Virus record (IMG/VR): IMGVR_UViG_3300035070_002905
Coordinates: 1 to 64,000 of that record
Length of the DNA stretch: 64,000 nucleotides
Strand: one strand, 5' to 3'
Source of the DNA: a virus
Shown: in pieces, positions 1 to 64,000 of the stretch
Position numbering within the stretch: position 1 is the first letter of the stretch
How the letters are laid out: the number at the start of each line of letters is the position of its first letter
Translations under genes and position numbers: made by a program
Notes under the pieces: generated by a model
Seen by the model: only the letters and a program-made list of their open reading frames with translations
Databases searched by the model: none
Told to the model about the DNA's origin: nothing

Positions 1-174
1 GTTCAGGTTCAGGCCGAGTTCATCCTAGAACAGGTAGGTAGTCTAAAGGACTGTAAAGTCTGGGCCGAAGACTACCAGGTATGCGTTCAGCGTCAAGGCT
101 CTGAACTACCGCTGGTATTCTCAATGACTACCAATCCAAAACTAGTAGTAGATCTACTACTTCCACTTCTTTAG
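1..174 (+). CDS. 3' end of a hypothetical protein
   Basis: This is an open frame from the first base of the window to TAG at 172-174, giving the last 57 residues of a protein that starts upstream. The visible part (VQVQAEFILEQVGSLK...) is mixed alpha/beta in character with no motif I recognise. It is followed after 8 bases by the next gene, so it belongs to the same plus-strand operon. Function unknown. Confidence 0.6.
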   Translation, partial: VQVQAEFILEQVGSLKDCKVWAEDYQVCVQRQGSELPLVFSMTTNPKLVVDLLLPLL

Positions 175-182
175 AGGTACTT

Positions 183-512
183 ATGAAAAAATTATTAGGT
201 TTAGCGATCAGCGCATTCGGTCTTATGGCTGCAAAGAAACTTGTAGACTCTGCGTATGTTAAGAAGATTCCTTCGGATTGTGACTATCCGATCGTCCTGG
301 CGCTTGGCGGTCCTGGCAATATCCTCGGTGTACGTGAGCATGGTACCGGCGTACTGTGCTTCGGCCTAAAGAACATCGACGCCATAGAGTACGCATTCCT
401 TACCGAGTGCGGGTTCGGTGACTCTGTAGAATGTCCGAAGGAAGGAACTCTACTTATCAACCATCCGGAAAGCGACAAGGTCGCAGCAGCAATCAACGCA
501 TTATTTGTATAA
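183..512 (+). CDS. PTS EIIB-like small protein (tentative)
   Basis: 109 residues. The N-terminus (MKKLLGLAISAFGLMAAKK) looks like a hydrophobic anchor or uncleaved signal. Residues 34-107 follow the pattern of glucose-type PTS EIIB domains: IVLALGGPGNI matches the conserved ALGGxxNI start, followed by a TxxLxF/KN strand and a late VAAAINAL helix. The phosphorylated cysteine of EIIB (C-x-T-R-L-R) appears to be replaced by EHGTGV, so if the resemblance is real the domain is probably a regulatory or binding relic rather than a phosphocarrier. The similarity is by eye and could be chance. RBS AGAGGT lies upstream of ATG 183. Confidence 0.5.
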   Translation: MKKLLGLAISAFGLMAAKKLVDSAYVKKIPSDCDYPIVLALGGPGNILGVREHGTGVLCFGLKNIDAIEYAFLTECGFGDSVECPKEGTLLINHPESDKVAAAINALFV

Positions 513-522
513 GGAAATCATT

Positions 523-819
523 ATGTTCACAGTCGTTCCTAAGAGTCAAGCGGTACGTATTCACCAAGAGCGTAACCGTAACAAGATCCGTAAGCTGATG
601 CTGGTCATCGCTACTAAGCAGCCTACGTTCTTTGAGTTCTATCTGCTAGTCGTTCCTATGGGACTCGACGAGACTCTCTGGCCGGTGTGGGCATTGAAAT
701 CTATCTTCGATCAGGCTCAGGGTCAGGTCGTTAATCCTAGCCAGCTGGACATCGAAGATTACACTGGTACCGTTACCGCCTCGTCTGAGGCACATTATTA
801 TGCAAGGGGATATCTATGA
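523..819 (+). CDS. hypothetical protein, 98 aa
   Basis: ATG 523 is chosen because AAGGA sits 8 bases upstream at 511-515; the longer frame from a TTG at 505 would overlap the previous stop and lacks an RBS. The N-terminus is basic (QERNRNKIRKLM) and the middle hydrophobic (FFEFYLLVVPMGL). I recognise no family. It overlaps the next gene by 4 bases (ATGA), indicating translational coupling. Confidence 0.7.
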   Translation: MFTVVPKSQAVRIHQERNRNKIRKLMLVIATKQPTFFEFYLLVVPMGLDETLWPVWALKSIFDQAQGQVVNPSQLDIEDYTGTVTASSEAHYYARGYL

Positions 820-1181
820 GTCAACTTATGATAGGCAAATGTTACTTCTACTTCAGCGCGTTAATCTGCATTACAGATGTCGATGCTGACTTCGTCCACT
901 ATGTCCATGCAGATACTGCAGGTCAGCCGGACTTTAATCGTCCAGGTCGTGCGTGTATCGTACGCTTCCTGGATAACAGCAAGATCTACCACGTTCCTGG
1001 CGTGAGCTTCTGGCATAAAGCCATGGCTCGCATCCACGAACTTCGTGAAGCTATGGGCTTCTGCGTACATCATTACGAAGATGAACTGGAGAAGCATACA
1101 GAGCTTGCAGGCTTTATTAGTGGCGGTGAGATCCTTCAGCGCTGCGTTCGTTGCAACAAGGTAAACCATGTTAAGTACTGA
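816..1181 (+). CDS. hypothetical protein with terminal Cys pair, 121 aa
   Basis: Starts inside the stop of the previous gene. The only visible motif is a C-terminal RCVRCNK (CxxC) plus FCVHHYED, a possible metal-binding set. The start (MIGKCYFYFSALICITDVDADFVHYVH) resembles small beta-rich phage proteins. Function unknown. Its end overlaps the next gene by 14 bases. Confidence 0.65.
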   Translation: MSQLMIGKCYFYFSALICITDVDADFVHYVHADTAGQPDFNRPGRACIVRFLDNSKIYHVPGVSFWHKAMARIHELREAMGFCVHHYEDELEKHTELAGFISGGEILQRCVRCNKVNHVKY

Positions 1182-1377
1182 TTGGTATAAACCGGAGGGC
1201 GGCCTAGATGCCGCTCTACTTCAATTCCTACGTAAAGATCATCGGCTAGCAGACCCGTTGATCACTAAGATCATCGTCCACTCGATTCACATCGCTAGGC
1301 CCTCTACCCTCGAAGTAGAATACTGGCGCACTCTAGCAGGCAACACTCAAGTAAACTTCGCTACTATCACTATCTAG
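1168..1377 (+). CDS. hypothetical protein, 69 aa
   Basis: Small soluble protein whose ATG lies inside the end of the preceding gene. No recognised motif; the C-terminal half (EVEYWRTLAGNTQVNFATITI) looks beta-stranded. Followed by AGGAG at 1377-1381 that serves the 501-residue gene at 1387. Confidence 0.6.
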   Translation: MLSTDWYKPEGGLDAALLQFLRKDHRLADPLITKIIVHSIHIARPSTLEVEYWRTLAGNTQVNFATITI

Positions 1378-1386
1378 GAGATACAC

Positions 1387-2892
1387 ATGTTCAAACCTAA
1401 AGCTGACTTCGATAAATTCCTAATGGAACTACGCTCTAACATCCCTGCCGATCAGCCTATCTTCACTACGGCCGGCGATCACTACGACGTATACCTTGCG
1501 TCTTACCCGCTGCTTGATCGTCAAGAGTACACCTGTAACTGCTGTAAGTCATTCATCCGTAAGTATGCAGGCCTGGTTACAATCGACGAGCAAGGCGCCG
1601 TTACTCCGGTACTATGGCAACTCGGTAAAGACTACGGTTACTTCAACTCGGTAGTCGTAGCGATGAACCATGCAGTACGTCGCTCTGCGGTAAACGGAGT
1701 ATTCCTAACCCGTGATTCGGTACTGGGTACACCTACCGCCGGCGGCTGGTCTCACCTAGCGGTTACTGCTCCTGCAGGCGCTTCAATCGGTGGCTACGAT
1801 CCTGTGAACCAGGTGATCGCCGAGAAGACCGAGAACTACGGTATGGTTAGCCGTGCACTCGATAAGTTCAGCGAAGAGGTAATCCAGCAGGGTTACCAGC
1901 TACTGAATACCGGCTTCCTGCCTCGTTCAGAGATCGGTCTGGGTCCCGTGAAGTTCCTAGCGGATCTTAAAGAGGCCATCAAGTGTGGTAACCGTATGAA
2001 CCTCATCTGGAAGGCGGTAGCGACTGCTCCGAATGGCTTCTGCCATATCAACAGCGGCATGACCGGTTTCCTAATGGAGACGATCGAAGAAGATAGCAAT
2101 GCGGAAGTCGTTAAGCGTAAGTGGTCAGAGAAGGTCGGCGGTCTGGCGTACCAGCGTCCTACTACCGCTCCTGCAGCTCAGAACATTGCGCGCGGCGAGA
2201 AGATCATCGAGCAGGCAGGCTACAAGCCTTCTCTACGTCGTCGTCATGCCACTATGGATGACCTGCGTTTGATCTGGGCGCCTAAGGCAGAAGAGCAATC
2301 TTCCGGCGTATTCGGCCACCTCGTACCGCGCTCTACCAAGCCGGACTTGGATCTAGGTACCCCTGCCGTCGAGATGACATTCTCGAAGTTCGCCCGCACA
2401 ATCCTACCGACTGCCGAGCAGATCCTGGTACACGTACCCGGTAAAGGTCAGTTCTCTGGCTTGACTACTGCGGTAGATCCTACGGCGCCAGGTCTATTCC
2501 AGTGGAATAACCCGGTATGTTGGTACCTGTACAGCGGCGGCTCTACGGCTAACCGTTGGAACCTTACTGCAGCCAGCTGGGTTGAAGTAACCGGTATCAC
2601 TCCGCAGCCTAACATGTGGGAGAACGAGTCGCCTAACACCGGCGAAGCTATCTTCTTCCTATTGAAGGGTTGTTACGATACTCACGATGCCAGCCTCTGT
2701 CTATTCCCTAGCACACTGAAAGGTGATCTGCACGAGATCCGTAAGACGATCGAAGCGTTCTCCAATGCCGGTAAGCTAGAAGGTCGTGGTCCAGGTAATG
2801 CTGCAGGTCTGCGTCTACGCGATAACTCGATCACCGTGAAGGTTATCTGCAAGGGCGTCACTACTAAATACATTCTAGATCGTCTGGAGTAA
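1387..2892 (+). CDS. conserved-type phage protein, 501 aa, N-terminal Cys cluster
   Basis: A large soluble protein preceded by a strong AGGAG RBS. Near residue 50 there is a CNCCKS cluster followed by a FIRKYAGLVTID segment, which could be a zinc site. The rest is mixed alpha/beta without a signal peptide or membrane segment. There is no catalytic motif I can name. Its codon use (CTA, GGT, CGT, GTA) matches the neighbours. It is the largest gene of the left end and lies directly upstream of the envelope operon (2-base gap), so it may be co-expressed with it. Function unknown. Confidence 0.75.
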   Translation: MFKPKADFDKFLMELRSNIPADQPIFTTAGDHYDVYLASYPLLDRQEYTCNCCKSFIRKYAGLVTIDEQGAVTPVLWQLGKDYGYFNSVVVAMNHAVRRSAVNGVFLTRDSVLGTPTAGGWSHLAVTAPAGASIGGYDPVNQVIAEKTENYGMVSRALDKFSEEVIQQGYQLLNTGFLPRSEIGLGPVKFLADLKEAIKCGNRMNLIWKAVATAPNGFCHINSGMTGFLMETIEEDSNAEVVKRKWSEKVGGLAYQRPTTAPAAQNIARGEKIIEQAGYKPSLRRRHATMDDLRLIWAPKAEEQSSGVFGHLVPRSTKPDLDLGTPAVEMTFSKFARTILPTAEQILVHVPGKGQFSGLTTAVDPTAPGLFQWNNPVCWYLYSGGSTANRWNLTAASWVEVTGITPQPNMWENESPNTGEAIFFLLKGCYDTHDASLCLFPSTLKGDLHEIRKTIEAFSNAGKLEGRGPGNAAGLRLRDNSITVKVICKGVTTKYILDRLE

Positions 2893-2894
2893 CA

Positions 2895-3770
2895 ATGAAA
2901 AAACTTCTAGCTCTTTGCCTGTTGCTGACAGGTTGTACAAGCCCTCAGACAGAGAGCTGGAAAGAGGAGGCGGCTTCGGCCGCTTCTTGTCCTGCACCTG
3001 TCACCGTCGAGGTTCCCGTCGAGAAGATCGTCGAGGTCCCTGTTGAAAAAATCGTAAAGGTTCCCGTCGAGAAGATCGTCGAGGTTCCCGTGGAGAAAAT
3101 CGTCTATGTTACCAAAACCGAAACAGCCCAGTGTCCCAGCCCCAAGCCTGCCCCGAGCCCTAGTCCTAAAAAGCCTAAAGCCCCGAAGCCTAAAGCACCG
3201 AGCGAACAGCCATCCATCAAGGCACCAAAGCAGTACAACCACCCGCTAGACGATTCGGATAAGATGGTGTTCATGATGGGCACCGACGACTACGGACGCT
3301 ACCTGTACGGCGAAGGGGCTATCGCTCCTGGAACGTACAAGAAATTCCTTAAGTATGTAGCGTACTATAAAGAGCAGGGTACTCCTGTAAGCCGCTTAAT
3401 GATGAACAGCCCGGGCGGTTCTATGCGAGAGGGTATTCTAATCGGAGAGTACTTACACGAGAACAACTGGACTACCGATAGCGATAAGCATATGAGCTGC
3501 TATTCTTCATGTGGGATTATCTACATGGGGGGCGTTAAGAAACGCATGCAGTCTGGAGCTCAGGTAGGATTCCACCGTCCGTATATGCCGGGACAGGCAG
3601 ATACTCCGGCGTTCATCAAAGATATGTACCATACGTATAAGCCCTATTGGGAGTACGTAAATGGCTCGCCGTTATTGTACGATGAGTTCATGACTAAATA
3701 CGACCGTGATATGATGCTAGTTATCATGGCGGAAACTGCAAGACAATTTATTAATGTTGAGGTATATTAA
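2895..3770 (+). CDS. periplasmic lipoprotein with ClpP-superfamily (COG3904-like) protease domain
   Basis: 291 residues. Residues 1-14 form a lipoprotein signal ending in the lipobox LTGC (Cys14). Residues 37-72 carry four copies of a VPVEKIV heptad-like repeat, then a Pro/Lys-rich linker (about 80-110), then a ClpP/crotonase-fold domain. That domain shows NSPGGSMREG (171-180, oxyanion loop), CYSSCGIIYMGGVKKR (202-217; Ser204 aligns with the nucleophile of the CxSxC motif in COG3904 proteins) and GFHRPY (His227). Such proteins are periplasmic serine proteases or protease-like proteins. The repeat-plus-linker stalk would let an acylated protein reach across the periplasm. It overlaps the downstream membrane gene by one base (TAATG). 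The protease assignment is from motifs; target unknown. Confidence 0.75.
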   Translation: MKKLLALCLLLTGCTSPQTESWKEEAASAASCPAPVTVEVPVEKIVEVPVEKIVKVPVEKIVEVPVEKIVYVTKTETAQCPSPKPAPSPSPKKPKAPKPKAPSEQPSIKAPKQYNHPLDDSDKMVFMMGTDDYGRYLYGEGAIAPGTYKKFLKYVAYYKEQGTPVSRLMMNSPGGSMREGILIGEYLHENNWTTDSDKHMSCYSSCGIIYMGGVKKRMQSGAQVGFHRPYMPGQADTPAFIKDMYHTYKPYWEYVNGSPLLYDEFMTKYDRDMMLVIMAETARQFINVEVY

Positions 3771-5095
3771 TGCGTAATAAACTTAAAGAATTTCTAGGGA
3801 TTACTCTCCCGGAACATCCAATGATGTGGATCACATTGTTGGTAATGGGTGCTCTAGTAGTATCCTTTAACGTGATGGGGTATGATATCCTATTCGCTGC
3901 AGACCCGTGGTTCGGCATTGCCAGCCCGTTCGGAATCATGCTAGGCACCTGTGAGGTAGCCGTGCTCCTCTGGATGTCCTCGGTGATCAGCGAATGGTAT
4001 AAGTCCAGTCGCATCCTAAAGGTCCTAACCATTCCAGTATTCCTGGCGTTCTCCTTCCTATGCTACTCGGGTATTAACAGCTACCTGACGACTCTGGCTA
4101 CCGCCGAGATTCAGAAGGTAGAAGAAGTTAAGCTGCAGACCGGTCATAACGAAGAGTACATGATCAAGCTTACCGATGAGAACCTAGATCTATCTACTAA
4201 GCTAGACGAGGCTCGTACCGTACGTGATCGTCTAGATGCGTCTATCGCTGCAGCCAACGGTAGCATCAAAGACTTAGACTTCAAGATCAGCGAGCGTATG
4301 CTGAAGGTCGCTAAGTGTGACGCAGTAGCCGACTGTCGACGTGCCGTTAAGGGTTTTGCAGATCAGAAGGTACCGTACCAGAAGAGCGTCTCTAATATGA
4401 ACGCCGATCGAGAGCTAGTGAATACTCGTATCGTTCGCATGGAGAAGCAACTTAACGAGAACGCCGACGAGATCCGTACGCTTACTAAGAAGTCGGTAGT
4501 TCAGCTAAACGATCAGGCCGGCACCGAGTCCAACTTCACGATGAAGAAAGATTCATACGAGAAGATCGTTCTATCGGTTACCGGTCTATTCGGCTGGGTT
4601 CCAGAGAATCCCTTCCAGGTATTCATTGGATTCGTCTCGGCGTTGATCTACCCGATCTACTTCTTCCTGAACCTATTCCTAAGCCTAAACAGCGAAGGTA
4701 ATCAAGAAGTACGTCGTAAGCGTCAGTCCGATAAGGAAGCTCGTCTAGGTCTATTCCAAGAGCTGCGTCTCGACCTGGAACACCATAAGCTTAATCAGTA
4801 CCGTAAGGCCGCTAAGTACTTCCGAGTATGGGCTGCCCGTCGTACTAAGATTAAGTCTGTCGAGAAGCTGGTAGAAGTAGAAGTACCTACAGATACCATC
4901 GTAGAGAAGCGTGTAGAGGTCCCTGTTGAAGTCATTAAGATTCAGAAGGTAACCGAGCAGGTAGTTATTAAAGAGCCTGAGGTGATCATCCACGAACGTC
5001 TGGTACCTGTACCGGAGAATGCATCTGCAGCTGAACTTAAGGAGTTACTGAATGAAGAGCCTCGATCTGACGCAACTCAATCAGAGCAATCGTAA
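3770..5095 (+). CDS. inner-membrane protein with long coiled coil and VEVPVE-type repeats
   Basis: 441 residues. Three hydrophobic segments (about 19-41, 50-72, 84-102) are followed by a long coiled coil (about 105-270) and a fourth segment near 283-308. A basic stretch (RRKRQ) after the last segment predicts a cytoplasmic C-terminus, so the coil would be periplasmic. A Cys pair (KCDAVADCRR) in the coil could form a disulfide. Residues 350-415 contain repeats (EKLVEVEVP, EKRVEVPVEVI, ERLVPVPE) like those of the upstream lipoprotein and the downstream protein, suggesting a shared complex. The gene overlaps the next by 44 bases. Function unknown. Confidence 0.75.
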   Translation: MRNKLKEFLGITLPEHPMMWITLLVMGALVVSFNVMGYDILFAADPWFGIASPFGIMLGTCEVAVLLWMSSVISEWYKSSRILKVLTIPVFLAFSFLCYSGINSYLTTLATAEIQKVEEVKLQTGHNEEYMIKLTDENLDLSTKLDEARTVRDRLDASIAAANGSIKDLDFKISERMLKVAKCDAVADCRRAVKGFADQKVPYQKSVSNMNADRELVNTRIVRMEKQLNENADEIRTLTKKSVVQLNDQAGTESNFTMKKDSYEKIVLSVTGLFGWVPENPFQVFIGFVSALIYPIYFFLNLFLSLNSEGNQEVRRKRQSDKEARLGLFQELRLDLEHHKLNQYRKAAKYFRVWAARRTKIKSVEKLVEVEVPTDTIVEKRVEVPVEVIKIQKVTEQVVIKEPEVIIHERLVPVPENASAAELKELLNEEPRSDATQSEQS

Positions 5096-5462
5096 GACGG
5101 CACTCGAAAAGGCTTCTGCACGTGATCGTCAGGAGTCTAACCGAGAGGTGCGCCATGACCTCGTCCAGTACAAGGCCCAGCGTGCCACTACAATCGATAA
5201 GGATAAGCGCCTACTGAAGCGTGTACTCCTTACGATTGGCTGTCTGTTTATCGCCGGATGTGCCGCACTAGCACTGCTATACGGATACATCCACATTACC
5301 ACTACGCCGATCATTGAAGAGGTTCCCGTGGAAGTCGTCCCTGAAGAATGCTCTCAGGTACGTCGTAACGGAAAGATCTACATGAACTGCGATGGCGTTA
5401 AGGTCGATGGGGTTACCACCCTCGGCCCTAACGTCGATAACGTCCCGGAACTATTGGAGTAA
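5052..5462 (+). CDS. bitopic membrane protein, 136 aa
   Basis: The start lies 44 bases inside the previous gene. The N-terminal 55 residues are charged and soluble, one membrane segment spans about 57-80 (LLTIGCLFIAGCAALALLYGYI), and the rest should be periplasmic. Just outside the membrane is EEVPVEVVPEE, a shortened form of the repeat seen in the two preceding proteins, followed by a possible disulfide pair (ECSQVRRNGKIYMNC). It probably belongs to the same envelope complex. Confidence 0.7.
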   Translation: MKSLDLTQLNQSNRKTALEKASARDRQESNREVRHDLVQYKAQRATTIDKDKRLLKRVLLTIGCLFIAGCAALALLYGYIHITTTPIIEEVPVEVVPEECSQVRRNGKIYMNCDGVKVDGVTTLGPNVDNVPELLE

Positions 5463-5465
5463 TTT

Positions 5466-5897
5466 ATGAAAGGCTTTATGAGAAACTCGTTTAACGATCA
5501 AGGTCGCACCGACCGTTCTTACTACTGGCACATTCAGAGTCAGTTCTTGATAATCGGCATGCTACTACTCATGTCATCCTTCGTAGTGGCTGCCAGCTTC
5601 TACGTCCAGGTTACCGATGTAGTACCGTACATCGAGCAGGCCATGTGGTTCCTACGTGGAGTAGTCGCCCTAGGGATTCTAGGCTGGATCGCTACGGCGC
5701 CCGCCCTGATCACTCTTACAGTTCGACGTGCCCGGGACTCGGGTATTAACATCACCTACGCATACATCCTAGGTATCCTGGATGCCCTTAGTATTCTACT
5801 GGGTCCTGTCTGGCTGATCGTCCTACTGCTCAAACTCTTGACTATGACGCATAAGTCTAAGGTCGAGCCTAAACAACTTCCTATACTAGCGGAGTAA
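5466..5897 (+). CDS. DUF805 family inner-membrane protein
   Basis: 143 residues. It has the two signatures of DUF805 (YhaH-type) proteins: GRTDRSYYW near residue 13 (GRxxRxxYW) and RRARDSGIN near 85 (RRxxDxG), separated by hydrophobic helices (about 27-46, 60-80, 97-122). DUF805 proteins are polytopic inner-membrane proteins of unknown biochemical role and are typically bacterial, so it was probably acquired from a host. Three bases separate it from the upstream gene, so it is part of the envelope operon. Confidence 0.7.
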   Translation: MKGFMRNSFNDQGRTDRSYYWHIQSQFLIIGMLLLMSSFVVAASFYVQVTDVVPYIEQAMWFLRGVVALGILGWIATAPALITLTVRRARDSGINITYAYILGILDALSILLGPVWLIVLLLKLLTMTHKSKVEPKQLPILAE

Positions 5898-5900
5898 CTT

Positions 5901-6284
5901 ATGTGGAAATATCTACTTGCACTCGTCCTGAGCTGCGCCTTCGTGACTCATGCAAATGCACACAGTCATTCGCCGACATCTTTCGGTGGTCCTGACAATC
6001 CTCTGGATGCCGTTACGGTAACTGGCGTTCAGACCGTTACGATTACCGTAGGGAACCTCAACTCGTTCCCTCAGTCATACGAGATCTATGTCGACGACGA
6101 ACTAGTAGGTACTACTTCTGAAGTAGCGCCTAACCTGTTCCGTAAGCTGCCAATTCCTGTCAAACTAAGTAAGCCGAATACACCGGAGATTCATAAGGTG
6201 TGTTCTATTAGCGTCGCTAAAGAAGGCGACATGTTCCGTTCTAAGATTTGTACTGAAGCCAAATTATACTGGAGTAAGAAATGA
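5901..6284 (+). CDS. exported protein, 127 aa
   Basis: Residues 1-20 are a clear Sec signal peptide with an AxA-type site (THANA-HSHS). The mature start is His-rich (HSHSPTSFGG), then comes a beta-rich domain (TVTITVGNLNSFPQSYEIYVDDELVGTT) resembling immunoglobulin-like or chaperone-like folds. It contains a Cys pair (KVCSIS, SKICTE). Periplasmic by prediction, function unknown. It overlaps the next gene by 4 bases. Confidence 0.7.
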   Translation: MWKYLLALVLSCAFVTHANAHSHSPTSFGGPDNPLDAVTVTGVQTVTITVGNLNSFPQSYEIYVDDELVGTTSEVAPNLFRKLPIPVKLSKPNTPEIHKVCSISVAKEGDMFRSKICTEAKLYWSKK

Positions 6285-6649
6285 AAAAGATTATCATAGC
6301 AATCCTAGCAGTCTTCACGTTCGCTGCATGTCAACCTGCTGTAGCAGACACAATCCGCACCGCCGATGGCATTAGCTGTTCGTTCGATGCCGACGACTCT
6401 CCTTACGAAGTCGAAACGTATATCGAAAGCGGTAGTGACGATTACAACAATAACTATAACGATGGGTATAGCAATACCGATCGTGATGATCATAAGGTCG
6501 GAGTTAAGCTAACGTACAAGTTCGGCGGCCCTAAGCGTCTGAATTGTGACACGTTATATCAATTAGAGCTCCGTGACAAGAGCGCTAAAGTTAAGCAGCT
6601 AGAAGCAAAGATTAAGATGCTTGAAGCTGCACAAGATATTAAATGGTGA
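6281..6649 (+). CDS. exported coiled-coil protein, 122 aa
   Basis: An N-terminal Sec signal (MKKIIIAILAVFTFAACQPAVA) may be cleaved after AVA or lipidated at Cys17. The middle is very rich in Asp, Asn and Tyr (SGSDDYNNNYNDGYSNTDRDD), suggesting a disordered or cation-binding loop. A KVGVKLTYKF strand and a C-terminal helical stretch (residues 100-120) follow. Two Cys (SCSF, NCDT) could pair. Last exported protein of the left-end operon; function unknown. Confidence 0.65.
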   Translation: MKKIIIAILAVFTFAACQPAVADTIRTADGISCSFDADDSPYEVETYIESGSDDYNNNYNDGYSNTDRDDHKVGVKLTYKFGGPKRLNCDTLYQLELRDKSAKVKQLEAKIKMLEAAQDIKW

Positions 6650-6653
6650 TCCT

Positions 6654-6788
6654 GTGGAATTAGAAACTGTAAAAACCATCTGTGAAATCCTGAACTACGC
6701 TGCAGCATTTGCCGGTCTGGCTCTGTTCGTAGTTCTCATGGGCAAGGCCGATGAAGCCCTGCATAGCAACAACGGTACTATTAATTAA
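6654..6788 (+). CDS. 44-aa single-span membrane protein (GTG start)
   Basis: Reads VELETVKTICEILNYAAAFAG... from GTG at 6654 to TAA at 6786, four bases after the previous stop region. One hydrophobic helix (about 14-30) is followed by a short polar tail. No ATG is available, so GTG is the likely start. The size and context (end of a membrane operon, immediately before a promoter) fit a small accessory membrane protein. Confidence 0.5.
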   Translation: MELETVKTICEILNYAAAFAGLALFVVLMGKADEALHSNNGTIN

Positions 6789-6803
6789 ACATCCTACGCA
6801 GAA

Positions 6804-6826
6804 CTTGTTATAAGTAATGTGTACAG
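6804..6826 (+). promoter_or_regulatory. promoter-like motif upstream of pilin-like gene
   Basis: CTTGTTATAAGTAATGTG is one of five near-identical copies in the window (others near 23111, 33026, 42416, 47046), each shortly upstream of the first gene of a unit. It contains TGtTATAAG, which fits an extended -10 element, and also resembles the T4 late element TATAAATA. Recurrence at operon starts is the evidence; the class is inference. Confidence 0.6.
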
Positions 6827-6862
6827 AGGAATACTCCTCACCCTAACGATCTGGAGATCAAC

Positions 6863-7339
6863 ATGAAAAAATCTATCCTAGCTCTACTTGCTGTTTCTGC
6901 ACTTTCTACTTCTGCTTTCGCTGCTGGTATTAACAAAGGTGACTCTGTCTCTGACGACCTGCGCTTCCAGGAAAAGGTAGTTCGTGTTTGCGGTATCAAG
7001 TCAGCAAGCGATGTAGGCACAATCAAGTTCGGTAATGAAAACGGTACTCAAGAAGCTGCCGCTAAGTTCATCGTAGTTGATAATGGTGCTCATAAGTCTG
7101 ATGGCCAGACTGAAATCTCTATCAATACAAAGCGTATGTCAGAGAACTTAGAGCTGGCAGGTGCGACTGTGAAGTACGCAGTGAACAACATCTACGATCC
7201 GCGTGATAGCATTAACCACGCTCCTGTTTCAGTAGGTGTTACGCAAGAAGTATTCGCAACTGTTGACTCTGATAAAACCCTAGTGAATACTGGCGTTGCA
7301 CGAATCAAAGCAGTTGTAGAAGTACATTGCGGTAACTAA
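6863..7339 (+). CDS. secreted pilin-like protein 1
   Basis: 158 residues with a textbook Sec signal (MKKSILALLAVSALSTSAFA). The mature part has two Cys (RVCGIK near 45, VHCGN at the end), a GTIKFGNENG strand and a C-terminal beta strand, the layout of fimbrial-subunit or spore-coat-U-like Ig folds. RBS GGAG lies 8 bases upstream. It is first of three tandem relatives with the same signal/Cys layout. It could decorate the cell surface or act in the periplasm. The fimbrial fold is inferred from pattern, not proven. Confidence 0.6.
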   Translation: MKKSILALLAVSALSTSAFAAGINKGDSVSDDLRFQEKVVRVCGIKSASDVGTIKFGNENGTQEAAAKFIVVDNGAHKSDGQTEISINTKRMSENLELAGATVKYAVNNIYDPRDSINHAPVSVGVTQEVFATVDSDKTLVNTGVARIKAVVEVHCGN

Positions 7340-7351
7340 GAACCTTGCAAG

Positions 7352-7369
7352 GGGCGTAGAGATGCGCCC
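7352..7369 (+). terminator. weak hairpin between pilin-like genes
   Basis: GGGCG-tagagatg-CGCCC forms a 5-bp GC stem, 12 bases after the stop of the first pilin-like gene. There is no proper T tract (AACTTTAACTT follows), so it is more likely an RNA-stability or attenuating hairpin than a full terminator. Confidence 0.35.
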
Positions 7370-7404
7370 AACTTTAACTTAAATTTAATGATCTGGAGAT
7401 CAAT

Positions 7405-7824
7405 ATGAAAAAGACTATCCTAGCTGTAATCCTTGCTGCAACTTCATTCGGTTCTTTCGCTGCTACTTCTGACAATCTTACATTTACTGCTACCGTTCCT
7501 GCGACGTGTGGCATTGCGATTACCGACGGTGCAGGAACTCTACTCTTTAAGGATGATACCGGTCCTACGGATACAGAGTTCACCCTATCAAGTAATGTAG
7601 CCGACGGTAGAATTAATGTAACGCCTTCTATCACCACGAAAGGTGGTATCGATAAAGACGACGTTGCGTTATCCGTAGCAGGAGGTGGAGTTCTAACTGA
7701 TAGCTCTACTGTCCACCTCGGTGCCGGTGAGTATAAAGCTCGAGCTAGCGTAAATACCTCTAAGAGTAGCGTGGCTGCCGGTGTGGTAGAAGCTGTAGTA
7801 ACTCTAGAAGTAAGCTGTAAATAA
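7405..7824 (+). CDS. secreted pilin-like protein 2
   Basis: 139 residues: signal peptide (MKKTILAVILAATSFGSFA), then TSDNLTFTATVPATCGIAI, the typical start of fimbrial or spore-coat-U-like domains with a first Cys after the opening strand, and a terminal EVSCK Cys. The GAGEYKARASV and VVEAVVTLEVSC strands support an Ig-like fold closed by a disulfide. It has the same leader (GATCTGGAGATCAA) before ATG as gene 1, so the tandem copies include their translation signals. A strong terminator follows. Confidence 0.65.
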   Translation: MKKTILAVILAATSFGSFAATSDNLTFTATVPATCGIAITDGAGTLLFKDDTGPTDTEFTLSSNVADGRINVTPSITTKGGIDKDDVALSVAGGGVLTDSSTVHLGAGEYKARASVNTSKSSVAAGVVEAVVTLEVSCK

Positions 7825-7831
7825 GTAATAT

Positions 7832-7868
7832 CCCCGTAGAACCCTAACCCGGTTCTACGGGGCCTTCT
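7832..7868 (+). terminator. rho-independent terminator
   Basis: A perfect 12-bp stem (CCCCGTAGAACC, 7832-7843) with a 7-base loop pairs with GGTTCTACGGGG (7851-7862) and is followed by a T-rich run. It ends the unit containing pilin-like genes 1 and 2; gene 3 lies 33 bases beyond, so readthrough or another promoter must serve it. Confidence 0.85.
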
Positions 7869-7895
7869 TTATTCTTTTTCTTTTCGGAGATCCAA

Positions 7896-8366
7896 ATGAA
7901 AAAACTAATTCTAGCTACAATCCTAGCTGCGACTTCACTCACTTCTGTTGCAGCAACTGACTCTAAGGGCCTATCCTTCAGCCATGTAGTCGACCCTACT
8001 TGCAGTATAGTCATTGAAAATTCTACTGGCTCTATCGAGTTTAACGACTCGGAAGTAAGAGAAGATACCATGGCTTGGGTGAAAGTACGTAGTAATGTAT
8101 CTAGTCACCTTGTTACTGTAAACATGTCAGAGGGGACTGCGTCAAGTAGTCTACAGGGGATGCCGTTCGACTACAAATTTTCCGGATCCTCTCAGGATAT
8201 AGGTAACGGTGTATACGTGGATGCGGGGGAAGATTTACAGGTTCCTATTAATCAGTATACTGGAGAGACTAGCTTGTGGGTAGCAGCATCAGTTAAAGCA
8301 GACTCGGCCTCTCTAGGTTCTGGTACTCACACTATTACCTCGACAATCACTGCAAACTGTAACTAG
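7896..8366 (+). CDS. secreted pilin-like protein 3
   Basis: 156 residues, signal peptide MKKLILATILAATSLTSVA, then GLSFSHVVDPTCSIVIENSTGSIEF with the first Cys near residue 38 and a terminal ITANCN Cys, matching the layout of the two upstream relatives. A CGGAG RBS precedes ATG. The mature sequences of the three proteins have diverged strongly while signal and disulfide positions are kept, which suggests selection for variation at the surface. Function unknown. Confidence 0.6.
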   Translation: MKKLILATILAATSLTSVAATDSKGLSFSHVVDPTCSIVIENSTGSIEFNDSEVREDTMAWVKVRSNVSSHLVTVNMSEGTASSSLQGMPFDYKFSGSSQDIGNGVYVDAGEDLQVPINQYTGETSLWVAASVKADSASLGSGTHTITSTITANCN

Positions 8367-8374
8367 GAGTTCAG

Positions 8375-8602
8375 ATGAAAGGTCAAGCAAACGGAAACTG
8401 TAACGTTACCGCCTGTCAGAAGCCAGGTGCAATCTACCACAATAGCGTCATGCGTGCGTACTACTGCGAGAGCTGTGCAGTGGAGATCGAAAGATACGCC
8501 GGTGACTCGGTGCTATTCCCGAATCTAAAAGAGAAACGTCTGAAGGCACGTCAGTGCTGGTCGGACGGTCTCGAACCTACCGTGGAGCTAATCGAATGCT
8601 AA
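8375..8602 (+). CDS. small zinc-ribbon-like protein, 75 aa
   Basis: Cys residues are arranged CNVTAC ... YYCESC (residues 9-36), a C-x4-C ... C-x2-C set typical of small zinc fingers. The rest is charged and helical. AGGAG lies just upstream. It may bind nucleic acid or protein; no family recognised. Confidence 0.6.
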   Translation: MKGQANGNCNVTACQKPGAIYHNSVMRAYYCESCAVEIERYAGDSVLFPNLKEKRLKARQCWSDGLEPTVELIEC

Positions 8603-8796
8603 TTAAGCAAAAGCCCTACGGCTTCGAAAAGAAATACCTAGCTATGAAGCATGAGCGTAACATGTGGGCTACGTTCTTCATCTTCATCTCTCTGTCGTCT
8701 ATCGGCCTTATGTTCATGCAGGGTGATCATATAGCTAATCAGGCTACTGCAATCGTCCAGCTACAGGAGCAACTAGATGAGCAGACAGGACTTTAA
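8596..8796 (+). CDS. single-span membrane protein, 66 aa
   Basis: ATG 8596 overlaps the preceding stop by 7 bases and is preferred over an upstream start at 8554 buried in that gene. The protein has a basic N-terminus, one membrane helix (about 22-43, WATFFIFISLSSIGLMFMQ) and a helical, Gln/Glu-rich tail. It overlaps the next small membrane-protein gene by 20 bases. Confidence 0.6.
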   Translation: MLIKQKPYGFEKKYLAMKHERNMWATFFIFISLSSIGLMFMQGDHIANQATAIVQLQEQLDEQTGL

Positions 8797-9085
8797 CGAT
8801 TTCCTAAAGGGACTCACGGCATGCGTACTGATGTTCTCCCTATTCTATGGCTTCGTGTGCCTACTTAGTTACTGGAAGGGCGAAGACCGTAAGGAGGAAT
8901 ACTGTGGTGAGCTGTATGAAGGCCGCCATATCTATGCCCGTGTCACTAAGGAAGTCTTCCTGGAGCACACCGTGGAAGACGGAGATTCACTCGGAGAGAA
9001 GGCTGCTATTAAAGGCTGGAACTCTAAAACATGTGAGCAGTACAACTCTGCTCGCAAAAACTTATCTGTCAAGCTGAGGGATTAA
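8777..9085 (+). CDS. single-span membrane protein, 102 aa
   Basis: Begins 20 bases inside the previous gene. It has one hydrophobic helix (about 10-32, LTACVLMFSLFYGFVCLLSYW), then a charged domain with two Cys (EYCGEL, KTCEQY) that would be periplasmic or cytosolic depending on topology. It ends at the base where the next ATG begins. Function unknown. Confidence 0.6.
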   Translation: MSRQDFNDFLKGLTACVLMFSLFYGFVCLLSYWKGEDRKEEYCGELYEGRHIYARVTKEVFLEHTVEDGDSLGEKAAIKGWNSKTCEQYNSARKNLSVKLRD

Positions 9086-9366
9086 TGGAAAAGCTAACCT
9101 TTGTATCTGTGGAATTCCAATCGCCACTCTCTAATATTATCGATGATGATTCCGCCTTGGATGAACTGTTCGAGTTAGATGGTGGCAGCTTCACTTATTC
9201 TTGTGAAGTAGTAGATGAGATTCACCGCCACTTCATTATGGCTAGCTATGAAGGTGCGCACCAGCGTAACTTCGTAGAGGAACTAGCTAAAATTCTGACG
9301 CTGTTACGTGGATGGTCTGCGTTCGGCGATGTTGTATCTATTCATGTGGAGAAATTAAATGATTAA
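9085..9366 (+). CDS. hypothetical acidic protein, 93 aa
   Basis: Soluble, acidic N-terminal half (IIDDDSALDELFELDGG) and a helical C-terminal half. No motif recognised. It overlaps the neighbours at both ends, as part of a translationally coupled chain. Confidence 0.6.
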   Translation: MEKLTFVSVEFQSPLSNIIDDDSALDELFELDGGSFTYSCEVVDEIHRHFIMASYEGAHQRNFVEELAKILTLLRGWSAFGDVVSIHVEKLND

Positions 9367-9802
9367 TCTATTCGGTTTCTGGACATCAGTCACCCTGATT
9401 ATAATCCCACCGTTCTTCTTCCTGTCGTTCATCGTGATCGGCATTACTGAGACCTACCTAGAAGATGTATCTAATCGAGTCTATAAGGCTAGGCTGGCAC
9501 CGAAGTTCGAGAGCTTCTGCGGGCGAGTTGAAGATACGCTCGGTGGAGGTCTGACCATGACGCTATTCGCAATCGGCCTACTAGGTGCGCTTATGTGGGC
9601 GATCACCTTCGTAGTAGCCGGCCTGGCGTACTTTATGGATGACATCTCTACGGACTTCGTCGGCATGGTTGCCCTCATGGCAGAAGAGATGGCACCCTTC
9701 ACGGCCTGGGCGGTAATCGTCACGTCGGTACTAATCGCCATCCACCTACTACTGAAGAACTTCTTCAAGATCGTTAAGAAAATAGAGGACGCACTAAAAT
9801 GA
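9359..9802 (+). CDS. polytopic membrane protein, paralogue A
   Basis: 147 residues with hydrophobic segments near 6-28, 62-88 and 112-135. It begins MINLFGFW, almost the same as the following gene (MINLLGFW), and both end in a short amphipathic KIxDAL/KLAAL helix, so the two are tandem paralogues. No transport or catalytic motif is visible. Possibly they form a hetero-oligomer in the inner membrane. Confidence 0.65.
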   Translation: MINLFGFWTSVTLIIIPPFFFLSFIVIGITETYLEDVSNRVYKARLAPKFESFCGRVEDTLGGGLTMTLFAIGLLGALMWAITFVVAGLAYFMDDISTDFVGMVALMAEEMAPFTAWAVIVTSVLIAIHLLLKNFFKIVKKIEDALK

Positions 9803-10329
9803 TTAATCTACTTGGTTTCTGGTTCAACGTATCGCTTCTAACTGTAGTTCCAATGGTGATGCTAGCCATCTACCTAATGGAGCCGGCATGGCATCTACTT
9901 AACAAGGCCAGCGAAGGTCGCTATGACTGCGTTAAGATCCGCGAGTTCTACCGCTGGGTATGGATGACGGATGATTACCGCGGCCGCGGCCAGAGATTCC
10001 CTACGGGGTATGATAATAAGTGGGATGACTACTTCGGTCGCTGTATCACCATCGTCCTGAGTTCTCTTGCGGGTATTCTGATGATAGTAGTATCGGTAGT
10101 ACATAATATCGCATATCTGCAAGGTCATAGTATCATGTGGGGCGTCTACTATAAGAGTGCCTCTGCGATGACGGTCGGCTGGGTATCTACTATTGCAGAA
10201 GCCGCGTCTCCCTTCACTGGCTGGGTGGCATTGGCCTTAATGAGTACCGTAGGTGTGTACGGAGCACTTAAACTAGGATTCCGTATGTATTATTCTGTGG
10301 CCGATAAGCTGGCCGCTCTGGAGAAGTAA
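9799..10329 (+). CDS. polytopic membrane protein, paralogue B
   Basis: 176 residues, tandem paralogue of the upstream gene: the same MINLxGFW start, a hydrophobic segment near 6-27, further segments near 88-108 and 125-160, and an added Arg/Tyr/Trp-rich loop (residues 40-75). The first 24 bases of the two genes are nearly identical. Function unknown. Confidence 0.65.
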   Translation: MINLLGFWFNVSLLTVVPMVMLAIYLMEPAWHLLNKASEGRYDCVKIREFYRWVWMTDDYRGRGQRFPTGYDNKWDDYFGRCITIVLSSLAGILMIVVSVVHNIAYLQGHSIMWGVYYKSASAMTVGWVSTIAEAASPFTGWVALALMSTVGVYGALKLGFRMYYSVADKLAALEK

Positions 10330-10725
10330 ATGGAAGGCCTAGCGTATTACCCTAAAGTGGAAGTGCGCTCGGCCCTAGCTAAAGTCGAGAAGCTTAAACT
10401 ACTAGCCGCCGAGTTGGTAGAACGAGCTGAAGATAAGGCTAAGGCCGAGATACAAACCGTAGGATGGATCTTTAAGAACGAGATCTCTCTGTACGACATC
10501 ATGCGCAGCGAACTCGGAGATAGCAATCCGTGTTTCTACAGTCGTATACTATTCGAGAATGGATTGATTACTCAGGACGAGTTCACCATCATCGACTTCG
10601 CGATTAGCGATTGGTTCCGCAGTAATAGCTTCGACCTTAAGCGTGTATTCGCCGATGGCCGTGACTGCTACCTACCGCCTAGTCTATCGAGCTTCATAAC
10701 GTCAGTGGAGAAGTTATGCGATTAG
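10330..10725 (+). CDS. hypothetical protein, 131 aa
   Basis: ATG follows directly on the previous stop. The N-terminal 45 residues form a probable helix rich in Ala, Lys and Glu; the remainder (LYDIMRSELGDSNPCFYSRILFENGL) appears globular. No family recognised. Overlaps the next gene by 10 bases. Confidence 0.6.
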   Translation: MEGLAYYPKVEVRSALAKVEKLKLLAAELVERAEDKAKAEIQTVGWIFKNEISLYDIMRSELGDSNPCFYSRILFENGLITQDEFTIIDFAISDWFRSNSFDLKRVFADGRDCYLPPSLSSFITSVEKLCD

Positions 10726-10934
10726 TAAAAGTACGTCTGCGCAATAAGGAAGGTCAGCAGATCTTCCAGCACTTCCTAAGCACTTCGACTAGTAGCGATA
10801 AGATAAACCAGAAGGTGACTGAGCATTACGCCGAACGTCATCCTTCCTGGTCTATTCGTGAAGTTTATGAGGTCATTCCAGATCCTGAAGATATAATTGA
10901 AGTTTTTGGCGACGACCTCCAAAAGTTGGAGTAA
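10716..10934 (+). CDS. hypothetical protein, 72 aa
   Basis: Small protein with a basic beta-like start (MRLVKVRLRNKEGQQIFQHF) and an acidic end (DPEDIIEVFGDDLQKLE). Last protein gene before the tRNA cluster. Its stop codon TAA forms part of a TAAAATA promoter-like element reading into the tRNAs. Confidence 0.6.
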   Translation: MRLVKVRLRNKEGQQIFQHFLSTSTSSDKINQKVTEHYAERHPSWSIREVYEVIPDPEDIIEVFGDDLQKLE

Positions 10935-10945
10935 AATATAATTAC
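10932..10945 (+). promoter_or_regulatory. TAAAATA-N4-TAC promoter-like motif before tRNA array
   Basis: TAAAATATAATTAC lies immediately upstream of the first tRNA and overlaps the stop codon of the preceding gene. The same TAAAATA-N4-TAC/TAT pattern occurs before several minus-strand spike units. It resembles the T4 late element (TATAAATA). Likely to drive the tRNAs, by inference. Confidence 0.45.
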
Positions 10946-10949
10946 CGAA

Positions 10950-11024
10950 GCGTACTTCGTATAGGGGTTATTACCTCTGCCTTCCAAGCAGATGACGCGG
11001 GTTCGATTCCCGCAGTACGCTCCA
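10950..11024 (+). tRNA. tRNA-Gly (anticodon TCC)
   Basis: Acceptor stem GCGTACT pairs with AGTACGC, TTCGATT T-loop present, anticodon loop CTTCCAA gives TCC, and 3' CCA is encoded. Reads GGA/GGG. Confidence 0.9.
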
Positions 11025-11025
11025 A

Positions 11026-11101
11026 GGCCCCTTAGCTCAGCGGTAAGAGCGCGCGACTCATAATCGTACGGTCCCCAGTTCAAATCTGGGAGGGGCCACC
11101 A
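11026..11101 (+). tRNA. tRNA-Ile2 (anticodon CAT, lysidine type)
   Basis: Anticodon loop CTCATAA gives CAT. The body (GGCCCCTTAGCTCAG start, GACTCATAATCG core, AGGGGCCACCA end) is very like E. coli tRNA-Ile2 rather than a methionine tRNA, so the C34 is probably modified to lysidine by host TilS to read AUA. The outer anticodon stem pair is weak (C-A). Confidence 0.8.
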
Positions 11102-11113
11102 ATAAGGATCTTT

Positions 11114-11290
11114 ATGAGAATCGTAAAGAAGACGAAAGAGTTTATCGTCACGGTGAATAGCAATGGATGCCATCAACGTATTAAACTTGATGAATTAGAC
11201 GAGTATATTAGAAAGCTCGTTGCATCTAAACGAATTGCTCCCGGTACCGTAGACGGTCGCCGAGGAGAATGTCTATGTTCGAAGCCCTAG
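11114..11290 (+). CDS. 58-aa basic protein within tRNA cluster
   Basis: Encodes MRIVKKTKEFIVTVNSNGC... to KP-stop. AAGGA at 11104-11108 precedes the ATG with good spacing. Lys/Arg-rich with a C-terminal CLC; function unknown. It lies between tRNA-Ile2 and tRNA-Arg. Confidence 0.55.
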   Translation: MRIVKKTKEFIVTVNSNGCHQRIKLDELDEYIRKLVASKRIAPGTVDGRRGECLCSKP

Positions 11291-11346
11291 CGTTAATCGC
11301 TTTACTCTGGTTGGTATCAGTTACTATAGCCAGTAAGATGTACTAA
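11275..11346 (+). CDS. 23-aa hydrophobic micro-protein
   Basis: Encodes MFEALALIALLWLVSVTIAS plus KMY. It overlaps the previous ORF by 16 bases, has AGGAG 10 bases upstream (11262-11266), and its TAA overlaps the ATG of the next gene. Almost the whole peptide is one membrane helix. The coupled overlaps on both sides argue that it is translated. Confidence 0.5.
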   Translation: MFEALALIALLWLVSVTIASKMY

Positions 11347-11555
11347 TGAAATACAAGATGCAATTCATGGATGATGAACACGCTGAAAGAGCTTATGACG
11401 AGCTCACTTGTATTAAAGTATTAATGGGATCTGCGATAGCCGTAGACTTCCCGTATAGTTACGGTAACACCGTCAGTGAGATCATCAGTAGACACCGAGG
11501 ATACACCGACCAACTTACCGAACACGATTTAAGCGCCCTTAGCTCAGCTGGATAG
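11346..11555 (+). CDS. 69-aa protein running into tRNA-Arg
   Basis: Encodes MKYKMQFMDDEHAERAYDEL...SSAG. Start is coupled to the upstream stop (TAATG). The last eight codons and the stop lie within tRNA-Arg (11533-11609), so its C-terminus ALSSAG is read from the tRNA acceptor and D-arm sequence. This suggests either truncation by tRNA insertion or deliberate overlap. Function unknown. Confidence 0.55.
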   Translation: MKYKMQFMDDEHAERAYDELTCIKVLMGSAIAVDFPYSYGNTVSEIISRHRGYTDQLTEHDLSALSSAG

Positions 11556-11609
11556 AGCGCATCCCTCCTAAGGATGATGTCGCCAGTTCAACTCTGGCAG
11601 GGTGCACCA
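11533..11609 (+). tRNA. tRNA-Arg (anticodon CCT)
   Basis: Acceptor GCGCCCT pairs with AGGGTGC, anticodon stem CATCC/GGATG with loop CTCCTAA (CCT), T-loop TTCAACT, encoded CCA. Reads the rare AGG codon. Its 5' 23 bases overlap the end of a protein gene. Confidence 0.9.
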
Positions 11610-11776
11610 AATGGCGAGTGCGTGGTCGATCACAAAGTATGACGAAAGGAACAAAGTAGCGTAGGTCCCTCGGGCAGCGAAAGTAACAAAGTAGACGAAA
11701 CGTATCGAGATTCCGCGGCCTTTGCTGTGAGGAATACCATCTAGATCAATAGACTAGTGATACTTACAGCACAAAC
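11610..11776 (+). other. non-coding spacer with imperfect hairpin inside tRNA cluster
   Basis: No ORF with an RBS is visible in these 167 bases. At 11724-11770 GCTGTGAGgaatacc...cTTACAGC forms a long imperfect stem (G-T pairs and bulges) just before tRNA-Lys. It could be a remnant tRNA, a processing signal, or a small RNA. Nothing else recognised. Confidence 0.4.
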
Positions 11777-11851
11777 CGGGGCGTAGCTCAGCGGTAGAGC
11801 AGCTGACTTTTAATCAGTTGGTCGATGGTTCGAATCCATCCGCCCCGACCA
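11777..11851 (+). tRNA. tRNA-Lys (anticodon TTT)
   Basis: Acceptor CGGGGCG/CGCCCCG, anticodon stem CTGA/TCAG with loop CTTTTAA (TTT), GTTCGAAT T-loop, encoded CCA. tRNA-Lys is the target of the PrrC anticodon nuclease, relevant to the RnlA/PseT genes in this window. Confidence 0.92.
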
Positions 11852-11852
11852 T

Positions 11853-11928
11853 CCGAGATTAGCTGAGTTTGGTATAGCGCACCGTTTGGGACGGTGGGAC
11901 GCACGTTCGAGTCGTGCATCTCGGACCA
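11853..11928 (+). tRNA. tRNA-Pro (anticodon TGG)
   Basis: Acceptor CCGAGAT/ATCTCGG, anticodon stem CACCG/CGGTG with loop TTTGGGA (TGG), T-arm GCACGTTCGAGTCGTGC, discriminator A and encoded CCA. Confidence 0.9.
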
Positions 11929-11934
11929 TTTTCT

Positions 11935-12009
11935 AGGGGATTAGCTCAGTTGGTAGAGCAGCGGATTCCAAATCCGTAGGTCAGGCGTTCGAGTCGTCTA
12001 TCCCCTGCC
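11935..12009 (+). tRNA. tRNA-Trp (anticodon CCA), terminal A not encoded
   Basis: Acceptor AGGGGAT/ATCCCCT, anticodon stem CGGAT/ATCCG with loop TCCAAAT region giving CCA. After discriminator G12007 only CC is encoded; the next base (G12010) is the first base of tRNA-Thr. The final A must be added by a CCA enzyme, which the phage itself encodes at 26543. Confidence 0.85.
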
Positions 12010-12085
12010 GCCGTTATAGCTCAGTAGGTAGAGCAGCTCACTTGTAATGAGCAGGTCCCGGGTTCGATTCCTGGTGACGGCACCA
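12010..12085 (+). tRNA. tRNA-Thr (anticodon TGT)
   Basis: Acceptor GCCGTTA/TGACGGC, anticodon loop CTTGTAA (TGT) on stem CTCA/TGAG, T-arm CCGGGTTCGATTCCTGG, encoded CCA. Abuts tRNA-Trp with no spacer. Confidence 0.9.
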
Positions 12086-12086
12086 T

Positions 12087-12161
12087 ATCCCGTTCGTCTA
12101 GTGGTCAGGACACTACCCTTTCACGGTGGTAACACGAGTTCGAATCTCGTACGGGATACCA
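12087..12161 (+). tRNA. tRNA-Glu (anticodon TTC)
   Basis: Acceptor ATCCCGT/ACGGGAT, anticodon stem CTACC/GGTGG with loop CTTTCAC (TTC), T-arm ACGAGTTCGAATCTCGT, encoded CCA. Confidence 0.9.
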
Positions 12162-12162
12162 T

Positions 12163-12237
12163 AGGGGTATCGCCAAGCGGTAAGGCCTCGGCTTTTGATG
12201 CCGATATTCGGTGGTTCGAATCCACCTACCCCTTCCA
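12163..12237 (+). tRNA. tRNA-Gln (anticodon TTG)
   Basis: Acceptor AGGGGTA/TACCCCT, anticodon stem CGGC/GCCG with loop TTTTGAT (TTG), T-arm GGTGGTTCGAATCCACC, discriminator T and encoded CCA. Confidence 0.9.
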
Positions 12238-12322
<85 letters not shown>

Positions 12323-12325
12323 CTT

Positions 12326-12352
12326 TAAAATATCCTTGAGCAATCAAGGAGA
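12326..12352 (+). promoter_or_regulatory. late-type promoter motif plus SD-sequestering hairpin
   Basis: TAAAATA (12326-12332) matches the motif before the spike genes. It is followed at once by a perfect 7-bp hairpin TCCTTGA-GCAA-TCAAGGA (12333-12350) with a GNRA tetraloop. The 3' arm contains the Shine-Dalgarno AAGGAG of the gene at 12358. A readthrough transcript from the tRNAs would have the RBS masked, whereas a transcript starting just after TAAAATA would lack the 5' arm. This is the logic known for T4 late genes such as lysozyme e. Confidence 0.6.
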
Positions 12353-12357
12353 TTTAC

Positions 12358-12738
12358 ATGGCAATAATCTACAATCCACCTGAGTGGACAGCAGGAGATA
12401 CGGAAAGTCTACAGTATAGAATTACCGATGAGTTTGGCGCTGCAATCGACATTACCGGATATACTGGTACAATGCAGGTTCGCAGTACGTTCGACGGTGC
12501 ACTAATCGCTACGTCGACAGGAGTACTTAACGTTGACGATTCGACTATCACGTATACATTCCCTCCGTTACAAACCGCTAACTTCCGTTCGACCGGCGCC
12601 GGCAACTATCTATACGATGCCGAAACCGTTTCACCGGATGGAGTTACAACCACAGACGTCCGAGGTACCATTGCAGTAGTAATGGATATCACTCGAGCAG
12701 CTGCAGCACCGGCCGGAACATTCGGAGGTCCTGTATGA
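12358..12738 (+). CDS. Ig-like virion/tail-associated protein
   Basis: 126 residues, beta-rich: WTAGDTESLQYRITDEFGAAIDITGYTGTMQVRS... then TYTFPPLQTANFRSTGAGNYLYDAETVSPDG. This pattern (polarised strands, alternating Thr/Val, G-Y-Y-D-E in a late strand) is characteristic of BppU-N-like or accessory domains next to phage tail genes. No signal peptide. Expression is probably confined to late infection by the hairpin over its RBS. It lies apart from the other structural genes. Virion role is inferred. Confidence 0.6.
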   Translation: MAIIYNPPEWTAGDTESLQYRITDEFGAAIDITGYTGTMQVRSTFDGALIATSTGVLNVDDSTITYTFPPLQTANFRSTGAGNYLYDAETVSPDGVTTTDVRGTIAVVMDITRAAAAPAGTFGGPV

Positions 12739-12815
12739 TCGTAATCATTCCTCGGGTAAAACAGACAGCAAGTATAATCGTCACGGCTAAACGTCGTGCA
12801 GTAATCATCTCGTGA
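12735..12815 (+). CDS. 26-aa basic micro-protein
   Basis: Encodes MIVIIPRVKQTASIIVTAK plus RRAVIIS, starting in an ATGA overlap with the preceding stop. Short, alternating hydrophobic and basic residues. The coupling suggests translation, but no function is recognised. Confidence 0.4.
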   Translation: MIVIIPRVKQTASIIVTAKRRAVIIS

Positions 12816-12927
12816 TACATCACTGCGTAACGCGACTTGCCGACTGGGCGGTCAGGAATTCCGAGACCAGATGGGTCTTTTGTGTGGAGCGTAAAACAAG
12901 GCTGATGGAATACCATCGAGAATAACT
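12816..12927 (+). other. non-coding spacer with small hairpins
   Basis: No convincing gene. AGACC-agatg-GGTCT followed by TTT (around 12869-12886) looks like a short terminator, and GATGG-aata-CCATC (12903-12916) is a small perfect hairpin. The rest shows nothing I can name. Confidence 0.35.
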
Positions 12928-12953
12928 AAAAGGCTACCTTCGGGTAGCCTTTT
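12928..12953 (+). terminator. rho-independent terminator
   Basis: AAAAGGCTACC (12928-12938), TTCG tetraloop, GGTAGCCTTTT (12943-12953): an 11-bp stem with a T-rich 3' end. It ends the tRNA/virion-protein unit. Confidence 0.85.
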
Positions 12954-12974
12954 CTCGTTCCTGGAGTATAGAAA

Positions 12975-13181
12975 ATGTTATTTGAACAAGCATTAGATAG
13001 AGTAGCAGAGTTATCTGCCGATAAGAAATACCGCGAGTACATGGGAGGCGCTCCTATTGCTCGTGGTTACAACCTAACTGAAGCTGGAGAGATCCTTGCA
13101 GATATCTACGGTTGGGATTCTAAGGAGACTACCGAGGATCTTCAGGCACGTGAAGACAAGCGATTCAAGGAGATGCTATGA
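12975..13181 (+). CDS. hypothetical protein, 68 aa
   Basis: Small helical, charged protein (MLFEQALDRVAELSADKKYREY start). A TGGAG RBS lies upstream after the terminator. It overlaps the following membrane-protein gene by 4 bases. No motif recognised. Confidence 0.6.
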   Translation: MLFEQALDRVAELSADKKYREYMGGAPIARGYNLTEAGEILADIYGWDSKETTEDLQAREDKRFKEML

Positions 13182-13384
13182 TTCCGTTCATCTTTCGTAT
13201 CTTACTGTGTTGCGTAACATATCCCTTGGGATTGGCACTCTTCGTGTTCGTAATATTCGCCTGTGCCATGGCTGGAGAGTTCGGTCCAGGTATTCTAATG
13301 ATGATCCACCCTCGTGCTCACTATGAGTTCAACAAGGAGTGGACTGGTAATGTGTACAATTGGTTTAAAGAGGAAACAAAATGA
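13178..13384 (+). CDS. single-span membrane protein, 68 aa
   Basis: The N-terminal 35 residues are strongly hydrophobic (IFRILLCCVTYPLGLALFVFVIFACAM region), the rest polar (HPRAHYEFNKEW). One or two membrane helices. Function unknown. It overlaps both neighbours by 4 bases. Confidence 0.6.
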   Translation: MIPFIFRILLCCVTYPLGLALFVFVIFACAMAGEFGPGILMMIHPRAHYEFNKEWTGNVYNWFKEETK

Positions 13385-13719
13385 AAGTAATTCTTATAGA
13401 AGATTATGATGAGCACAAAGCAGGCGAGATCTTCTGGGATCTGGGTGCCACTCACTTCGGTCGCCTGGCAGCTCCGATGAGTCAAGTTAACAATGCCATC
13501 ATGGAGAATCTTAACGATGTAGATGAGTTCTACTCGATTCCCGCTCGACATATGAAGGCGTTCCTTCACAACATCATCGAGATTGATGGACGTGATATTG
13601 CCGTTACGGAAGAGCGCCTAGCAGAGATCCAGGCTCACTCCTCCAAAGCCCTATCTCACATGGAGTCTCGCGTCGAGTCTCTTAATGAATTTCAAGATAA
13701 GCTACATGGTGCCGTATGA
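13381..13719 (+). CDS. hypothetical protein, 112 aa
   Basis: Soluble acidic protein. The C-terminal half is a predicted long helix (residues 75-108). It starts in an ATGA overlap and itself overlaps the exported-protein gene that follows. No family recognised. Confidence 0.6.
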   Translation: MKVILIEDYDEHKAGEIFWDLGATHFGRLAAPMSQVNNAIMENLNDVDEFYSIPARHMKAFLHNIIEIDGRDIAVTEERLAEIQAHSSKALSHMESRVESLNEFQDKLHGAV

Positions 13720-14126
13720 AACTATTGATTGCTCTACTCATTCCATTCGCAGCTTCTGCCGGTATCAAAGAAACTCTCCTCGATGCTAATCCCGTGGTAA
13801 TCTGTACGCAGGAGCAGTACGAAGATGCTCGTACCTGGCAGGACTTGTGCGGTACTACTAGTAATAGTATCTCTAACAGCTACTGTACTCTAGTGGCCGT
13901 TAACCGTTACTGTGAACCTGCGACTCGTGTAGACGCCGCCGCTAGAGGTAGCCTGGCTCCCTCATTCCGCTCAGGTGGTACGATGAAGAACACCTATCTG
14001 GAAGCCCGTAAAGATTCAAACTGTGGCGCCGACGAGATCGTCGAAGCGTATAGCCAATGTAAAGTAGCCGGTGGTGAAGACTGCCTGGCTGAAGCGAAGA
14101 AAGTCCAACAACTAATCTGCGAGTAA
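13716..14126 (+). CDS. exported cysteine-rich protein, 136 aa
   Basis: Short Sec signal (MKLLIALLIPFAASA). The mature protein has eight Cys (VICTQ, DLCGT, SYCTL, RYCEP, NCGAD, QCKVA, DCLAE, LICE), an even number suited to disulfides in the periplasm. Helical C-terminal half. Function unknown, but its position directly before the RlmN-like gene is probably just operon packing. Confidence 0.65.
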   Translation: MKLLIALLIPFAASAGIKETLLDANPVVICTQEQYEDARTWQDLCGTTSNSISNSYCTLVAVNRYCEPATRVDAAARGSLAPSFRSGGTMKNTYLEARKDSNCGADEIVEAYSQCKVAGGEDCLAEAKKVQQLICE

Positions 14127-14129
14127 ATT

Positions 14130-15074
14130 ATGTTCGATAAAATTCAAGAAATTAAAGGTTCAGACGATAACGTAATCAAGTATGTCTTCGAGACTACCGG
14201 TGATAGCCCTGCGATCTTCGAAGCGGTACTATACAAGTATCCTACCTACGAAGAGCGTACAGTAATGTGCGTTAGCAGCCAGTCAGGTTGTCCGATGGGT
14301 TGTACCTTCTGTGGTACCGGTAAGTTCTTTAACCGTAACGCTACCGGTGATGAGATCCTAGAGCAGGTCGGCTACATGGCCGCTAAGAATAACATCGCCC
14401 TGCGTGACGTGGAGAAGCTGCAGATCATGGTGATGTCAATGGGTGAACCGGTACTTAACGCCGAGAACCTAGATCATGCCTTCGCTAATATCTACGAAGC
14501 AGTTCCGAATGCACAGCTATTGATCTCTACTGCTGCACCGCGTTCAGATCTCGGCTGGAAGATCATCATGAAGATGTGTGAGCGTATCCCTACGATCGGC
14601 CTACAGTTCAGCGTACACGATTCTACCAATGAAGCCCGTGACCTGATCATGCCGATGCGTGCCAAGTTAACTCTAGAGCAAATCGCCGAGAAGGGTGTAG
14701 AGTTCTACGAGCGTACCGGCCGCCGTCCGTTCTTCAACTACTGTGCACATGCAGGTAATGCTACTGAAGCCGATGCTGCACGATTGGCTACTATGTTCAA
14801 CCCTGAAATCTGGGAGGCCACTATCAGTGTAATCTGTGAAGCCGACGAGACTATGGCCGATGCCGTACAGAACCAGGAAGATATGGTTAACGGATTCTCC
14901 GGCATGCTGGTAGAGCGTGGCTTTAATACCCGTGTATTCAACCCGGCCGGTCAAGATGACATCGGGGGTGGATGTGGGCAACTATGGCAGGTCCAGAAGT
15001 GGGCCGAAGAAAACCCTGAGCTGATGAAGCAGTCGGCTGGTAATAAATGCCTGGAGCGTCGTAATGATTCTTAA
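14130..15074 (+). CDS. rlmN: RlmN/Cfr-like radical SAM RNA methyltransferase
   Basis: 314 residues. It carries the full mechanistic set of RlmN: Cys47-VSSQSG-Cys54 matches the E. coli C118...C125 spacing, Cys54-x3-Cys58-x2-Cys61 binds the 4Fe-4S cluster, GEPVLN (105-110) binds SAM, and DDIGGGCGQL places Cys282 at the position of the methyl-carrying Cys355. RlmN makes m2A2503 in 23S rRNA and m2A37 in some tRNAs; Cfr relatives make C8-methyl A2503. The protein lacks most of the N-terminal accessory domain of bacterial RlmN (384 residues in E. coli). Substrate in the phage is unknown; its own tRNAs are candidates. It overlaps the next gene by 11 bases. Confidence 0.85.
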   Translation: MFDKIQEIKGSDDNVIKYVFETTGDSPAIFEAVLYKYPTYEERTVMCVSSQSGCPMGCTFCGTGKFFNRNATGDEILEQVGYMAAKNNIALRDVEKLQIMVMSMGEPVLNAENLDHAFANIYEAVPNAQLLISTAAPRSDLGWKIIMKMCERIPTIGLQFSVHDSTNEARDLIMPMRAKLTLEQIAEKGVEFYERTGRRPFFNYCAHAGNATEADAARLATMFNPEIWEATISVICEADETMADAVQNQEDMVNGFSGMLVERGFNTRVFNPAGQDDIGGGCGQLWQVQKWAEENPELMKQSAGNKCLERRNDS

Positions 15075-15417
15075 GATTGAAAGTAGCTGTGAATGCGAGC
15101 CTCTCTATCAGCAACACGAAGAAGGCTGGTGGTACTCGGTAGATGCAGGCGACTTGGGTCTTCCCGACCGCCTGGTTAACGCGATAGATGATTGGGCTGG
15201 ACAGCGCTGTATGTTCAACTCCTCTCTGCCATTCGTCGGCGAACTCCTAATGACTGAAAGTCAGCAGAAGGAGATCGACCGTCTGAACGGTATAGCTGCA
15301 GGTATCGCCGAGCTAGTCAAAGCCATCTTCCCTGAGTGGGTGGTATTCTTTAACGATTCAGTAGTTATGGAGGCTGAGTATGACGAGTTACAGGCTCTTC
15401 CGCAACGAAAGCGGTAA
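15064..15417 (+). CDS. hypothetical protein, 117 aa
   Basis: Starts inside the RlmN-like gene. It contains CECEP near the N-terminus and aromatic patches (EEGWWYSVDAG). No recognised domain. It overlaps the next ORF by 38 bases. Confidence 0.55.
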   Translation: MILKIESSCECEPLYQQHEEGWWYSVDAGDLGLPDRLVNAIDDWAGQRCMFNSSLPFVGELLMTESQQKEIDRLNGIAAGIAELVKAIFPEWVVFFNDSVVMEAEYDELQALPQRKR

Positions 15418-15619
15418 GTTTAACATCCAGTATAAGACCCGCTGGTGGCCTTTCTGGAACTTCCTTCGACTGCTGAAGAAGCATAATCGTAAGGTAGATC
15501 CGATGTTCGGTAGCGATATGGACTCCACTAAAGCCGAGGGTACTCGTGAGGAGATGATGGAGATCATCGATAACCTTACTAAAGTTGGTCCAGAGCAGGA
15601 GGTATTCCATGCAAACTAA
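15380..15619 (+). CDS. hypothetical protein, 79 aa
   Basis: Basic, Trp/Phe-rich N-terminal half (TRWWPFWNFLRLLKKHNRK) that could associate with membrane, then an acidic helical tail. Overlaps neighbours at both ends. Function unknown. Confidence 0.5.
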   Translation: MTSYRLFRNESGKFNIQYKTRWWPFWNFLRLLKKHNRKVDPMFGSDMDSTKAEGTREEMMEIIDNLTKVGPEQEVFHAN

Positions 15620-15794
15620 AACGGTGTGCCAGAAGTGCGTCGACGGGTACGGCGATGAAGAGATGATGCTAGGGATGTGCTGCGGCCTTCCCTTGGTTCA
15701 AGTCCCGTGGACTGAAGAGGATTACGAGAATGAGCGTAAGCGCGAAGTAGCTCGTAAGAACATTCTTGAAGCGGCTAAGAAGATGGGCTGGTAA
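15609..15794 (+). CDS. small CxxC protein, 61 aa
   Basis: ATG 15609 is preferred because GGAGG lies upstream at 15599-15603; a start at 15585 would be buried in the previous gene. Residues VCQKC and MCCGL give a possible zinc knuckle; the second half is a charged helix (EEDYENERKREVARKN). Function unknown. Confidence 0.55.
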   Translation: MQTKTVCQKCVDGYGDEEMMLGMCCGLPLVQVPWTEEDYENERKREVARKNILEAAKKMGW

Positions 15795-16216
15795 TGGCTA
15801 AGAAGAAACTGAATCCGATCGCTGCGTATATCGCGCACTGTATCGAATGGGCTCGTATCTGTCGTGAGACGGTTTACGGTAAGAAGATCTTGATTAACGG
15901 TGAAGAGGTCCAGCTGTTTAACTTCGACCTCGATAAAGAGTTCGACTACCACTGCCCTACTCGCTCCGACTCTATCAAGATCAAGGGTGAGTATCGTGGC
16001 TCTGGTACATACAAGGCGTACTATCTCCTTGCCTGTGCCGAGCGTTCAGAGCGTGAAGCAGAACTGCTAGAGCATCAAGGGTTCCTAGAGGAGCTCGAGA
16101 TCCTGGCTATTCGCTGTAACTATAAGGACGGATCTGATCTGATCCGGAAGTCAATGCATTATGATGAAAGTGCTCAAGAGCTTCGCGACAAGCTGTTTGC
16201 GTTGTTTATGCTATAA
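15794..16216 (+). CDS. hypothetical protein, 140 aa
   Basis: Soluble, basic start (MAKKKLNPIAAYIAHCIEWARICRE), mixed charge, long helix near 80-105. No motif recognised. The ATG overlaps the previous TAA. Confidence 0.6.
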   Translation: MAKKKLNPIAAYIAHCIEWARICRETVYGKKILINGEEVQLFNFDLDKEFDYHCPTRSDSIKIKGEYRGSGTYKAYYLLACAERSEREAELLEHQGFLEELEILAIRCNYKDGSDLIRKSMHYDESAQELRDKLFALFML

Positions 16217-16226
16217 GGAAATTCCC

Positions 16227-16460
16227 ATGACACTAGATGAGCTATGGACGGCTCTAGGAAGTCATGACTGGTACTATGATATGTCGGAGGATCCTACCGT
16301 CTATCGTGCCGGTCGTGCAGAAGGAGGTCGCCTGTTCGCGGCCTCTGGACAATCTGAAGAGCATATGCAGATGTATATCGCTTACCAAAAATTCGTATGG
16401 GGCAACGGCCCTGAACCAAAGAGAGAAGACTATGTTTACAGTAACGACTTACTTGCGTGA
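16227..16460 (+). CDS. hypothetical protein, 77 aa
   Basis: ATG 16227 follows AAGGA (16216-16220); the longer frame from 16161 lies within the previous gene. Small acidic, aromatic protein (TALGSHDWYYDMSEDP). Its 3' end overlaps the Prs-like gene by 29 bases, so it is probably coupled to it. Confidence 0.55.
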   Translation: MTLDELWTALGSHDWYYDMSEDPTVYRAGRAEGGRLFAASGQSEEHMQMYIAYQKFVWGNGPEPKREDYVYSNDLLA

Positions 16461-17265
16461 TAATACAATCGTTGAAGAAGTAGAAACCTTCACATTCCCT
16501 GGCGGCGAAGTACAAGTGCGCCTTCCTCTACGTCCGTCAGATGAAGATCCTGTCGAGTGCGTGATCTCTGCTCAGATGATGCGTCCGGAAGATGCGTTCA
16601 CTCTGGCCCTAGTTAAAGGTGCAGTAGAAGCCCGCTACCCTGGCGTAGATATTAGCCTGCGTATGGCTTACGTTCCGTACGCTCGTCAGGACCGTGTATG
16701 CGTTGAAGGTGAGGCTCCGGCTGCACGAGTATTCTGTGAGTTCATTAACTCGTTGAATTTCCGTACGGTTAACATCATGGATCCTCATTCAGATGTAGTC
16801 GGCGCGGTACTAGATCGAGTGGTCATTACCGACCGCAACGATGTAATCCCTGGGACTTCTTTCGGTGAGATGATGCTGCACATCGAAGACGCTGTACTGG
16901 TTAGTCCGGATGCCGGCGCTAATAAGAAGACGTTCGAGCTGGCGTACGATTTAACCGTGCCGATGATTCGTGCCGATAAGAAGCGCTGTGTACGTACCGG
17001 CGATATCCTTGAGACGGAAGTCTTCGGTGATGTAGAAGGTAAGGTCTGCTTCATTGCAGATGATATTGCCGATGGCGGTGCTACATTCATGTTCCTTGCG
17101 CGTGCTCTGAAAGAGAAGGGTGCTGCAGAGGTTCACCTATGGGTTACCCACGGTATCTTCAGCAAGGGCGTAGAGTATCTGTTCGCGGATATCGATACGA
17201 TCCACACAACTAACTCATGGCCTCAAGATGAGATCTCTGGCCTACACGTAGAGGAAATCGTATGA
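16432..17265 (+). CDS. prs: ribose-phosphate pyrophosphokinase-like (Prs or Adps-type)
   Basis: 277 residues from ATG 16432. PRPP-synthetase features: MAYVPYARQDRV (79-89, ATP-binding flexible-loop start), MDPHSD (116-121), SPDAGANKK (158-166), and the PRPP loop CFIADDIADGGATF (206-219). Bacterial Prs makes PRPP from ribose-5-phosphate and ATP; it is about 315 residues, so this is a short form. In the described phage NAD-reconstitution pathway NARP1 a Prs-like enzyme (Adps) instead pyrophosphorylates ADP-ribose, working with a NAMPT-like partner. The NAMPT-like gene one position downstream makes that reading possible. Sequence alone does not settle the substrate. Confidence 0.88.
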   Translation: MFTVTTYLRDNTIVEEVETFTFPGGEVQVRLPLRPSDEDPVECVISAQMMRPEDAFTLALVKGAVEARYPGVDISLRMAYVPYARQDRVCVEGEAPAARVFCEFINSLNFRTVNIMDPHSDVVGAVLDRVVITDRNDVIPGTSFGEMMLHIEDAVLVSPDAGANKKTFELAYDLTVPMIRADKKRCVRTGDILETEVFGDVEGKVCFIADDIADGGATFMFLARALKEKGAAEVHLWVTHGIFSKGVEYLFADIDTIHTTNSWPQDEISGLHVEEIV

Positions 17266-18041
17266 GCCTAGCTAAACTTAAGGAAGCCTTTGGGAACGAC
17301 GGCGATGCACCTCTTAGTAGCCTACTTCGCCATAAGCGTTACATGGAGATCTACCCTTTCATCTATATCGAGAAGGGGTTGGCTCGTAAGGAGTTAGAGC
17401 TTAACATGGTCCTCTGTAAGTCTAAGGAAGACCTTGAGTACAGCGAAGAGCATGGCCATATGATGTACGTCGGGTCTGGTCGTCATGAATTCAAAGTGAC
17501 TACCTGTACGGCAGATGATCAGGCCGAGTTCGACGAGTTCGTAGAAGGCTGGTACAATACGGCCGACCTTCCTCGACCTGATCCTATGGTTCCAGTCGTC
17601 CAGGATATCATCGATCTACCGGTACTCAGTACTCGTACGATCGGCGAGGTAGCTATGGCCTTCGACGACGATGTACTATTCGACATTCAGTACTCGGCTA
17701 CGCAGTCGATCTACGAAGAGCATCCTGATGTTAAGATCGAAAAGATCATGCAGTACACTACTGAGTACGGTAAGTACGGCCAGGAAGTCTACCGTCTAGC
17801 TTACTTCGGTAAGGTGTTCGGATTCCTTACTAGCTCTGGTAAATACCTAGATACATACACTGCGTATATTCTAGACGAGCACACTTATAAGTGTTTCTGT
17901 ACGATGCTCGAAAATGAATACTGGGAGAAAGACGAGTGGACTGGTACCGCTGAACTTACTCCCGACTCTCCACTAACATTCTTAAGCGACCAACTGCTAG
18001 ATGCTCTAGCGGAAGGCGACTCAATCGATCAAACTCATTAA
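17262..18041 (+). CDS. hypothetical protein between Prs- and NAMPT-like genes
   Basis: 259 residues, acidic and soluble, starting in an ATGA overlap with the Prs-like gene and ending 10 bases before the NAMPT-like gene. No motif I recognise. Its position inside a NAD-related operon suggests an accessory or regulatory part in that pathway, which is inference from context only. Confidence 0.7.
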   Translation: MSLAKLKEAFGNDGDAPLSSLLRHKRYMEIYPFIYIEKGLARKELELNMVLCKSKEDLEYSEEHGHMMYVGSGRHEFKVTTCTADDQAEFDEFVEGWYNTADLPRPDPMVPVVQDIIDLPVLSTRTIGEVAMAFDDDVLFDIQYSATQSIYEEHPDVKIEKIMQYTTEYGKYGQEVYRLAYFGKVFGFLTSSGKYLDTYTAYILDEHTYKCFCTMLENEYWEKDEWTGTAELTPDSPLTFLSDQLLDALAEGDSIDQTH

Positions 18042-18051
18042 GGAAATCATC

Positions 18052-20058
18052 ATGGAAATTACACTAGAACAGCTACGCGCAAACTACCTAGAAGCAGCAA
18101 TGGTATTCGAAGTACCTGCAGAAGCAATGACTGACTCTTACAAGATCGGTATGTCTATGCTACACGAACTAAGCATCTTCGGTTGCCTGGTAGAGATCGC
18201 TAACTCGTACTCTAACTTCACTCCTCGTAAGAATGCCTACATGGAATTCTGTGAGCTGAGCGATGAGCACATCGTCGTGTACGGTACTCGTGAGAGCTAC
18301 CAGGTGATCGTCGATATGTGGGACCGTACGTTCTTCAAGGTAGACCAGAAGCTGGCTATGAAGCGTCTGCGTCGTCGTACCCGTAACCACTTCGGTTCAA
18401 TTGCAGAGCACAGTAAGTTCCTGCACGATATGAAGTCGCTGCACGACCTAGGCTACCTGCCGCTTGAAGTCCGTGCGATTGACGAAGGTACTAAGTACCC
18501 GATCGGTCTGCCGGTATTCACCGTTAAGGCTACAGTAGACGGCTACGGCTGGTTGGTGAACTTTACCGAGACGTTATCGTCAGGTCTGATCTGGCCGATG
18601 ATCAACACGGCTACTAAGATCGAGCAGTTCTTCCTACAGGCTAAACACTACGGTGAGCTGTCTGCACCTCAGGAAGTAGTTGACATGTGGCTACCTATCT
18701 GTATCCACGAGTTCGGTATGCGCGGCTACCGTGGTCCTCAGGATCAGATCCGTACATCTTCGTGTCATAACCTGTTCTTCCTCGGTTCAGATACGATCGG
18801 TACAATCGACTTCTTCGAGCACTACTACGGCGCCGACTCGGATACCGCTCCGATTGCCGTAAGTGTACGTGCCTCTGAGCATGCAGATATCAGCCGTATG
18901 CTGAGCCTGTTCCGCCATATCGCACAGAAGGCAATTGACGAAGATGCGATTACCCATAAGTGTGTGGCGGTAATGAAGACTGCAGAGGAGCAGGCTAACT
19001 TCAAGATCTCTACTCTAGGAGAAGGAGAGTGCGTTAAGGGTTACCGTGGAGGTTACTTTGAGAATATCGATGAAGATCCTGCAGAGGTCTTCCCGATCCA
19101 TGTCGATCCTCAGGATGTTCTGGATAATACTGAGTTCTACGTGCTGAAATACTTCGTAGATAATTCTACCGGCATCATGTCGTATGTATCTGATACGGAG
19201 AACTACTACCGCCTGCTTAACGAGTACGGTGCGCAACTTAAGGGTGCTATCGAGAACCGTGAAGCTCGTGAAGACGGTCAACCGCCTATCCTCGTGTTCC
19301 GTCCCGATAGCTCTCGCCATACTCCTCTTAACGTAATCTGTGGTTACCAGATCTTCGAGCATATGAGCGATTACTCTAAGGGTGATTACGTTACGTATGA
19401 TAATCGACATGATGATAACATCGTCGTCAAGAATGGTAAAGGCGAGTACTACCTTGCGAAGTTCAGCGGATGGGCTCCGGGCAAGTATCACTACTTGATC
19501 GGTGAACAGATCACTAAAGAAGAAGCGCAGGGTTCACTGGTAAGCCTATGGAATACCTTCGGTGGTGCAGAAGTGGAAACTCCTGCCGGTCTGATGAAGT
19601 TGATTAATCCTGCAGTAGGCTTGATCTACGGCGAGGCTATCAGCCAGAAGCACCAGAAGGAGATCTACGAGCGCATGATCGAGATGGGCTTCTCTGCAGT
19701 TAACGTATTGATGGGCAAGGGTTCTTATGCTTCGCTTGAGAATTCTACACGTGACCTATTCTCTATGTCGTACAAGCAGACGTTCTCTGAAGCGATCATC
19801 GACGGCGAACGCGTTAACCTTGAGCAGCAGAAGACTCCGATGGGAGACATGAGCAAGAAGTCGGCTAAGGGTCTACTATGTGTACCTTACGTAGATCCGC
19901 TACTAGGGTTCGTCTTAGAGCAGGAAGTTAGCGAAGAGCGTGAGCAGGAAGGTTGCTTGACTCTGCTACTGCGCAACGGCGTATTCTACAAGAACCAGAC
20001 GTTGGATGATATCAAAGCCAACTACGCGTCTAACACTTACTACCACCTGGAGAAGTAA
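18052..20058 (+). CDS. nadV: nicotinamide phosphoribosyltransferase-like (NadV/Namat-type)
   Basis: 668 residues. NAMPT-family hallmarks: NSYSNFTPRKNAY near 48 (substrate-binding start), KIEQF after a PMINTATK segment, HEFGMRGYRG near 219, SVRASEHADISRML near 272, FRPDSSRHT near 416, and GLIYGEAIS near 524 followed by a FSAVNVLMGKGSY glycine loop. These enzymes join nicotinamide to PRPP to make NMN. The protein is about 170 residues longer than usual NadV/NAMPT (460-500). In the NARP1 pathway the NAMPT-like enzyme (Namat) joins nicotinamide to ADP-ribose pyrophosphate to give NAD directly. The AAGGA RBS at 18041-18045 and operon with a Prs-like gene support a joint role. Confidence 0.88.
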   Translation: MEITLEQLRANYLEAAMVFEVPAEAMTDSYKIGMSMLHELSIFGCLVEIANSYSNFTPRKNAYMEFCELSDEHIVVYGTRESYQVIVDMWDRTFFKVDQKLAMKRLRRRTRNHFGSIAEHSKFLHDMKSLHDLGYLPLEVRAIDEGTKYPIGLPVFTVKATVDGYGWLVNFTETLSSGLIWPMINTATKIEQFFLQAKHYGELSAPQEVVDMWLPICIHEFGMRGYRGPQDQIRTSSCHNLFFLGSDTIGTIDFFEHYYGADSDTAPIAVSVRASEHADISRMLSLFRHIAQKAIDEDAITHKCVAVMKTAEEQANFKISTLGEGECVKGYRGGYFENIDEDPAEVFPIHVDPQDVLDNTEFYVLKYFVDNSTGIMSYVSDTENYYRLLNEYGAQLKGAIENREAREDGQPPILVFRPDSSRHTPLNVICGYQIFEHMSDYSKGDYVTYDNRHDDNIVVKNGKGEYYLAKFSGWAPGKYHYLIGEQITKEEAQGSLVSLWNTFGGAEVETPAGLMKLINPAVGLIYGEAISQKHQKEIYERMIEMGFSAVNVLMGKGSYASLENSTRDLFSMSYKQTFSEAIIDGERVNLEQQKTPMGDMSKKSAKGLLCVPYVDPLLGFVLEQEVSEEREQEGCLTLLLRNGVFYKNQTLDDIKANYASNTYYHLEK

Positions 20059-20396
20059 TGGAATTCATCGACGTATGCGGTAAGACAAGCGTCGACGCAA
20101 GCACCGGGGAGCGCTCTACACGCCTCCTGGCGCCTGGCGTCATTCTATATCAAGTAAACGTATTATGGCAGACTCCGAGAGTAGATGAGTTAGAAGTAAT
20201 ACACAGCGATGGTCGAGAGGTTATGCTACGTAACACTTCCACACAGGCTGCTAGTCTGGTCAACTGGAAGAAGATCGTGTTTAACGATACGGCTGCCTGC
20301 TACTTTGCCCACAAGAGCGATGCGTTCTTGATGGCTCTTGAACATTACAAAACTGTAACCGCTAAGGTAGGTATAGCCTGCCAAGAATTGGAGTAA
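20058..20396 (+). CDS. hypothetical protein, 112 aa
   Basis: Starts on the stop of the NAMPT-like gene (TAATG). Soluble, mixed alpha/beta (STRLLAPGVILYQVNVLW), no recognised motif. Probably part of the same transcript. Confidence 0.6.
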   Translation: MEFIDVCGKTSVDASTGERSTRLLAPGVILYQVNVLWQTPRVDELEVIHSDGREVMLRNTSTQAASLVNWKKIVFNDTAACYFAHKSDAFLMALEHYKTVTAKVGIACQELE

Positions 20397-20400
20397 CACA

Positions 20401-20868
20401 ATGAGCCTATACACAACTATTAAAGCAGATCTACTGGCGTCACGTAAAAGCGGTGACACTTCTCGTACAAGCGACTTGATCGGCATCATCGACGGTGCAG
20501 ATAAGCGTCTGGATACTCAGAACGAAGTGATCCGTAAGAAGTGCAAGAAGACTGGCACTGACTTCGCTCCGTTGGTAATGACCGACGAGCTGGTGATCGC
20601 CGAGATCAAGAACCAGGTGAAAAACCTTAACGAATCAATCGATCAGGTGAACAACCCGTACGCTGAAGGTTGCATGTCGGTTACGGTAATTCGTCTGGAA
20701 GAGTACCTTCCGAAGCAACTTACCGAAGCAGAGCTGACGGCTAAGATCTACGGACTGGAGTTCAGTAATATCGGTCAGGGTATGCAGGCAATCGTTAAGC
20801 TTGCCGCTGACGAAGACTTTGACTTCGATAAGGGTATGGCTAGCAAGATCATTCGAGGCAGCCTATGA
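20401..20868 (+). CDS. yqeY: YqeY/GatB-tail family protein
   Basis: 155 residues, the full length of YqeY proteins. The MSLYTTIKADLLASRKSGD start and the VIRLEEYLPKQLTEAELTAKI segment near 97-117 are characteristic. YqeY domains resemble the tail domain of GatB and are thought to bind tRNA; the cellular role is not defined. In a phage with many tRNA genes, a tRNA-linked role is plausible. It overlaps the next gene by 4 bases. Confidence 0.7.
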   Translation: MSLYTTIKADLLASRKSGDTSRTSDLIGIIDGADKRLDTQNEVIRKKCKKTGTDFAPLVMTDELVIAEIKNQVKNLNESIDQVNNPYAEGCMSVTVIRLEEYLPKQLTEAELTAKIYGLEFSNIGQGMQAIVKLAADEDFDFDKGMASKIIRGSL

Positions 20869-21116
20869 GATCCATTAAGCAGCTAGACAAAGAGCGATCC
20901 GAGCTCCATAAGCTAGTAGACGACGCCTATTGGAATAAGCGTCGTGAGCTTCAAGCAGAGTGCCCTCACGATAACGAAGGGCGCTTCAAAGACGATCGCG
21001 ACATCCATCCCCATAACGGAGATGAGATAGGCGATGCCTATTGGATTTGCAGTAACTGTGATCGACATATTATTCTCACCGACGAGCAGTACAGAAATAA
21101 GGTGAAACCGGTATGA
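20865..21116 (+). CDS. small zinc-binding-like protein, 83 aa
   Basis: Residues ECPHDNEG ... HPHN ... WICSNCDRH supply a C/H set (C-x-H, CxxC-xx-H) suggesting a treble-clef-like zinc site. Basic N-terminal helix. Function unknown. Confidence 0.6.
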   Translation: MRSIKQLDKERSELHKLVDDAYWNKRRELQAECPHDNEGRFKDDRDIHPHNGDEIGDAYWICSNCDRHIILTDEQYRNKVKPV

Positions 21117-21175
21117 TTTGGAACTGGGGTGGATTTCCTAACGGCGGCAGCACTAGACCGCCAAAACGTAAGTAA
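21113..21175 (+). CDS. 20-aa micro-protein
   Basis: Encodes MIWNWGGFPNGGSTRPPKRK in an ATGA overlap with the preceding stop. Trp/Gly-rich, then basic. Coupling supports translation; no function recognised. It could also be only a spacer before the next RBS (AAGGA at 21174-21178). Confidence 0.35.
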   Translation: MIWNWGGFPNGGSTRPPKRK

Positions 21176-21184
21176 GGATTAACA

Positions 21185-21424
21185 ATGAGCTTTAAAGCAT
21201 ACGCAGTAGATATCTTCAACGTACTCCGCGGAGTGCAGGTTAAATCTGACGTGGAACTTCAGCACGCCTACCGTACCTATACGATCGATTGTAAGAAAAG
21301 CGATTGGCCGGCAATGGGTTACGACGAATGGTATCTTAGCGGATATCGCAAAGCAATGCACGAGGGCAGGGCCTGCTACCGTGTACCTAACACTAACGAC
21401 ATTCTATTCTACGTGGAGGTGTAA
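21185..21424 (+). CDS. tandem paralogue 1, 79 aa
   Basis: Contains YRTYTIDCKKSD...MGYDEWYLSGYRKAMHEGRACYRVP. The next gene has the same layout (YVLYRKDC...MSYDEFWASGYRRCTWRGRLCY), so the two arose by tandem duplication. Aromatic/basic, one or two conserved Cys; function unknown. Confidence 0.65.
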   Translation: MSFKAYAVDIFNVLRGVQVKSDVELQHAYRTYTIDCKKSDWPAMGYDEWYLSGYRKAMHEGRACYRVPNTNDILFYVEV

Positions 21425-21658
21425 ATGTCATTCATTAAATGGTTAATTGATTATCTAAGCGAAAAGCCTGTAGATACTTCTCATCACGAAGCCGATCTTC
21501 GTGCCCAGTACGTACTGTACCGTAAAGACTGCGCTGCGGTTAACACGGAAGCAATGAGCTACGATGAGTTCTGGGCGAGCGGCTATCGTCGCTGTACATG
21601 GCGTGGCCGTCTGTGCTATGCTAAACCTGGCACAACTGAAGTACTGATGTATGCTTAG
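21425..21658 (+). CDS. tandem paralogue 2, 77 aa
   Basis: Second member of the pair, starting directly after the stop of the first. Conserved features are an N-terminal amphipathic stretch (FIKWLIDYLSEK), a DC motif, MSYDEFWxSGYR and GRLCYxxP. No family known to me. Confidence 0.65.
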   Translation: MSFIKWLIDYLSEKPVDTSHHEADLRAQYVLYRKDCAAVNTEAMSYDEFWASGYRRCTWRGRLCYAKPGTTEVLMYA

Positions 21659-22121
21659 TAGTGAAGCGCAGGCTGAGTGTCTTGCAGGTGAGCGTCAGGG
21701 TTGTCATTCCAGTCGCCACTGGTACAACGTAAGTCGAGTGGCCGTACTTCTGGCTATGCAAAACGGAGGTGACCCTGCGGTCGCCTCTGCCTTCGGCTGG
21801 TACCATGACTGTCGTCGAGAGAATGATAACGAAGATCCCGACCATGGTAATCGTGGCGCTGTACTGGCGATGAAGCACTGGCAGGCCGGCTGGCTGGACC
21901 TTACTAAGGATCAACTGGACGTACTGCTATTCGCATGTCAATGGCATACTGCAGGGCATCTAGACGATGATCCTACCGTCCAAGCCTGTTGGGATGCCGA
22001 TCGCCTAGACCTACCTCGAGTAGGAAAAATCGTAGACCCGTACTACTTAAATACGGACACTGCCAAAGAAATGGTTAAACTAATTGGTACACAATATATT
22101 GGAGTATGTGACTGTGGCTAA
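21651..22121 (+). CDS. HD-domain phosphohydrolase-like protein
   Basis: 156 residues. HSSRHWYNVSRV (His19/His23 region), FGWYHDCRRENDNEDPDHG (HD near 53-54) and later DADRLDLPRVG (third metal-ligand Asp) give the H...HD...D pattern of HD phosphohydrolases, which cleave nucleotides or RNA 2',3' phosphates. Substrate unknown. It overlaps both neighbours and is paired with a CYTH protein, another phosphate-ester enzyme. Confidence 0.7.
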   Translation: MLSSEAQAECLAGERQGCHSSRHWYNVSRVAVLLAMQNGGDPAVASAFGWYHDCRRENDNEDPDHGNRGAVLAMKHWQAGWLDLTKDQLDVLLFACQWHTAGHLDDDPTVQACWDADRLDLPRVGKIVDPYYLNTDTAKEMVKLIGTQYIGVCDCG

Positions 22122-22602
22122 AGAAATCGAAAGCAAGTTCCTGATCGACCTCAAGAAGTTCCCTGCTAATGCAGGTCGCGGCGACTTCATCCGTCAGGGT
22201 TACGTGAGCATGGGCACCAACACCGTCCGTGTGCGTACCCTGGGTAACAAGGGGTATTTGACCGTTAAGAGTCGCGGTCTGGTTGTACGCGATGAATACG
22301 AGTACGAGATCCCGTTCAACGATGCATGTGAAATGCTCGAGAACTGCCTCGACTTGGTAATCGAGAAGTGGCGCTTCACTGTACGTGTAGGCGACTACAT
22401 CTGGGAGATCGACCACTTTAAGAAGGAGCACGAAGGTCTGGTAGTAGCAGAAGTCGAGTTCCAGGATATGGATCATCGTACAGAGTTCTACGAAGATGTA
22501 GAGCGCGGTCTATTCGACTGGATCGTAAGCGATGTAACTGAAGTACCGTACTACACAAACGTAGAGTTGGCTCGTGGTAATATGAGCTGGTTAACTGAAT
22601 AA
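22114..22602 (+). CDS. CYTH/triphosphate tunnel family protein (GTG start)
   Basis: 163 residues if started at GTG 22114, which is 9 bases after GGAG and places the family signature at the very N-terminus: KEIESKF (ExExK). Later strands (NTVRVRTLGNKGYLTVKSRG, EYEYEIP, IEKWRFTVRVGDYIWEIDHF, GLVVAEVEF) alternate charged residues facing a tunnel, as in CYTH (adenylate cyclase/thiamine triphosphatase/inorganic triphosphatase) enzymes. Likely a metal-dependent (tri)phosphatase; substrate unknown. TTG/GTG starts further upstream are possible. Confidence 0.8.
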   Translation: MAKEIESKFLIDLKKFPANAGRGDFIRQGYVSMGTNTVRVRTLGNKGYLTVKSRGLVVRDEYEYEIPFNDACEMLENCLDLVIEKWRFTVRVGDYIWEIDHFKKEHEGLVVAEVEFQDMDHRTEFYEDVERGLFDWIVSDVTEVPYYTNVELARGNMSWLTE

Positions 22603-22616
22603 GAAAGGAGACAAGG

Positions 22617-22871
22617 ATGTCTGTACAATATCATTGCTATGATGGCAAACGTGTAATCGCTACTGTAGCGGTAAAAGAATCTCACCGAGAAGCTATTGAA
22701 GAACTAGTAGCTGCAGTCCTACCTAAACTCGGGCAGTACCTCTATGATGAAGAGGAGACTTCCTGGGCGGTACGTGACTTCATGCGACTGTCTCGAGCTC
22801 CCTACAATAAGCAACAGATCTTGGAGTTCTGCACACTGGACTTCAACATTGTAATCCAAAGGACATATTGA
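22617..22871 (+). CDS. hypothetical protein, 84 aa
   Basis: Preceded by AAAGGAG. Small soluble protein (HCYDGKRVIATVAVKESHREAIEELV) with a beta-beta-alpha feel. No motif recognised. Its TGA overlaps the next ATG. Confidence 0.6.
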   Translation: MSVQYHCYDGKRVIATVAVKESHREAIEELVAAVLPKLGQYLYDEEETSWAVRDFMRLSRAPYNKQQILEFCTLDFNIVIQRTY

Positions 22872-23098
22872 TGACTACAACTGTACATCACACTGAGCAC
22901 GAACAGGGTTGGGGTAGTAAGGTCGAGACGATTCTCGAGTTTAAATACGCCGACGATGCCGAGGCGCATGTCGAGAAGAAGAACGAAGAGTGGTCTAACG
23001 ACTCCTACGAGTACTTCTGGCGTGCTTCAATCGCTCACTGTAACGGTGTTCGTCACGGCGGCAAACCTAACCCTGACGCGTACACATGTATTAAATAA
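22871..23098 (+). CDS. hypothetical protein, 75 aa
   Basis: ATG 22871 overlaps the previous stop (TGATG). His- and Trp-rich (TTVHHTEHEQGWGS...), aromatic core (YEYFWRASIAHCN). Last gene before the promoter and porin. Function unknown. Confidence 0.6.
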   Translation: MTTTVHHTEHEQGWGSKVETILEFKYADDAEAHVEKKNEEWSNDSYEYFWRASIAHCNGVRHGGKPNPDAYTCIK

Positions 23099-23107
23099 AC
23101 AGGGTAA

Positions 23108-23134
23108 ACCTGTTATAAGTTCTTTGAGGTACAA
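23108..23134 (+). promoter_or_regulatory. promoter-like motif upstream of porin
   Basis: CCTGTTATAAGTTC carries the TGTTATAAG core shared with four other sites. The downstream half (TTTGAGGTACAATATG) differs from the other copies, so strength may differ. It lies 60 bases before the porin ATG in the only gap of this stretch. Confidence 0.55.
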
Positions 23135-23169
23135 TATGCCTCATTCAATCCTAGAAAAGAGAGAAAAAC

Positions 23170-24057
23170 ATGAAAAAGATCCTAATCGCTTCTGCTATCG
23201 CACTTGCAACTTCTCCGGCTTTCGCTTCAATCCAGGCTCCTGCTGCAGATCAATTTGTAGTATCTGGTGAACTGGCTGCTGGTGGTTACTCTAACGATGG
23301 TAAAGTGATCAACGATGGTGTAACTGGTATCGAGCTGGGCGTTAGCTATATGAACGGTCCGTTGGTAGGTTACGCTGAGATCGATGCTGATCTTGACAAT
23401 GACTTCGGCGTAGACCATACTGGTTCAGATGCAGTTGACTTGGACAAACTATGGTTCGGCTACCAGACAAAAGTTGGTACTCTATCATACGGTGTGGAAA
23501 ATGATACAGCCCTGGATAAGATCGATGGTGCTGGCGACCAGTCTATCGAGTTCGGCCTAAGCGCGGCGGATGCATCTGATGCATTCAACGTGGTGAAATG
23601 GGAGGGCGGCTACGGTCCTGTAGTATACGGCGTGTCTACTTCTGATACAGGTGATGACGCAGGTGATGACTTCACGTTCAACACTTACGCTGGTATCGAA
23701 GACGGCATTCTTAAGATGTACGTAGGTTACGAGCAACGTGACTCTGACTTCGAAGTTCTGACGGTTACTGGTAACGCTACTCTGGGCGATTTCGTCCTAG
23801 GTGCAAACGTATGGCGTGAAGGTGAAGACCTTGACAAAGACGGTTACTACGTATCTGCAGGCTACCAGATTAACGAACTGTACATCGGTGGTGGTGCTGG
23901 TCGTAAGAGCGAAGACGATAATGGCAACATCGAAGACGTGGCTAACATCGGCGTATCGTACGCGTTCACTGATCAGGTAGAAGGTCTATTCGACTACCAA
24001 CGTGAGATCGACGCAGAGAAGGACAACTTCTTCGCGAAAGTAGCTTACAATTTCTAA
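23170..24057 (+). CDS. phage-encoded outer-membrane porin-like protein
   Basis: 295 residues: Sec signal (MKKILIASAIALATSPAFA), then alternating amphipathic beta strands with many Gly/Asp/Tyr (GVSYMNGPLVGYAEIDADL, LWFGYQTKVGTLSYGVEND, YVSAGYQINELYIGGGAG) and a C-terminal strand ending in Phe (FFAKVAYNF), the recognition signal of the BAM machinery. This is the build of general Gram-negative porins of the marine Vibrio/Shewanella type. Phage porins (for example Lc of PA-2) replace host porins and change phage receptors. It has its own promoter and terminator, so it is a stand-alone unit. Its codon use is more highly optimised than that of the neighbours. Confidence 0.8.
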   Translation: MKKILIASAIALATSPAFASIQAPAADQFVVSGELAAGGYSNDGKVINDGVTGIELGVSYMNGPLVGYAEIDADLDNDFGVDHTGSDAVDLDKLWFGYQTKVGTLSYGVENDTALDKIDGAGDQSIEFGLSAADASDAFNVVKWEGGYGPVVYGVSTSDTGDDAGDDFTFNTYAGIEDGILKMYVGYEQRDSDFEVLTVTGNATLGDFVLGANVWREGEDLDKDGYYVSAGYQINELYIGGGAGRKSEDDNGNIEDVANIGVSYAFTDQVEGLFDYQREIDAEKDNFFAKVAYNF

Positions 24058-24075
24058 GACTCCCTCGGGGGTCGT

Positions 24076-24099
24076 GAGGGTCTTCTGACCCTCTTTTTT
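24076..24099 (+). terminator. rho-independent terminator after porin
   Basis: GAGGGTC-TTCT-GACCCTC (24076-24093) followed by TTTTTT. It isolates the porin gene transcriptionally. Confidence 0.88.
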
Positions 24100-24122
24100 C
24101 TTAGCGGACTATAGGAGAGAGC

Positions 24123-24323
24123 ATGGAATTCTTTCAAATGGCAGCAGTACTAGTGATTCTCACCTGGACGTGGTATCGCTTCACGCAATGTTGTGCATGT
24201 TGTGGAACCAAAATCCAGCATCACGATTATATGGGTAACGGAAAGATTCGTTACCGACTTAAAGGAACCCAGCGCCCCGTGTGTCGGGCTTGTGGAAACA
24301 ATAACCCGGACATGGTGGACTAG
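24123..24323 (+). CDS. small membrane/zinc-ribbon protein, 66 aa
   Basis: One hydrophobic N-terminal helix (FFQMAAVLVILTWTWY) then CCACCGTK ... VCRACGNN, a CxxC ... CxxC zinc ribbon. RBS AGGAGA is 8 bases upstream. Function unknown. Confidence 0.6.
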   Translation: MEFFQMAAVLVILTWTWYRFTQCCACCGTKIQHHDYMGNGKIRYRLKGTQRPVCRACGNNNPDMVD

Positions 24324-24360
24324 GAGAGCAATAGCCTCCAATCATCCCGGGAGACATGGA

Positions 24361-25116
24361 ATGTCTAGAAGAAGACGTAAAAGCAAGATCGCAAAAGTAA
24401 ACCTACGTAAAGCATACAACCTGAGTGGCTTAAAGTGCCCTTACTCGCGGTTCGTCCGTGAGAAGGTCATCCCCGTTATCGGAGAGTCCGCTCTACACCC
24501 TCTACCTCGCCGGAAGGGATCTCGCGAGAACGAGTGGTGGGTGACTAAGAATAACTTCGCGCGAGTTCTGCGTGAACACGATTACCGTCTACCAGCCAAG
24601 GTCAGTACTGAACAGGTAGATGCAGTGACTCAGTTCGTTGCCCAGCATCCCGATGCAGGTGGTACATTGATTCTTAGTCTTGTTGAAATGCTCCGTGAAC
24701 GCGGCGATGAAGACTCGGCGGTTGCGCTAGTGCAACCCAACGAAAACGAGTTGGTTTACTGTATTCCAATTCACCCGTTCTCCAATAACCATCAGTACGA
24801 GTACACACCTCGGGGTTCTGGAGTTCGATGTACCGATAAGTACAATGAGTGGAAGCGAGATGCAGACGCTTTACTAGCAGCGTTAGTTCAAGATGGTGAC
24901 CGTGAGAAGATCGACTGGACGCAACCGGTCCACGTAGATTACCATTTCCGTCATCTAGCGAGATTCGACACGATGAATTTCATCAAGTCAGCACAGGACG
25001 TGCTTGGTCGAGTATTCGCCTTTGATGACAAAAGAGTTAAATCAAGTAATGTATCCGCAGAGGATGCGTCCGGCTATGACGATGGCCATATCCTGTTTAC
25101 AATAAGGCAGAAATAA
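24361..25116 (+). CDS. RusA-like Holliday-junction resolvase with N-terminal extension
   Basis: 251 residues from ATG 24361; an upstream frame to 24193 is rejected because it runs over the previous gene. Residues 1-100 are basic with SRRRRKSKIAK and a possible DNA-binding helical part. The C-terminal half fits RusA endonucleases: strands VYCIPIHPFSNN and VHVDYHFRH, then RFDTMNFIKSAQDVLGRVFAFDDKRV, the D-x2-N-x3-K-x-x-x-D-x-L ... DD motif. RusA-type enzymes cleave four-way junctions during phage recombination and packaging. The fusion to an N-terminal domain is less usual. Assigned by motif. Confidence 0.6.
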   Translation: MSRRRRKSKIAKVNLRKAYNLSGLKCPYSRFVREKVIPVIGESALHPLPRRKGSRENEWWVTKNNFARVLREHDYRLPAKVSTEQVDAVTQFVAQHPDAGGTLILSLVEMLRERGDEDSAVALVQPNENELVYCIPIHPFSNNHQYEYTPRGSGVRCTDKYNEWKRDADALLAALVQDGDREKIDWTQPVHVDYHFRHLARFDTMNFIKSAQDVLGRVFAFDDKRVKSSNVSAEDASGYDDGHILFTIRQK

Positions 25117-25439
25117 TGATCCAATACAACCCGAACGTAGCGATTGCTAATCGCCAGAACGTAGCAGCAATGTTAGAGTACCACGGTCCGTCTACCGCTC
25201 CAGAGATCGCAGAGGTTCTCTGTGAGCAATTCCCCGAGATGGTTAGTACTAAGGCCCGTCGCCTACTCTCGCTTGATCCTACCGATGAAGATCGTGAGAT
25301 TGCAGCGGAAGGTGCTATCGCCCAGGTTACCCAGGAAGTCATCCGCTGTATCTACGATGAAGTCCACGGTCGTAACCGTTACAATATCAACCGAGGTTTT
25401 CCTATCAATCAGCGCATGATCGCGTGGATTGAGGGTTAA
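25116..25439 (+). CDS. winged-helix-like protein, 107 aa
   Basis: The segment NRQNVAAMLEYHGPSTAPEIAEVLCEQF reads as a winged helix (helix, GPSTAPEIAEVL recognition part). The gene at 25698 has a similar N-terminus (PVNIASVLSQMGPITCTHIVDILMRDF), so both may share a DNA- or protein-binding domain. It is followed by a terminator. Confidence 0.55.
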   Translation: MIQYNPNVAIANRQNVAAMLEYHGPSTAPEIAEVLCEQFPEMVSTKARRLLSLDPTDEDREIAAEGAIAQVTQEVIRCIYDEVHGRNRYNINRGFPINQRMIAWIEG

Positions 25440-25444
25440 TCATT

Positions 25445-25472
25445 AGGCGTCCTACGGGGCGCCTCTTTTTTT
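25445..25472 (+). terminator. rho-independent terminator
   Basis: AGGCGTCC-TACG-GGGCGCCT (25445-25464, one G-T pair) followed by CTTTTTTT. Confidence 0.85.
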
Positions 25473-25485
25473 GCTTGGAGGGAAC

Positions 25486-25701
25486 ATGAGCAAGATTACT
25501 AAATTGATTGAACTGTTGAATCAGATGGCTAGTTATCCGGATAATAACGTGGCGGCTGATGCAGTAGAACTTCGTATCGAGATAGAGGAGTTACAGGCCC
25601 GCGCCAAGACTACTCATGGATGCAGTTGCCAGGGTTGGGGTTGTTACTCATGTTGTTCATCGGAAGCTGAGCTCCGTCAGAGACAGGGGACATTCTCATG
25701 A
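25486..25701 (+). CDS. small Cys-rich protein, 71 aa
   Basis: Starts at ATG 25486 after TTGGAGGG. N-terminal helix and then HGCSCQGWGCYSCCSSE, a cluster of six Cys that likely binds metal. Function unknown. It overlaps the next gene by 4 bases. Confidence 0.6.
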   Translation: MSKITKLIELLNQMASYPDNNVAADAVELRIEIEELQARAKTTHGCSCQGWGCYSCCSSEAELRQRQGTFS

Positions 25702-26534
25702 GCATATTCTCAATGGGCACGGTCCGTGTCGAGCAAGAGCATTACCCTGAGTATATCGACAAGCCGCCGATGCATCCAGTTAACATAGCCTCCGTGCTAA
25801 GTCAGATGGGTCCGATTACCTGTACTCATATAGTAGATATCCTGATGAGGGATTTCCCGGATGCCCCTGAAGAGGACCTTCATTTTGATGGTCTTAGACA
25901 GGTACTCGAACAGGGATACTACTCGAGTCTGGAGGGGGACGTTCATTACAATATGAACATACGCAGTATCCAGCCGATAATGGAGGATCATGAACTTACG
26001 CTATACTACCTGTCGTCTTACAGCGAACAGGAAGCAGTGCGATTTGATATACCAGATCTCAACGGGCACTTCTTCCACTCCACTCCCATGGAATACGACG
26101 GTGATCCTACGGGAATTCGAATAGAGGCTCCTACGTCCCCGTTCGTTCTCGGCGGCGAACATCGTATGGATGCATCGGCCTTCGGAGGAATCCGAGTAGA
26201 GCCTAATGACCCTGACCTCCCTAGACTCGTTCCTCGTGGTGTAGTACCTCGCGGACAACGGGCGATAGCCGATGGAGTCGACTCGGTATTCGACGGGGAA
26301 GACTGGGCTCCAGTTGAACCTACCGAGGAGCTGGAAGAGATCGACATGGAAGAAGTTATGCGGCGTGCCCGTGAAATCACTGGGATGGATGACTACACCG
26401 AAACGTACACACGCGAGGCTATAATAGAAGCCACGCAACCATTTGTAGGTCGACCGATGACAGAGGCGACTTTCCTCGAGATGCGAGACACTGTACACAA
26501 TACCGTGCATAGTGTTCTAGAAGGTACACGATAG
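25698..26534 (+). CDS. hypothetical protein with winged-helix-like N-terminus, 278 aa
   Basis: Residues 27-75 resemble the helical domain of the protein at 25116. The middle (residues 110-200) is Pro/Asp/Gly-rich and looks extended; the C-terminus is acidic and helical. No enzyme motif. It could be a virion or DNA-associated protein. It precedes cca by 8 bases. Confidence 0.6.
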   Translation: MSIFSMGTVRVEQEHYPEYIDKPPMHPVNIASVLSQMGPITCTHIVDILMRDFPDAPEEDLHFDGLRQVLEQGYYSSLEGDVHYNMNIRSIQPIMEDHELTLYYLSSYSEQEAVRFDIPDLNGHFFHSTPMEYDGDPTGIRIEAPTSPFVLGGEHRMDASAFGGIRVEPNDPDLPRLVPRGVVPRGQRAIADGVDSVFDGEDWAPVEPTEELEEIDMEEVMRRAREITGMDDYTETYTREAIIEATQPFVGRPMTEATFLEMRDTVHNTVHSVLEGTR

Positions 26535-26542
26535 GAGTTACC

Positions 26543-27775
26543 ATGAAGATATATCTAGTTGGCGGAGCTGTCCGCGACGAGTTGCTTGGCCTGGAGCCTA
26601 AAGACCAAGACTACGTGGTCGTTGGAGCAACACCAGAAGAAATGCTTAACGCAGGCTACAAACAGGTCGGCGCTGAGTTCCCTGTATTCCTACATCCAGA
26701 TAGTGGAGAAGAGTATGCACTTGCAAGAACTGAAGTTAAGAACGGAAATGGGTACCAAGGGTTCAACTGCGCCTTTGGGCCAGAGGTTACTCTCGAAGAA
26801 GATCTCGCACGTCGTGACCTCACGATCAATGCCATGGCTCGAGATGTTATCTCAGGAGAGCTGTATGACCCGTACGGAGGTCAACAAGATCTAGAGGACA
26901 AAGTGCTAAGGCCTACTACAGAAGCCTTCAGAGAGGATCCTGTGCGCGTTCTACGCGTTGCTCGATTCCTTGCTCGATACGATGGCTTCTCGTACAGCGA
27001 TGAGCTATTCGATACGATCGGCAGTATGATTAACTCCGGAGAGCTAGAGCACCTTAAGCCTGAGCGAGTATGGATCGAGACCGAGAAGGCCCTTATGGAA
27101 CCTAAGCCGTCACGCTACTTCAAGTTCCTACGTGGCATGGGGATATTCCCCGAGATCGATAACCTGCAGAAGGTCGAGCAGAGTGAGCGCTGGCATCCCG
27201 AGGGCGACGCCTTTATCCATACGATGATGGTGATCGACGAGGCTGCCCGCCGTGGCTGTGACCTAGAGACTCGCTTCGGCTGTCTGATGCACGACCTAGG
27301 TAAGTGGCCGACATACCAGGAGCGTGGCAATACGCATGGTCATGAGGGTGATGGTGTCGAGCACATCGAAGCCTTCTGCCGTCGCCTGAAGATTCCTAAC
27401 GATCACCGCGAGTTCGCTAAGCTGGTCAGCCGGTATCATACGCATACTCATAAGGCCTTCGAGTTGAAGCCGGCTACCTTGCACGATATGATCGCTGCAG
27501 TTAGTCGTAAGGACTTCTGGTTCGCGCGCTTCCTAGACGTCTGCGTCTGTGATAAGAACGGCCGAGCCGAGCCGGCATGCGATTGGGATTACTTCCAGCC
27601 TGCCTATGTACACGCCTGCGAACACCGTATGCGTCTTACCGATACTAAGCCGATCACCGATCGTATGGCTCCCGGCCCTGCAGTCGGCGAGGCTATTCGC
27701 TCGGCACGCATCGCGTCGATCCGCGGAGTACACAAAGAGTTCTATCAAAGTAAGAATCTTAAGGGAGAGAACTAA
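26543..27775 (+). CDS. cca: CCA-adding enzyme (tRNA nucleotidyltransferase)
   Basis: 410 residues, the length of the E. coli enzyme (412). Nucleotidyltransferase domain: YLVGGAVRDELLG (4-16) and the metal-binding DQD (21-23), RRDLTINAMA near 96-105, YGGQQDLEDKVLR and the EDPVRVLRVARFLAR class II signature near 135. A C-terminal HD domain (CLMHDLGKW near 248) matches proteobacterial Cca. It adds or repairs the 3' CCA of tRNAs, required here because the phage tRNA-Trp gene does not encode the last A. Preceded by AGGAG. Confidence 0.95.
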   Translation: MKIYLVGGAVRDELLGLEPKDQDYVVVGATPEEMLNAGYKQVGAEFPVFLHPDSGEEYALARTEVKNGNGYQGFNCAFGPEVTLEEDLARRDLTINAMARDVISGELYDPYGGQQDLEDKVLRPTTEAFREDPVRVLRVARFLARYDGFSYSDELFDTIGSMINSGELEHLKPERVWIETEKALMEPKPSRYFKFLRGMGIFPEIDNLQKVEQSERWHPEGDAFIHTMMVIDEAARRGCDLETRFGCLMHDLGKWPTYQERGNTHGHEGDGVEHIEAFCRRLKIPNDHREFAKLVSRYHTHTHKAFELKPATLHDMIAAVSRKDFWFARFLDVCVCDKNGRAEPACDWDYFQPAYVHACEHRMRLTDTKPITDRMAPGPAVGEAIRSARIASIRGVHKEFYQSKNLKGEN

Positions 27776-28260
27776 TGAAAGCGTACACATTTATCAACAG
27801 CTACATCTGCGGGATTCAAGTAGGTATTCAAGCCGGTCACTCTATCGTCGAGTTGATGACTAGGTACCGTCCAGAGCCTTGCGAGTCATACCCAGATCCG
27901 ACCGTACAGGAAAAGGTCGTCATGGATTGGGCTGACCATCATAAGACATTCGTCTGGCTGGACGGCGGAGATGCTAAGGCTATGGATACAGTATACGATG
28001 TAGCGCGTAACTCTCGACTTCCGTTTTCTTTCTTCGAGGAACCTGGACTAGGCGGGTACATGACGGCTGTAACTGTACTACTACCTAGTGATCTGGTGGA
28101 TACTGTGAATCTACTACGTAATAATCGCGATGCAGTATACACTGAAGGTATGGAGGGCGAAATCTTCTGGGAGACCGATATGGTGCTCTCTAACGATTGT
28201 ACTAAAAGAGAGGCTCCTTTACTGGAGCTGATCGCTAACTCTCGGAGTAAAAGTCTATGA
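27775..28260 (+). CDS. Pth2-like peptidyl-tRNA hydrolase (tentative)
   Basis: 161 residues, starting on the stop of cca (TAATG). The pattern GIQVGIQAGHSIVEL, VVMDWADHHKTFVWLDGGD, AMDTVYDVARNSRLPFSFFEE, GGYMTAVTVLLPSDLVDTV follows the order of the archaeal/eukaryotic-type Pth2 fold (QxxxGHA, K-V-V, gl.....DaG, TVLAigP). A tRNA-directed enzyme fits the neighbouring cca. The C-terminal 30 residues are extra. The match is by motif order only, and catalytic residues are not certain. Confidence 0.55.
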   Translation: MKAYTFINSYICGIQVGIQAGHSIVELMTRYRPEPCESYPDPTVQEKVVMDWADHHKTFVWLDGGDAKAMDTVYDVARNSRLPFSFFEEPGLGGYMTAVTVLLPSDLVDTVNLLRNNRDAVYTEGMEGEIFWETDMVLSNDCTKREAPLLELIANSRSKSL

Positions 28261-28505
28261 AGCCTCATGTTGAAGTTGCTAAGGGATATCTATTTTACTT
28301 CTCGGAAGATGCAGTATGCAGTCCAGATACTCCCTTGGAAAACAGTCACTTGCACTGGATGCTCTTAGAGATTATCGGTACTGAGATGTCCGATACTAAG
28401 GCTAATTGCTGGCTCGGTTTCGTTCAGGGTATCATGACGTCTAAGGGTTATCTCGACGTTCAGGATGAGCGTAACCGCACTCGTGAAATCTTCAAGGGGG
28501 CCTGA
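28257..28505 (+). CDS. hypothetical protein, 82 aa
   Basis: Starts in an ATGA overlap. Helical soluble protein (LHWMLLEIIGTEMSDTKANCWLGFVQGIM). No motif recognised. Confidence 0.6.
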   Translation: MKPHVEVAKGYLFYFSEDAVCSPDTPLENSHLHWMLLEIIGTEMSDTKANCWLGFVQGIMTSKGYLDVQDERNRTREIFKGA

Positions 28506-28705
28506 TGTCTACTGAAGCACCTATAGATCGAGTGGCCGCCCGAAGGAAGCGTATAGCCGAGCGTTCGGTTGATCTACTTAACGGCGCCGAGGTTAGTCCC
28601 TCGGATCGATGCCTGTACTGTATGAACTACGGGAATTATATAGTTAACACTGATGTGCGATACTGTCGCGAACATATGGAGAAGCGTCATGAAACAAATA
28701 GTTAA
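28505..28705 (+). CDS. small zinc-finger-like protein, 66 aa
   Basis: Basic N-terminus (RVAARRKRIAERS) and C-terminal CLYCMNYGNY...RYCREH (C-x2-C ... C-x2-H). Possibly RNA or DNA binding. It overlaps the RlaP-like gene by 17 bases. Confidence 0.6.
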   Translation: MSTEAPIDRVAARRKRIAERSVDLLNGAEVSPSDRCLYCMNYGNYIVNTDVRYCREHMEKRHETNS

Positions 28706-29729
28706 GCATTATGCAGGGAGCCTGGCATATGGAACGAACCTTCCGACAAGTGATGTGGACTTTCGAGGGATCTACTGTGATCCCCCGCAGGGTATCATTA
28801 CGCCCTGGACCAAGCCTCGTACAGAGGTCTGGAAGGATAAGTCCGAAGAAGATACGGAGTTCTACGAGCTCCACAAGTACATGGGCGGATATATCGACGG
28901 GTCACCGAATATCCTAGAGACTCTCTGGGTTGATCGAGAGGACATCGTCCAGTCTCTTCCTGTGTACGACTACCTACGTGCGCACGCCCCCGATCTGCTC
29001 AGCCGTAAACTCCGCTACACCTTCGGCGGATATGCCCTAGGTCAGATGAAGCGAATCAAAGGCCATAACAAGTGGATTAACAATCCTCAGGAAGAGGCTC
29101 CACCGGTTCGTGCCGATTACTTCAAGTTGATCCAGAACTTCCTCCCGCAGCAGATCTTCGCTAAAGACTTCAGCATCCGTGAGTGTAACGGGCACCATAT
29201 CCTAGTGCCTTACGGTAATGATATCTACGGCGTAGTAGCCTGCCACGGCGGACGCGTCCTGAACGACGACGGTTCTATCCACAAGCTGGACTATAAGAAT
29301 CTCCCGGACGAGATGAAGAAGAAACATCCACAGTTCATCGTTAAGCTGAACGAAGATGTCTTCCAGCACGATCTGGCCAACCATAAGAACTACTGGAAAT
29401 GGAAGAGAGAGCGTAATGAATCACGATCAGACCTCGAAGAGAAACACGGGTACGACACCAAACACGCCATGCACATCGTACGACTTCTTAGAATGGGTGA
29501 GGAAGTTCTTCGGGATGGAGTGGTTAACGTCAAACGACCGGACGCCGCCGAACTACTAGCCATTCGTAATGGCGCTTGGACGTACGAGGAGTTACTCGAA
29601 TGGTCTGAGCATCAGGATAACGAGCTGAATAAGCTTATGCTTACCAGCCCACTCCCCGCTAAGCCTGACTACGAGTTGGCTAAGCGAGTACTAATCAAGG
29701 CAGAGGAGATGTGCCATGAAATTTCTTAG
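28689..29729 (+). CDS. RlaP-like nucleotidyltransferase (COG3541 type)
   Basis: 346 residues from ATG 28689. The N-terminus has the DNA-polymerase-beta-superfamily signature GSLAYGTNLPTSDVDFRG (10-27), where GS and D-x-D bind nucleotide and metal. The rest (GGYIDGSPNILETLWVDRE, KHAMHIVRLLRMGEE) fits the large COG3541/RlaP group. RlaP proteins are predicted to add nucleotides to broken RNA ends in repair systems, which agrees with the nearby ligases and kinases. Activity not demonstrated. Confidence 0.72.
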   Translation: MKQIVKHYAGSLAYGTNLPTSDVDFRGIYCDPPQGIITPWTKPRTEVWKDKSEEDTEFYELHKYMGGYIDGSPNILETLWVDREDIVQSLPVYDYLRAHAPDLLSRKLRYTFGGYALGQMKRIKGHNKWINNPQEEAPPVRADYFKLIQNFLPQQIFAKDFSIRECNGHHILVPYGNDIYGVVACHGGRVLNDDGSIHKLDYKNLPDEMKKKHPQFIVKLNEDVFQHDLANHKNYWKWKRERNESRSDLEEKHGYDTKHAMHIVRLLRMGEEVLRDGVVNVKRPDAAELLAIRNGAWTYEELLEWSEHQDNELNKLMLTSPLPAKPDYELAKRVLIKAEEMCHEIS

Positions 29730-29823
29730 ATTTGATACTGACACCGAGCGCTGCGAAGTATGCGGCCGTATGTACGATCCACTAGGCTACTGCTGTAAGA
29801 AGCTATGCCTAAGGGGGTTATAG
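29716..29823 (+). CDS. 35-aa zinc-knuckle protein
   Basis: Encodes MKFLRFDTDTERCEVCG...LCLRGL, overlapping the previous gene by 14 bases; its TAG abuts the next ATG. CEVCGRMY...YCCKKLC provides four or five Cys in a tiny treble-clef-like arrangement. Confidence 0.5.
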   Translation: MKFLRFDTDTERCEVCGRMYDPLGYCCKKLCLRGL

Positions 29824-30198
29824 ATGTGGACGATCGAGATAGATTATACTACCGGTAACTCCTTCGGGAGTGAACGTGGTACCGAGGAGATCGGCTGCGT
29901 GTTCGAGCATCTGGATGACGCCAAGACGGCTCTAGGCTACATCAAGGAGCATTACGCGGCTGTACAAGCGGAAGAGTGTAGTACTAACTACTACCACCGC
30001 AGTCGAGGACTTAAATTTGATATCGAAGCGTTCAAGTCCCGCCCATGGTATTCTAAAGACTATTGGACAGGATCTCTATTCGTCCCGATCGGTACTGAAG
30101 AGCAGAAGATCTCTGCCTTCTGGACGGGTTACTTTGAGACCCTCCACGGAGCTAAGATTAGAGCTATTGGAGATTCAGATATGGAGTTCACTTTATGA
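29824..30198 (+). CDS. hypothetical protein, 124 aa
   Basis: Soluble. Residues 30-60 are helical (LDDAKTALGYIKEHYAAVQ), and an aromatic segment (RPWYSKDYWTGSLFVPIG) suggests a beta core. No family recognised. Overlaps the next gene by 4 bases. Confidence 0.6.
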   Translation: MWTIEIDYTTGNSFGSERGTEEIGCVFEHLDDAKTALGYIKEHYAAVQAEECSTNYYHRSRGLKFDIEAFKSRPWYSKDYWTGSLFVPIGTEEQKISAFWTGYFETLHGAKIRAIGDSDMEFTL

Positions 30199-30482
30199 TA
30201 ATCCAAATGCCGCAACAGGCTCCTGAGCCGATATTCGATCAGGATGGTAATGAACTGCCGCCGAATATCGCCGAGCAGGAGTTCGTGGAATGGCTGCGAG
30301 GTAAGTTGGATGAATTCATCCCGCACCTCAAAGCTGTCTGCGAGGAAAAGAAGTTATACTTCAAGGAGTTAGGATTCGATCAGATGCAGAATGGTCCAGT
30401 CTTTCAAGTTGAAGATGAAGAGTACGTGATCTACAAAGATGGGTTCACGGTTGGTTGGCGTTATGTAGGGAAAGTAGCATGA
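30195..30482 (+). CDS. hypothetical acidic protein, 95 aa
   Basis: Pro-rich acidic start, helical middle ([21 protein letters not shown]). Its last codons overlap the ATG of nadE, so the two are translationally coupled. No motif recognised. Confidence 0.6.
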
Positions 30483-31291
30483 AACAGCAAATTTTAGCAG
30501 AAATGAAAGTTAAACCAGAGATCCACGTAGACGAAGAAGTACGTAAGCGCGTGGATTTCCTTAAGTACAATCTAACCGAGACGGGTATGAGAACGTTGGT
30601 ACTGGGTATTAGCGGCGGCGTAGACTCCACGGTCTGCGGCAAGTTATGTCAGATGGCCGTCAACGAGCTCGGCAGCGACTACCGCTTCATTGCAGTACGT
30701 CTGCCACACGGCGTCCAGGCCGATGAAGATGATGCTCAGGATGCTCTGAAGTTCATCAACCCGAGCAAGGTCGTTACCATTGACGTCGAGCCTGGTACTT
30801 CAGGTATTCACTTCGCTACCATGAGCGCTCTATGGGCTGCCGGCGAGGAGGGTGTTACTAAGAAGAACATCGACTTCGTTAAGGGTAATGTAAAGGCCCG
30901 CATGCGCATGATCGCCCAGTACGAGATCGCCGGTCTAACCAACGGGCTTGTAGTAGGTACCGATCATTCAGCTGAAGCGGTAGTAGGCTTCTATACCAAG
31001 CACGGCGATGGTGCCTGCGATCTGGCTCCGCTGTTCGGTCTGAATAAGCGTCAGGTTCGTTCGCTGGGCGAGTATCTAGGTGCTCCCGACTACCTATTCA
31101 ATAAGGAGGCTACCGCAGATCTTGAAGAAGATAAAGAGCAGCTTCCCGATGAACAGGCCCTCGGTCTGGACTACGACGAGATCGATGACTTCCTAGAGGG
31201 TCGCGAGGTCTCCGACTCGGCTGACGATACGATCGTCGGCTGGTATCTAACGACGCAGCATAAGCGTCATCCTGCACGAACTCCGGAGTAG
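30479..31291 (+). CDS. nadE: NAD synthetase, ammonia-type
   Basis: 270 residues from ATG 30479, close to E. coli NadE (275). [12 protein letters not shown] (40-51) is the N-type ATP pyrophosphatase P-loop (SGGxDS). [23 protein letters not shown] and [14 protein letters not shown] are strongly diagnostic of NadE, as is [17 protein letters not shown] near the end. It amidates deamido-NAD to NAD. There is no glutaminase domain, so it uses ammonia. With the Prs/NAMPT pair it gives the phage a second entry into NAD synthesis. Confidence 0.93.
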
Positions 31292-31294
31292 ACT

Positions 31295-31927
31295 ATGTAC
31301 AAGAAGTACCCACGTACCTTACACCATCCGATGTCACTATCGGTATCTTCAGATGATAAGATAATCTCGAGCCTAGACGATATGATCGGTCGTGAGTGCT
31401 TCGCCTCTATTAAGATGGACGGTGAGTGTACTACGATCTATCCTAATGCGTACACGCATGCACGCTCTACGGACTCTAAGTACCATCCAAGCCGTACCCA
31501 CCTGCAGTCCTTCGCGGCGAGTATCGCGTACAAGATCCCCGAGGGCCTTCGGGTCTGCGGGGAGAACTGTTATGCCCAGCACAGCCTAGCGTACACCGAC
31601 CTCCGAGATTACTTCCTCGGGTTCAGCGTATGGGACGACGAGAAGGCGCTCTCGCTGGACGATACCCTAGAGCTCTTCGAAGAGCTTGGGGTTACTCCGG
31701 TAGAGATTGTCTGGCGCGGCATACTGACACAAGAGATCATCGACGAGCTATGGGCCGGCGTAGATCCTGAAGTAACTGAAGGCCTGGTCTTCCGCGTAGT
31801 CGACGAGGTTCCTTACGAGGACTTCGGCCGACTGGCGTTTAAGATCGTCCGTGATAACCACGTTCAGACTAATAAACATTGGTCTCACCAAGAGGTAGTA
31901 CCTAATGAACTTGCGAAATCTCGATGA
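31295..31927 (+). CDS. KxDG-type RNA ligase
   Basis: 210 residues. Adenylation motif I ASIKMDGEC puts the nucleophile at Lys40; motif III-like GLRVCGENCYAQHS, then a LGFSVWDD segment, motif IV TEGLVFRV and motif V LAFKIVRDN follow in order. It is a compact nucleotidyltransferase core without a large C-terminal domain, like Rnl2-related ligases next to HD-Pnk in bacteria. It overlaps the HD-Pnk gene by 23 bases, strongly suggesting healing and sealing of the same RNA. Confidence 0.82.
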   Translation: MYKKYPRTLHHPMSLSVSSDDKIISSLDDMIGRECFASIKMDGECTTIYPNAYTHARSTDSKYHPSRTHLQSFAASIAYKIPEGLRVCGENCYAQHSLAYTDLRDYFLGFSVWDDEKALSLDDTLELFEELGVTPVEIVWRGILTQEIIDELWAGVDPEVTEGLVFRVVDEVPYEDFGRLAFKIVRDNHVQTNKHWSHQEVVPNELAKSR

Positions 31928-33020
31928 AGTAATTGAGAAGTACCTGCTGCGATATCCACTGCTAAGACGTATGGAGTACACCGAGCAGGATCCAGTATTC
32001 CACGCCGAGGGTAACGTTAAGATCCACACGCAGATGGTTCTAGACGAAGCCTGGAAGATCATCGACTCCGGCATCCTGACTGACCGAGAGGAGAAGCTAC
32101 TGATCTTCTCTGCGATCTTCCACGATTACGCTAAGTCTATCACTACGACTACCGATGTACGCGGCGGTCGTGAATGCGTAGTATCCCCCGGTCATGAGGA
32201 TGTAGGCGCCGCGCATATTCTACTGCTCCAGGCTCCCGATGAGCTTACTCCCGATGAATGGGTCGACGTAGCCCGTCTGGTTAAGTACCATCAGATGTGC
32301 AAGAAGGCCGTCCGTAAGGAATTTACTCGCGGTCAGTACCTGGAGCTGCAGCGTAATGTAGGCGATATGCACCTGCTGTATCTACTGGAGGTCTGTGATT
32401 TCCGCGGGCGTGACTGTGTGGATATCGAGGAGCAGTTCATGTACCTAGAAGAGTTCTGGGCTCAGTGCTCTGCGTTAGACCTTACTCGTCCGGATGGACT
32501 TACTCCTAAGCAGTATGCCCTAGGATGTACGGCTATGGCTGAAGGTAGAATCTACGACTTGGCCGAGGTGACCAGCCTGCCATTTAACTACGAGGATCGT
32601 CCTGAGGTTACAATCATGTGCGGTCTTCCGGGTTCAGGTAAGAGTACCTACGCAAGTAGCTTCACGGGCACTGTAATCAGCCTAGACGAGATTCGACGAG
32701 CTAACCCTAAGATGGGTAACGATGAAGTCCGTCGCACGGCTATGGACCTCCTGCGAGCTTCTCTGCGTAACAATGAGGAGATCCTCTGGGATGCTACCTG
32801 CTATCGTAAGGACTTCCGACTTAAGGTCCGCGACCTGGCCTGGCAGTACGGAGCGTTCGTACGGATAGTCGTCGTGACTACCGATCTATTCACCTGTATT
32901 ACTAACGATGGGAATCGTCAGGAACCGGTAGGAGCAGAGGTGATCAGCAATCAATATGATCGCTTCCAGATGCCTAGTCAGGACGAGGCAGACGAGCTGA
33001 TTTTCTTCAATAATCAGTAG
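31905..33020 (+). CDS. HD-Pnk fusion: 2',3'-phosphoesterase plus 5'-OH polynucleotide kinase
   Basis: 371 residues. The N-terminal HD domain shows His41, HD at 73-74 (IFHDYAKS), further His near 97 and 129 and D170 region. The C-terminal P-loop kinase has GLPGSGKST (240-248), SLDEIRR, and a lid with WDATCYRKDFR. The same domain order was characterised biochemically in Runella slithyformis HD-Pnk, which heals RNA/DNA ends. Together with the overlapping KxDG ligase it makes a complete end-repair set, separate from the RnlA/PseT set downstream. Confidence 0.82.
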   Translation: MNLRNLDEVIEKYLLRYPLLRRMEYTEQDPVFHAEGNVKIHTQMVLDEAWKIIDSGILTDREEKLLIFSAIFHDYAKSITTTTDVRGGRECVVSPGHEDVGAAHILLLQAPDELTPDEWVDVARLVKYHQMCKKAVRKEFTRGQYLELQRNVGDMHLLYLLEVCDFRGRDCVDIEEQFMYLEEFWAQCSALDLTRPDGLTPKQYALGCTAMAEGRIYDLAEVTSLPFNYEDRPEVTIMCGLPGSGKSTYASSFTGTVISLDEIRRANPKMGNDEVRRTAMDLLRASLRNNEEILWDATCYRKDFRLKVRDLAWQYGAFVRIVVVTTDLFTCITNDGNRQEPVGAEVISNQYDRFQMPSQDEADELIFFNNQ

Positions 33021-33025
33021 ATTCC

Positions 33026-33045
33026 TGTTATAAATAATATGTAAG
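33026..33045 (+). promoter_or_regulatory. promoter-like motif
   Basis: TGTTATAAATAATATGTAAG: the most T4-late-like copy (contains TATAAATA) of the five-copy plus-strand motif. It lies directly after the HD-Pnk stop and 9 bases from AGGAGG of the next gene. Confidence 0.6.
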
Positions 33046-33053
33046 GAGGATTT

Positions 33054-33212
33054 ATGATTATCCTATTGACATTCATTAGAGCTATCATGACCGATAAAAT
33101 CAACACCCGTACCTTAGGTGATGGCGTTATCTTTGGTATCTGGGTTGCAGGTATGGTCGAGATGGTTATGGAATACACATTACTACTTGGAGTAGCTAGC
33201 CAATGTTCGTAA
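33054..33212 (+). CDS. 52-aa membrane protein
   Basis: Encodes MIILLTFIRAIMTDKINTR... ending VASQCS. Strong AGGAGG RBS 4 bases upstream. Hydrophobic start and a second hydrophobic stretch (VIFGIWVAGMVEMVM). Overlaps the rnlA-like gene by 10 bases. Function unknown. Confidence 0.55.
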   Translation: MIILLTFIRAIMTDKINTRTLGDGVIFGIWVAGMVEMVMEYTLLLGVASQCS

Positions 33213-34366
33213 TCGAATATCTAAACAAACACTCTGGTACCGTAGAGGCCCTAGAGAAGCTCAAGGATGAGCTTGGAATTAAGTACTCTATCAACGAGAA
33301 CTATCCCGAGCTTGTAGTGCTCAACTACTGTCAGATAGATTCTCCTAAGCACCATCCGATTACGCTTGAGTGCCGCTCGCTGGTACTCGAGATGCCGATC
33401 TACAGCCATGCAGCTCCGGCTAATTGCTGTAAAGATTGGACGGTGATATCCTCGGCGTTCGACCGCTTCTTTAATCTGCAGGAAATTGACTGCGGATATA
33501 ACATGACGGAACTCCACTCGTACGATAAGGTGGACGGCTCTCTATGCTGTCTGTTCAACTATCACGGCGAGTGGCTCTACCGTACCCGCTCGATGATCAT
33601 GCCTACTGAGTCTATCTTCGGACACGACTACAGCTGGGGTTGGTTCATCGAGACTTGTCTGGGTTGGTCTATGGACTCGCTCAAACTCGATACGGATTAC
33701 ACGTATATCTTCGAGGTCTGCGGACCGGAGAATCGTGTGGTAACTCGTTACACTGAACGTAAGGCCTATCTACTGGCTGCTCGACATGGTAAGCTACGGC
33801 ACTACATGGCGGGTCATAAGGTAGATCAAGTTGCCCGTGAGCATGACTGGCCTCGACCTAAGCGATATACCTTCGAGTCTGTCGCCGAGATTACAGCTGC
33901 TGCACTGGCGCTACGAGACCTCGAAGAAGGTTACGTGATGTACGATCGTCACGAAGAGCCAGTCGTCAAGTGTAAGAACCCTGCCTATGTTGCAGCCCAT
34001 CACCTACGCGGTGAAGGTCCTAAGACGCCTAAGCAGATTATCAATCTGATCATTATCGGAGAAACCGATGAATACCTAGGAATCTTCCCTGAAGATAAAC
34101 CTAGTTTCGATCCTTATCTAGACGGCTGGGAAGTCCTCTGGAATGAAGTAGGCTCTCTCTGGCCTGTCGTTAAGGATATCGAAGATCACAGAGAGTTCGC
34201 TATCTCTATCAAAGATGCGGAGTGTAAGCATATCCTATTCGGAATGCGCAAAGGTCTAACTGGTCGAGAAGCATTCGATCGTTTCCTGGATACAGGTAAA
34301 CGTCGTCTGGTCGAGACATATGCGAGGAATTATGGACAAGCAGAAAGTACTAGAACAACTACGTGA
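33203..34366 (+). CDS. rnlA: T4 RnlA-like RNA ligase 1
   Basis: 387 residues (T4 Rnl1 374). Motif I SYDKVDGSL gives Lys109 as the adenylated residue; CRSLVLEM (58-65) upstream, RTRSMIMPTES motif Ia/III region, TYIFEVCGPENRVV motif IIIa, EEGYVMYD motif IV and VVKCKNPAYV motif V are all in order. A C-terminal helical domain of about 100 residues fits Rnl1, which specialises in tRNA anticodon-loop nicks. It pairs functionally with the PseT-like enzyme at 37880. Confidence 0.9.
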   Translation: MFVIEYLNKHSGTVEALEKLKDELGIKYSINENYPELVVLNYCQIDSPKHHPITLECRSLVLEMPIYSHAAPANCCKDWTVISSAFDRFFNLQEIDCGYNMTELHSYDKVDGSLCCLFNYHGEWLYRTRSMIMPTESIFGHDYSWGWFIETCLGWSMDSLKLDTDYTYIFEVCGPENRVVTRYTERKAYLLAARHGKLRHYMAGHKVDQVAREHDWPRPKRYTFESVAEITAAALALRDLEEGYVMYDRHEEPVVKCKNPAYVAAHHLRGEGPKTPKQIINLIIIGETDEYLGIFPEDKPSFDPYLDGWEVLWNEVGSLWPVVKDIEDHREFAISIKDAECKHILFGMRKGLTGREAFDRFLDTGKRRLVETYARNYGQAESTRTTT

Positions 34367-34469
34367 TGCCATTCAAGATGCCGAGCAATTCGGCCTTGTA
34401 CGCACCGAAGATGGAACTCCGATCACCGGAGTATTGGATGGTCCAGACGGATTCACCCTGGTAGAATAA
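34332..34469 (+). CDS. 45-aa hypothetical protein
   Basis: Encodes MDKQKVLEQLRDAIQDAEQ...FTLVE with GAGGAA upstream, overlapping the end of rnlA by 35 bases. Helix then a GxPITGVLDGPDG turn-rich end. Function unknown. Confidence 0.55.
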   Translation: MDKQKVLEQLRDAIQDAEQFGLVRTEDGTPITGVLDGPDGFTLVE

Positions 34470-34486
34470 CTAATAAAGGAGACTCT

Positions 34487-34618
34487 ATGTCTACTCAAGC
34501 AGAACGCAAAGCCGCATACCTTCAAGTATTTTGTTCAGCTCCACAGTTGAACCCGGGCAACTCAGGCAAGAACTATAAGCGTTCTTACAACAAGACTAAG
34601 AGCAACCGCTCAGAGTAA
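34487..34618 (+). CDS. 43-aa basic protein
   Basis: Encodes MSTQAERKAAYLQVFCSAPQ...SNRSE with AAAGGAG upstream. The C-terminal half is Lys/Asn/Ser-rich and probably disordered. It lies before a hairpin. Function unknown. Confidence 0.55.
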   Translation: MSTQAERKAAYLQVFCSAPQLNPGNSGKNYKRSYNKTKSNRSE

Positions 34619-34623
34619 TCTAC

Positions 34624-34638
34624 GGGGCCTTCGGGCCC
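34624..34638 (+). terminator. GC hairpin without clear T tract
   Basis: GGGCC-TTCG-GGCCC within 34624-34638, followed by TATCTTAAATT. The same hairpin recurs at 36052 after the SPFH gene. It may terminate partially or protect mRNA ends. Confidence 0.55.
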
Positions 34639-34665
34639 TATCTTAAATTCCTAAGAGGAAATCAA

Positions 34666-36045
34666 ATGCAGATCAATCCATTAAATCACCTTGGTAAAAT
34701 CGCACTAGGTCTATTTACGGCTATAGTAGTATTCACTGGTATGGGTTACAACGATTCAGGTGTATCGACACGTGTGCAACAGCCAATGTTCGGTTACAAC
34801 TGGATTACTGAAGAAGGTTACTACTTCAAGCTTCCGCTAGTCAGCCGTGACCGTTCGTACGACCAGATCATTACGGTTGCCGTAACGACTAACGAAGACA
34901 TCTGTAATACTGCATCTGTGTGTATTGCTCCAGATCGTGCAGGTATTCCGTTCGCAGATACTTACCGCATGCAGTTAGAATACCAGATGCGTTTCCGCAT
35001 TCCGGTAATCGAGTCTGGTCTTGACGAGCAGGGTATCCTTAAGGCTATCGGTCTTGAAGAGATGCACGGCGACGTTAAGAGCCTAGAGAACCTGCGTGGT
35101 AACACTCTACTACCATTCGCACAGACTCTGGTAAGCGATACTGCTAACCAAATGCTTGCGACTAAAGTGGCACAGGGTGGCCAGAACGCATTCCGTACTC
35201 GTCTAGCAGATCAGGCTAGTAATGGTATGCTGGTAACTACCGTACAGAAAGTTCCAGTTACAGCTGAAATTGCAGACACTTCAAGTGATCGTGATGCATC
35301 TACTACTAAGATGGGCCAGCAGTTCATCACCCAGGTAGTTGTACATGAAGATGATAAAGGCCTTGCTCTACGTAATCCTACATCTATCTCTGCGTACGGT
35401 GTGACTCTAGTTCCTAACTCTATTCAGATCATTAAGGCTACGCCGGTTGGTCGTCTAGTAACTTACATCGATAACAAGCAGAAGAACATTGCCCTGCAGA
35501 TCGAGCAAGAGGAAACTCAGAAGCTACAACGTCAGAAGGCTAAGACTGCACAGCTTAAAGGTGCTACTGACTTAGTTACTCGTACTAACCAGTTGAACAT
35601 CGAAAAGGCTGAAGCTGTAATCGCCGCTGAGAAGCGTAACGAAGAGGCTGCACTACAGGCCGAGAAAGAGTTGATCGAAGCTAATAAAGTTAAAGACCTG
35701 GCGGTAGTTGACAAGGCTCGTGAACTTGAAATCTCTACGGCTAACCTTGGTATCCAAGAAGCTAACTACAAGTCTACTAAGTTTGAAGCTCAGGCTATCA
35801 AAGAGAAGGGTCTTGCAGAGGCACAGGTTGCTAAAGCTAAACTTGGTGCGAAGAATGCCAACAAAGAGATCTACCTTGCAGAGCTAGACGTTGAGAAGAC
35901 TCGACTAATGGCTGACGCTCTACCTAAGATGCAGATCACTGGTCCTAGCGTAGTAATGGGCGCAGGTGGTAACGGTACTGGTATGGTACAAGATCTACTA
36001 TCTACAAGCTTAGCTAAAGGTCTTCTAGACCCTAAATCTAAGTAA
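34666..36045 (+). CDS. SPFH/band-7 domain membrane protein
   Basis: 459 residues. An N-terminal membrane segment (about 11-28) is followed by a band-7-like beta/alpha domain (YYFKLPLVSRDRSYDQIITVAVTT...; SISAYGVTLVPNSIQIIKATPVG) and a long charged coiled coil (about 270-425) rich in EKAEAVIAAEKRNEEA-type heptads, ending in a Gly-rich tail. Such proteins form ring- or cage-like oligomers on membranes. The gene is flanked by hairpins on both sides and is a stand-alone unit with RBS GAGGAA. Related SPFH proteins are found in other large phages; role unknown, possibly scaffolding at the membrane. Confidence 0.75.
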   Translation: MQINPLNHLGKIALGLFTAIVVFTGMGYNDSGVSTRVQQPMFGYNWITEEGYYFKLPLVSRDRSYDQIITVAVTTNEDICNTASVCIAPDRAGIPFADTYRMQLEYQMRFRIPVIESGLDEQGILKAIGLEEMHGDVKSLENLRGNTLLPFAQTLVSDTANQMLATKVAQGGQNAFRTRLADQASNGMLVTTVQKVPVTAEIADTSSDRDASTTKMGQQFITQVVVHEDDKGLALRNPTSISAYGVTLVPNSIQIIKATPVGRLVTYIDNKQKNIALQIEQEETQKLQRQKAKTAQLKGATDLVTRTNQLNIEKAEAVIAAEKRNEEAALQAEKELIEANKVKDLAVVDKARELEISTANLGIQEANYKSTKFEAQAIKEKGLAEAQVAKAKLGAKNANKEIYLAELDVEKTRLMADALPKMQITGPSVVMGAGGNGTGMVQDLLSTSLAKGLLDPKSK

Positions 36046-36051
36046 TCTAAC

Positions 36052-36095
36052 AGGGCCTTCGGGCCCTATTTAAGGGTCCTGCGGGACTCTTTTTT
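36052..36095 (+). terminator. double-hairpin terminator
   Basis: AGGGCC-TTCG-GGCCCT (36052-36067), then AGGGTCC-TGCG-GGACTCT (36073-36090) followed by TTTTTT. The second hairpin is a full rho-independent terminator. Confidence 0.85.
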
Positions 36096-36109
36096 AGCTG
36101 GAGAATATC

Positions 36110-36982
36110 ATGAATTTTTCTATTGTAGTACCTGGAAACTGTAACGCTACGTGCTCATTCTGTGACTCACACTATATGAGACGTGCACCTGATAACTATC
36201 TAGAGCTTCTCCGTGAGGCTGTAGAATATGCTACCGTAGAGCTAGGTATGCGCGAGTGCTCTATTACCGGCGGAGAGCCGACGATCAGTCCTATGCTACC
36301 AGAGATCCTTGAGATTGCTCGTGAGAGCTTCGAGAAAGTCGTACTGACTACTAACGGTACTCGTCTGGCATCTAATATGGAGTTGATCTGTGAGAATGTA
36401 GATCACGTTAATCTCAGTCGTCATGCCGTAGGGTTCCATGCTAATACTCAAGTATTCCGTACTACTGCTATTCCGGATGATTCAGTTGTCCCCTGCATGA
36501 TTACCGAGTTGAATAAGGCCGGTATAGACGTTACTCTGAACTGTGTCTACGAGGATGACATGGAGGATTCAATAGAATTCCTTCGATACGCTAATACTCT
36601 AGGCGCCAATCGCGTATGCTTCCGTAATGATCATCGTCTGGGTATGGACGAGACTACTCTGGAACGTCGCTGGGCGGACTGGACGGTCATCGAGACGGGT
36701 GGATGTCCTACCTGCCGAAGTTCTACGATCCTAGCGTTCGGTAAGGAGGTTACATTTAAAGCCTCGGTCGAAGAGCCTAGTCGTACAATCGGTAGTGTAT
36801 ATGAGTTAATCTTCCAGCCGGAAGGAAAGCTTACTACGGACTGGGCGGGAGAGATAGAGTACAGTATAGTAGATGCGTCGGATTGGAACTATATACCGAG
36901 CGCCCTGTTCCATGAAAGCGTAGCTGCAGTTACTCGTTCGGGTGGCTGTGGTCGTGTTGAATATAACTCGAGAGGTTGCTAA
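36110..36982 (+). CDS. radical SAM protein (unknown substrate)
   Basis: 290 residues. CNATCSFC (residues 11-18) is the cluster motif CxxxCxxC right at the N-terminus, and SITGGEPTISP near 50 is the SAM-binding GGEP. VLTTNGT and later strands follow a MoaA/NifB-like TIM barrel. C-terminal Cys (GGCPTCRSS near 200, SGGCGRVEYNSRGC at the end) may bind a second cluster or metal. No nearby pathway points to the substrate. Different from the RlmN-like protein, which has the Cys at 282 for methyl transfer. Confidence 0.8.
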   Translation: MNFSIVVPGNCNATCSFCDSHYMRRAPDNYLELLREAVEYATVELGMRECSITGGEPTISPMLPEILEIARESFEKVVLTTNGTRLASNMELICENVDHVNLSRHAVGFHANTQVFRTTAIPDDSVVPCMITELNKAGIDVTLNCVYEDDMEDSIEFLRYANTLGANRVCFRNDHRLGMDETTLERRWADWTVIETGGCPTCRSSTILAFGKEVTFKASVEEPSRTIGSVYELIFQPEGKLTTDWAGEIEYSIVDASDWNYIPSALFHESVAAVTRSGGCGRVEYNSRGC

Positions 36983-37293
36983 TGAACACTATTAAAGTAT
37001 TTGGTTTTGAACACGAGGGAATGCCTAAATGTATCCTTCTATGTGAAGAGTATATAGGTGGTAAGCCTGATATAGGTACCTTCCCGATGGAACTTAAAGA
37101 GGTTCTGTCGGCTACCCTAGTGCGCGGCGGTGCGTATCTAGAGACTAAGGGCTTTAAAGAGTTCTTTGAAGAGCTGCTAGAAGAGCGTTCTCTAGGCGAC
37201 GGCTGGTATACAGACGTTAACGACGATCTCGAGCATAAGGTTCGAGCGGCTATCCAGCTATTAATTAGCGCAGTAGGAGCAGACGTATTATGA
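36982..37293 (+). CDS. hypothetical protein, 103 aa
   Basis: ATG 36982 overlaps the radical SAM stop (TAATG). Helical, acidic protein (FPMELKEVLSATLVRGGAYLETKGFKEFFEELLEE). It may be an accessory to the radical SAM enzyme by position only. Confidence 0.6.
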   Translation: MNTIKVFGFEHEGMPKCILLCEEYIGGKPDIGTFPMELKEVLSATLVRGGAYLETKGFKEFFEELLEERSLGDGWYTDVNDDLEHKVRAAIQLLISAVGADVL

Positions 37294-37883
37294 TTACATT
37301 AACTAAAACTGGCGGAATAATGGTCGGCCATCCTGCAGGTACTCAAATCGTTCCTGCTAATCCGCTTCCCGGCAGAGAGTACGCTATGGATTGCGGCGAG
37401 AAGGTCTTCACCATCCCTTGCGAGAGTAAGGATCCTAGTGATCCGCAGGCGTACGTGTATCTTAAACCTGAGCACTATACAGTGACCAGTCGCTATACCG
37501 AGCAGGTTGAGCGGTGGTCGGACGGCGGTCATTGGATCGAGAAGGACGGAGAGTATATGGATACTTCCGACTGCTTCAATGAGTTACGAGCTCTGGAAAG
37601 CGGCATGCAGCCGTTAATCCCGGTAGTAGCTATCCACGACAGTGACCGATTCAGCGGTTTGTTCTACAGTAAGACTGCGGCACTGGCGTACTTCAATAGA
37701 GTATTCCAGGCGCAAGGTAAGAGCGACCTAGAGTTCCTATCCAGTAGAGATATGGATTCATCTCACGGATGGGCTGGTCAGGCCACCGAGGCTGCCCAAG
37801 TACGATCTACTCGCGTACTGACCGAAGACTCGCTACGAGAAGAAGAGAACATTACGTTAATCGAACAGGGGTTTACAGCATGA
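37290..37883 (+). CDS. hypothetical protein, 197 aa
   Basis: Soluble protein with a beta-rich first half (GREYAMDCGEKVFTIPCESKD) and a helical second half ending TLIEQGFTA. Coupled by 4-base overlaps to both neighbours, including the pseT-like gene. No family recognised. Confidence 0.6.
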   Translation: MITLTKTGGIMVGHPAGTQIVPANPLPGREYAMDCGEKVFTIPCESKDPSDPQAYVYLKPEHYTVTSRYTEQVERWSDGGHWIEKDGEYMDTSDCFNELRALESGMQPLIPVVAIHDSDRFSGLFYSKTAALAYFNRVFQAQGKSDLEFLSSRDMDSSHGWAGQATEAAQVRSTRVLTEDSLREEENITLIEQGFTA

Positions 37884-38767
37884 AAAAACTAGGTATTATT
37901 CTAACGATCGGCATTAGCAACTCAGGTAAGACTACGTTCACGCGTGAGTTCGTTAAAGAGAACCCTATGTACACGGACATCAACCGTGACGATATGCGCG
38001 TGGCATTCTTCTGCGGCGGCGATCAGAGCGAGTATGTCAACTATAAGTTCAGCCAGGGTCGTGAGCAGATGATTACTACGGTAGCTGAGGTACGTGCACG
38101 CTGTGCTATTACTAGCGGCCAGGGCGTGATCATTAGCGATACGAATCTTAACGCTACGACGCGTGATTTCTGGAAGGCATTCGCCGAGGAACATAACGTT
38201 CCTTACGAAGAGAAGATTTTCCCAGTAGATCTGCACGTGGCGCTGGCACGTAACCGCAAGCGTCCTATCACTCTACCGCCTCGCGTAATCCGCCAGCAGT
38301 ACGTAAACTTCCGTAAGTTCATGGGACTTCCGTTCTACGAGCCTAACGAATCTCTACCGGAGGCGGTGATCTGTGATCTAGACGGTACCTTCTGTATCCA
38401 TAATGGACGTACTCCGTTCGAGTATGATAAGGTCTCTACTGATCTACCCGATCAAGACGTCTGGTTCCTACTGGATAGTCTGCGTGATGCCGGTACCGAG
38501 ATCTTATTCTTTACCGGTCGTGAAGATAAAGACGATTGTCGTAAGGATACCTTAGACTGGCTGGCAGAGCGCGGCCATGCTCCTACGGTATTCGAGATGC
38601 GAGAAAGAGGCGACTCTCGACCGGACGTGCAGGTTAAGGAGGAGTTCCTTTGGAAGCATGCAGACGATTATAACATTACGCTGGCGCTGGACGATCGCAA
38701 TCAGGTGGTCGATCTATGGCGTACTCTAGGCATTAAGTGCTGGCAAGTTTCTGAGGGCGATTTCTAA
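37880..38767 (+). CDS. pseT: PseT-like polynucleotide 5'-kinase/3'-phosphatase
   Basis: 295 residues (T4 Pnkp 301) from ATG 37880. The kinase domain has GISNSGKTTF (11-20) and DINRDDMR (33-40, the catalytic Asp region); the lid is near RNRKRP. The C-terminal HAD phosphatase has CDLDGTFCIHNGR (D166 and D168), FFTGRED and ALDDRNQVVDLW. It restores 5'-phosphate and 3'-OH ends at nuclease cuts, so that RnlA can reseal them, as in T4 versus PrrC. Confidence 0.93.
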   Translation: MKKLGIILTIGISNSGKTTFTREFVKENPMYTDINRDDMRVAFFCGGDQSEYVNYKFSQGREQMITTVAEVRARCAITSGQGVIISDTNLNATTRDFWKAFAEEHNVPYEEKIFPVDLHVALARNRKRPITLPPRVIRQQYVNFRKFMGLPFYEPNESLPEAVICDLDGTFCIHNGRTPFEYDKVSTDLPDQDVWFLLDSLRDAGTEILFFTGREDKDDCRKDTLDWLAERGHAPTVFEMRERGDSRPDVQVKEEFLWKHADDYNITLALDDRNQVVDLWRTLGIKCWQVSEGDF

Positions 38768-38974
38768 ATGAGCGCGATACGCAGAGTTTTAGCAGAGAAG
38801 AAGTTGGCCCAGAAGGATTGCTGGGCTATGGGAGAGGCCCAGGACGGGGTTAACGAGGAGCTGTACGCCCCTCATTGGCATAACGAGACTGAGCCTTCGG
38901 ATTTCGAAAAGGCTCGCGCGTATGAAAAGCTTGTGGAGAAAATGAATGACATACGATTTGGAGATCGCAATTGA
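38768..38974 (+). CDS. hypothetical protein, 68 aa
   Basis: Starts directly after the pseT stop. Charged helical protein (VLAEKKLAQKDCWAMGEAQ). No motif. Overlaps the next gene by 29 bases. Confidence 0.55.
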   Translation: MSAIRRVLAEKKLAQKDCWAMGEAQDGVNEELYAPHWHNETEPSDFEKARAYEKLVEKMNDIRFGDRN

Positions 38975-39488
38975 GGAGATAACTCTTCTATGCGAGATTG
39001 AATACGAGCGCCTGAATAAGCTCCCTAGGAAGACTCGATACCGTCCTCGTGGTACTAAGCCGGGAGATATACGCAATGATATCTTAGAGCAGTTCATAGA
39101 GCTTCTCGAGGATCTGTACTTCGAGGAGTTCGAGGACGAGCTCCCTGGGTACAATCGCATCGATAACTTCTCGTCTGTCTGGATGCCCCGCCTATGGGAT
39201 ATCTGCGAGGGTGGATGGGATCAGATGCACCCTAAGTATCTAACACCTGGTATCTGCTGCTGGGTGTTGACCATGAAGGAGAAGGGTAGGTCCTGGTACT
39301 GGATTGTAAATGAAATCTACGAGTGGGAAGCAGAACACCACTGGAACCTTAACGTTACTAAGAGGAAAGAAAATGTCAAGAACATGGCTAATGAGCGACC
39401 CGCACATCGAACATCAACGGATCGGCGTCTTCCGAGATATTCCCGAGGAGTATCTCGAGGCCGCGGACGGGGACGCGGTACTCGCTAA
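38946..39488 (+). CDS. hypothetical protein, 180 aa, extended over next gene
   Basis: Residues 1-140 are an acidic, aromatic globular protein (LLEDLYFEEFEDELPGYN; WYWIVNEIYEWEAEHHW). The last 38 residues are read from the start of the metallophosphoesterase gene in another frame and become Arg/Gly-rich and low-complexity (YSRGVSRGRGRGRGTR). The out-of-frame overlap is 116 bases, far longer than other overlaps in the window. The original stop may have been lost, leaving an extended tail. Confidence 0.6.
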   Translation: MTYDLEIAIEEITLLCEIEYERLNKLPRKTRYRPRGTKPGDIRNDILEQFIELLEDLYFEEFEDELPGYNRIDNFSSVWMPRLWDICEGGWDQMHPKYLTPGICCWVLTMKEKGRSWYWIVNEIYEWEAEHHWNLNVTKRKENVKNMANERPAHRTSTDRRLPRYSRGVSRGRGRGRGTR

Positions 39489-39945
39489 CACACTACATAT
39501 TCGAGCGGATGTATGCCGCTTCGTTCGTCCACGTGATAAGCTACTTATCCTAGGCGATTCTACCTGGTCCGAGAAGGGGATCCTAGAGATCGCCTCTTGG
39601 CCTGGCGATAAGGAGAACTTCGGCGGTAACCACGATGATCTACACGCCGAGATCTACCTTCAAGCCTTCAGCAATATCCGTGGCTGTAAGAAACTCCGTA
39701 AGGGTCGTGGCTGGGCGAGTCACTTCCCGGTACACGAGCAGGAGCTACGCGGCCACTTCTGTAACCACGGGCATGTACATAGCGCTACCATTCCGGACTG
39801 GCGTTATGTTAACCTGTGCTGTGACAACCTGTATAAGGAGACGGGATTCAACCTGATCTCCCTGGAAGATCTTGACGCCACGCACGCACACCGTCGTGAG
39901 CATAAGGATACTCGAATCATTCTAGCACCGAGGAAGGCGAGTTAA
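39373..39945 (+). CDS. calcineurin-like metallophosphoesterase
   Basis: 190 residues from ATG 39373 (AGGAAAG upstream). Metal motifs in order: WLMSDPHIEH (D-x-H), LILGDSTW (GD), NFGGNHDD (GNH), ASHFPVH and NHGHVHS (GHxH). Typical of small phage metallophosphoesterases related to YfcE-like enzymes; substrate could be RNA 2',3'-cyclic phosphate or nucleotides. It follows the RNA-repair genes, which fits but does not prove an RNA role. Confidence 0.82.
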   Translation: MSRTWLMSDPHIEHQRIGVFRDIPEEYLEAADGDAVLANTLHIRADVCRFVRPRDKLLILGDSTWSEKGILEIASWPGDKENFGGNHDDLHAEIYLQAFSNIRGCKKLRKGRGWASHFPVHEQELRGHFCNHGHVHSATIPDWRYVNLCCDNLYKETGFNLISLEDLDATHAHRREHKDTRIILAPRKAS

Positions 39946-40241
39946 CCAGCTAGTCTGCTACAATTATACAAAATGATACAGGAATGATACAGCCTAAAGC
40001 CTTGATTCTAAAGGGTTTACTGCTATTTGTAGCAATGTAGCAAAATAATCGGTAACTATACACATACTAATAGAGAGAGACATATAAGTTTTGCTAAAGT
40101 CTCTTATTAAATTATTATAAAGTATATACCAATATATTATGCTACAATGCTACATAGGGTGCTCAGGCCAGGTGGGATAAGGGCTGAGGCTGTATCATAC
40201 CCCTGCTACACGTTTGCTACAAATGATACAAGGAATGTGAC
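39946..40241 (+). repeat. AT-rich non-coding region with TGCTACA and ATGATACA repeats (origin or regulatory candidate)
   Basis: About 295 bases with no gene, unusual here. TGCTACA occurs at 39956, 40140, 40148, 40204 and 40215, and inverted (TGTAGCA) at 40028 and 40036. ATGATACA occurs at 39973, 39984 and 40223, and inverted at 40191. Pairs are spaced 8 or 11 bases apart. The centre (40042-40140) is very AT-rich. This iteron-plus-AT-rich layout is like replication origins or multi-operator regions. Confidence 0.6.
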
Positions 40242-40661
40242 ATGAAAGAATTTATACTGGACGGTATAGAAGAGATCCGAGATATTACCAGTGAACTACA
40301 CGCTAAGTACTTGGAGTATATCTCGGGAGAGGATCCTATCTGCGAACGCTTCTACGTCTTCCGCGCTGCTCCAGAAGACTGGAAGGAGCACGGCGGCTAT
40401 CTCCGTACCGGTGATGGAATACCTGGATGGGATCATAGGAATATGGACTGGGAGCGCTATCGTAATATCGACTGGGAGTGGATCATCGAGAATATGGCAG
40501 AGAGTAGCGGCAGTGGAGTAGACTGGGATTCTATTCCAGACGATCTCCAGGATAAAGACTGGCTGTACTCGGCTCTGCAGAGATTCCCAGATAGTTTCTT
40601 TGCGCAGGGCGTCGACGCCGTCCTTCAGAAGAACTTAGGCTCATACAAATACGACTGGTGA
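40242..40661 (+). CDS. hypothetical protein, 139 aa
   Basis: First gene after the repeat region; the upstream TACAAGGAATG supplies the RBS. Trp/Asp-rich (NMDWERYRNIDWEWIIENM; GVDWDSIPDDLQDKDWLY). No motif recognised. Confidence 0.65.
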   Translation: MKEFILDGIEEIRDITSELHAKYLEYISGEDPICERFYVFRAAPEDWKEHGGYLRTGDGIPGWDHRNMDWERYRNIDWEWIIENMAESSGSGVDWDSIPDDLQDKDWLYSALQRFPDSFFAQGVDAVLQKNLGSYKYDW

Positions 40662-40665
40662 TTTA

Positions 40666-41229
40666 ATGGCAAAGCTACACTACCACTACAGTGCAATGAA
40701 TGCAGGTAAGTCTTCGCACCTACTACAGGCTGCGTTTAACTACCAGGAGCGCGGCATGAAGGTCGCTCTATTTAACTTCCAAGGAGATACTCGTTTCGGA
40801 GAGGGCGTAATCGCCAGCCGTATCGGTCTGCAAATGCCGGCCGTACCGTTTAACGCCGAGACTGAATTCCTCGAGGAGATCTATAAGTTCGAAGACGTAG
40901 ACTGCATCTTCGTCGACGAGGCGCAGTTCCTGACGAAGGTTCAGGTAGAGTCCCTGACGAACCTAGTAGACCGTTACGATATTCCGGTAATGGCATACGG
41001 ACTTCGTACCGACTTCCTACTGGAACCATTCGAAGGCTCTAAGTATCTATTGGCCTGGGCCGATGAGATCAACGAGATTCCGTCTATCTGTACCTGCGGT
41101 CGTAAGGCCCGTGCAGTAGTTCGTATGGATGACGGTCGCGCGGTGACCTCTGGAGATCAGGTGGTCATCGGAGATTCGAACTACGTGAGTCTATGTCGTC
41201 GCTGCTATAAGGAGGCTATCAATGAGTAG
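40666..41229 (+). CDS. tdk: thymidine kinase
   Basis: 187 residues. P-loop MNAGKSSHL (11-19), DCIFVDEAQFL (85-95, DExQ), AYGLRTDF (substrate loop) and two zinc pairs CTCG (near 144) and CRRCYKE (near 178), all as in class II Tdk. It phosphorylates thymidine for phage DNA synthesis. Length matches family norms. Confidence 0.95.
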   Translation: MAKLHYHYSAMNAGKSSHLLQAAFNYQERGMKVALFNFQGDTRFGEGVIASRIGLQMPAVPFNAETEFLEEIYKFEDVDCIFVDEAQFLTKVQVESLTNLVDRYDIPVMAYGLRTDFLLEPFEGSKYLLAWADEINEIPSICTCGRKARAVVRMDDGRAVTSGDQVVIGDSNYVSLCRRCYKEAINE

Positions 41230-41237
41230 TCACAGAC

Positions 41238-41291
41238 GTCGCCTACGCCTCTCTGCGAGGCGTTAGTACGTCCAGGGAACACTTAGGCGAC
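41238..41291 (+). ncRNA. structured RNA candidate in tdk downstream gap
   Basis: An outer 7-bp stem GTCGCCT/AGGCGAC (41238-41244 with 41285-41291) encloses a perfect 7-bp hairpin ACGCCTC-TCTGC-GAGGCGT (41245-41263), coaxial with it, and a 21-base single-stranded part. The two stems are adjacent, which is typical of folded RNA elements. No T tract follows, so it is not a normal terminator. Confidence 0.45.
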
Positions 41292-41338
41292 ATATCTTAA
41301 TAACCTCTCACAGGGCTACACAGCTCGTAGGATACAGC

Positions 41339-41701
41339 ATGAACATTACAATAGGTAACAAGGAAGTAGGTGAGGCCATTCGTCGATACATCAAATCGGA
41401 GACCGGCATGGATGCCGAGGGTGATATCGCCTGGGATATCGGCGGAGATCATCCCGGCGAGCCACGTATCATTGGCATCCATTCCGAGATCAGGATCGAC
41501 GTTAATGTGGATATAAAAAAGCCTGCGCCCGACTTGAGTAAACCCACACCTCGTAAAATAAATGATCTAGGGGATATCTTTAGGGATAGAGCCATCGAGC
41601 GAGGTCTACCATACCAAGAGCCACAGCCTCGGTGGCAGCACCCTCACTACCAACCGCACACGATATTATGTAAGGGACAACATGTGGATACCAAGGCATA
41701 G
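41339..41701 (+). CDS. hypothetical protein, 120 aa
   Basis: N-terminal half globular (ITIGNKEVGEAIRRYIKSETG; EIRIDVNVDIKKP), C-terminal half Pro/His/Gln-rich and probably disordered. The RBS is weak (TAGGATACAGC). It overlaps the GroES-like gene by 20 bases. Confidence 0.55.
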   Translation: MNITIGNKEVGEAIRRYIKSETGMDAEGDIAWDIGGDHPGEPRIIGIHSEIRIDVNVDIKKPAPDLSKPTPRKINDLGDIFRDRAIERGLPYQEPQPRWQHPHYQPHTILCKGQHVDTKA

Positions 41702-41930
41702 CTACGCTTTAATTCAGGAAGATCCTCCTAAGCGTATCAGCAACATCATCGAAGCAACTATACACGAAGTTCCCTCTGACGAGGGTACTGTCATTCACGG
41801 CGGCGACACCGACCTAGAGATAGGTCAACGTGTTAAATTTAAACGTCATTTCACTACTACTGATATCGACGGCCAACTACTAATTAACGACAAGGATATA
41901 ATCGCATGCTTAGCGCCTACCAAGTCTTAG
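41682..41930 (+). CDS. GroES-like co-chaperonin (tentative)
   Basis: 82 residues. The order of elements fits Cpn10: an initial strand (YALIQED), [20 protein letters not shown] (the G-x-V-xx-G turn), [12 protein letters not shown] (GD-x-V-x-F), then [16 protein letters not shown]. The mobile loop would be [12 protein letters not shown]4 Gp31 and RB49 CocO are phage replacements for GroES. The sequence is shorter than GroES (97), and the match is judged by eye. Confidence 0.5.
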
Positions 41931-42274
41931 ATGCACACGAAGAAGATATGATCGGTTCAATCTGGATCGTAGAAGACGGGACAGCGCGATGCGTTGCCGG
42001 TCGTAAGGATATGGAAGGCCTAGTAGTAGAAGAGTCTGATCTTCTATTCCTAGAGAGCCGACCTGTAGAAGTAAAGACCTGCCCTAAAGTAGAAGGCGGT
42101 CAACACCTCAATGTGAACGTACTGGATCGAGAGACGCTGATGGACGCAGCTGAGAATCCCGAGAAGTACCCTCAGTTAACCATCCGAGTCTCTGGATATG
42201 CAGTGCGTTTTAACTCACTGACTAAGGAGCAACAACAGGATGTCATCAACCGGACCTTCACAGAAGCAGTCTAA
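41906..42274 (+). CDS. grcA: autonomous glycyl radical cofactor (GrcA/YfiD-like)
   Basis: 122 residues. The C-terminal half ([19 protein letters not shown], then [16 protein letters not shown]) is nearly identical to the C-terminus of pyruvate formate-lyase and GrcA; Gly97 in RVSGYAV is the radical site. GrcA replaces the damaged C-terminus of PflB after oxygen exposure. T4 carries a homologue. The N-terminal 60 residues are unlike E. coli GrcA. It would keep mixed-acid metabolism active in an infected, oxygen-fluctuating host. Confidence 0.9.
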
Positions 42275-42386
42275 TCCGGTAGCTAAGTACGCCCGTGACT
42301 TTAACGTCGCGGCCGTACACCGGGACCGTAAGAAAGATAATCGTAAAGGTTATCGCAAACACAAAGGCTCCTACGGGGGCCTTTAA
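42240..42386 (+). CDS. 48-aa basic protein
   Basis: Encodes [20 protein letters not shown]...GSYGGL. AAGGAG lies upstream; it overlaps grcA by 35 bases. Strongly basic ([16 protein letters not shown]), likely nucleic-acid binding. Its last codons and stop form the following terminator stem. Confidence 0.55.
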
Positions 42387-42393
42387 TTTTTTT
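42363..42393 (+). terminator. rho-independent terminator overlapping a CDS end
   Basis: AAAGGCTCC-TACG-GGGGCCTTT (42363-42384, one G-T pair) then AATTTTTTT. The stop codon TAA (42384-42386) sits at the foot of the stem. Confidence 0.85.
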
Positions 42394-42413
42394 AGCTCAA
42401 CTTAAGTCCTAAA

Positions 42414-42436
42414 AATTGTTATAAGTAATATGTAAG
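42414..42436 (+). promoter_or_regulatory. promoter-like motif
   Basis: ATTGTTATAAGTAATATGTA: canonical copy of the plus-strand motif, 30 bases after a terminator and about 38 bases before the next ATG, exactly where a promoter is expected. Confidence 0.7.
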
Positions 42437-42472
42437 GATGTATATTATTTGTCGTAATTAAAGGATATTATT

Positions 42473-43105
42473 ATGAAAAAGCTAATAGCGTTGTTATTTG
42501 TACTTATACTTTCAGGCTGTGCTAATGGAATACCTACTATGAGTTATTCTAGTACTACGCCGGAAGCCCTTGAGAATACTGAAAAACTATTCGTCGGAGT
42601 CCCCGTACTGCTAAGTATGGAAGGTTCTTCTGCACGTCTTAATGAGGACTGGATCGTCACCGTTAAGCACAACTCGCTAATCATGGGTCTACAAGGAGTA
42701 GAATCCTACGAACACCCTACGTGTGATATAGCATTGATTAAATCTAAAGGAGATAACGTAGTACCTACAGGTAAGTTGTATTCAAACGATAAGGTAGTCC
42801 ATGTCGGCTATCCCGTTGGAATGCCCCTGTCTGTGAATGAAGGAGTTTACCTAGGAGATACCTCCGTTCGAGGTTGGGGTGAATGTTCTTACTCTGCTAC
42901 TACCGGAGTCGTAATGAGCGGTATGAGTGGAGGTGGCGTGTATAACGCCGCAGGAGAATTAGTAGGAGTAAACCATGGGTTTGCTACGGGTGAGCTAGTC
43001 TGGCCCGACGGACGCACGGCAGATTCGCCAGCAGTATTCCTATCGCTATTCGCGGTAGAGGATTGGATCGAAGAAGTAACAGGTTTAAAGTTGTATGCTA
43101 ATTAA
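42473..43105 (+). CDS. periplasmic trypsin-like serine protease lipoprotein
   Basis: 210 residues. Lipobox LSGC with Cys16 (MKKLIALLFVLILSGC). A chymotrypsin-fold protease follows with a complete catalytic set: WIVTVKHN (His66), CDIALIK (Asp85) and GVVMSGMSGGGVYN (Ser152, GxSGG). GVNHGF is the usual late strand. Such proteins cut envelope or secreted proteins. It is the second periplasmic protease in the window besides the ClpP-like one. Promoter and RBS are directly upstream, so its expression is independent. Confidence 0.85.
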   Translation: MKKLIALLFVLILSGCANGIPTMSYSSTTPEALENTEKLFVGVPVLLSMEGSSARLNEDWIVTVKHNSLIMGLQGVESYEHPTCDIALIKSKGDNVVPTGKLYSNDKVVHVGYPVGMPLSVNEGVYLGDTSVRGWGECSYSATTGVVMSGMSGGGVYNAAGELVGVNHGFATGELVWPDGRTADSPAVFLSLFAVEDWIEEVTGLKLYAN

Positions 43106-43153
43106 TAACAGAGGGCATTTTCGAGTGTCCTCGATTATTAACTAGGAGATACC

Positions 43154-43579
43154 ATGAGACTACTATTATTATTAATGTCGTTCAGCCTACAGGCGCATCC
43201 ATTAGATGAGCTTGTAGATATATTCGACGAGCTACAGTACGATACCGTAGAGCAGTGCCAGGAGATTATCGATACCAATCCGGTAGCAGTCCCCGAGTCA
43301 CCGCAATGCCAGTACCTAGCAGAGAAGGGTGCGCGAGTCATCGAGGTCATCGCCCTGAGCATGGCCGCCGAGGGGATCCCTGTACATAAAGATAATCGTC
43401 GCGAGCTAATCACTCCGGCGATATTGGAGGTAGGTCTATTCGATGCTACCGTAGTAATAGCTGATGCCATGGACGTCTCGGACGCCTCTGTGTACATCGG
43501 CAAGAATCACCCAGAGATGGTTGAAAAGTATATTCGTCCAGAGATGGTCGACACGTTAACTAAAGCAGGTTTATTATGA
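43154..43579 (+). CDS. exported protein, 141 aa
   Basis: Short signal peptide (MRLLLLLMSFSLQAHP). The mature part is acidic and helical with a Cys pair (EQCQEI, PQCQYL). AGGAG RBS. No motif recognised. Overlaps the HD gene by 4 bases. Confidence 0.65.
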   Translation: MRLLLLLMSFSLQAHPLDELVDIFDELQYDTVEQCQEIIDTNPVAVPESPQCQYLAEKGARVIEVIALSMAAEGIPVHKDNRRELITPAILEVGLFDATVVIADAMDVSDASVYIGKNHPEMVEKYIRPEMVDTLTKAGLL

Positions 43580-44229
43580 AACACTATTATGAATTTTTAT
43601 TAGAACTACCCGTACACCTACTGTCAGATTCATACGAGTACATTAAACGCTCGGATGCCGCTCATAACGAGGAGCATATCCGTGCCGTTGTACGTGCTGC
43701 AGATGATCTGGCAGATCGTTCAGAACTACCCCCGTCTATCCGTCCGCATCTAATGGCGGCGGCGTTGATGCACGACCTAGGCTGTGCCATTCGCGGTGGT
43801 CGAGATATCCACGAGACTCTCTCGGCTCAGATCGCCTACGGCTTACTTAAGGATTGCGGCATGTACCTAGAGCCTAACATCGTTCTACCGGCCATCCGTA
43901 AGCACCGTGCAAGTTACACCGGTGAACGTACCGGTAAGATCGAGAAGATCCTCGCAGCGGCAGATCGTTGCGATACCCTAAACCTAGGCCTGCTGTTCTA
44001 CCGTTCGGCTGTATACGCTATGGATGCCTATGATGTCTGTGAGGATGTCGCAATCGCCCATAGCCATGAGCACATCGCTACTAAGTACAAGTCGACCGGC
44101 CGCGGCTGTCTACTGAATAACTGTATGATGATGGAGTTCTACCCAGAAGAATGCCGCGAGATTACTGCGCGCATGGAAACTATCACCGTCGAAGAAGTAC
44201 GTCAACTAGTTATGGAGTTTAAGAAATGA
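43576..44229 (+). CDS. HD-domain phosphohydrolase
   Basis: 217 residues. AAHNEEHIRAVVR (His29/His33 region), LMHDLGCAIRGG (HD near 71-72), KHRASYTG (His near 115) and AADRCDTLNLG (Asp near 135) give the full H-HD-H-D set of HD hydrolases. Substrate unknown; phage HD proteins include nucleotide and cyclic-nucleotide hydrolases. It is translationally coupled to the Rha-like gene. Confidence 0.78.
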   Translation: MKHYYEFLLELPVHLLSDSYEYIKRSDAAHNEEHIRAVVRAADDLADRSELPPSIRPHLMAAALMHDLGCAIRGGRDIHETLSAQIAYGLLKDCGMYLEPNIVLPAIRKHRASYTGERTGKIEKILAAADRCDTLNLGLLFYRSAVYAMDAYDVCEDVAIAHSHEHIATKYKSTGRGCLLNNCMMMEFYPEECREITARMETITVEEVRQLVMEFKK

Positions 44230-44660
44230 GCTTAGTTACTAATACGCAAAACCTAGCAGTTACTACTAGCCGCAAGATCGCAGATACTTTCGGTAAGCAG
44301 CATAAGCACGTACTTCGCGATATCGAATCGTACCTAGGTATGAAAGATCTTATTCTAAGTCCAGACCTGGACCTAGATTTTTCCGTTAACATTCAAGAAC
44401 TTGAAGGCGGCAATGGACGAGGCAAGGAGTACATCCTATCTGAAAGTGCCTGCACGCTAGTCATTATGTCGTACACCGGACCTCGCGCGATGGACTTTAA
44501 GAAGTCGTACATCCGGGAGTTCAACCGTATGCGCGGCTACTTGACTGCACGAGATTCTGCTCTGGCAGATTATGATGAGGATCGTGAAGATCCTGGAGAT
44601 AAATACGAGTTCGCTCGCATCGATGGTTTCCACGGTGTATTGGAGGACTTAGGGTTATAA
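44226..44660 (+). CDS. Rha family phage regulatory protein
   Basis: 144 residues. NLAVTTSRKIADTFGKQHKHVLRDIE is the pRha signature (TSRxIAExFGKxHKxVLRDI), followed by YILSESACTLVIMSYTG...MDFKKSYIREFNRM as in Rha/ORF6N proteins. In lambdoid phages Rha interferes with infection under certain host states; the DNA- or protein-binding role is inferred by family. Usually Rha sits in temperate phages, so its presence in this genome is notable. Confidence 0.85.
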   Translation: MSLVTNTQNLAVTTSRKIADTFGKQHKHVLRDIESYLGMKDLILSPDLDLDFSVNIQELEGGNGRGKEYILSESACTLVIMSYTGPRAMDFKKSYIREFNRMRGYLTARDSALADYDEDREDPGDKYEFARIDGFHGVLEDLGL

Positions 44661-44673
44661 TTAAGGAGACATT

Positions 44674-44739
44674 ATGAGACGTTCAACTAAACTACGTCAA
44701 CGTAAGCGCCTATGGGCGTTCTATCAAAACAAAAAGTAA
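44674..44739 (+). CDS. 21-aa basic micro-protein
   Basis: Encodes MRRSTKLRQRKRLWAFYQNK plus K with a strong AAGGAG 8 bases upstream and 10 of 21 residues basic. The good RBS favours translation; likely RNA or DNA binding or a host-directed peptide. Confidence 0.5.
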   Translation: MRRSTKLRQRKRLWAFYQNKK

Positions 44740-44747
44740 GGTATCTT

Positions 44748-45320
44748 ATGTACAGCAAAGCGTTAACTGAAATGATGAAGGTGGCTACCGAGCACGGTCT
44801 AACGGCCGATACTCTAGTTATGACTGAAGAGATGTCTGGGGATTGGAAGAGTAAGGTAGGAGAGGCCCTTCCAGAGGACTTCGAAGGCCTGTCTCCAGAA
44901 ACCATGGGCATGCTTAAGATTATCATCCACCCTCTACCGGAGAATCATCTAGTTCTCCAGGAAAGTGAGTACGTCAAGGGCCAGGTAATCTGGGATGGCG
45001 AGAAGGCAGCCTACGCAGGTATCCCTAAGAATCCTACAGATCCTGTAGACGTTCTTAATGATATGATCTATGATAAGTTCGTCAGCTGTGCCAAGATGGA
45101 AGACGGCGAGCGAGTCGCCTTGATCGTCATCACTGAAGCCTGTAAGCCGGCCATGATGAAAGTCTGGGATAAGATCTACACTCCTTACGGCGGGTACCAG
45201 CTCCATATCGTACCTACTGAAGGCTACATCATCTCGTTCGCAGGCCAGAGTACCGATACTCTAGCGTTAATGGACATCTTGGATCCTGAAGTAGTGGAGG
45301 AACTATGCAAGCGTATATAG
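44748..45320 (+). CDS. hypothetical protein, 190 aa
   Basis: ATG 44748 is used because it lies after the micro-protein stop. Soluble acidic protein with a helical start (KALTEMMKVATEHGL) and a beta-rich end (GGYQLHIVPTEGYIISFAGQ). No family recognised. Overlaps the next gene by 16 bases. Confidence 0.6.
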   Translation: MYSKALTEMMKVATEHGLTADTLVMTEEMSGDWKSKVGEALPEDFEGLSPETMGMLKIIIHPLPENHLVLQESEYVKGQVIWDGEKAAYAGIPKNPTDPVDVLNDMIYDKFVSCAKMEDGERVALIVITEACKPAMMKVWDKIYTPYGGYQLHIVPTEGYIISFAGQSTDTLALMDILDPEVVEELCKRI

Positions 45321-45700
45321 ACGGAAGACTAGAACACAGCTGGAGCTGGGTGTATTTCCATGCGGCTCTTAACGATCTGATGGATGAGATACAAGACGCT
45401 CAGTACGCCGCCGGCGAGATTGATCATACCGTTCCGGGAGACCTAGTCTCTGCCGACGTAGATCAGCAGGAGGCTCCCCTCGGAATCTCCCCTGTGAATA
45501 TCCCCAACCCAGATAAAGATGATCCGGGAGAGGAGGAATTCCTTAAAGCCACCCTCTACATGTGGGAGGACGGGAGTACCTCTCGGGGAGTCCAAGGGGA
45601 GTACAACCGACGTCGCGGCTTGATCATTCTAAACGATGACGAGCAGAAACATCACGACTATGCACGTAAGTGTATGGAGGAACGTAAGGGGTCTCTATGA
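45305..45700 (+). CDS. hypothetical acidic protein, 131 aa
   Basis: Acidic with a helical start and a Pro/Asp-rich middle (NIPNPDKDDPGEEEF). The second half (EDGSTSRGVQGEYNRRRGLII) may be beta. Overlaps the next gene by 4 bases. Confidence 0.55.
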   Translation: MQAYIDGRLEHSWSWVYFHAALNDLMDEIQDAQYAAGEIDHTVPGDLVSADVDQQEAPLGISPVNIPNPDKDDPGEEEFLKATLYMWEDGSTSRGVQGEYNRRRGLIILNDDEQKHHDYARKCMEERKGSL

Positions 45701-45915
45701 GTAAACTAGGCGCTGCTGGACATACATTCGATGTCCTTCAGGCCGGCTATGAAATCCATAAGTACCGAAAGGGTAAAATAGGTAAGAGGGCTCTAGCAGA
45801 GAATCTCTCTATTGTTGGAGCCGGAGTAGTCGGCGGTATATTTGGTGGTGTTATCGGAGGCCTTGCAGCGGGAGCTGCAGCTGGTCGTCTGGTAGACCAC
45901 CTCAAGAAGGCTTAG
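45697..45915 (+). CDS. glycine-zipper membrane protein, 72 aa
   Basis: A basic helical start and then IVGAGVVGGIFGGVIGGLAA, a classic Gly-zipper (GxxxG repeats) typical of membrane-inserting or oligomerising helices. Its stop codon lies in the loop of the following terminator. Confidence 0.65.
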   Translation: MSKLGAAGHTFDVLQAGYEIHKYRKGKIGKRALAENLSIVGAGVVGGIFGGVIGGLAAGAAAGRLVDHLKKA

Positions 45916-45926
45916 GCCTTCTTTTT
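45904..45926 (+). terminator. rho-independent terminator overlapping CDS end
   Basis: AAGAAGGC-TTAG-GCCTTCTT (45904-45923) followed by TTT. The tetraloop contains the TAG stop of the Gly-zipper gene. Confidence 0.8.
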
Positions 45927-45942
45927 CGCTTAAGGAAGAAAC

Positions 45943-46200
45943 ATGAACGAGCCAATCAACTCGTACGAAGGCTGGATGATTAATCCGGCGTACTTAACAC
46001 CAGCGCATATGGGTCAGTTCCGGCCTGCGTATAAGGAGAACAAGATGTCATTGAAAGAGAAGGCTCTACGAATCGCTAAGGGTAACGACGGCGAAGTCGA
46101 GAAGGGTGAAGCTAAGAAATTCCATAAGAATATGAAGGATATGAAAGATGACGGCAAACTTAACCGATCAGCGGAGCTTGCAGCTAAAGCGCGCAAGTGA
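45943..46200 (+). CDS. basic protein, 85 aa
   Basis: AAGGAAG RBS. N-terminal part with Pro/Tyr (GWMINPAYLTPAHMGQF), C-terminal part Lys-rich and helical (KKFHKNMKDMKDDGKLNRS). The last 53 bases overlap the next gene in another frame. Confidence 0.55.
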   Translation: MNEPINSYEGWMINPAYLTPAHMGQFRPAYKENKMSLKEKALRIAKGNDGEVEKGEAKKFHKNMKDMKDDGKLNRSAELAAKARK

Positions 46201-47038
46201 TGCTCTAGAGAAGCAGGCGATTCTCGGTGCGGTAACTAGTTACTTCGCTCAGAATGCATATGGCGCCAAGCTAGCTCGTTCGGGTAAGTTCAAGAAGGAG
46301 ATTGCTACTTCAGCCGCCCAGGGTATCCTAGGCAAGAAGGCTCCACGGACCCTTAAGACGGTCGGTAAGGATGCCTGGTATGGAGTGGCCGCTCCGGAAG
46401 TTAACTCTATTAAGAACGAGGCCTATACCCAGGCTCAGCTCTTCCGGAGTAAACATGACGTCGGCGGGATGCTCGGTAAGCTTAGTAAGCGAGATCAGGC
46501 GGTAGCCCGTCTAGCCGCTGCAGGTGATATGGAAGGACTTAAGCGTATCGGTCAGCACAATAACCCGATCATTAAGAAGATCCAGGAGCAGAAGTCTAAG
46601 TATAACGTTCCAGATATCCCTAAGAAGACCATGAAGGAAGTCGGCAAGCTACCCGAGGGTTCTCGTGTACCGTCTAGTAATAAGGCTGCCATTGCCGCTA
46701 ACGTAGCGAGTATTCCAGTACTGGGTACCGGTACCGCCGCGCTGAACGCCGCCAAGCTGGCTGCAGGTACAGAGGCTGCCGGTAAGACTAATCTGATGCA
46801 GAAGGCTAAGGACAAGTTCGTAACGAAGCCGTTGAAGGCTAGCTTTAAGGCCGGTGAGGTAGGCAAGGAGTTTAACGCTAAGAAGTACTGGGCGGAGAGT
46901 CTATCGATGAACCCGTTCACTGCAGAGGCTAATAGGCAGGCTCATAAGGCCGGTTCTACTAGTGGCAAGAACGAAATCGTCCAGCGTGCACGTGCCGCCA
47001 AGGCAGAGGCAAAACGCATGCAGAGTATCAATAAATAG
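46148..47038 (+). CDS. basic Ala/Lys-rich protein, possible internal virion protein
   Basis: 296 residues, very basic and rich in Ala, Lys and Gly throughout, without signal or enzyme motif (FAQNAYGAKLARSGKFKK; ANVASIPVLGTGTAALNAAK). A short hydrophobic Gly/Ala patch lies near 182-205. Such composition resembles DNA-associated internal or ejected virion proteins, an inference. It starts 53 bases inside the previous gene. Confidence 0.55.
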   Translation: MTANLTDQRSLQLKRASDALEKQAILGAVTSYFAQNAYGAKLARSGKFKKEIATSAAQGILGKKAPRTLKTVGKDAWYGVAAPEVNSIKNEAYTQAQLFRSKHDVGGMLGKLSKRDQAVARLAAAGDMEGLKRIGQHNNPIIKKIQEQKSKYNVPDIPKKTMKEVGKLPEGSRVPSSNKAAIAANVASIPVLGTGTAALNAAKLAAGTEAAGKTNLMQKAKDKFVTKPLKASFKAGEVGKEFNAKKYWAESLSMNPFTAEANRQAHKAGSTSGKNEIVQRARAAKAEAKRMQSINK

Positions 47039-47043
47039 GTCCG

Positions 47044-47064
47044 AAATTGTTATAAGTAATATAG
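47044..47064 (+). promoter_or_regulatory. promoter-like motif
   Basis: AATTGTTATAAGTAATATAG: fifth copy of the plus-strand motif, placed 6 bases after the upstream stop and before the GGAGG of the next gene. Confidence 0.65.
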
Positions 47065-47076
47065 AATGGAGGACTT

Positions 47077-47175
47077 ATGGATACTCTACAAGCAGCCGTA
47101 ATTGGCTTAAAAGTATTAGTGATAATTGCCGGTGTCTGCTATGCAGTCTACCATCTAGCTAACGGCTCAACCTAA
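47077..47175 (+). CDS. 32-aa single-span membrane protein
   Basis: Encodes MDTLQAAVIGLKVLVIIAGV then CYAVYHLANGST. GGAGG RBS 5 bases upstream and directly behind a promoter-like motif. The stop lies in the terminator loop, so this can be a self-contained 32-codon transcription unit. Confidence 0.55.
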   Translation: MDTLQAAVIGLKVLVIIAGVCYAVYHLANGST

Positions 47176-47191
47176 TGGTTGGGCCTTTTTT
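47164..47191 (+). terminator. rho-independent terminator overlapping CDS end
   Basis: GGCTCAACC-TAAT-GGTTGGGCC (47164-47185, one G-T pair) then TTTTTT. The loop contains the TAA stop. Confidence 0.85.
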
Positions 47192-47204
47192 ACAGGGTAA
47201 GAAA

Positions 47205-47402
47205 ATGATTCAATCTAAGATCGATGGAATGGCTAAGGCCAAAGCAAAGAAAGTTCTACTGGCTAAAGCTATTGAAGCCGGACTGGATCCTGAACTAATG
47301 ACCGAGAACATTGAAGCTAAGCTCGATGATCTCCTACAAGCTGTACTCGACGATGTCGGTTACGCACAACTAGCGGGCATTGCCCTAAGTAAGATGGACT
47401 AA
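47205..47402 (+). CDS. hypothetical helical protein, 65 aa
   Basis: ATG 47205 follows GGGTAAGAAA. Ala/Lys/Leu-rich, predicted fully helical (AKAKAKKVLLAKAIEAGLD). The next ATG follows directly on the stop. Function unknown. Confidence 0.55.
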   Translation: MIQSKIDGMAKAKAKKVLLAKAIEAGLDPELMTENIEAKLDDLLQAVLDDVGYAQLAGIALSKMD

Positions 47403-47534
47403 ATGTATACTATCTGTCACCGTGAAAACGGGTATATCACCCACTCGTACGTCCTGGCAGATAGTCTGGGCGAAGCCCGAGTGAAAGCCTATGTAAATTA
47501 TTCTACTACAATGAACGTAATGAGGTTCGTATGA
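47403..47534 (+). CDS. 43-aa hypothetical protein
   Basis: Encodes MYTICHRENGYITHSYVLAD...MRFV; starts immediately after the previous TAA and overlaps the next gene by 4 bases (ATGA), a typical coupled arrangement. No motif. Confidence 0.5.
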   Translation: MYTICHRENGYITHSYVLADSLGEARVKAYVNYSTTMNVMRFV

Positions 47535-47737
47535 AAAAACTATTAGTTATTGCCGTCCTGGTTCTTACAGGTTGCGGCGCACAGCCTAACCCTGAAGCCG
47601 AAGCAACGGCTTTAGCTAATAAATGCTTCTCAGGAGTAACCTCGCCGGTTGATTCCATGGAATGGCACAAGAAGTCTGACGACTGGAAAAACTCTTACTA
47701 CATGCACTTTGACGCAATCAACTGCGAGGAAATCTAA
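47531..47737 (+). CDS. small lipoprotein, 68 aa
   Basis: Signal MKKLLVIAVLVLTGC with Cys15 in the lipobox LTGC, residue +2 Gly. The mature part is short with a Cys pair (KCFSG, NCEEI). Function unknown; one of a cluster of exported proteins. Confidence 0.7.
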   Translation: MKKLLVIAVLVLTGCGAQPNPEAEATALANKCFSGVTSPVDSMEWHKKSDDWKNSYYMHFDAINCEEI

Positions 47738-47738
47738 C

Positions 47739-48104
47739 ATGAAATATCTACTTATTATACTAGCGTTATTCTCTCTGGCCGGTTGTGGTAAAACTGAAAC
47801 TGTATGGGGAGCAACTACTGGATTCGATGACTACGGCTTTAAGAGAGCTTCGGTAATCGGAGTCTCTACTGATGGGGATCACTACCTGATGTACTCTTGC
47901 GTAGACCGAGGGGTCGAGCCTACTGTACATACCTTCATCGGGAACAATAAGACTCATAAGGTTATCAAAGGAGTTTCTACTGTAGAGCTGCATGCTGCTA
48001 AATACGGTGGAGATAAATACGCTGAAATAGAATCTATAGAGTTTTCCGTTAGTAATTTCGGTGAGACTATGGATGAAGCCTGGAGCTACTGCAGAGGTAA
48101 GTAA
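47739..48104 (+). CDS. lipoprotein, 121 aa
   Basis: ATG 47739 gives the signal MKYLLIILALFSLAGC (Cys16 in LAGC). Mature beta-rich domain (SVIGVSTDGDHYLMYSCVDRG) with Cys pair. An upstream start at 47649 is inside the previous gene and would bury the signal. Confidence 0.7.
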   Translation: MKYLLIILALFSLAGCGKTETVWGATTGFDDYGFKRASVIGVSTDGDHYLMYSCVDRGVEPTVHTFIGNNKTHKVIKGVSTVELHAAKYGGDKYAEIESIEFSVSNFGETMDEAWSYCRGK

Positions 48105-48325
48105 TGCAAACACATCCTGATCTACGTAAGGTCTTTGAAGACGCGTACAACAATCGTATCCTGACGTTCACCCTGAACGGGATAACTTTCATAGAAGTAT
48201 GGTTTTCCGAAACTAAACATTACGAATACATTCGTGGTACAAACCGAGGCTCGCCGATGAAGTTCTGTGAGTCTGAAGTAAACACTGCACTACTAAACAA
48301 CAAGTTCACCTGGAGAACAAAATGA
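48104..48325 (+). CDS. hypothetical protein, 73 aa
   Basis: Soluble, beta-rich (RILTFTLNGITFIEVWFSET). The start overlaps the previous TAA. No motif. Confidence 0.6.
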   Translation: MQTHPDLRKVFEDAYNNRILTFTLNGITFIEVWFSETKHYEYIRGTNRGSPMKFCESEVNTALLNNKFTWRTK

Positions 48326-49209
48326 AGAAACTATTAGCACTTGCACTATTCACACCTATGGCTTTCGCTATGCCTACCGACCTTGCAGATATCTGTGAGA
48401 ACCCTGTAGTTCTACCTGCAGTAGTCGAGTACGCCGAGTGGAAGTATGCTCAGCCTGAGAACATCACGCTGGATCTATTGGAGAGCCGTCCTGGTGGAAG
48501 CTGGAAGGAGAAGGGTAAGCAACTCTTCAAGGACGTCCGTACCGAGAACGACAAGATCGCGATGCGCCTAGAAGAGTACCTAGATGTAGCCGACTATGAA
48601 GTAGCCGACCGCGTACTCGTTAAATTCGTCAAGATCAACGGTTCGATCCAGGGAGATAAGGAAGTCGAAGAACTATGTAACGTAGTCTACTCGGCCGAGC
48701 AGTTCCGTACCTACCAGGCCCGTCGTGTCGGACAGCTTAACGATGTAAGCTACAAGATCGATCAACTAGTAGTGAACCAGCCGGTTACCGTACACGAGCA
48801 CGCTCAGGTTAAGCGTGCCGAGATCGCGAAGGCCGAGCAGGAACGTAAGGCTAAGGAAGAGGCGGCTATCCGTGAGGAGGCTAAGCAGGAGGCCCTTCGT
48901 CTAGAGGCGGAGATGGCCAAGAAGGAAGCTGCAGCTCGTGTGGCTGCCGAGAAGGCTAGGGCTAAAGATCTGCTGGAAGAGGAAGCCCTGAAGCTTACTA
49001 TGGAGCTCGAGCAGAACTACATGGTGATCGAGAACTCTGCGATTGAAGTAGAGAAACTTGAGCAGATCCGTGCCGAGCTAGTCGAGAAGCTTGACCTAGT
49101 TAATCAAGGCGTGGAAGGCGCTAAGAATCGTGCCGATCAAGCGAGCATGAATGCAAGTGGAATCAAAGTGGTCCTTAAGGGTCTTAAAGCTAAATTGGAG
49201 AAAATGTAA
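48322..49209 (+). CDS. exported coiled-coil protein, 295 aa
   Basis: Signal peptide MKKLLALALFTPMAFA. Residues 17-150 are a globular domain with a Cys pair (ICENP, LCNVV). Residues 165-295 are a long, highly charged Ala/Glu/Lys coiled coil (KAEQERKAKEEAAIREEAKQ) like that of TolA. Such a rod could span the periplasm. It follows two lipoproteins and may work with them. Overlaps the sspB-like gene by one base. Confidence 0.7.
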   Translation: MKKLLALALFTPMAFAMPTDLADICENPVVLPAVVEYAEWKYAQPENITLDLLESRPGGSWKEKGKQLFKDVRTENDKIAMRLEEYLDVADYEVADRVLVKFVKINGSIQGDKEVEELCNVVYSAEQFRTYQARRVGQLNDVSYKIDQLVVNQPVTVHEHAQVKRAEIAKAEQERKAKEEAAIREEAKQEALRLEAEMAKKEAAARVAAEKARAKDLLEEEALKLTMELEQNYMVIENSAIEVEKLEQIRAELVEKLDLVNQGVEGAKNRADQASMNASGIKVVLKGLKAKLEKM

Positions 49210-49766
49210 TGAAATATCGTTTACTAGAAGGTGTACTAAATGCAATTTGTGATGCCGGAAATACGCCTTATGTTAAGTGTTCTAACCTGCACCCTAACTA
49301 CCGTGGGCCTGAAGAATACGCTGTGGCTGGCTTTACCATTCACGCTATAGGTGGCAATGATGTCACTCACTTCGGTCTTGACGAGAACGGGATCTGCTTC
49401 CGTGCGTCATACAAAGGTGTAGCTCAAGACGTAACGCTTCCGCTAGATGGAATCTCTGCGCTCTACGCTAAGGAAGATCCTGAGATGGGTCTGCATTTCG
49501 ATGTAGCCGATGAGTTCCGAGATGTATTCTCAGAGCAGCAGATGGCAGCTGAACAGCAGGCGGTTACCATGTACGCTCACATCCTACAGCTACGCGATAA
49601 GCATGAGTTCTTCATGGAATCCGTAGAGACTCAGGGCGAGCAGCTACACGAGAAGCTGAAGGAGATCGTACGCTCGGCTCCTGCTCCGGCTCCTGCTCCG
49701 GCTCCTGACGAGTCTACCGGTTTCCGTAAGGAAGCTCATGTAGGCTGGAAGCCGCAAGTAGTATAA
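49209..49766 (+). CDS. sspB: SspB-like ClpXP adaptor
   Basis: 185 residues. Residues 2-100 follow SspB: YRLLEGVLNAICDAGNTPYV (helix plus strand start), PEEYAVAGFTIHAIGG, GICFRASYKGVAQDVTLPLDGISALYAKED, matching the SspB substrate-binding fold (FxGxxxxVxVPxxAVxAIYAxE). An acidic, Pro-rich linker (APAPAPAPAPDES) separates a short C-terminal tail (GWKPQVV) that could act like the ClpX-binding tail of SspB. SspB delivers ssrA-tagged proteins to ClpXP. A phage copy could redirect or block host proteolysis. Confidence 0.8.
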   Translation: MKYRLLEGVLNAICDAGNTPYVKCSNLHPNYRGPEEYAVAGFTIHAIGGNDVTHFGLDENGICFRASYKGVAQDVTLPLDGISALYAKEDPEMGLHFDVADEFRDVFSEQQMAAEQQAVTMYAHILQLRDKHEFFMESVETQGEQLHEKLKEIVRSAPAPAPAPAPDESTGFRKEAHVGWKPQVV

Positions 49767-49772
49767 AGCAAG

Positions 49773-49796
49773 AAGGGCACCCGTCTGGGTGCCCTT
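49773..49796. terminator. bidirectional terminator at convergent junction
   Basis: AAGGGCACCC-GTCT-GGGTGCCCTT, a perfect 10-bp stem. On the plus strand it is followed by a loose T-rich stretch, and on the minus strand by TGCTTTATAC. It separates the plus-strand genes from the minus-strand tail block. Confidence 0.8.
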
Positions 49797-49817
49797 CGCT
49801 TACTGCTTCTTTTTTCG

Positions 49818-50348
49818 CTAATGTATACCAATCGACACCGACTTGAATATCACATCGGTTATCGACTGACCGTCGTTCTGTACTATGGCAAAGCGAATCT
49901 TATCGCTCGTGTTAAGTTCCAGCGAGAACTCTACCGACTGAGTGGAATCCCGGTTATTACGCGAGTGTTCGAACATGGTAGGCAGTCCGGCGATACGCCA
50001 GGTTGCTCCACCGTCTCTACTTACGAATGGCGTAATTGCCATCTCTCGGTTGGCCTGGGCTAGGTTAACGATAAACCTGCCGATTATGACGAATGGATTC
50101 ACGGAGAATCCACCTTGATATGTAACAGTGCCGTCTGTGGGATCTACAGTAAACTGATTCCCTTGGACTAGCGTGAACTCTGCAGGGTTGGCTACTTCAA
50201 TCTTAGAGTATAGACTGTAGGTATTCACCGATCCGCCCGAGGTAATCAGGTCGGTTATAGGTGTGGTTACTGCTGTATTCTCCCCGGTCAGCCCGAGGAT
50301 AGTTCGCATGTGTGGACTGGGTGCTCCGATGACCGTTGATAGAATCAT
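49818..50348 (-). CDS. virion protein, beta-rich, 176 aa
   Basis: Hydrophilic, Thr/Val/Ser-rich protein (GNQFTVDPTDGTVTYQGGFS; ITPFVSRDGGATWRIAGL). Its pattern resembles tail-fibre distal or connector jelly-roll-like domains. It ends the minus-strand block before the terminator and starts on the stop of the next gene (TAATG). Exact role unknown. Confidence 0.65.
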   Translation of the reverse strand: MILSTVIGAPSPHMRTILGLTGENTAVTTPITDLITSGGSVNTYSLYSKIEVANPAEFTLVQGNQFTVDPTDGTVTYQGGFSVNPFVIIGRFIVNLAQANREMAITPFVSRDGGATWRIAGLPTMFEHSRNNRDSTQSVEFSLELNTSDKIRFAIVQNDGQSITDVIFKSVSIGIH

Positions 50349-50653
50349 TACACCCCCGAATGAGTGGCCTTTAGGAATATAGGAGCTGCACCATCGTAAT
50401 CCGTTACGGTAACGAATAGCGGGCTCTTGAATCCTAGGACTACTTCAACTGAAAAATCTGTGGTATGTGTACCGCCGACAGGAAGTGTAGTCACAGGAGA
50501 TTTCTCTCCGTTTACTTCCAACTGCGTCTGCAGCTCTACTCGAGTGGTTGTACCCCAATCTCCTAGACAGGTCACGATCTCACGACCGGTAATCGAACTG
50601 TCCAACAACATGAATTCTGATACATCCCCTTCTATTTTTAGCTCTCTTGCCAT
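50348..50653 (-). CDS. small virion-type protein, 101 aa
   Basis: The start is placed at ATG 50653 (MARELKIEGDVSEF...), with GGAG 8-11 bases upstream; a longer frame to 50743 runs over a terminator and is rejected. Beta-rich (TTTRVELQTQLEVNGEKSPV), like phage tail accessory proteins. The terminator hairpin directly upstream implies that its mRNA begins nearby or by readthrough. Confidence 0.6.
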   Translation of the reverse strand: MARELKIEGDVSEFMLLDSSITGREIVTCLGDWGTTTRVELQTQLEVNGEKSPVTTLPVGGTHTTDFSVEVVLGFKSPLFVTVTDYDGAAPIFLKATHSGV

Positions 50654-50666
50654 ATGCTTTCTCCAT

Positions 50667-50692
50667 AAAAGAAAAGGCACCCGAAGGTGCCT
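50667..50692 (-). terminator. minus-strand terminator
   Basis: On the minus strand AGGCACC-TTCG-GGTGCCT (50692-50675) followed by TTTCTTTT. It lies between the end of the 754-residue spike gene and the next gene. Confidence 0.8.
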
Positions 50693-50741
50693 CGATGAGT
50701 GGCCAGCCCGAGGTAAAGGAGGAAATCCCCGAACCGGCGCC

Positions 50742-50756
50742 ATACTCTTATTTTAC
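50742..50756 (-). promoter_or_regulatory. TAAAATA promoter-like motif
   Basis: Minus-strand GTAAAATAAGAGTAT, eight bases after the spike stop. Followed about 55 bases later by a terminator, so it could produce a very short leader RNA before the small virion gene. Confidence 0.4.
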
Positions 50757-50760
50757 TACA

Positions 50761-53025
50761 CTATAAGGGGTATGCAGTAGGTGTACCGTCGGAAGCTACT
50801 CCTAATCGGTACCTGCTCCCGTTAGGTGCAAGCATATCTACTCCATCATACGCGAATATCTCTCGGAATCTATTAGTGACAGAGCCTAGATCGTATGCAT
50901 TATTAGAAGTAGGAGTTACGCTAGTAGTTTCTAGGTTAAGATTCCCGAATCTGCGGCCTGGGCTATAGTCTTGACTTGGGACGTCTGTAAATTTCACACC
51001 CCCTATGGCATTTGCGAATCCAGATACTCTAGCATTATTCTCCGAGTTGTACACTGTAATGAACACTGATGTGTTGGCCCGGAACTGTGCTATGGATACT
51101 TCCTGAGATACAACCTCGTCGGTGTGTAGATTGAATACCGTATCGAAACACTGATCTCTGGTTAGTGACTGAGTTACTAAATGGTTGACGGATCCGATTT
51201 GCTTAATATCAAATGTACACCTATAGGTAGCGAAGCCTTGGTCTGGACTAGATCCGTCATCTTTCCACGAGGTATTGTTATAGAGTGCACTTACCGTAGT
51301 CCCACCCGTCTGATGTTCATAAGTACCCTGGAAGCTTACATTAGTGCATATCCCTTGGATAAAGGAATTGATAGCTACTGTATTGGCATTGTATACATGA
51401 ACGTTAGAGATTACTGCGTTCGCACCTCGGTCGAAACGGATAGGCTGCCTGATGTTGTTGCCTGATACATTAGATATGGTACATGATTGAGAGTCGGCAG
51501 AGTGGGGGTACCCTGCTCCATTACCGAATATAGCTATTAGTTTCTCGCAGTCTGCGCCAACTACGTTAGATACTACTACGTTATTCTTTCTAGATCCGGT
51601 ATACCCATTAATAGCGAATACTGTATCGACCAGCGTACAGTACAATCCGTCTATGATAATATTGGCAGGTGCACCGGTATTACCCTCTACTATAACACCC
51701 CTACCTCCTCCACGTACAGCATCCCAGGATGCGTTGCGTACTACAGTATTATAGACACGTATTTCTGAAGTGTTATCACGAATGATAAACCCTGAGTTGG
51801 CTGCGAAATTACCACAGTCAATATCTAGATCGTGCACGTCGATATTCGTTGCATCCCACGCCATGAATACTGACTCGTATCCCGTAAGAATACCGGTAGC
51901 AATGAATGTACCTCTATTATAAAACTTAGTGTTACTACGGAACTCAAGTGCAGCCGATACATTATAAGTGCCTTCTGGAACAAATATATGTCCTGCCAGA
52001 TCTAGAGCAGCTTGAATAGCAGCTGTATCATCCGCTACACCATCACCTACCGCACCGAAGTCCTTGACGTTCACTACATCGGCAAAACGATCGCCTAGAG
52101 TACGGCTTACTGTAGCGCCGGTAGATGTAACTTCAGCTTCCGTAACGATGTTACTAATGATCTCTACGCGACGATTATACGTCAGAGTAGCTGCGGCACC
52201 GGCAGAGTCTACGGCACTAACCGTCAGAGTATCTCCGACTACATTCCAGCTCTGTACCGTGTAGGTATCAGTCCAGTTATTACCGTACTCCCAGAGGACT
52301 CCTGCAGTCTCTAGGATAGAGTGATTGCCAGTAGTACTTTCGACCATTACACCGTCGGCAAGCGTCCAGCGGTTCAGACGAAGTCCGTTAGCCAGCACCT
52401 GACGCTGACGTCCGGTAGCTTGAATCCAGTAAGCGTAGCTCTCTTGGGTATCACGGAAGCGATCGGATAGAGACTTAGTAGAAGTCCCATCGTTCACTAC
52501 CATCGAGTTCGGATCGACCCATGCCAGACGACCGCCCTGAACGCCCTCTAGGGTGGTTCCAGCCGGGAAGGTATGAGTTAGTCGGATAGACGTCGCAGAG
52601 ATCACTGAGTAGTCTACAGGAGTCTCTAGACGGCCTCGATCGACTAGTGGACCGGAAACGTATACTTCCAGACCGTCGGTCTCGATAGACGTGAAGACTA
52701 TATCAGTCTGTCCGTCGGTTAGCGTATGGCTTTCGCCCTGCGCCTTGTTGAATGGGATCTCGTTCGCCAGTGCACGGCCTACTAGAAGAAGCTCATCGCC
52801 TGCCGTAAGGGCAGTCGTTAGAGTAATCGTCGAGCCTGCAGCATCACGAGTATAATCCTGTGTCGCACCGAATAGTAGGCGGGCACCGTTTAGATAGACC
52901 TCTTCCGCCCCGTCGATGAACGTCAGGTCGAATACAGTCTCGCCGCCTACAGCTACAAACTGCTGGCGGTCGATGATAGAACCGGCGCTAGTATAGTCAC
53001 CGGTAATGTTACTTAGTCTTGCCAT
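50761..53025 (-). CDS. tail spike with pectate-lyase-like beta-helix
   Basis: 754 residues. An N-terminal connector (residues 1-300) contains repeated small beta domains (FVAVGGETVFDLTFIDGAEE; FNKAQGESHTLTDGQTDIVF). At about 315, VNVKDFGAVGDGVADDTAAIQAAL is the pectate-lyase superfamily entry motif, starting a right-handed beta-helix with repeated N-x-I turns (IIDGLYCT, NNVVVSNVVG). The C-terminus (NAYDLGSVTNRFREIFAYDGV) resembles trimeric tip domains. Such proteins recognise or degrade surface polysaccharide. Catalytic residues cannot be assigned by eye. Confidence 0.85.
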   Translation of the reverse strand: MARLSNITGDYTSAGSIIDRQQFVAVGGETVFDLTFIDGAEEVYLNGARLLFGATQDYTRDAAGSTITLTTALTAGDELLLVGRALANEIPFNKAQGESHTLTDGQTDIVFTSIETDGLEVYVSGPLVDRGRLETPVDYSVISATSIRLTHTFPAGTTLEGVQGGRLAWVDPNSMVVNDGTSTKSLSDRFRDTQESYAYWIQATGRQRQVLANGLRLNRWTLADGVMVESTTGNHSILETAGVLWEYGNNWTDTYTVQSWNVVGDTLTVSAVDSAGAAATLTYNRRVEIISNIVTEAEVTSTGATVSRTLGDRFADVVNVKDFGAVGDGVADDTAAIQAALDLAGHIFVPEGTYNVSAALEFRSNTKFYNRGTFIATGILTGYESVFMAWDATNIDVHDLDIDCGNFAANSGFIIRDNTSEIRVYNTVVRNASWDAVRGGGRGVIVEGNTGAPANIIIDGLYCTLVDTVFAINGYTGSRKNNVVVSNVVGADCEKLIAIFGNGAGYPHSADSQSCTISNVSGNNIRQPIRFDRGANAVISNVHVYNANTVAINSFIQGICTNVSFQGTYEHQTGGTTVSALYNNTSWKDDGSSPDQGFATYRCTFDIKQIGSVNHLVTQSLTRDQCFDTVFNLHTDEVVSQEVSIAQFRANTSVFITVYNSENNARVSGFANAIGGVKFTDVPSQDYSPGRRFGNLNLETTSVTPTSNNAYDLGSVTNRFREIFAYDGVDMLAPNGSRYRLGVASDGTPTAYPL

Positions 53026-53060
53026 TTAGGAATTCCTTATGTTATGAGGTCGCGATCCTC

Positions 53061-53075
53061 GTATACATATTTTAG
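53061..53075 (-). promoter_or_regulatory. TAAAATA-N4-TAC promoter-like motif
   Basis: Minus-strand CTAAAATATGTATAC, between the terminator of the S74 fibre gene and the spike gene at 53025. Matches the common pattern before several fibre units. Confidence 0.55.
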
Positions 53076-53081
53076 CAGAAA

Positions 53082-53098
53082 GCCCTCGCGAGGAGGGC
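53082..53098 (-). terminator. minus-strand terminator
   Basis: GCCCTC-ctcgc-GAGGGC stem (53082-53098), followed on the minus strand by TTTCTGC. The hairpin and its flanking GGGTTTA-type sequence recur at 58471, suggesting a shared 3' cassette of fibre genes. Confidence 0.75.
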
Positions 53099-53105
53099 TT
53101 TGGGT

Positions 53106-54569
53106 TTATATACCGAGATGCTCTTTGATACTTGCTATATCTTTAGCTTGACGTTGGATTATCTCCCCTTGAATACCGATGAATTCCTGGTACCCTATAG
53201 TATATACGTCTTCGCCGCCGTTAACTGAGTGATGTTGTAGTCCTGCAAAGTCCACGTTGTGTCGTAGCATGGCCTCCTCTACTTGCTGAGCTATAGCTCC
53301 TATATGGTACCTAGAACCCGACCTAGAGCCGTCTTTATCTACTGCGGTTACAGTGCCATCGGCATCCGTATCCGCGTATGACTCTCGATAATCCATACGG
53401 TATTGTCTCCATTCTATATCCATGAAGAATGCTATATGATCGTCTGTTAAAGACTTAATATCAATCTTATCGCGCCTATCAGAACGATCTTGAACTGCAC
53501 CATACGCGTATGTCGTAGTACCAGTAGTACCTAGTTGTATTTGATCATTACCAGTTACAGTAGAAGCCTGACCTATAGCCGTAGTTCTCGAAAACGCATG
53601 ATTCCTATTAGCCAGGTATCCTAGAGAAGAATTATACGTTCCAGTCAGACCCTCACACGCCTGTCGACCGAAGCCGGTATTGCCCGTCCCTACTCCTACT
53701 CCATATCCTGCACGATATCCCATCAAAGTAAGGTTGCTAGAGTCTATGGCAGAAGAGTCCCCTCTATATGCCGCCTGGTATCCTACTGCCGTATTATTAA
53801 TAGCGTTACTGTTTTCCAAGACTCTAGAGCCTATTGCAACGTTGAAATCAGAAGCAGTCGTGGCATTTCCGAGGGAGTAATCCCCTACCGCAACTTGAGA
53901 GTCTCCGTCAGATCCCAGACCTGCATGATATCCTACGGCAGTCTGGTTAGCGCCGTTACTCTGGTATCCAGATTGCTTACCTATAGATACTTTATTATTA
54001 CCGGTGGCCTGTTCACCTGCCCTCCACCCAATACCTACAGATTCCTCAGAGGTCGTAGTGTTGCCTGAATAGGATCCTACCCAAACACCTCTACCTCCGT
54101 TAAGATGGTTCCCCGTCTCTGCACCTATGGCAACAGTAGAAGATGCTCCCGTAGAGTCGTGCAGAGCTAGTCTGCCTACTCCAACTGAGTAACCAGAGTC
54201 AAAAGTACTAGAGGATATATCTGCATCTTGACCTGCCTGAATACCAACGAACACCCCATTCTCCCCAGTGGATCGATATCCTGCACGATATCCCACTGCA
54301 GTCTTCTGATCCCCTGAAGTTCTATCGGATACTCCGAATAGTCCGTTGTTTACTTGCCCACCATCGGTAGCGCTATATGCCACTGGAGTAGGGTATTCAG
54401 TCGGGTCGATGTACACATAATTCCCATATAAAGCATGTCCCGGCACGCTGTTTCTATAGAGAGTCCCGGGGTTTACAGTGGAATCTACTGTTACTACTCC
54501 ACCCCAAGTTATTCCGAATGAGGAGTCCCCTTCGTCAATCATTCGGTTATTTACTTTTGTTAAAGCCAT
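53106..54569 (-). CDS. tail fibre with C-terminal S74 intramolecular chaperone
   Basis: 487 residues. The N-terminus MALTKVNNRMIDEGDS is a common fibre attachment start. Residues 80-330 are YadA-head-like repeats (AVGYRAG, VGIQAG, VGRLAL, AIGAETG) of about 14-20 residues, suited to a trimeric left-handed beta-roll. The C-terminus has the S74 peptidase/chaperone domain: SDRRDKIDIK near 375 (SDxRxK, catalytic Ser-Lys) and YHIGAIAQQVEEA near 435. The chaperone cleaves itself off after trimer folding. Confidence 0.88.
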   Translation of the reverse strand: MALTKVNNRMIDEGDSSFGITWGGVVTVDSTVNPGTLYRNSVPGHALYGNYVYIDPTEYPTPVAYSATDGGQVNNGLFGVSDRTSGDQKTAVGYRAGYRSTGENGVFVGIQAGQDADISSSTFDSGYSVGVGRLALHDSTGASSTVAIGAETGNHLNGGRGVWVGSYSGNTTTSEESVGIGWRAGEQATGNNKVSIGKQSGYQSNGANQTAVGYHAGLGSDGDSQVAVGDYSLGNATTASDFNVAIGSRVLENSNAINNTAVGYQAAYRGDSSAIDSSNLTLMGYRAGYGVGVGTGNTGFGRQACEGLTGTYNSSLGYLANRNHAFSRTTAIGQASTVTGNDQIQLGTTGTTTYAYGAVQDRSDRRDKIDIKSLTDDHIAFFMDIEWRQYRMDYRESYADTDADGTVTAVDKDGSRSGSRYHIGAIAQQVEEAMLRHNVDFAGLQHHSVNGGEDVYTIGYQEFIGIQGEIIQRQAKDIASIKEHLGI

Positions 54570-54579
54570 TTGTTACTCC

Positions 54580-56775
54580 TTAATCTACTATCTTACCTAC
54601 ACCGAGTATACGCCACACACCCAGGTCGTTATACAGAGTGGCAGATGAATGTGCCCCTGCCTGATTACCTACGGTAAGACCTGTAGATCCAAAATCTTGG
54701 GTAGGAGTATCAGGTAGGCTTACTTGCCAGCTATATCCTATTAAATGTACTATGCGACCGTACTCAACTCCGTCTACGTCTATTTCACATCCAGTCTTAG
54801 CACTAGATCCACCCGTCAATCGATACCTATCGATACCTTGAGTTAGGGATACTACCTGATCATTACTAGTCAGCGATAGAGTGGAATCGTGGAATACTGG
54901 AGGTATTCCACCAGACCCACGTATCGTGTTAGTACCACCATCATATTGGATAGTAGAGGTGTCGTAGAGTCTTACTGGCTCGGTATCTGCAGTAGTAGCC
55001 TGACAATTTGTAACTCTTAACGTAGAACCGCCGCGCAGATATATGATCCTACTGAAAGTAGAGTTATTCATATATAGAGTAGAGCCTTCATTAACTTCTG
55101 CAGGTTCTAAGTCGATATCAAACCAAGTCATAGTCATAGTACCGCCACTAGATACTTCTATACCGTCATTTATCTGTGAACGTACCGTCGAACTTAATCC
55201 GGCACATCTAACCGTCCCTCCTGCACCTACAAATACTCCTAAGCTGCCTGCGCCTGACGAGAACACGTGATTTAACTGAGTTGCGTCAGTCTGTACCATT
55301 TGGATCAACCCGTATAGGCACTGTACGTTTCTGATTAAAGCGCCGCGCAAAGTTGAGTTAGATATAGTAATTACATCACCGTCTGTTAGAGTAACGATAT
55401 TATAATCACAGTTACGTATCTTAGAGTCCTTGGTGATCTCAAGTTGGCCGTTTGACTCAGTGTAGGCTCCGTATGTCGCGAACCCACGCCCATCGATGAT
55501 TGTCTTAAATACGTGAACGTAAGTATCAGTACGATGTGCAACCAGTAATCCAGAAGACTTATTTACTCCGTTACTCTGTATGGTTATACCGTTTATACCG
55601 ATGTTACCCTTCTGAATATATACACCGTATTTGTAATCGGAAGTAGTCTCTATGATTACATTTTCAGGGTTAGTCAGATTGCCACGTATAGTTATTGCAC
55701 CGTCTAACTCATCTCCGTTACTAGATGACCTGTATGCTGTAACCTTACCATATCCATATAGAATGGCAGCCCTAGCTTGACTTGATGCAGGCTCTACGCT
55801 TTCATTGTATAGACCATCGGCTAGTTGAATAGTCTGAGGATGATATATGATTTCAGGGATAGAGTTCCACGCCATTTGAACGGTCTTAAAGGGGTTGGCC
55901 TGAGATCCATCCCCTGCAGTATCGCTACCTGTAGGAGATACATACCAAGTCACTTCTTCAGTAGTCCTTCCTGCCTTTTGAGTAATATCGTATGTCCAAT
56001 TCTCCATGGTACGAGGAGCTATAGACCCTGCAGCTACTGCCAGAGCCTCCGAAACGTCGGTACCCGGTAGCTCGCCTGGAGACACTGGACGGTAGAACGT
56101 TACGCTTACCTGCGCGCCTGCAGGAGGAGCCTCGGTGAACGAGATCTGTCCCGGAGCGGTAGTATAGCTGTCTACTGGAATCTGCACGACGCCGTCTACC
56201 GTTACCAGGAAGCTGGTCGCCGGAGATGAGTCTGCATGCGGTGCGTCGAATGTCGTCTTCGTGCCATCACCTAGTTGTACCGGTTGAAGTACTGGAAGCT
56301 GCTGCTCGGGTACATCTTGGCTAAGACCGGCGAAGCGGCTGTACGGACGGTAGGTTAGTGCACCTGAACCATCTCGTACCTGTACGTCTAGACGATCTCC
56401 TACCGGAGTACCGATTGATACTACCGTGAACGACTCGGTCGCCTCATCGTCCGGCCACCACAGTTGACCGAGGTGGAAGAATGTCGAGGTCTTGCCTGCC
56501 AGATCTACCTGCCAGACACCGGTAGCGTCCTTAGAGAATGGAGCGATTGTGGCACCTACTACGCCGACGGTAGATTTACGCCCGGTCAACGCCTCTTGAT
56601 CGTCCATCTTAGGAACGAATACGTTGCCCGATGGAAGCGGGAAGCCTTCGCTTAGGAAGTCTCCTGTAGCATCGACTACTACGCCGTCGATCAGGGCTGG
56701 GTCCAGAACTCGCACTGGAGTCCCGGTAAGAATACTCGCCAGCTGCAGCTGCGCAAGTGTATTGAATACCTTCAT
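54580..56775 (-). CDS. tail spike with beta-helix domain, 731 aa
   Basis: N-terminal half is a connector with a linker module (LGDGTKTTFDAP...YTTAPGQISFTEAPP...VTFYRPV, about 167-230) that is shared with the spike at 60715. From about 275, TWYVSPTGSDTAGDGSQANPFKTVQ (the DUF1565-type start) leads into a beta-helix with many N/G turns. Lacks the KDFGAVGDG motif of the other spikes, so the receptor-binding part is of separate origin. Ten bases separate it from the S74 fibre gene, so the two are co-transcribed. Confidence 0.83.
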   Translation of the reverse strand: MKVFNTLAQLQLASILTGTPVRVLDPALIDGVVVDATGDFLSEGFPLPSGNVFVPKMDDQEALTGRKSTVGVVGATIAPFSKDATGVWQVDLAGKTSTFFHLGQLWWPDDEATESFTVVSIGTPVGDRLDVQVRDGSGALTYRPYSRFAGLSQDVPEQQLPVLQPVQLGDGTKTTFDAPHADSSPATSFLVTVDGVVQIPVDSYTTAPGQISFTEAPPAGAQVSVTFYRPVSPGELPGTDVSEALAVAAGSIAPRTMENWTYDITQKAGRTTEEVTWYVSPTGSDTAGDGSQANPFKTVQMAWNSIPEIIYHPQTIQLADGLYNESVEPASSQARAAILYGYGKVTAYRSSSNGDELDGAITIRGNLTNPENVIIETTSDYKYGVYIQKGNIGINGITIQSNGVNKSSGLLVAHRTDTYVHVFKTIIDGRGFATYGAYTESNGQLEITKDSKIRNCDYNIVTLTDGDVITISNSTLRGALIRNVQCLYGLIQMVQTDATQLNHVFSSGAGSLGVFVGAGGTVRCAGLSSTVRSQINDGIEVSSGGTMTMTWFDIDLEPAEVNEGSTLYMNNSTFSRIIYLRGGSTLRVTNCQATTADTEPVRLYDTSTIQYDGGTNTIRGSGGIPPVFHDSTLSLTSNDQVVSLTQGIDRYRLTGGSSAKTGCEIDVDGVEYGRIVHLIGYSWQVSLPDTPTQDFGSTGLTVGNQAGAHSSATLYNDLGVWRILGVGKIVD

Positions 56776-56810
56776 GATATCTCCTTGTTAAGCCGGATGC
56801 CTCCGGTTTG

Positions 56811-56824
56811 TATTTATATTTTAG
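56811..56824 (-). promoter_or_regulatory. late-type promoter motif
   Basis: Minus-strand CTAAAATATAAATAC contains both TAAAATA and the exact T4 late octamer TATAAATA. It lies 36-49 bases before the spike ATG. A small CCGGA-ggca-TCCGG hairpin lies in the leader. Confidence 0.65.
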
Positions 56825-56844
56825 AGGCACCAGGATATTTGCAA

Positions 56845-58428
56845 TTAGGCGGCTATAGGACCGAAACCTTTCCACGTACCAGGAGTACCTGCGGTAACGC
56901 ATACCCAACCTTCATACCCACCAGCAGTGACTACTGAAGGGTCTGCATATACCTTATCCCCTACTTTCCACGTTGCCGCAGATCCTGGATTACCTACATC
57001 TGGCGGGTTAAAGTAGAAACCATTGACTATCTGTGCTATGGTCGAGGATCCGTAGTAGGCGAACTGCATATCCTGAGGCAGAGCGTTAGTATCTACTACT
57101 ACTCGCTGCCCGAACTGCTCCCCTTCTGCACTTATAAAAGCTCTACACGCAGTAGAGTTAAACACGGTATTACCTGATATAATACCGAATGAGTTAGCTG
57201 GTAGTGCAGGAGCTCCTGATGCGGTCTGAATGATATGGTTAGTACCACTCCCTAGACCGCATCTCTCGAATGTGTTATTAGAAACATTAAAACTTATAGC
57301 ATTCATGCGTATACCTGCACCTTCTATATTAGATAAAAGATTACCGGATATACTCAGGGTCTTTTGCGTCAGAGATCTGTTGTATAGGATCCCCGCACTA
57401 GATCCTGCATTAGAGTTGATAATAATGTTATCATCAATATTAACGTACTCTCCGCTCGATACTGCTATACCATAGCCGTCATATCCCTCTACAGTGTTAC
57501 CTACAACCTTACAGAATCCTACGTCTTCCATCAGGCATTCTATGCCGTACACACCCGACCCTTTGACCATATTACCTTCTATCAAGTAATCTCGCATATC
57601 CTTAACCCAGATGCCTGATCCGGCAGTAGTCTCTATGAAGTTATTTCGGATTATATGATTGCCATTGGCGTTTAATACCGGAGCGTTACCTGCGTCGAAT
57701 CGTATCCCTCTAGAGCTTGCAGGATTGACTGCATCACCTACTACATTGGTAATATGATTACCTTCTACATGAATCCTCTCAAAGATGTGTCCTACACCTT
57801 CGATGTTAATTCCGCCAGTACCCCAGATATTTACTATAGTATTATCCTGTACCCATATATCCGTGCCTGCAGATATAGCCACTCCATTACCGAAGTTGCC
57901 TATGGGATCGCTAGAGTCACCTATATTATAAATAGTGTTTCCTCGTATACGTACATCTGAAGGTGCCACCCCTACTGTCCCATATCCACAGTAGATACCA
58001 ACTCGATATGCGTCGTGGACTATGTTGTTCTCTATTAATATACGCTTAGATCCAGTGGTCACGTGTATAGGGAATGGGTCTCCTGATGTATAGGAGTACG
58101 CGTCTTTGTTTCCGTCAAACTCCAGCATAGTTATAGTTACGTCTGAAACTGTATCCATACGAAACTGGGCTCTAGATGTAGTAGCCCGTAAGATAGCACC
58201 TTTACCGTATAGACAAGTTAGGCTGGGTACAGCTATCGGATCTGAGTACATGTATACTCCAGGGGGAAATTTTACATGCCCACCGCTACTCACCGCCGCC
58301 TGAATAGCCGCAGTATCATCCGTTACGCCATCTCCTACGGCGCCAAAGTCTTTCACAGAGACGATTCCAGTTGACTCCGGTGTCAGTGCCTGGTAGCCTC
58401 TATCTGCTAGATCACGTGATCTTGTCAT
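56845..58428 (-). CDS. tail spike, pectate-lyase-like beta-helix, 527 aa
   Basis: Short attachment start (MTRSRDLADRGYQALTPEST), then at about 25 VSVKDFGAVGDGVTDDTAAIQ begins a right-handed beta-helix. Coils repeat with N-x-I-x-N patterns (RGNTIYNIGD, VEGNHITNVVGD, IDDNIIINSNAG). The C-terminus WKVGDKVYADPSVVTAGGYEG is a small carbohydrate-binding-like end. The shortest spike of the block. Confidence 0.85.
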   Translation of the reverse strand: MTRSRDLADRGYQALTPESTGIVSVKDFGAVGDGVTDDTAAIQAAVSSGGHVKFPPGVYMYSDPIAVPSLTCLYGKGAILRATTSRAQFRMDTVSDVTITMLEFDGNKDAYSYTSGDPFPIHVTTGSKRILIENNIVHDAYRVGIYCGYGTVGVAPSDVRIRGNTIYNIGDSSDPIGNFGNGVAISAGTDIWVQDNTIVNIWGTGGINIEGVGHIFERIHVEGNHITNVVGDAVNPASSRGIRFDAGNAPVLNANGNHIIRNNFIETTAGSGIWVKDMRDYLIEGNMVKGSGVYGIECLMEDVGFCKVVGNTVEGYDGYGIAVSSGEYVNIDDNIIINSNAGSSAGILYNRSLTQKTLSISGNLLSNIEGAGIRMNAISFNVSNNTFERCGLGSGTNHIIQTASGAPALPANSFGIISGNTVFNSTACRAFISAEGEQFGQRVVVDTNALPQDMQFAYYGSSTIAQIVNGFYFNPPDVGNPGSAATWKVGDKVYADPSVVTAGGYEGWVCVTAGTPGTWKGFGPIAA

Positions 58429-58450
58429 TTTGTTTCTCCTTATGTTCAGT

Positions 58451-58464
58451 ATACCTTATTTTAC
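58451..58464 (-). promoter_or_regulatory. TAAAATA-N4-TAC promoter-like motif
   Basis: Minus-strand GTAAAATAAGGTATAC upstream of the 527-residue spike, just downstream of a terminator. Confidence 0.5.
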
Positions 58465-58470
58465 GAAAAA

Positions 58471-58487
58471 GCCCTCACGAGGAGGGC
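58471..58487 (-). terminator. minus-strand terminator
   Basis: GCCCTC-ctcgt-GAGGGC stem (58487-58471) followed on the minus strand by TTTTTCG. Near-duplicate of the terminator at 53082. Confidence 0.78.
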
Positions 58488-58494
58488 TTGGGGT

Positions 58495-58545
58495 TTAGTC
58501 GACGGACGCGCCGTCAATCATTCTGTTATTTCCTTTTGTTAACAT
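58495..58545 (-). pseudogene. relic of a tail-fibre N-terminus
   Basis: Minus-strand ATG...TAA encodes MLTKGNNRMIDGASVD, matching the fibre start MALTKVNNRMID at 54569 and the common phage continuation DGASVNVKDFGAVGDG. The reading frame stops after 16 codons, just where the receptor-binding part should start, and is followed by a fibre-type terminator. It has its own RBS (GGAGCAATAA). Best explained as the remains of a deleted fibre gene. Confidence 0.65.
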
Positions 58546-58555
58546 TTATTGCTCC

Positions 58556-60715
58556 TTAATCAACTCTGCCGGCAATACGTTTAATCTTAAAAACTGAACC
58601 AGCCTTTAAAACACAATTCGTACTTTGGGTGACGACTTCTAGTCGAACAGTGTTATTCGGGTTGATCTGCCTACGTGTTGATAGCGTAATACTCTGATAG
58701 TCGGCATCAGCCGGGTTTGCGTAAGTACGAGTTAAGTTAGAGTTTACCGATCCAATCTTTAACTCCGCCCATCGTAGGCCGTCACCTAGGAATGAACCAT
58801 TAAACTCCACTTCGTACGTACTAACCATATCTCCATTATCCATGCCTTGAGTGTTGCCCCAAGGAGAGTTGGTTTCTACGGTATTGAACGTTATGATATT
58901 AGCTCCACTCGCTAGTGGAATATCTGTATTACCTACGTAACAAACAGCGTATGGTTCATTAAAAGAGTCGAAGTTAATGTTGGCGAATCCATCGGAATCA
59001 ATACGGTCTGGTATCAGAGGTTGACCAGATGAGACGTATGCATTACGGAAGTCTACTTTAGCGAAGCCCGTGATACTGAAGTATACGCTAGAGTTATCAC
59101 CTCCTGGCAAGGAACAACCTTCGAACGATACATAAGTTCCATCAATATCGTACAATTTCTGATTTGAACTGTTGTCGTAACCAAACAACTTCAGGTTCAT
59201 ACCATTAACTTCCATTGTCTCAGTACCTCTAGCATAAAACAATTTTGCAACAACAACTGATGCGTCAGTAAATAAACTGTTCTCTGCTCCACACGATGTA
59301 AGTGTTGTACCTAAGCAAGTGTTGAAACTGTAAGCATATGGAGTGTCACCTGAAGTCACGCCCCAACCCCAATCATCTACTGTAGCATTTGTAAATGCTG
59401 AGTAAGATAGTCCGAAGAAGCTCCAACCATTTAACACACGAGACGCACCACAGTTGTTAACTGTCAAGCTTGTACCTGAAGCAGTCTTTGTACCGATAGT
59501 GGCGTGGTTGATAATGTGATGAGCATTACGGAAGTCTATTGACTCTAATAGTGTTCTGTAGATATCGTTTGTATGAATACCCGCATTAACATATTGGAAC
59601 TCAATATCACTCAGGTGTGAATGAGCGAAAGATGGCCCATAGATACCGCTAATAGTGTAGTCATCAAACAACGTATCTGGTGTATGACCCTTAACACGGA
59701 AGTCTCGGAATGTCAAACCCCATTGAGCAGTGGCATTAGCTAAGCCTCGGCCTTCATCTAAATCGGCACCATCAGTGGCACTTGCTAGTCGACGAGAAGC
59801 AGCGATCATAAAGATACAGTCTTCATTGTAAGTGTAGCCACGAGTACCTGCTCCGTTTAACGCAGAGAATGTAGCATTAAGCTGTAGGCTGTAGTTATCC
59901 GCGCCTTGGAAGATTGTTGCGTACTTACCAGCACCCTGTATAACGATACCATCACATTCGTACATCTGAATAGCATTAGAGACGATATAGATTCCGGCGG
60001 GGAAGAAAAGCGTGTTACCGTAAGTGATGTTCCCTTTAGTTGTAATGAAATCCACTGCCGCCTGAATAGCCGCAGTATCATCCGTTACGCCATCACCTAC
60101 TGCACCGAAGTCCTTGACGTTCACTACGTCTGCCGCTCGGTCTGCTAGAGTACGTGCAGTAGTTCCTCCGGTCGCCGTCGCATAGCCTAGACTAACGTCT
60201 GTACCTTCAGCTACATCGGTAGTTACCGGTTTGAAGTACGTTACGTCGATCTCGGCTGCAGCTGCAGGAGCTGTAGTAAAGATGATCTGTCCGGGCGCCG
60301 TAGTATAATCAGTACCCGCACGCGAGACTAGCCCGTCGACTACCACGAAGAACGCCTGTGGAAGTTCGGCTGAAGTCCCCGGAGCATCGAAGGTAGTGGT
60401 CGTACCGTCACCGGTCTGACGCGGCTGGATTAGCGGTGTAGCAGTAGCTGCAGTGATCTCACGTGCCCATAGGCCATTACCTAGCTGATAGTCTGCTACA
60501 GCCGTCTGGATTAAATAATCGCTAAGCGGTGAGATTACTTTAACGTAATCCCCTAGTCCTAGCGCCGTGCTGCCTACCATCGCGGCAACATTGTCGAATA
60601 CATTTGTGATTTGACGTTTAGAAGACGTCCACTTTATGCCGTCGTAGGCGTAAGTGAATTGTCCTTCAGTGTACGTCTGTCCAACCACTGGGTTGGACGG
60701 AAACGTTAGTGCCAT
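58556..60715 (-). CDS. tail spike, pectate-lyase-like beta-helix, 719 aa
   Basis: Residues 1-95 (MALTFPSNPVVGQTYTEGQFTYAYDG...) are a fibre attachment domain with a close relative in the next spike (MAISFPTAPIVGQVYEYGDYRYTWDG). The GDGTTTTFDAP...YTTAPGQIIFTTAP...VTYFKPV linker follows. VNVKDFGAVGDGVTDDTAAIQAAV near 205 opens a beta-helix. The remaining two thirds use different codons (more TTT, CCA, GTT) from the N-terminal part. Likely a swapped receptor-binding module. Confidence 0.85.
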   Translation of the reverse strand: MALTFPSNPVVGQTYTEGQFTYAYDGIKWTSSKRQITNVFDNVAAMVGSTALGLGDYVKVISPLSDYLIQTAVADYQLGNGLWAREITAATATPLIQPRQTGDGTTTTFDAPGTSAELPQAFFVVVDGLVSRAGTDYTTAPGQIIFTTAPAAAAEIDVTYFKPVTTDVAEGTDVSLGYATATGGTTARTLADRAADVVNVKDFGAVGDGVTDDTAAIQAAVDFITTKGNITYGNTLFFPAGIYIVSNAIQMYECDGIVIQGAGKYATIFQGADNYSLQLNATFSALNGAGTRGYTYNEDCIFMIAASRRLASATDGADLDEGRGLANATAQWGLTFRDFRVKGHTPDTLFDDYTISGIYGPSFAHSHLSDIEFQYVNAGIHTNDIYRTLLESIDFRNAHHIINHATIGTKTASGTSLTVNNCGASRVLNGWSFFGLSYSAFTNATVDDWGWGVTSGDTPYAYSFNTCLGTTLTSCGAENSLFTDASVVVAKLFYARGTETMEVNGMNLKLFGYDNSSNQKLYDIDGTYVSFEGCSLPGGDNSSVYFSITGFAKVDFRNAYVSSGQPLIPDRIDSDGFANINFDSFNEPYAVCYVGNTDIPLASGANIITFNTVETNSPWGNTQGMDNGDMVSTYEVEFNGSFLGDGLRWAELKIGSVNSNLTRTYANPADADYQSITLSTRRQINPNNTVRLEVVTQSTNCVLKAGSVFKIKRIAGRVD

Positions 60716-60743
60716 TTGTTACTCCTTTGGTTAAGTTCTCTGT

Positions 60744-62633
60744 TTATCTAGCCCTATAGGAAAAAGAGCCGCCAATTATCACGGTCGGTGATGCAGGTAT
60801 ATCTGCATCACTTAGAAGTGTCTGACCGTCAGGTTTGTATAATGTAATTACAGCGCCCCCGCCAGTTAAAGACATAACTCCACTCGTACTCGCAACGCCA
60901 CCAGTAAAGTTTTGATATCTAACTGAGGCATGCGCGTCCTCATCCACATTAATAGGGAATGGCAATCCCTGTATAGTACAAGATCCGGTCTGGGATCCAA
61001 CTGCGTTAACGTACATAGAAAAGTTAACTGTAACCATGTCATCAATTCTACTCCATGTTCCGCTTTGCTTAACATAAGCAATTCCAGAACTAGATCCCCC
61101 AATAAACAACTCAGGGGTCCATTCACCTTGTTGTATCGTTGTTATTAGGTTATCACGTCGATAGTCATGTAATTCAGGGATGATTTCAGTATAGAGGCCA
61201 TTCGGGCCATCATAGGTGTACTTAGACGTACTTGGCTTTGTTACATACATTGACGGAAATCTAAAATAGGTCGGCGGGTTAGTCCAATGAATTTTTGCAT
61301 CATCCTTTAATATCACGGATTCTTTAAAATAATCCACTGGAGATACCAATGGTAAGGGCCTATCCATCTCGCCACTGATAAATGTTATATCATCACCAGC
61401 CATTGCACTAACCATATACACGGGGTGCGTTGGAGTCTGTCTGTTTAAGTCTTGCCACTTGAAAAATGATCTGTGATTTACTACGGTTACTTTGTTATTT
61501 CCCTCGAAGTTGAAATAAATACCCTTCTCGACTGGATAGTTTGCATCAAGAGGGGTTAGCGTAAATCCTTCATTCCCACAGGATACCAGTGTTAAACACG
61601 TTGCATTTCTAAATGTAAAAGCCGCCTTATATGGGATATCACATCCGCAACCAACTATCTCAGAATATGTATGACCGAATATGTATCCGCCTAGGCCACA
61701 CCAAAGGGCCTCACATCCTTTGAAGTTTGTTGTTGTACCGCTCTGTGTCTCTATCGTTCCATACCCCTGAAAGCTTGTAACCTCAGATAACCATGGCTGC
61801 TTCATAAATAGCATCGTGCCTGTATTGTGGCAGCATACGTCCCTAATAAAAACGCTGTCTCCAGTTGAATAGTAAACGCCGTACGTATTCTGTTGCGAGT
61901 CTAATCCACCACCGCTTATATTTGGGTACCCAGTAGATATGTTCCCTCTGAGTGCGATATTTTCTAGTCTTTGATTTCCCGAGTGATATCTAGTTAAATC
62001 AGAAGGGTAATCAGGATGACGCTGATTATTGTGCATTTGAATTATCGAGTCGTTACCAGCTTCATCAAGGTTATTGGTACTTTTCCATATCGTACAAACC
62101 CACTCAGTTGCATCAATAGTTGGAGTCTGGCTACCAATTAGTGATTTATAAGGAGGAAGAATGATCGGATCGTGAATTTCGTAAAGACCCTCTGGAACAA
62201 AGGTAACAGCATGATTCGAGATGCAAGCTCTAAACGCAGGTTCCCAATTATCCCCCACCCTCGAATTCTCATAATCTAAAACATTTCCGATATCTGAAAA
62301 TCTATCGTAAAGTGTTCTAGGCGTATTACTACCTGCCGCCGTCACTAGGATCTCGTTACCTACTGCGTCGACCAGACCCTGAGGAGCATCTTCGACCCAT
62401 TGGCCTTGAGAAGTCCCTTCGTTCACGTGCCAGATATACGTCAGGCCGTTAGAATCGTCAAACCACTGGAGTCCCGGCTCGGGTGCTGCCGGTGGAGTAG
62501 CGCTCTGGATTTTAACGGCAGAGCTACCGTATTTAATAACTGATGTCCACTTAGTACCGTCCCACGTGTAACGGTAGTCTCCATACTCGTAGACCTGCCC
62601 TACGATCGGGGCGGTTGGGAAGCTAATAGCCAT
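60744..62633 (-). CDS. tail spike, 629 aa, foreign-composition C-terminal part
   Basis: Residues 1-100 form the attachment domain (PIVGQVYEYGDYRYTWDGTKW, then LTYIWHVNEGTSQGQWVED). The remainder is a beta-helix type spike (YEIHDPIILPPYKSLIGS; NTYGVYYSTGDSVFIRDVCCHN) without the KDFGAVGDG entry motif. From about 62300 down, codons shift to TTT, TTA, AAA and ATA, unlike neighbours, so this part was probably gained recently. The last 130 residues look like a separate tip domain. Confidence 0.82.
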   Translation of the reverse strand: MAISFPTAPIVGQVYEYGDYRYTWDGTKWTSVIKYGSSAVKIQSATPPAAPEPGLQWFDDSNGLTYIWHVNEGTSQGQWVEDAPQGLVDAVGNEILVTAAGSNTPRTLYDRFSDIGNVLDYENSRVGDNWEPAFRACISNHAVTFVPEGLYEIHDPIILPPYKSLIGSQTPTIDATEWVCTIWKSTNNLDEAGNDSIIQMHNNQRHPDYPSDLTRYHSGNQRLENIALRGNISTGYPNISGGGLDSQQNTYGVYYSTGDSVFIRDVCCHNTGTMLFMKQPWLSEVTSFQGYGTIETQSGTTTNFKGCEALWCGLGGYIFGHTYSEIVGCGCDIPYKAAFTFRNATCLTLVSCGNEGFTLTPLDANYPVEKGIYFNFEGNNKVTVVNHRSFFKWQDLNRQTPTHPVYMVSAMAGDDITFISGEMDRPLPLVSPVDYFKESVILKDDAKIHWTNPPTYFRFPSMYVTKPSTSKYTYDGPNGLYTEIIPELHDYRRDNLITTIQQGEWTPELFIGGSSSGIAYVKQSGTWSRIDDMVTVNFSMYVNAVGSQTGSCTIQGLPFPINVDEDAHASVRYQNFTGGVASTSGVMSLTGGGAVITLYKPDGQTLLSDADIPASPTVIIGGSFSYRAR

Positions 62634-62679
62634 ATATGACTCTCCTTATGTTATGATTGCCGGGTGATCAATCCGGGTG

Positions 62680-62693
62680 TACTACTATTTTAG
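62680..62693 (-). promoter_or_regulatory. TAAAATA-N4-TAC promoter-like motif
   Basis: Minus-strand CTAAAATAGTAGTAC, between a terminator and the spike gene at 62633. Confidence 0.55.
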
Positions 62694-62695
62694 GC

Positions 62696-62720
62696 AAAAA
62701 GAAAGCCGCCCGAAGGTGGC
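62696..62720 (-). terminator. minus-strand terminator
   Basis: Minus-strand GCCACC-TTCG-GGCGGC stem (62720-62705, one G-T pair), followed by TTTCTTTTT. It ends the partial spike gene to the right. Confidence 0.75.
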
Positions 62721-62727
62721 CTTGTTG

Positions 62728-64000
62728 TTAGATTAGTTTCCAGTCTGAGGATCCGGATCCTATAGAGTTAACTACCATGTATGCATTGTTGGCTGTTACA
62801 TCTACGTATACCTGTCCGTAGTAAGTGCCGCTAAACGCAGGAGGAACTGATCCTATCTGAGCAAACGGGCCTAGATTGACGAAGGATGTTACTGTGGCAT
62901 CCTGTCTAATAGAGGTTTGACGGATACCCTTCAGTACCATATCGTTCGTACCCTCTACTAACTCTACCACGGTACCAGCTACTACTATAGATCTAATAGC
63001 TTCTACTCTATCAGAGACTACCTTATTATCAGATATATTTGCAGTCGAGGCATCTTGAACCCATATACCTGCCCTCGAGCTAGTAGGAGAGGTGACGGAG
63101 CAGTATTCGTCTACAATGTTATTTTTAACATCTATACTAGTAGAAGAGGAGTCTCCTCGAACTGATATAGGAGTAACTGAAGTGTTCCGTATGATATTAT
63201 CGGAAACCACTGCATTACCCGTCACCCATGCGTATATACCGTTCTTATCTATAGTAGATTGGAATCTACCGTCGATTATATTATTAGTGATATACGCGTT
63301 GACAGCAGACTGGTTAGACACGGATACTCCACAACCTAGGAAGGTGTTAGATACTATCGATATGTCACTTACAGGAGATCCTGAATCGATCTGTACCAGT
63401 AAGGCTCCTGCCATGGCACTAGCCCCTGCACCTCCATCGAAAGTATTTCCGCTGACAACAATGGAAGTATCCGCAACAGAACCTCGGTTCCTGAGGACTA
63501 CAAGATCCTGCTCTACGTTACCTACAAATCCATTAGCAGTTACTTGATTATCAGTTATACGCAAGACTCCCTTTCGATAAGTATTGGCGTCCCAGTCAGT
63601 GGAGTTACCTCCGGCATCTATAAAAGTACCTCTACCTACCTCTGCATAGAAGCACTGTACGATATTCCCAGATATCGTATGCTCCATACTTATAGGTTCA
63701 GTAATCTTAATAGCTGATGCACCTACCGAGTTACGGATGGTATTATCTATATAAGATATGCGGTGACCGCCTAGAGTACATCCTCCATCGATATAGTTAC
63801 CCTGGAACGTAATGTTCTCTCCATTACCATGAGTATCTACAGCTCCTACTGAAGTAGTACAGATAGAAGTACAGTTCGTAACTTGGCTGTTACGTACTAC
63901 TATAGACCCGTTAGATCCACCTCCTCCATGAGCTATTCCGTGTCGAATAGACTTAAAGAAGCTGTTAGTTAACGTCAGGTCCTGACAGTTACTTACACTA
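62728..64000 (-). CDS. tail spike, 3' part, runs off the window
   Basis: The frame is open from the right edge (64000) to the stop at 62728, about 424 codons; an internal ATG at 63687 is not the true start because the in-frame sequence upstream continues the same repeats (GGHRISYIDNTIRNSVGASAI). It is a right-handed beta-helix with regular coils (ITDNQVTANGF, VSGNTFDGGAG, VSDNIIRNTSV, ISDNKVVSDRV). The C-terminus (YYGQVYVDVTANNAYMVVNS) is a short tip. The N-terminus and attachment domain lie outside the window. Confidence 0.8.
   Translation of the reverse strand, partial: SVSNCQDLTLTNSFFKSIRHGIAHGGGGSNGSIVVRNSQVTNCTSICTTSVGAVDTHGNGENITFQGNYIDGGCTLGGHRISYIDNTIRNSVGASAIKITEPISMEHTISGNIVQCFYAEVGRGTFIDAGGNSTDWDANTYRKGVLRITDNQVTANGFVGNVEQDLVVLRNRGSVADTSIVVSGNTFDGGAGASAMAGALLVQIDSGSPVSDISIVSNTFLGCGVSVSNQSAVNAYITNNIIDGRFQSTIDKNGIYAWVTGNAVVSDNIIRNTSVTPISVRGDSSSTSIDVKNNIVDEYCSVTSPTSSRAGIWVQDASTANISDNKVVSDRVEAIRSIVVAGTVVELVEGTNDMVLKGIRQTSIRQDATVTSFVNLGPFAQIGSVPPAFSGTYYGQVYVDVTANNAYMVVNSIGSGSSDWKLI

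What the first reader, a model, noticed from the sequence alone, without database searches (positions are those of the whole stretch)
31295..33020. Phage-borne HD-Pnk with overlapping minimal ligase
The 23-base overlap and domain order (HD then P-loop kinase) mirror bacterial HD-Pnk/ligase systems rather than T4. The ligase is only 210 aa. The adjacent RlaP-like gene fits the RNA-repair operons in which RlaP was named. As a phage system it could be a distinct counter-defence module.
Basis: partly seen in the sequence, partly recalled or inferred. Interest (0 to 1): 0.7.

Follow-up and report, generated by a model that had tools for sequence, protein, structure and literature searches.

The report
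Phage-borne HD-Pnk and minimal RNA ligase
This probable marine Vibrio phage carries a two-gene kit for mending broken nucleic-acid ends, most likely cut transfer RNAs; the kit is of a type already known from the bacterium Deinococcus and, in part, from other phages, so it is a good example of something known rather than a new kind of system.

Summary
In detail: a 210-aa ATP-dependent ligase (31295-31927) overlaps by 23 nt an HD-then-kinase protein, HD-Pnk (31905-33020), with all catalytic motifs present. The pair is not unique. It is the Deinococcus radiodurans pair DRB0100 (210 aa, 43% identical) and DRB0098 (29%); the HD-Pnk falls in one clade with Deinococcus, a Vibrio megaplasmid, a 381-kb virus and two MAG contigs (support 100/98). 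Of 80 bacterial HD-Pnk loci, 74 have a related ligase within 1.7 kb. Phage HD-Pnk is not new: RM378 has the same domain order and a published 3'-phosphatase. In the nearest isolates, Vibrio phages D181 and D69, the same island (CCA, PTH2-like, RlaP, Rnl1, Pnkp) lacks NadE, this ligase and HD-Pnk, so these look like cargo, and RlaP belongs to the core rather than to the pair. Most likely function: healing and sealing tRNAs cut by host defence, alongside Rnl1/Pnkp. DNA-end repair is a serious rival, because the Deinococcus ligase is reported active only with HD-Pnk and PprA. New member of a known kind.

The parts
31295..31927 (+). minimal (210-aa) Rnl2-type ATP-dependent ligase, DRB0100 type
   Evidence: PF09414 8.8e-24; phrog_34045, phrog_24030; 43% identical to D. 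radiodurans DRB0100; fold closest to T4 Rnl2 NTase domain, Z 15.1
31905..33020 (+). HD-Pnk: N-terminal HD phosphoesterase, C-terminal P-loop polynucleotide kinase, DRB0098 type
30479..31291 (+). NadE, NAD(+) synthase, ends 3 nt before the ligase; likely same operon and same cargo (ATG at 30479; the ORF list gives TTG at 30455)
   Evidence: NF001979 2.1e-113 above cut-off; absent from the syntenic D181 stretch
33203..34366 (+). Rnl1, T4 RNA ligase 1 family: second sealing enzyme, part of the conserved island core
   Evidence: PF09511 9.3e-10, phrog_562 3e-43, T4 Rnl1 2c5u 9.8e-9
37769..38767 (+). T4-type Pnkp (kinase + HAD phosphatase): second healing enzyme, part of the core
   Evidence: PF25109 1.6e-41, phrog_505 5.8e-89
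28653..29729 (+). RlaP nucleotidyltransferase, core gene (start may be 28689)
   Evidence: PF10127 1e-11, phrog_388 3.4e-69; 69% identical in Vibrio phage D181
27775..28260 (+). PTH2-like hydrolase, core gene
   Evidence: phrog_3668 1.1e-32; PTH2 in Pfam only 0.0052, below cut-off
26543..27775 (+). CCA-adding enzyme (tRNA nucleotidyltransferase), core gene
   Evidence: phrog_2244 3.7e-128, PF01743 1.6e-21
18052..20058 (+). NAMPT-like phosphoribosyltransferase, NAD salvage
   Evidence: phrog_448 1.1e-113; 64% identical in D181
10950..12322 (+). array of ten tRNA genes, the only ones in the 172-kb record

Best explanation
A phage-borne copy of the DRB0100/DRB0098-type end-healing-and-sealing pair, carried as cargo (with NadE) inside the phage's tRNA-maintenance island. 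HD-Pnk removes the 2',3'-cyclic or 3'-phosphate left by host ribotoxins and anticodon nucleases and phosphorylates the 5'-OH; the overlapping minimal ligase seals the healed ends, probably in a complex with HD-Pnk, since it lacks the C-terminal domain of T4 Rnl2 and its Deinococcus homologue is reported inactive alone. It works beside the phage's Rnl1/Pnkp, RlaP, CCA enzyme and tRNAs to keep translation going under attack. Shown here: gene identity, intact catalytic motifs, folds, adjacency, relatives, synteny. Inferred: RNA as substrate, dependence of the ligase on HD-Pnk, counter-defence role.
For: Motifs and folds; identity with the Deinococcus pair and one HD-Pnk clade at 100/98; ligase next to HD-Pnk in 74 of 80 bacterial loci and in several viruses; surroundings devoted to tRNA and RNA ends: Rnl1, Pnkp, RlaP, CCA enzyme, PTH2-like, ten tRNAs; the same core island in Vibrio phages without the pair, and Rnl1 + Pnkp together with the pair in virus G021; drLigB reported active only with DRB0098 and PprA (PMC5128194); phage RNA repair reviewed as counter-defence (PMC7824862).
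Against: No activity was measured. The Deinococcus pair is tied to DNA damage (induction by irradiation, loss of DNA-damage tolerance), and DRB0100 sealed no RNA alone (PMC1997131, PMC5128194). The ligase family is common in viruses without an HD-Pnk nearby, so it need not depend on HD-Pnk. Rnl1/Pnkp would seem to make the pair redundant.
Confidence: 0.62

Rival explanations
1. DNA-end repair. As in Deinococcus, HD-Pnk heals 3'-phosphate/5'-OH DNA ends and the ligase seals nicks in phage DNA, for example after attack by host nucleases or DNA damage.
For: DRB0098-0100 operon is induced by irradiation; drLigB reported active as a ligase with DRB0098 and PprA, and its deletion lowers DNA-damage tolerance (PMC1997131, PMC5128194).
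Against: The pair sits in an island of tRNA and RNA-repair genes; the ligase fold is closest to RNA ligases; Pfam family is RNA_ligase. A PprA homologue was not looked for.
Confidence: 0.22
2. Neighbours without partnership. The ligase is one of the common stand-alone viral ligases and HD-Pnk heals ends for Rnl1; their overlap only reflects tight gene packing.
For: Most of the 80 viral loci of the ligase family show no HD-Pnk in the stretch held (up to 8 kb a side); in the Vibrio megaplasmid the two genes lie 11 kb apart; HD-Pnk of Campylobacter phages is near an Rnl1-type ligase instead.
Against: A ligase lies beside HD-Pnk in 74 of 80 bacterial loci, from two deeply split ligase clades, and with overlapping genes in Deinococcus, L106, L107 and L186.
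Confidence: 0.13
3. Signal removal. HD-Pnk mainly clears 2',3'-cyclic phosphates or cyclic nucleotides that act as alarm signals, and the ligase is secondary.
For: Phage enzymes against cyclic-phosphate signals are proposed in PMC7824862; HD domains include phosphodiesterases.
Against: The kinase half and the ligase partner are conserved with the HD half.
Confidence: 0.03

Closest known systems
Deinococcus radiodurans LigB operon DRB0100 (ligase) - DRB0099 (PARG) - DRB0098 (HD-Pnk)
   Same: Ligase 210 aa in both, 43% identical, lysine at position 40; HD-Pnk 29% identical, same domain order; overlapping genes (25-nt PARG/HD-Pnk overlap in D. radiodurans, 4-nt ligase/HD-Pnk overlap in other Deinococcus).
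   Different: No PARG gene between them here; a phage genome; NadE upstream; two other repair sets in the same island.
Rhodothermus phage RM378 PNKP (HD type) with its Rnl1
   Same: Phage gene with HD then kinase, published 5'-kinase and 3'-phosphatase (cited in PMC1997131).
   Different: Distant in sequence; its known ligase is Rnl1-type, 6.5 kb away; no minimal ligase was found.
T4 Rnl1/Pnkp tRNA repair (against PrrC)
   Same: Heal-and-seal logic; this phage has homologues of both enzymes (33203-34366, 37769-38767).
   Different: The pair under study uses an HD phosphoesterase in place of the HAD one, with reversed domain order, and an Rnl2-type minimal ligase.
Island of Vibrio phages D181, D148 and D69
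   Same: Syntenic NAMPT - CCA - PTH2-like - RlaP - Rnl1 - Pnkp; RlaP 69% identical.
   Different: No minimal ligase, HD-Pnk or NadE found in it; Thg1 sits between RlaP and Rnl1; D181 has a separate full-length Rnl2 with a T4_Rnl2_C domain.
Jumbo-phage RNA repair repertoires (Iyer et al. 2021, PMC7824862)
   Same: Rnl1, Rnl2, RlaP, PNK-HAD, HD-like phosphatases, CCA enzymes, tRNAs and NAD salvage described as counter-defence.
   Different: The passages read do not describe an overlapping ligase/HD-Pnk pair.

Membership tests
HD-Pnk | N-terminal HD domain with H...HD...H...H...D metal ligands | tested here: met
   H33, H73-D74, H97, H129, D165 align with (nearly) invariant columns of 60 relatives; HD part superposes on an HD tRNA-processing enzyme, Z 17.9
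HD-Pnk | C-terminal P-loop polynucleotide kinase with Walker A, D-x-x-R and lid arginine | tested here: met
   GLPGSGKST, D261, R264, R338; C. thermocellum PNK Z 19.5
HD-Pnk | 2',3'-phosphoesterase and 5'-OH kinase activity | not testable with these tools
   needs purified protein
DRB0100/DRB0098-type pair | ligase of about 210 aa beside an HD-Pnk of the Deinococcus clade | tested here: met
DRB0100/DRB0098-type pair | PARG (DRB0099) gene between ligase and HD-Pnk, as in D. radiodurans | tested here: not met
   genes overlap with nothing between; KNUC1210 and QL22 lack it too, so it does not define the pair
Rnl2-type RNA ligase | nucleotidyltransferase motifs I, Ia, III, IV, V | tested here: met
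   K40-x-D-G, R57, E90, E162-G, K183 invariant in the family alignment; T4 Rnl2 NTase Z 15.1
Rnl2-type RNA ligase | C-terminal T4_Rnl2_C domain of T4 Rnl2 | tested here: not met
   protein ends 27 residues after the motif V lysine (K183), no such Pfam hit, model aligns to the NTase domain only; so 'Rnl2-type NTase', not a canonical Rnl2
RlaP + ligase RNA-repair operon | RlaP domain protein in the same island | tested here: met
   28653-29729, PF10127 1e-11
RlaP + ligase RNA-repair operon | RlaP consistently linked to this ligase/HD-Pnk pair | tested here: not met
   RlaP (E<1e-10) near 3 of 80 bacterial HD-Pnk loci; in related phages it keeps company with the CCA and PTH2-like genes without the pair. 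RlaP and HD-Pnk do share a genome in a few others, e.g. G011

The most novel reading that the evidence does not exclude
The phage runs two parallel, non-redundant healing-and-sealing systems (Rnl1/Pnkp and minimal Rnl2/HD-Pnk, again together in the 381-kb virus G021), and the second is a split enzyme in which HD-Pnk supplies what the C-terminal-less ligase lacks, so that sealing happens only on ends HD-Pnk has just healed.
Probability: 0.2. Interest if true: 0.55.

Novelty: new member of a known kind. Interest (0 to 1): 0.3.

Why it matters
The substrate of the Deinococcus LigB/HD-Pnk pair looks unsettled in the papers I could read: no DNA or RNA joining by DRB0100 alone was found in 2007 (PMC1997131), and a later review reports ligase activity only in a complex with DRB0098 and PprA (PMC5128194). 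A phage copy set among tRNA-repair genes, without PARG, gives a simple two-protein system in which to ask whether the native job is RNA or DNA, and whether HD-Pnk switches the ligase on. The comparison with D181 and D69 also suggests that phage tRNA-repair islands have a stable core and exchangeable repair cargo.

Tried and rejected
Pairing unique to this phage: rejected. Simple capture of the common bacterial operon: rejected, because most bacterial HD-Pnk loci pair with a different, deeply split ligase clade. 'Virus-specific ligase with partner swap', my first reading of the ligase tree: withdrawn after Deinococcus, Vibrio and Rhodobacter plasmid ligases of the same type turned up and the AU test did not reject one clade for the paired ligases (p 0.45). 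A single-sequence viral scan with HD-Pnk found nothing; profile scans did. phmmer of the ligase against PDB found nothing; the fold search did. No DNA-level match of the two stretches tested (29-36 kb, 40-64 kb) to any phage record. The HD-Pnk profile hit at 26543-27775 is the CCA enzyme, drawn in through its HD domain. TROVE search of this genome was negative. PADLOC finds nothing in the repair genes; the radical SAM protein at 36110 resembles pVip (1.6e-13) but scores far below NCBI's viperin cut-off (43 of 180 bits). The J Bacteriol papers on Runella and Deinococcus HD-Pnk are not held.

Full report
What is there. The window is bases 1-64000 of a 172,110-base IMG/VR virus record. At 31295-31927 and 31905-33020 (+) lie a 210-aa ligase and a 371-aa HD-Pnk, overlapping by 23 nt in different frames, with a Shine-Dalgarno-like AAGAGG before the second start. 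The ligase matches Pfam RNA_ligase (8.8e-24) and two phage families; HD-Pnk matches AAA_33, weakly HD, and phrog_6931, a phage family of unknown function. Conserved residues of both active sites are present. Both AlphaFold models are confident: HD-Pnk pLDDT 91.8, kinase part closest to C. thermocellum polynucleotide kinase (Z 19.5) and HD part to a tRNA-processing HD enzyme (Z 17.9); ligase pLDDT 90.4, closest to the NTase domain of T4 Rnl2 (Z 15.1). The C-terminal domain of T4 Rnl2 is absent.

NadE ends 3 nt before the ligase (above cut-off for NF001979). Downstream of HD-Pnk are a T4 Rnl1-type ligase (33203-34366) and a T4-type kinase-HAD phosphatase, Pnkp (37769-38767). Upstream are a CCA-adding enzyme, a PTH2-like hydrolase, RlaP, NAMPT, PRPP synthetase and ten tRNAs, the only tRNAs in the record. 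So the phage holds two healing-and-sealing sets.

Relatives of the pair. In 80 bacterial HD-Pnk loci taken by similarity, 74 have a related ligase within 1.7 kb, 65 of them on the same strand. The set is the 80 best of 212 hits, so the fraction is for relatives of this protein, not for all bacteria. Among viruses a ligase of this superfamily and HD-Pnk are adjacent in the window, LR756500/L012 (ligase fused to an HNH domain), L013, L189, L186/L187 and, with HD and kinase as two genes, L063; in L059 RlaP, Rnl1, the Rnl2-type ligase and HD-Pnk lie within 9 kb. Campylobacter Fletcherviruses carry HD-Pnk with an Rnl1-type ligase 1-2 kb away, often annotated as poly(A) polymerase. A Lysinibacillus phage has the domains in reverse order, kinase then HD, next to RlaP.

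Closest known system. Plasmid searches gave the answer: D. radiodurans MP1 carries ligase DRB0100 (210 aa, 43% identical), PARG DRB0099 and HD-Pnk DRB0098 (29%) in overlapping series; Deinococcus KNUC1210 and QL22 have ligase and HD-Pnk directly adjacent with a 4-nt overlap. In a careful tree the window HD-Pnk is sister to that of a 0.9-Mb Vibrio replicon (99/93) inside a nine-row clade with Deinococcus, L106/L107 and L186/L187 (100/98). The ligases of these pairs sit in a large, mostly viral clade, deeply split from the ligases of most bacterial HD-Pnk loci; whether they form one group inside it is unresolved (AU p 0.45).

Literature. DRB0098 has 5'-kinase activity; DRB0100 adenylylates itself on K40 but sealed nothing alone; the same paper cites a phage RM378 PNKP with an HD 3'-phosphatase (PMC1997131). 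RM378's protein has the same HD-kinase order as the window. A review states that drLigB is active only with DRB0098 and PprA and that its loss lowers DNA-damage tolerance (PMC5128194). PARG of the operon reverses ADP-ribosylation of RNA/DNA ends (PMC11833690). Jumbo-phage RNA repair with Rnl1, Rnl2, RlaP, PNK-HAD and HD-like phosphatases is reviewed as counter-defence in PMC7824862. The J Bacteriol papers on HD-Pnk biochemistry were not available here; their content is known to me only from memory and citations.

Synteny. The nearest isolated phages by RlaP are Vibrio phages D181, D148 and D69 (68-69%); a protein encoded at 60744-62633 also matches Vibrio phages best. A Vibrio-like host is thus likely but not shown. 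D181 has the island in the same order: NAMPT, CCA, PTH2-like, RlaP, Rnl1, Pnkp, phosphoesterase (64, 60, 43, 69, 47, 49, 48% identity), but no NadE, minimal ligase or HD-Pnk in it, and Thg1 between RlaP and Rnl1. The 95-aa ORF before NadE has a weak match (27%, 2.5e-5) to a gene shortly before D181's Rnl1, which would place NadE-ligase-HD-Pnk as one insertion between two orthologues; that boundary is weakly supported. CCA, PTH2-like and RlaP also sit together in PVP-SE1 and Vibrio phage 496E54-1, and CCA with RlaP in KLEP7. RlaP therefore belongs to the core, not to the pair.

Dual systems elsewhere. The 381-kb virus G021, which holds the closest viral HD-Pnk, also has Rnl1 and a full T4-type Pnkp. 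The 33 records searched were chosen by me, so no frequency follows.

Mechanism. Best supported: HD-Pnk heals, the minimal ligase seals, probably as a complex, on RNA ends made by host ribotoxins. Gene identity, motifs, fold, adjacency and kinship are shown; substrate, complex and defence role are inferred. DNA-end repair is the main rival and is better backed by Deinococcus genetics; genome context favours RNA. Overall this is a new member of a known kind.

Noticed in passing
L003 14176-16659, 6692-7966, 17855-18634 (huge phage LR756500); L106 10427-12688: A major-vault-like protein (MVP_shoulder 4.5e-27, Vault_3) lies about 1 kb after HNH-ligase/HD-Pnk in a huge phage, with a PARP and a Macro domain protein nearby; a Kofleriaceae MAG contig also has a vault-like gene near its ligase/HD-Pnk pair. 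Vault protein plus PARP recalls eukaryotic vaults; no TROVE protein was found in the phage.
   Followed up: partly
L011 3108-4987 (Lysinibacillus phage LC76P1): Domain order reversed: kinase then HD in one protein, next to an RlaP-like gene.
   Followed up: partly
window 34666-36045: SPFH/band-7-like protein (phrog_11908 9.6e-61, unknown function) between Rnl1 and Pnkp; no match in the syntenic D181 stretch.
   Followed up: no
window 36110-36982: Radical SAM protein with weak resemblance to MoaA and prokaryotic viperin, below curated cut-offs.
   Followed up: no
window 16264-20058 and 30479-31291: PRPP synthetase, NAMPT and NadE: NAD-supply genes, which may counter host NAD-depleting defences.
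   Followed up: partly
Campylobacter Fletchervirus records, e.g. L010 4923-5963; RM378 L197 48060-49145: HD-Pnk is annotated as poly(A) polymerase in several public records, probably because of its HD domain.
   Followed up: no
L206 4213-4851 and 15977-17194 (Vibrio vulnificus 0.9-Mb replicon): Closest HD-Pnk relative by tree, with the minimal ligase 11 kb away, in a large Vibrio replicon also seen in V. parahaemolyticus.
   Followed up: partly

Follow-up and report, generated by a model that had tools for sequence, protein, structure and literature searches.

What does a short intergenic stretch crowded with heptamer repeats do in a viral genome? The locus in question occupies positions 39946-40241 of the window, that is, the whole stretch of 64,000 nucleotides analysed here, which belongs to a viral record of 172,110 bp (IMGVR_UViG_3300035070_002905). 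A preliminary description, made from the letters, had proposed it as a replication origin or a cluster of operators.

Site layout and copies within one record

Eleven TGMTACA sites, in both orientations, are found within 275 bp of this element. Seven of them read TGCTACA/TGTAGCA (39956+, 40028-, 40036-, 40140+, 40148+, 40204+ and 40215+) and four read TGATACA/TGTATCA (39974+, 39985+, 40191- and 40224+), each of the latter being embedded in ATGATACA/TGTATCAT. In 200 dinucleotide shuffles of the window the densest 275 bp held 1.64 sites on average and 3 at most, versus the 11 observed. The GC content is 0.361 over the whole element and 0.216 in its core (40043-40139), versus 0.483 in the whole window, and short repeats beside an AT-rich stretch, the arrangement typical of iteron origins, are thus present at this locus. 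The element is bordered by a phosphoesterase gene on one side and, on the other, by an ORF of 139 aa with a thymidine kinase gene behind it. Its features are the following:

39946-40241, no strand: whole intergenic element, copy 1 of 3, candidate replication origin
39956-39962, + strand: iteron 1, left half, TGCTACA, offset 0
39974-39980, + strand: iteron 2, left half, TGATACA
39985-39991, + strand: iteron 3, left half, TGATACA
39992-40027, no strand: 36-base gap from site 3 to site 4; imperfect, moderate stem-loop (z -1.9)
40028-40034, - strand: iteron 4, left-half inner pair, TGTAGCA on the + strand
40036-40042, - strand: iteron 5, left-half inner pair, 8-base step
40043-40139, no strand: AT-rich core, GC 0.216; candidate DNA unwinding element
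40140-40146, + strand: right-half inner pair, first site
40148-40154, + strand: right-half inner pair, second site, 8-base step
40155-40190, no strand: right-half 36-base gap; fold without significance (z +0.3)
40191-40197, - strand: iteron past the right-half gap, TGTATCA on the + strand
40204-40230, + strand: three outer iterons (40204, 40215, 40224), oriented opposite to their counterparts in copies 2 and 3

The preliminary description had the two classes of sites and their numbers right, and its spacings of 8 bases (40028/40036 and 40140/40148) and 11 bases (39974/39985 and 40204/40215), as well as the very AT-rich core, were likewise confirmed. Two of its statements hold in part. The element is the longest stretch of the window free of ORFs when these are counted from 40 aa in six frames (296 bp, followed by 232 bp at the tRNA cluster), but not with a cut-off of 60 aa, at which two stretches exceed it in length; and the 11-base spacing, thought to place sites on one face of the helix, does occur but is not constant, the constant distances being the 8-base step of the inner pairs and the 36-base gap. 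Finally, a spread of the repeats over many intergenic regions had been named as evidence against the proposal: TGMTACA occurs 74 times in the whole record and forms only three dense clusters, at 39946-40241, 91413-91735 (copy 2) and 170909-171231 (copy 3), so that two further places, and not many, were found and the cluster is not alone. A 22-bp match at 168010-168031 lies inside the primase gene, looks like chance and was discarded.

In copies 2 and 3 the sites stand at identical offsets (0, 18, 30, 73 and 81, then 235, 243, 286, 298 and 316), with one extra site in each copy, and the layout is a palindrome, since reversal maps each offset x to 316-x. Each half-element begins with three outer sites facing in, continues with 36 bases and an inner pair 8 bases apart, and reaches the core, beyond which the mirror image follows. 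The core is AT-rich and 147 bp long in copies 2 and 3, and 50 bp shorter in copy 1. The left half of copy 1 agrees with the other two copies within 1 bp and its right outer sites are flipped, an asymmetry that neither of the other two copies shows. The 36-base gap between the third and the fourth site keeps its length in every one of the six half-elements that these three copies comprise.

Elsewhere in the window, a 295-aa ORF (23170-24057) resembles, by eye, an outer-membrane porin with a signal peptide and has no PHROG match; such a gene would be an unusual find in a phage. A second ORF, of 314 aa (14130-15074), is RlmN/radical-SAM-like, judging by a CxxxCxxC motif found by eye.

Position, number and concerted change of the copies in related phages

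No match to window positions 30001-54000 was returned by megablast against 50,697 phage records. At the protein level, the Vibrio phages D69, D181 and D148 encode proteins that share 62% amino acid identity with a 935-aa primase encoded near copy 3, and Salmonella phage Arash carries a relative that is 33% identical. Phage D69 contains three copies of the element, at 67, 125 and 185 kb, each matching the query on both strands, with a similar layout and partly different heptamers (TGTTGCA, GTTACA). They adjoin the same genes as here, namely the terminase, the phosphoesterase/polynucleotide kinase (PNK) and the exonuclease-ligase genes, and the neighbouring products are 48% (phosphoesterase), 49% (PNK) and 59% (TerL, the terminase in L008) identical in amino acids, the D69 ligase being 42% identical to the ligase cut at the end of our record. 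By their sequence surroundings, the three positions are orthologous between the two genomes, and the persistence of the three copies at their places, in spite of the divergence of the surrounding DNA, argues for the copies having a function. Small hypothetical coding sequences, possibly over-annotation, are annotated atop the elements in D69 (185267-185568 and 67494-67592) and in Arash (66238-66405, 66432-66938 and 100204-100371). The Arash lineage may also carry its own multisubunit RNA polymerase, since two beta-type subunits and two RpoS-like sigma factors are annotated in that genome (130093-134670 and 139441-141261).

To count copies, each record was searched with its own element unless another query is named; own-element searches left out G010 to G014. 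Arash (180.8 kb) has five copies, at intervals of 39.7, 33.8, 38.4, 34.8 and 34.2 kb, and with its element as query five are found in G008 and five in G009, viral contigs of 182.6 kb each that resemble Arash. Four copies are present in G003 (184.9 kb), three in G002 (181.4 kb), three in the 117-kb fragment G001 (queried with the G002 element) and two in G007 (168.2 kb). The Arash element had no match in six of eight other records and the element of locus L065, searched over ten records, had none in G008, G009 and G010; on the basis of these sequence searches, therefore, the modules are lineage-specific and each lineage needs its own query.

The copies tend to be evenly spaced. Under the assumption of circular genomes of the stated length, the probability of a minimum interval as large as that observed is 2e-5 for Arash, 0.0053 for D69, 0.055 for G002, 0.0092 for G003 and 0.093 for G007, and these five values, from one Arash-type record and four others in tests that are not fully independent, combine to 1.1e-7 (Fisher). 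Outside this set, which excludes G000 (the window's record), G008 and G009, the values are 3.5e-5 for G008 and 3e-4 for G009; the fragment G001 was left out of the spacing tests. The copies in the window's own record are not significantly even (P 0.08-0.10). One of its intervals is only a minimum, because the record seems incomplete, with its last ligase gene cut and no continuation at the record start.

Among 15 aligned copies from Arash, G008 and G009, identity within a genome amounts to 82-95%, 88-97% and 84-90%, respectively, versus a mean of 75.9% between genomes, where one pair reaches 92.4%. The core is nearly invariant inside each of these genomes and different between them. As judged from these alignments, the copies evolve in concert within a genome, and a common trans-acting reader, gene conversion, or both would produce such a change.

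Heptamer arrays behind genes for primase-helicases

At the sequence level, the N-terminal half of the 935-aa protein is a DnaG primase (2au3, E 4e-36), its C-terminal half yields only a P-loop match, and no Pfam helicase family was matched. An AlphaFold2 model (mean pLDDT 81.9, pTM 0.48) resembles the SCCmec helicase Cch (5dgk; Foldseek E 1.9e-13, Z 22.2 over 463 residues, 368-932) and SaPIBov1 Rep (8tch; Z 18.4, residues 370-935), next to DnaG itself (2au3; Z 22.9), with MCM helicases behind Cch and Rep at Z about 14-15. The predicted model thus has the Cch/SaPIbov1-Rep helicase fold including its C-terminal domain. In the last ~90 residues, predicted helices are followed by two long strands, which we read as winged-helix-like. 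In prediction, then, the protein is a DnaG-type primase fused to a Cch/SaPIbov1-Rep-like helicase.

Copy 3 lies 595 bp beyond this gene, with an exonuclease gene between them, and neither copy 1 nor copy 2 is near it. A protein-guided scan yielded 24 viral loci that encode a protein related to the 935-aa one, which make 27 with the window's record, D69 and Arash; near-duplicates among them, judged by equal positions and 7-mers, are L066/L067, L068/L069 and L081/L085. In each flank, up to 5 kb long, the densest 7-mer was compared with 60 shuffles. On the 3' side an array beyond all 60 shuffles was found in 14 of 26 testable loci, on the 5' side in none of the 26. Several of the 26 have no such array in the 3' flank, and three more come close to the threshold (L085, equalled by 1 of 60 shuffles; D69, by 2; L066, by 3). 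The Arash array (TGTAACC) starts 5.5 kb beyond the primase, thus outside the flanks compared. The heptamers vary by lineage, TGCACCA, TGGACCA, TGTCCAA, ACTGGAC, CTTGCCC and AGTTCCC being among them. Arrays 3' of related primases were noted in L077 (8712-9060), L078 (8001-8310), L074 (9039-9420) and L084 (8153-8440), with TGCACCA/GCACCAC 11-12 times, TGGACCA nine times and CTTGCCC eight times; going by their sequences, these are probably the origins of other phages, which have heptamers of their own. A further candidate 7-mer, GACTTTA in six copies, was noticed in Klebsiella phage 6991.

TGTAGCA arrays turned up at 14 viral loci in two scans based on the DNA pattern only. At 11 of these loci (five from one family and two from one phage) a primase/helicase-type gene (Prim-Pol, PriCT_2, AAA_25, DUF3987, DUF5906/VapE-like or DnaG) has its 3' end at the array or no more than about 110 bp from it, L013 and L019 having been judged by their likeness to L012/L015 and L022; the other three are L010, L011 and L021. 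In L014, a methyltransferase-like ORF recognised by eye (6351-7310) comes with QLQQLQQLERLQQ repeats in a row. Of the seven named phages whose primases are only distant relatives (L025-L031), none has a TGTAGCA array. The pattern was rejected as a lone diagnostic: it also occurs at 14 loci of genome contigs, in 13 Bacteroidota MAGs and one Peregrinibacteria MAG, and no primase-like protein was seen near nine of these (ORF starts read by eye; L049-L052 and L057 excluded), where the TGTAGCA palindromes look like something else. Six of the Bacteroidota MAG loci (L048, L054, L055, L056, L059 and L061) show intergenic inverted repeats of the form GCTACAGTGCTACAGTT...AACTGTAGCACTGTAGC, with no primase seen nearby, and these are perhaps a chromosomal repeat family.

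A candidate multi-copy iteron origin and its known counterparts

Of the two functions in the preliminary description, the origin fits much better than the operator, because a mirror-symmetric module stands at three conserved places, relatives have two to five fairly even copies, the iterons change in concert between phages, and arrays of this kind lie 3' of primase/Rep-Cch-like helicase genes. We therefore consider, with a probability of roughly 0.77, that this phage has three Rep-dependent iteron replication origins, each specified by its sequence, and that the element is one of them. In the mechanism that we propose, the C-terminal domain of the primase-helicase would bind the TGMTACA iterons, the 36-base gap may fix how far apart the bound subunits stand, and hexamers, assembled on the half-elements that face each other, would melt the AT-rich core. 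Each hexamer would then encircle one strand, the fused primase would lay primers and two forks would leave. Should the copies be origins, two to five of them, spaced out, would cut the copying time of a genome of 170-187 kb.

GC skew, suggested earlier as a check, does not point to this locus: the cumulative skew turns at ~50 kb, together with a strand switch, and not near the element at 40 kb, and in Arash it does not turn at any of the five elements. A minus-strand block of tail-fibre-like genes (window 49800-63700) coincides with the turn at ~50 kb.

A hairpin was considered as the functional core and set aside, the folds being weak in most halves, and hence the mechanism is not built on it. 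The left half of copy 2 resembles a strong stem-loop or a terminator, and a z below -3 was reached in just two of eight halves folded (-3.5 and -4.3), so that no large stem-loop is conserved among them; neither was one found in 15 Arash-type halves (mean z -0.85). Rfam gave no match in L007 and L008 at gathering scores, nor in window positions 39000-41000 at E up to 1.

Three other explanations were weighed. The arrays could be centromere- or condensation-like sites, or sites of packaging or segregation, bound by a DNA-organising protein and spaced evenly for folding or packaging. Even spacing and concerted evolution would suit such sites too, copy 2 and one D69 copy are located near a terminase gene, and in Arash, G008 and G009 all five copies have a single orientation per genome. 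However, a single site is all that packaging would need, smaller phage contigs too have the arrays 3' of primase-helicase genes, and an AT-rich core combined with a SaPI-Rep-like helicase suggests melting and helicase loading, which makes this explanation unlikely. Even less probable is a cluster of operators or promoters at which a phage regulator would control the operon starting at 40242. The intergenic place directly upstream of a + strand gene, the two site orientations and the helical spacing are what such a cluster would show, but promoter-like matches number 2 versus 1.8 expected (the patterns may not be the phage's own types), and there are no terminator-like matches. Moreover, the orientation of the element is independent of that of the genes in Arash, where copies pointing one way lie among - strand genes (26, 66 and 100 kb), among + strand genes (173 kb) and between both (138 kb), and a regulator leaves the even spacing and the association with primase-helicases unexplained. 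Lastly, a miniature inverted-repeat mobile element, or a selfish repeat copying itself around phage genomes, would account for the inverted layout with sites at the ends and for several alike copies per genome, but is hardly credible given three positions orthologous in our record and D69 despite a divergence beyond the reach of megablast, copies that are few and spaced, and ends at which no target-site duplication was seen by eye.

Returning to the origin reading, we propose with moderate confidence that a large tailed-phage lineage has multiplied a SaPI-Rep-like origin into two to five fairly even, concertedly evolving copies, with one DnaG-primase/Rep-type helicase reading them all. The genome would then consist of replicons of similar size, and the specificities of module and initiator would change together; the repeats named for such a change across lineages are TGTAGCA, TGTAACC, GTCCA and others. 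If this is true, it would be the phage, sequence-specified counterpart of evenly spaced origins. The number and places of origins could be read from the sequence in any relative, because the origins would be one recognisable module, and both selection for evenly spaced origins in large phage genomes and the way in which one initiator and several distant sites change specificity together would become directly testable. Furthermore, the Cch/SaPI-Rep-like loader, which until now has been examined in staphylococcal islands, would gain a natural multi-origin setting in deposited phages (D69 and Arash).

The closest counterparts are the origins of SaPIbov1 Rep and SCCmec Cch-Cch2, where short iterons follow an initiator helicase gene, as arrays do at 14 of the 26 primase-helicase loci compared here, and whose helicases the predicted fold matches. 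Iteron arrays behind the initiator helicase are known from both SaPI and SCCmec, and SaPI Rep recognises downstream iterons through its C-terminal domain, as given in the available passages of PMC7581432. According to the same passages, the SaPIbov1 and SaPI5 primases are of the AEP type, whereas here the primase is of the DnaG/TOPRIM type and fused to the helicase. SaPI and SCCmec have one origin per element, in contrast to two to five copies over 168-187 kb, and their iteron sequences differ from those found here.

Besides ori, phage P4 has a second site, crr. P4 is likened to our case by description only: its alpha protein combines, as is predicted here, primase and initiator helicase, the primase being TOPRIM-type and a winged-helix domain binding the origin repeats (excerpts of PMC4234260). 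Unlike in P4, the copies here are spaced around a large genome and the helicase model resembles Cch/SaPIbov1 Rep. The excerpts of PMC4234260 also describe the origin of pRN1 and the proposed origin of Bordetella phage BIP-1 as a stem-loop behind the primase-helicase gene, a cis element directly 3' of that gene, as at part of the loci here; as presented in them, it is a single large stem-loop without iterons, whereas in our elements iterons are conserved and a stem-loop is not. RSF1010 oriV, in the same source, is comparable in having iterons that an initiator recognises, as is proposed here, along with separate primase sites (ssi stem-loops); it relies on three separate proteins instead of one fused protein, and uses stem-loops, which are not conserved here. 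For pChV1 of Chromobacterium violaceum, TGTAGCAAGTTGCTACACT inverted repeats are listed and no origin is named in the available part of PMC5871888.

More than one origin has precedents among phages, T4 being the foremost. T4, with a genome of ~170 kb, would resemble our phages in having several origins (oriA-oriG, at least five of them active early), which, as far as the available text of PMC3016281 goes, have no common motif and include two R-loop origins, while here all copies are one sequence module. A literature search covering the best matches among open-access papers, with most subscription papers outside it, returned no report of this module, of origins in Arash or of evenly spaced iteron origins in phages. 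Iteron origins behind a helicase gene are thus already known, and what would be new is the presence of several copies of one iteron origin, evenly spaced, in a phage.
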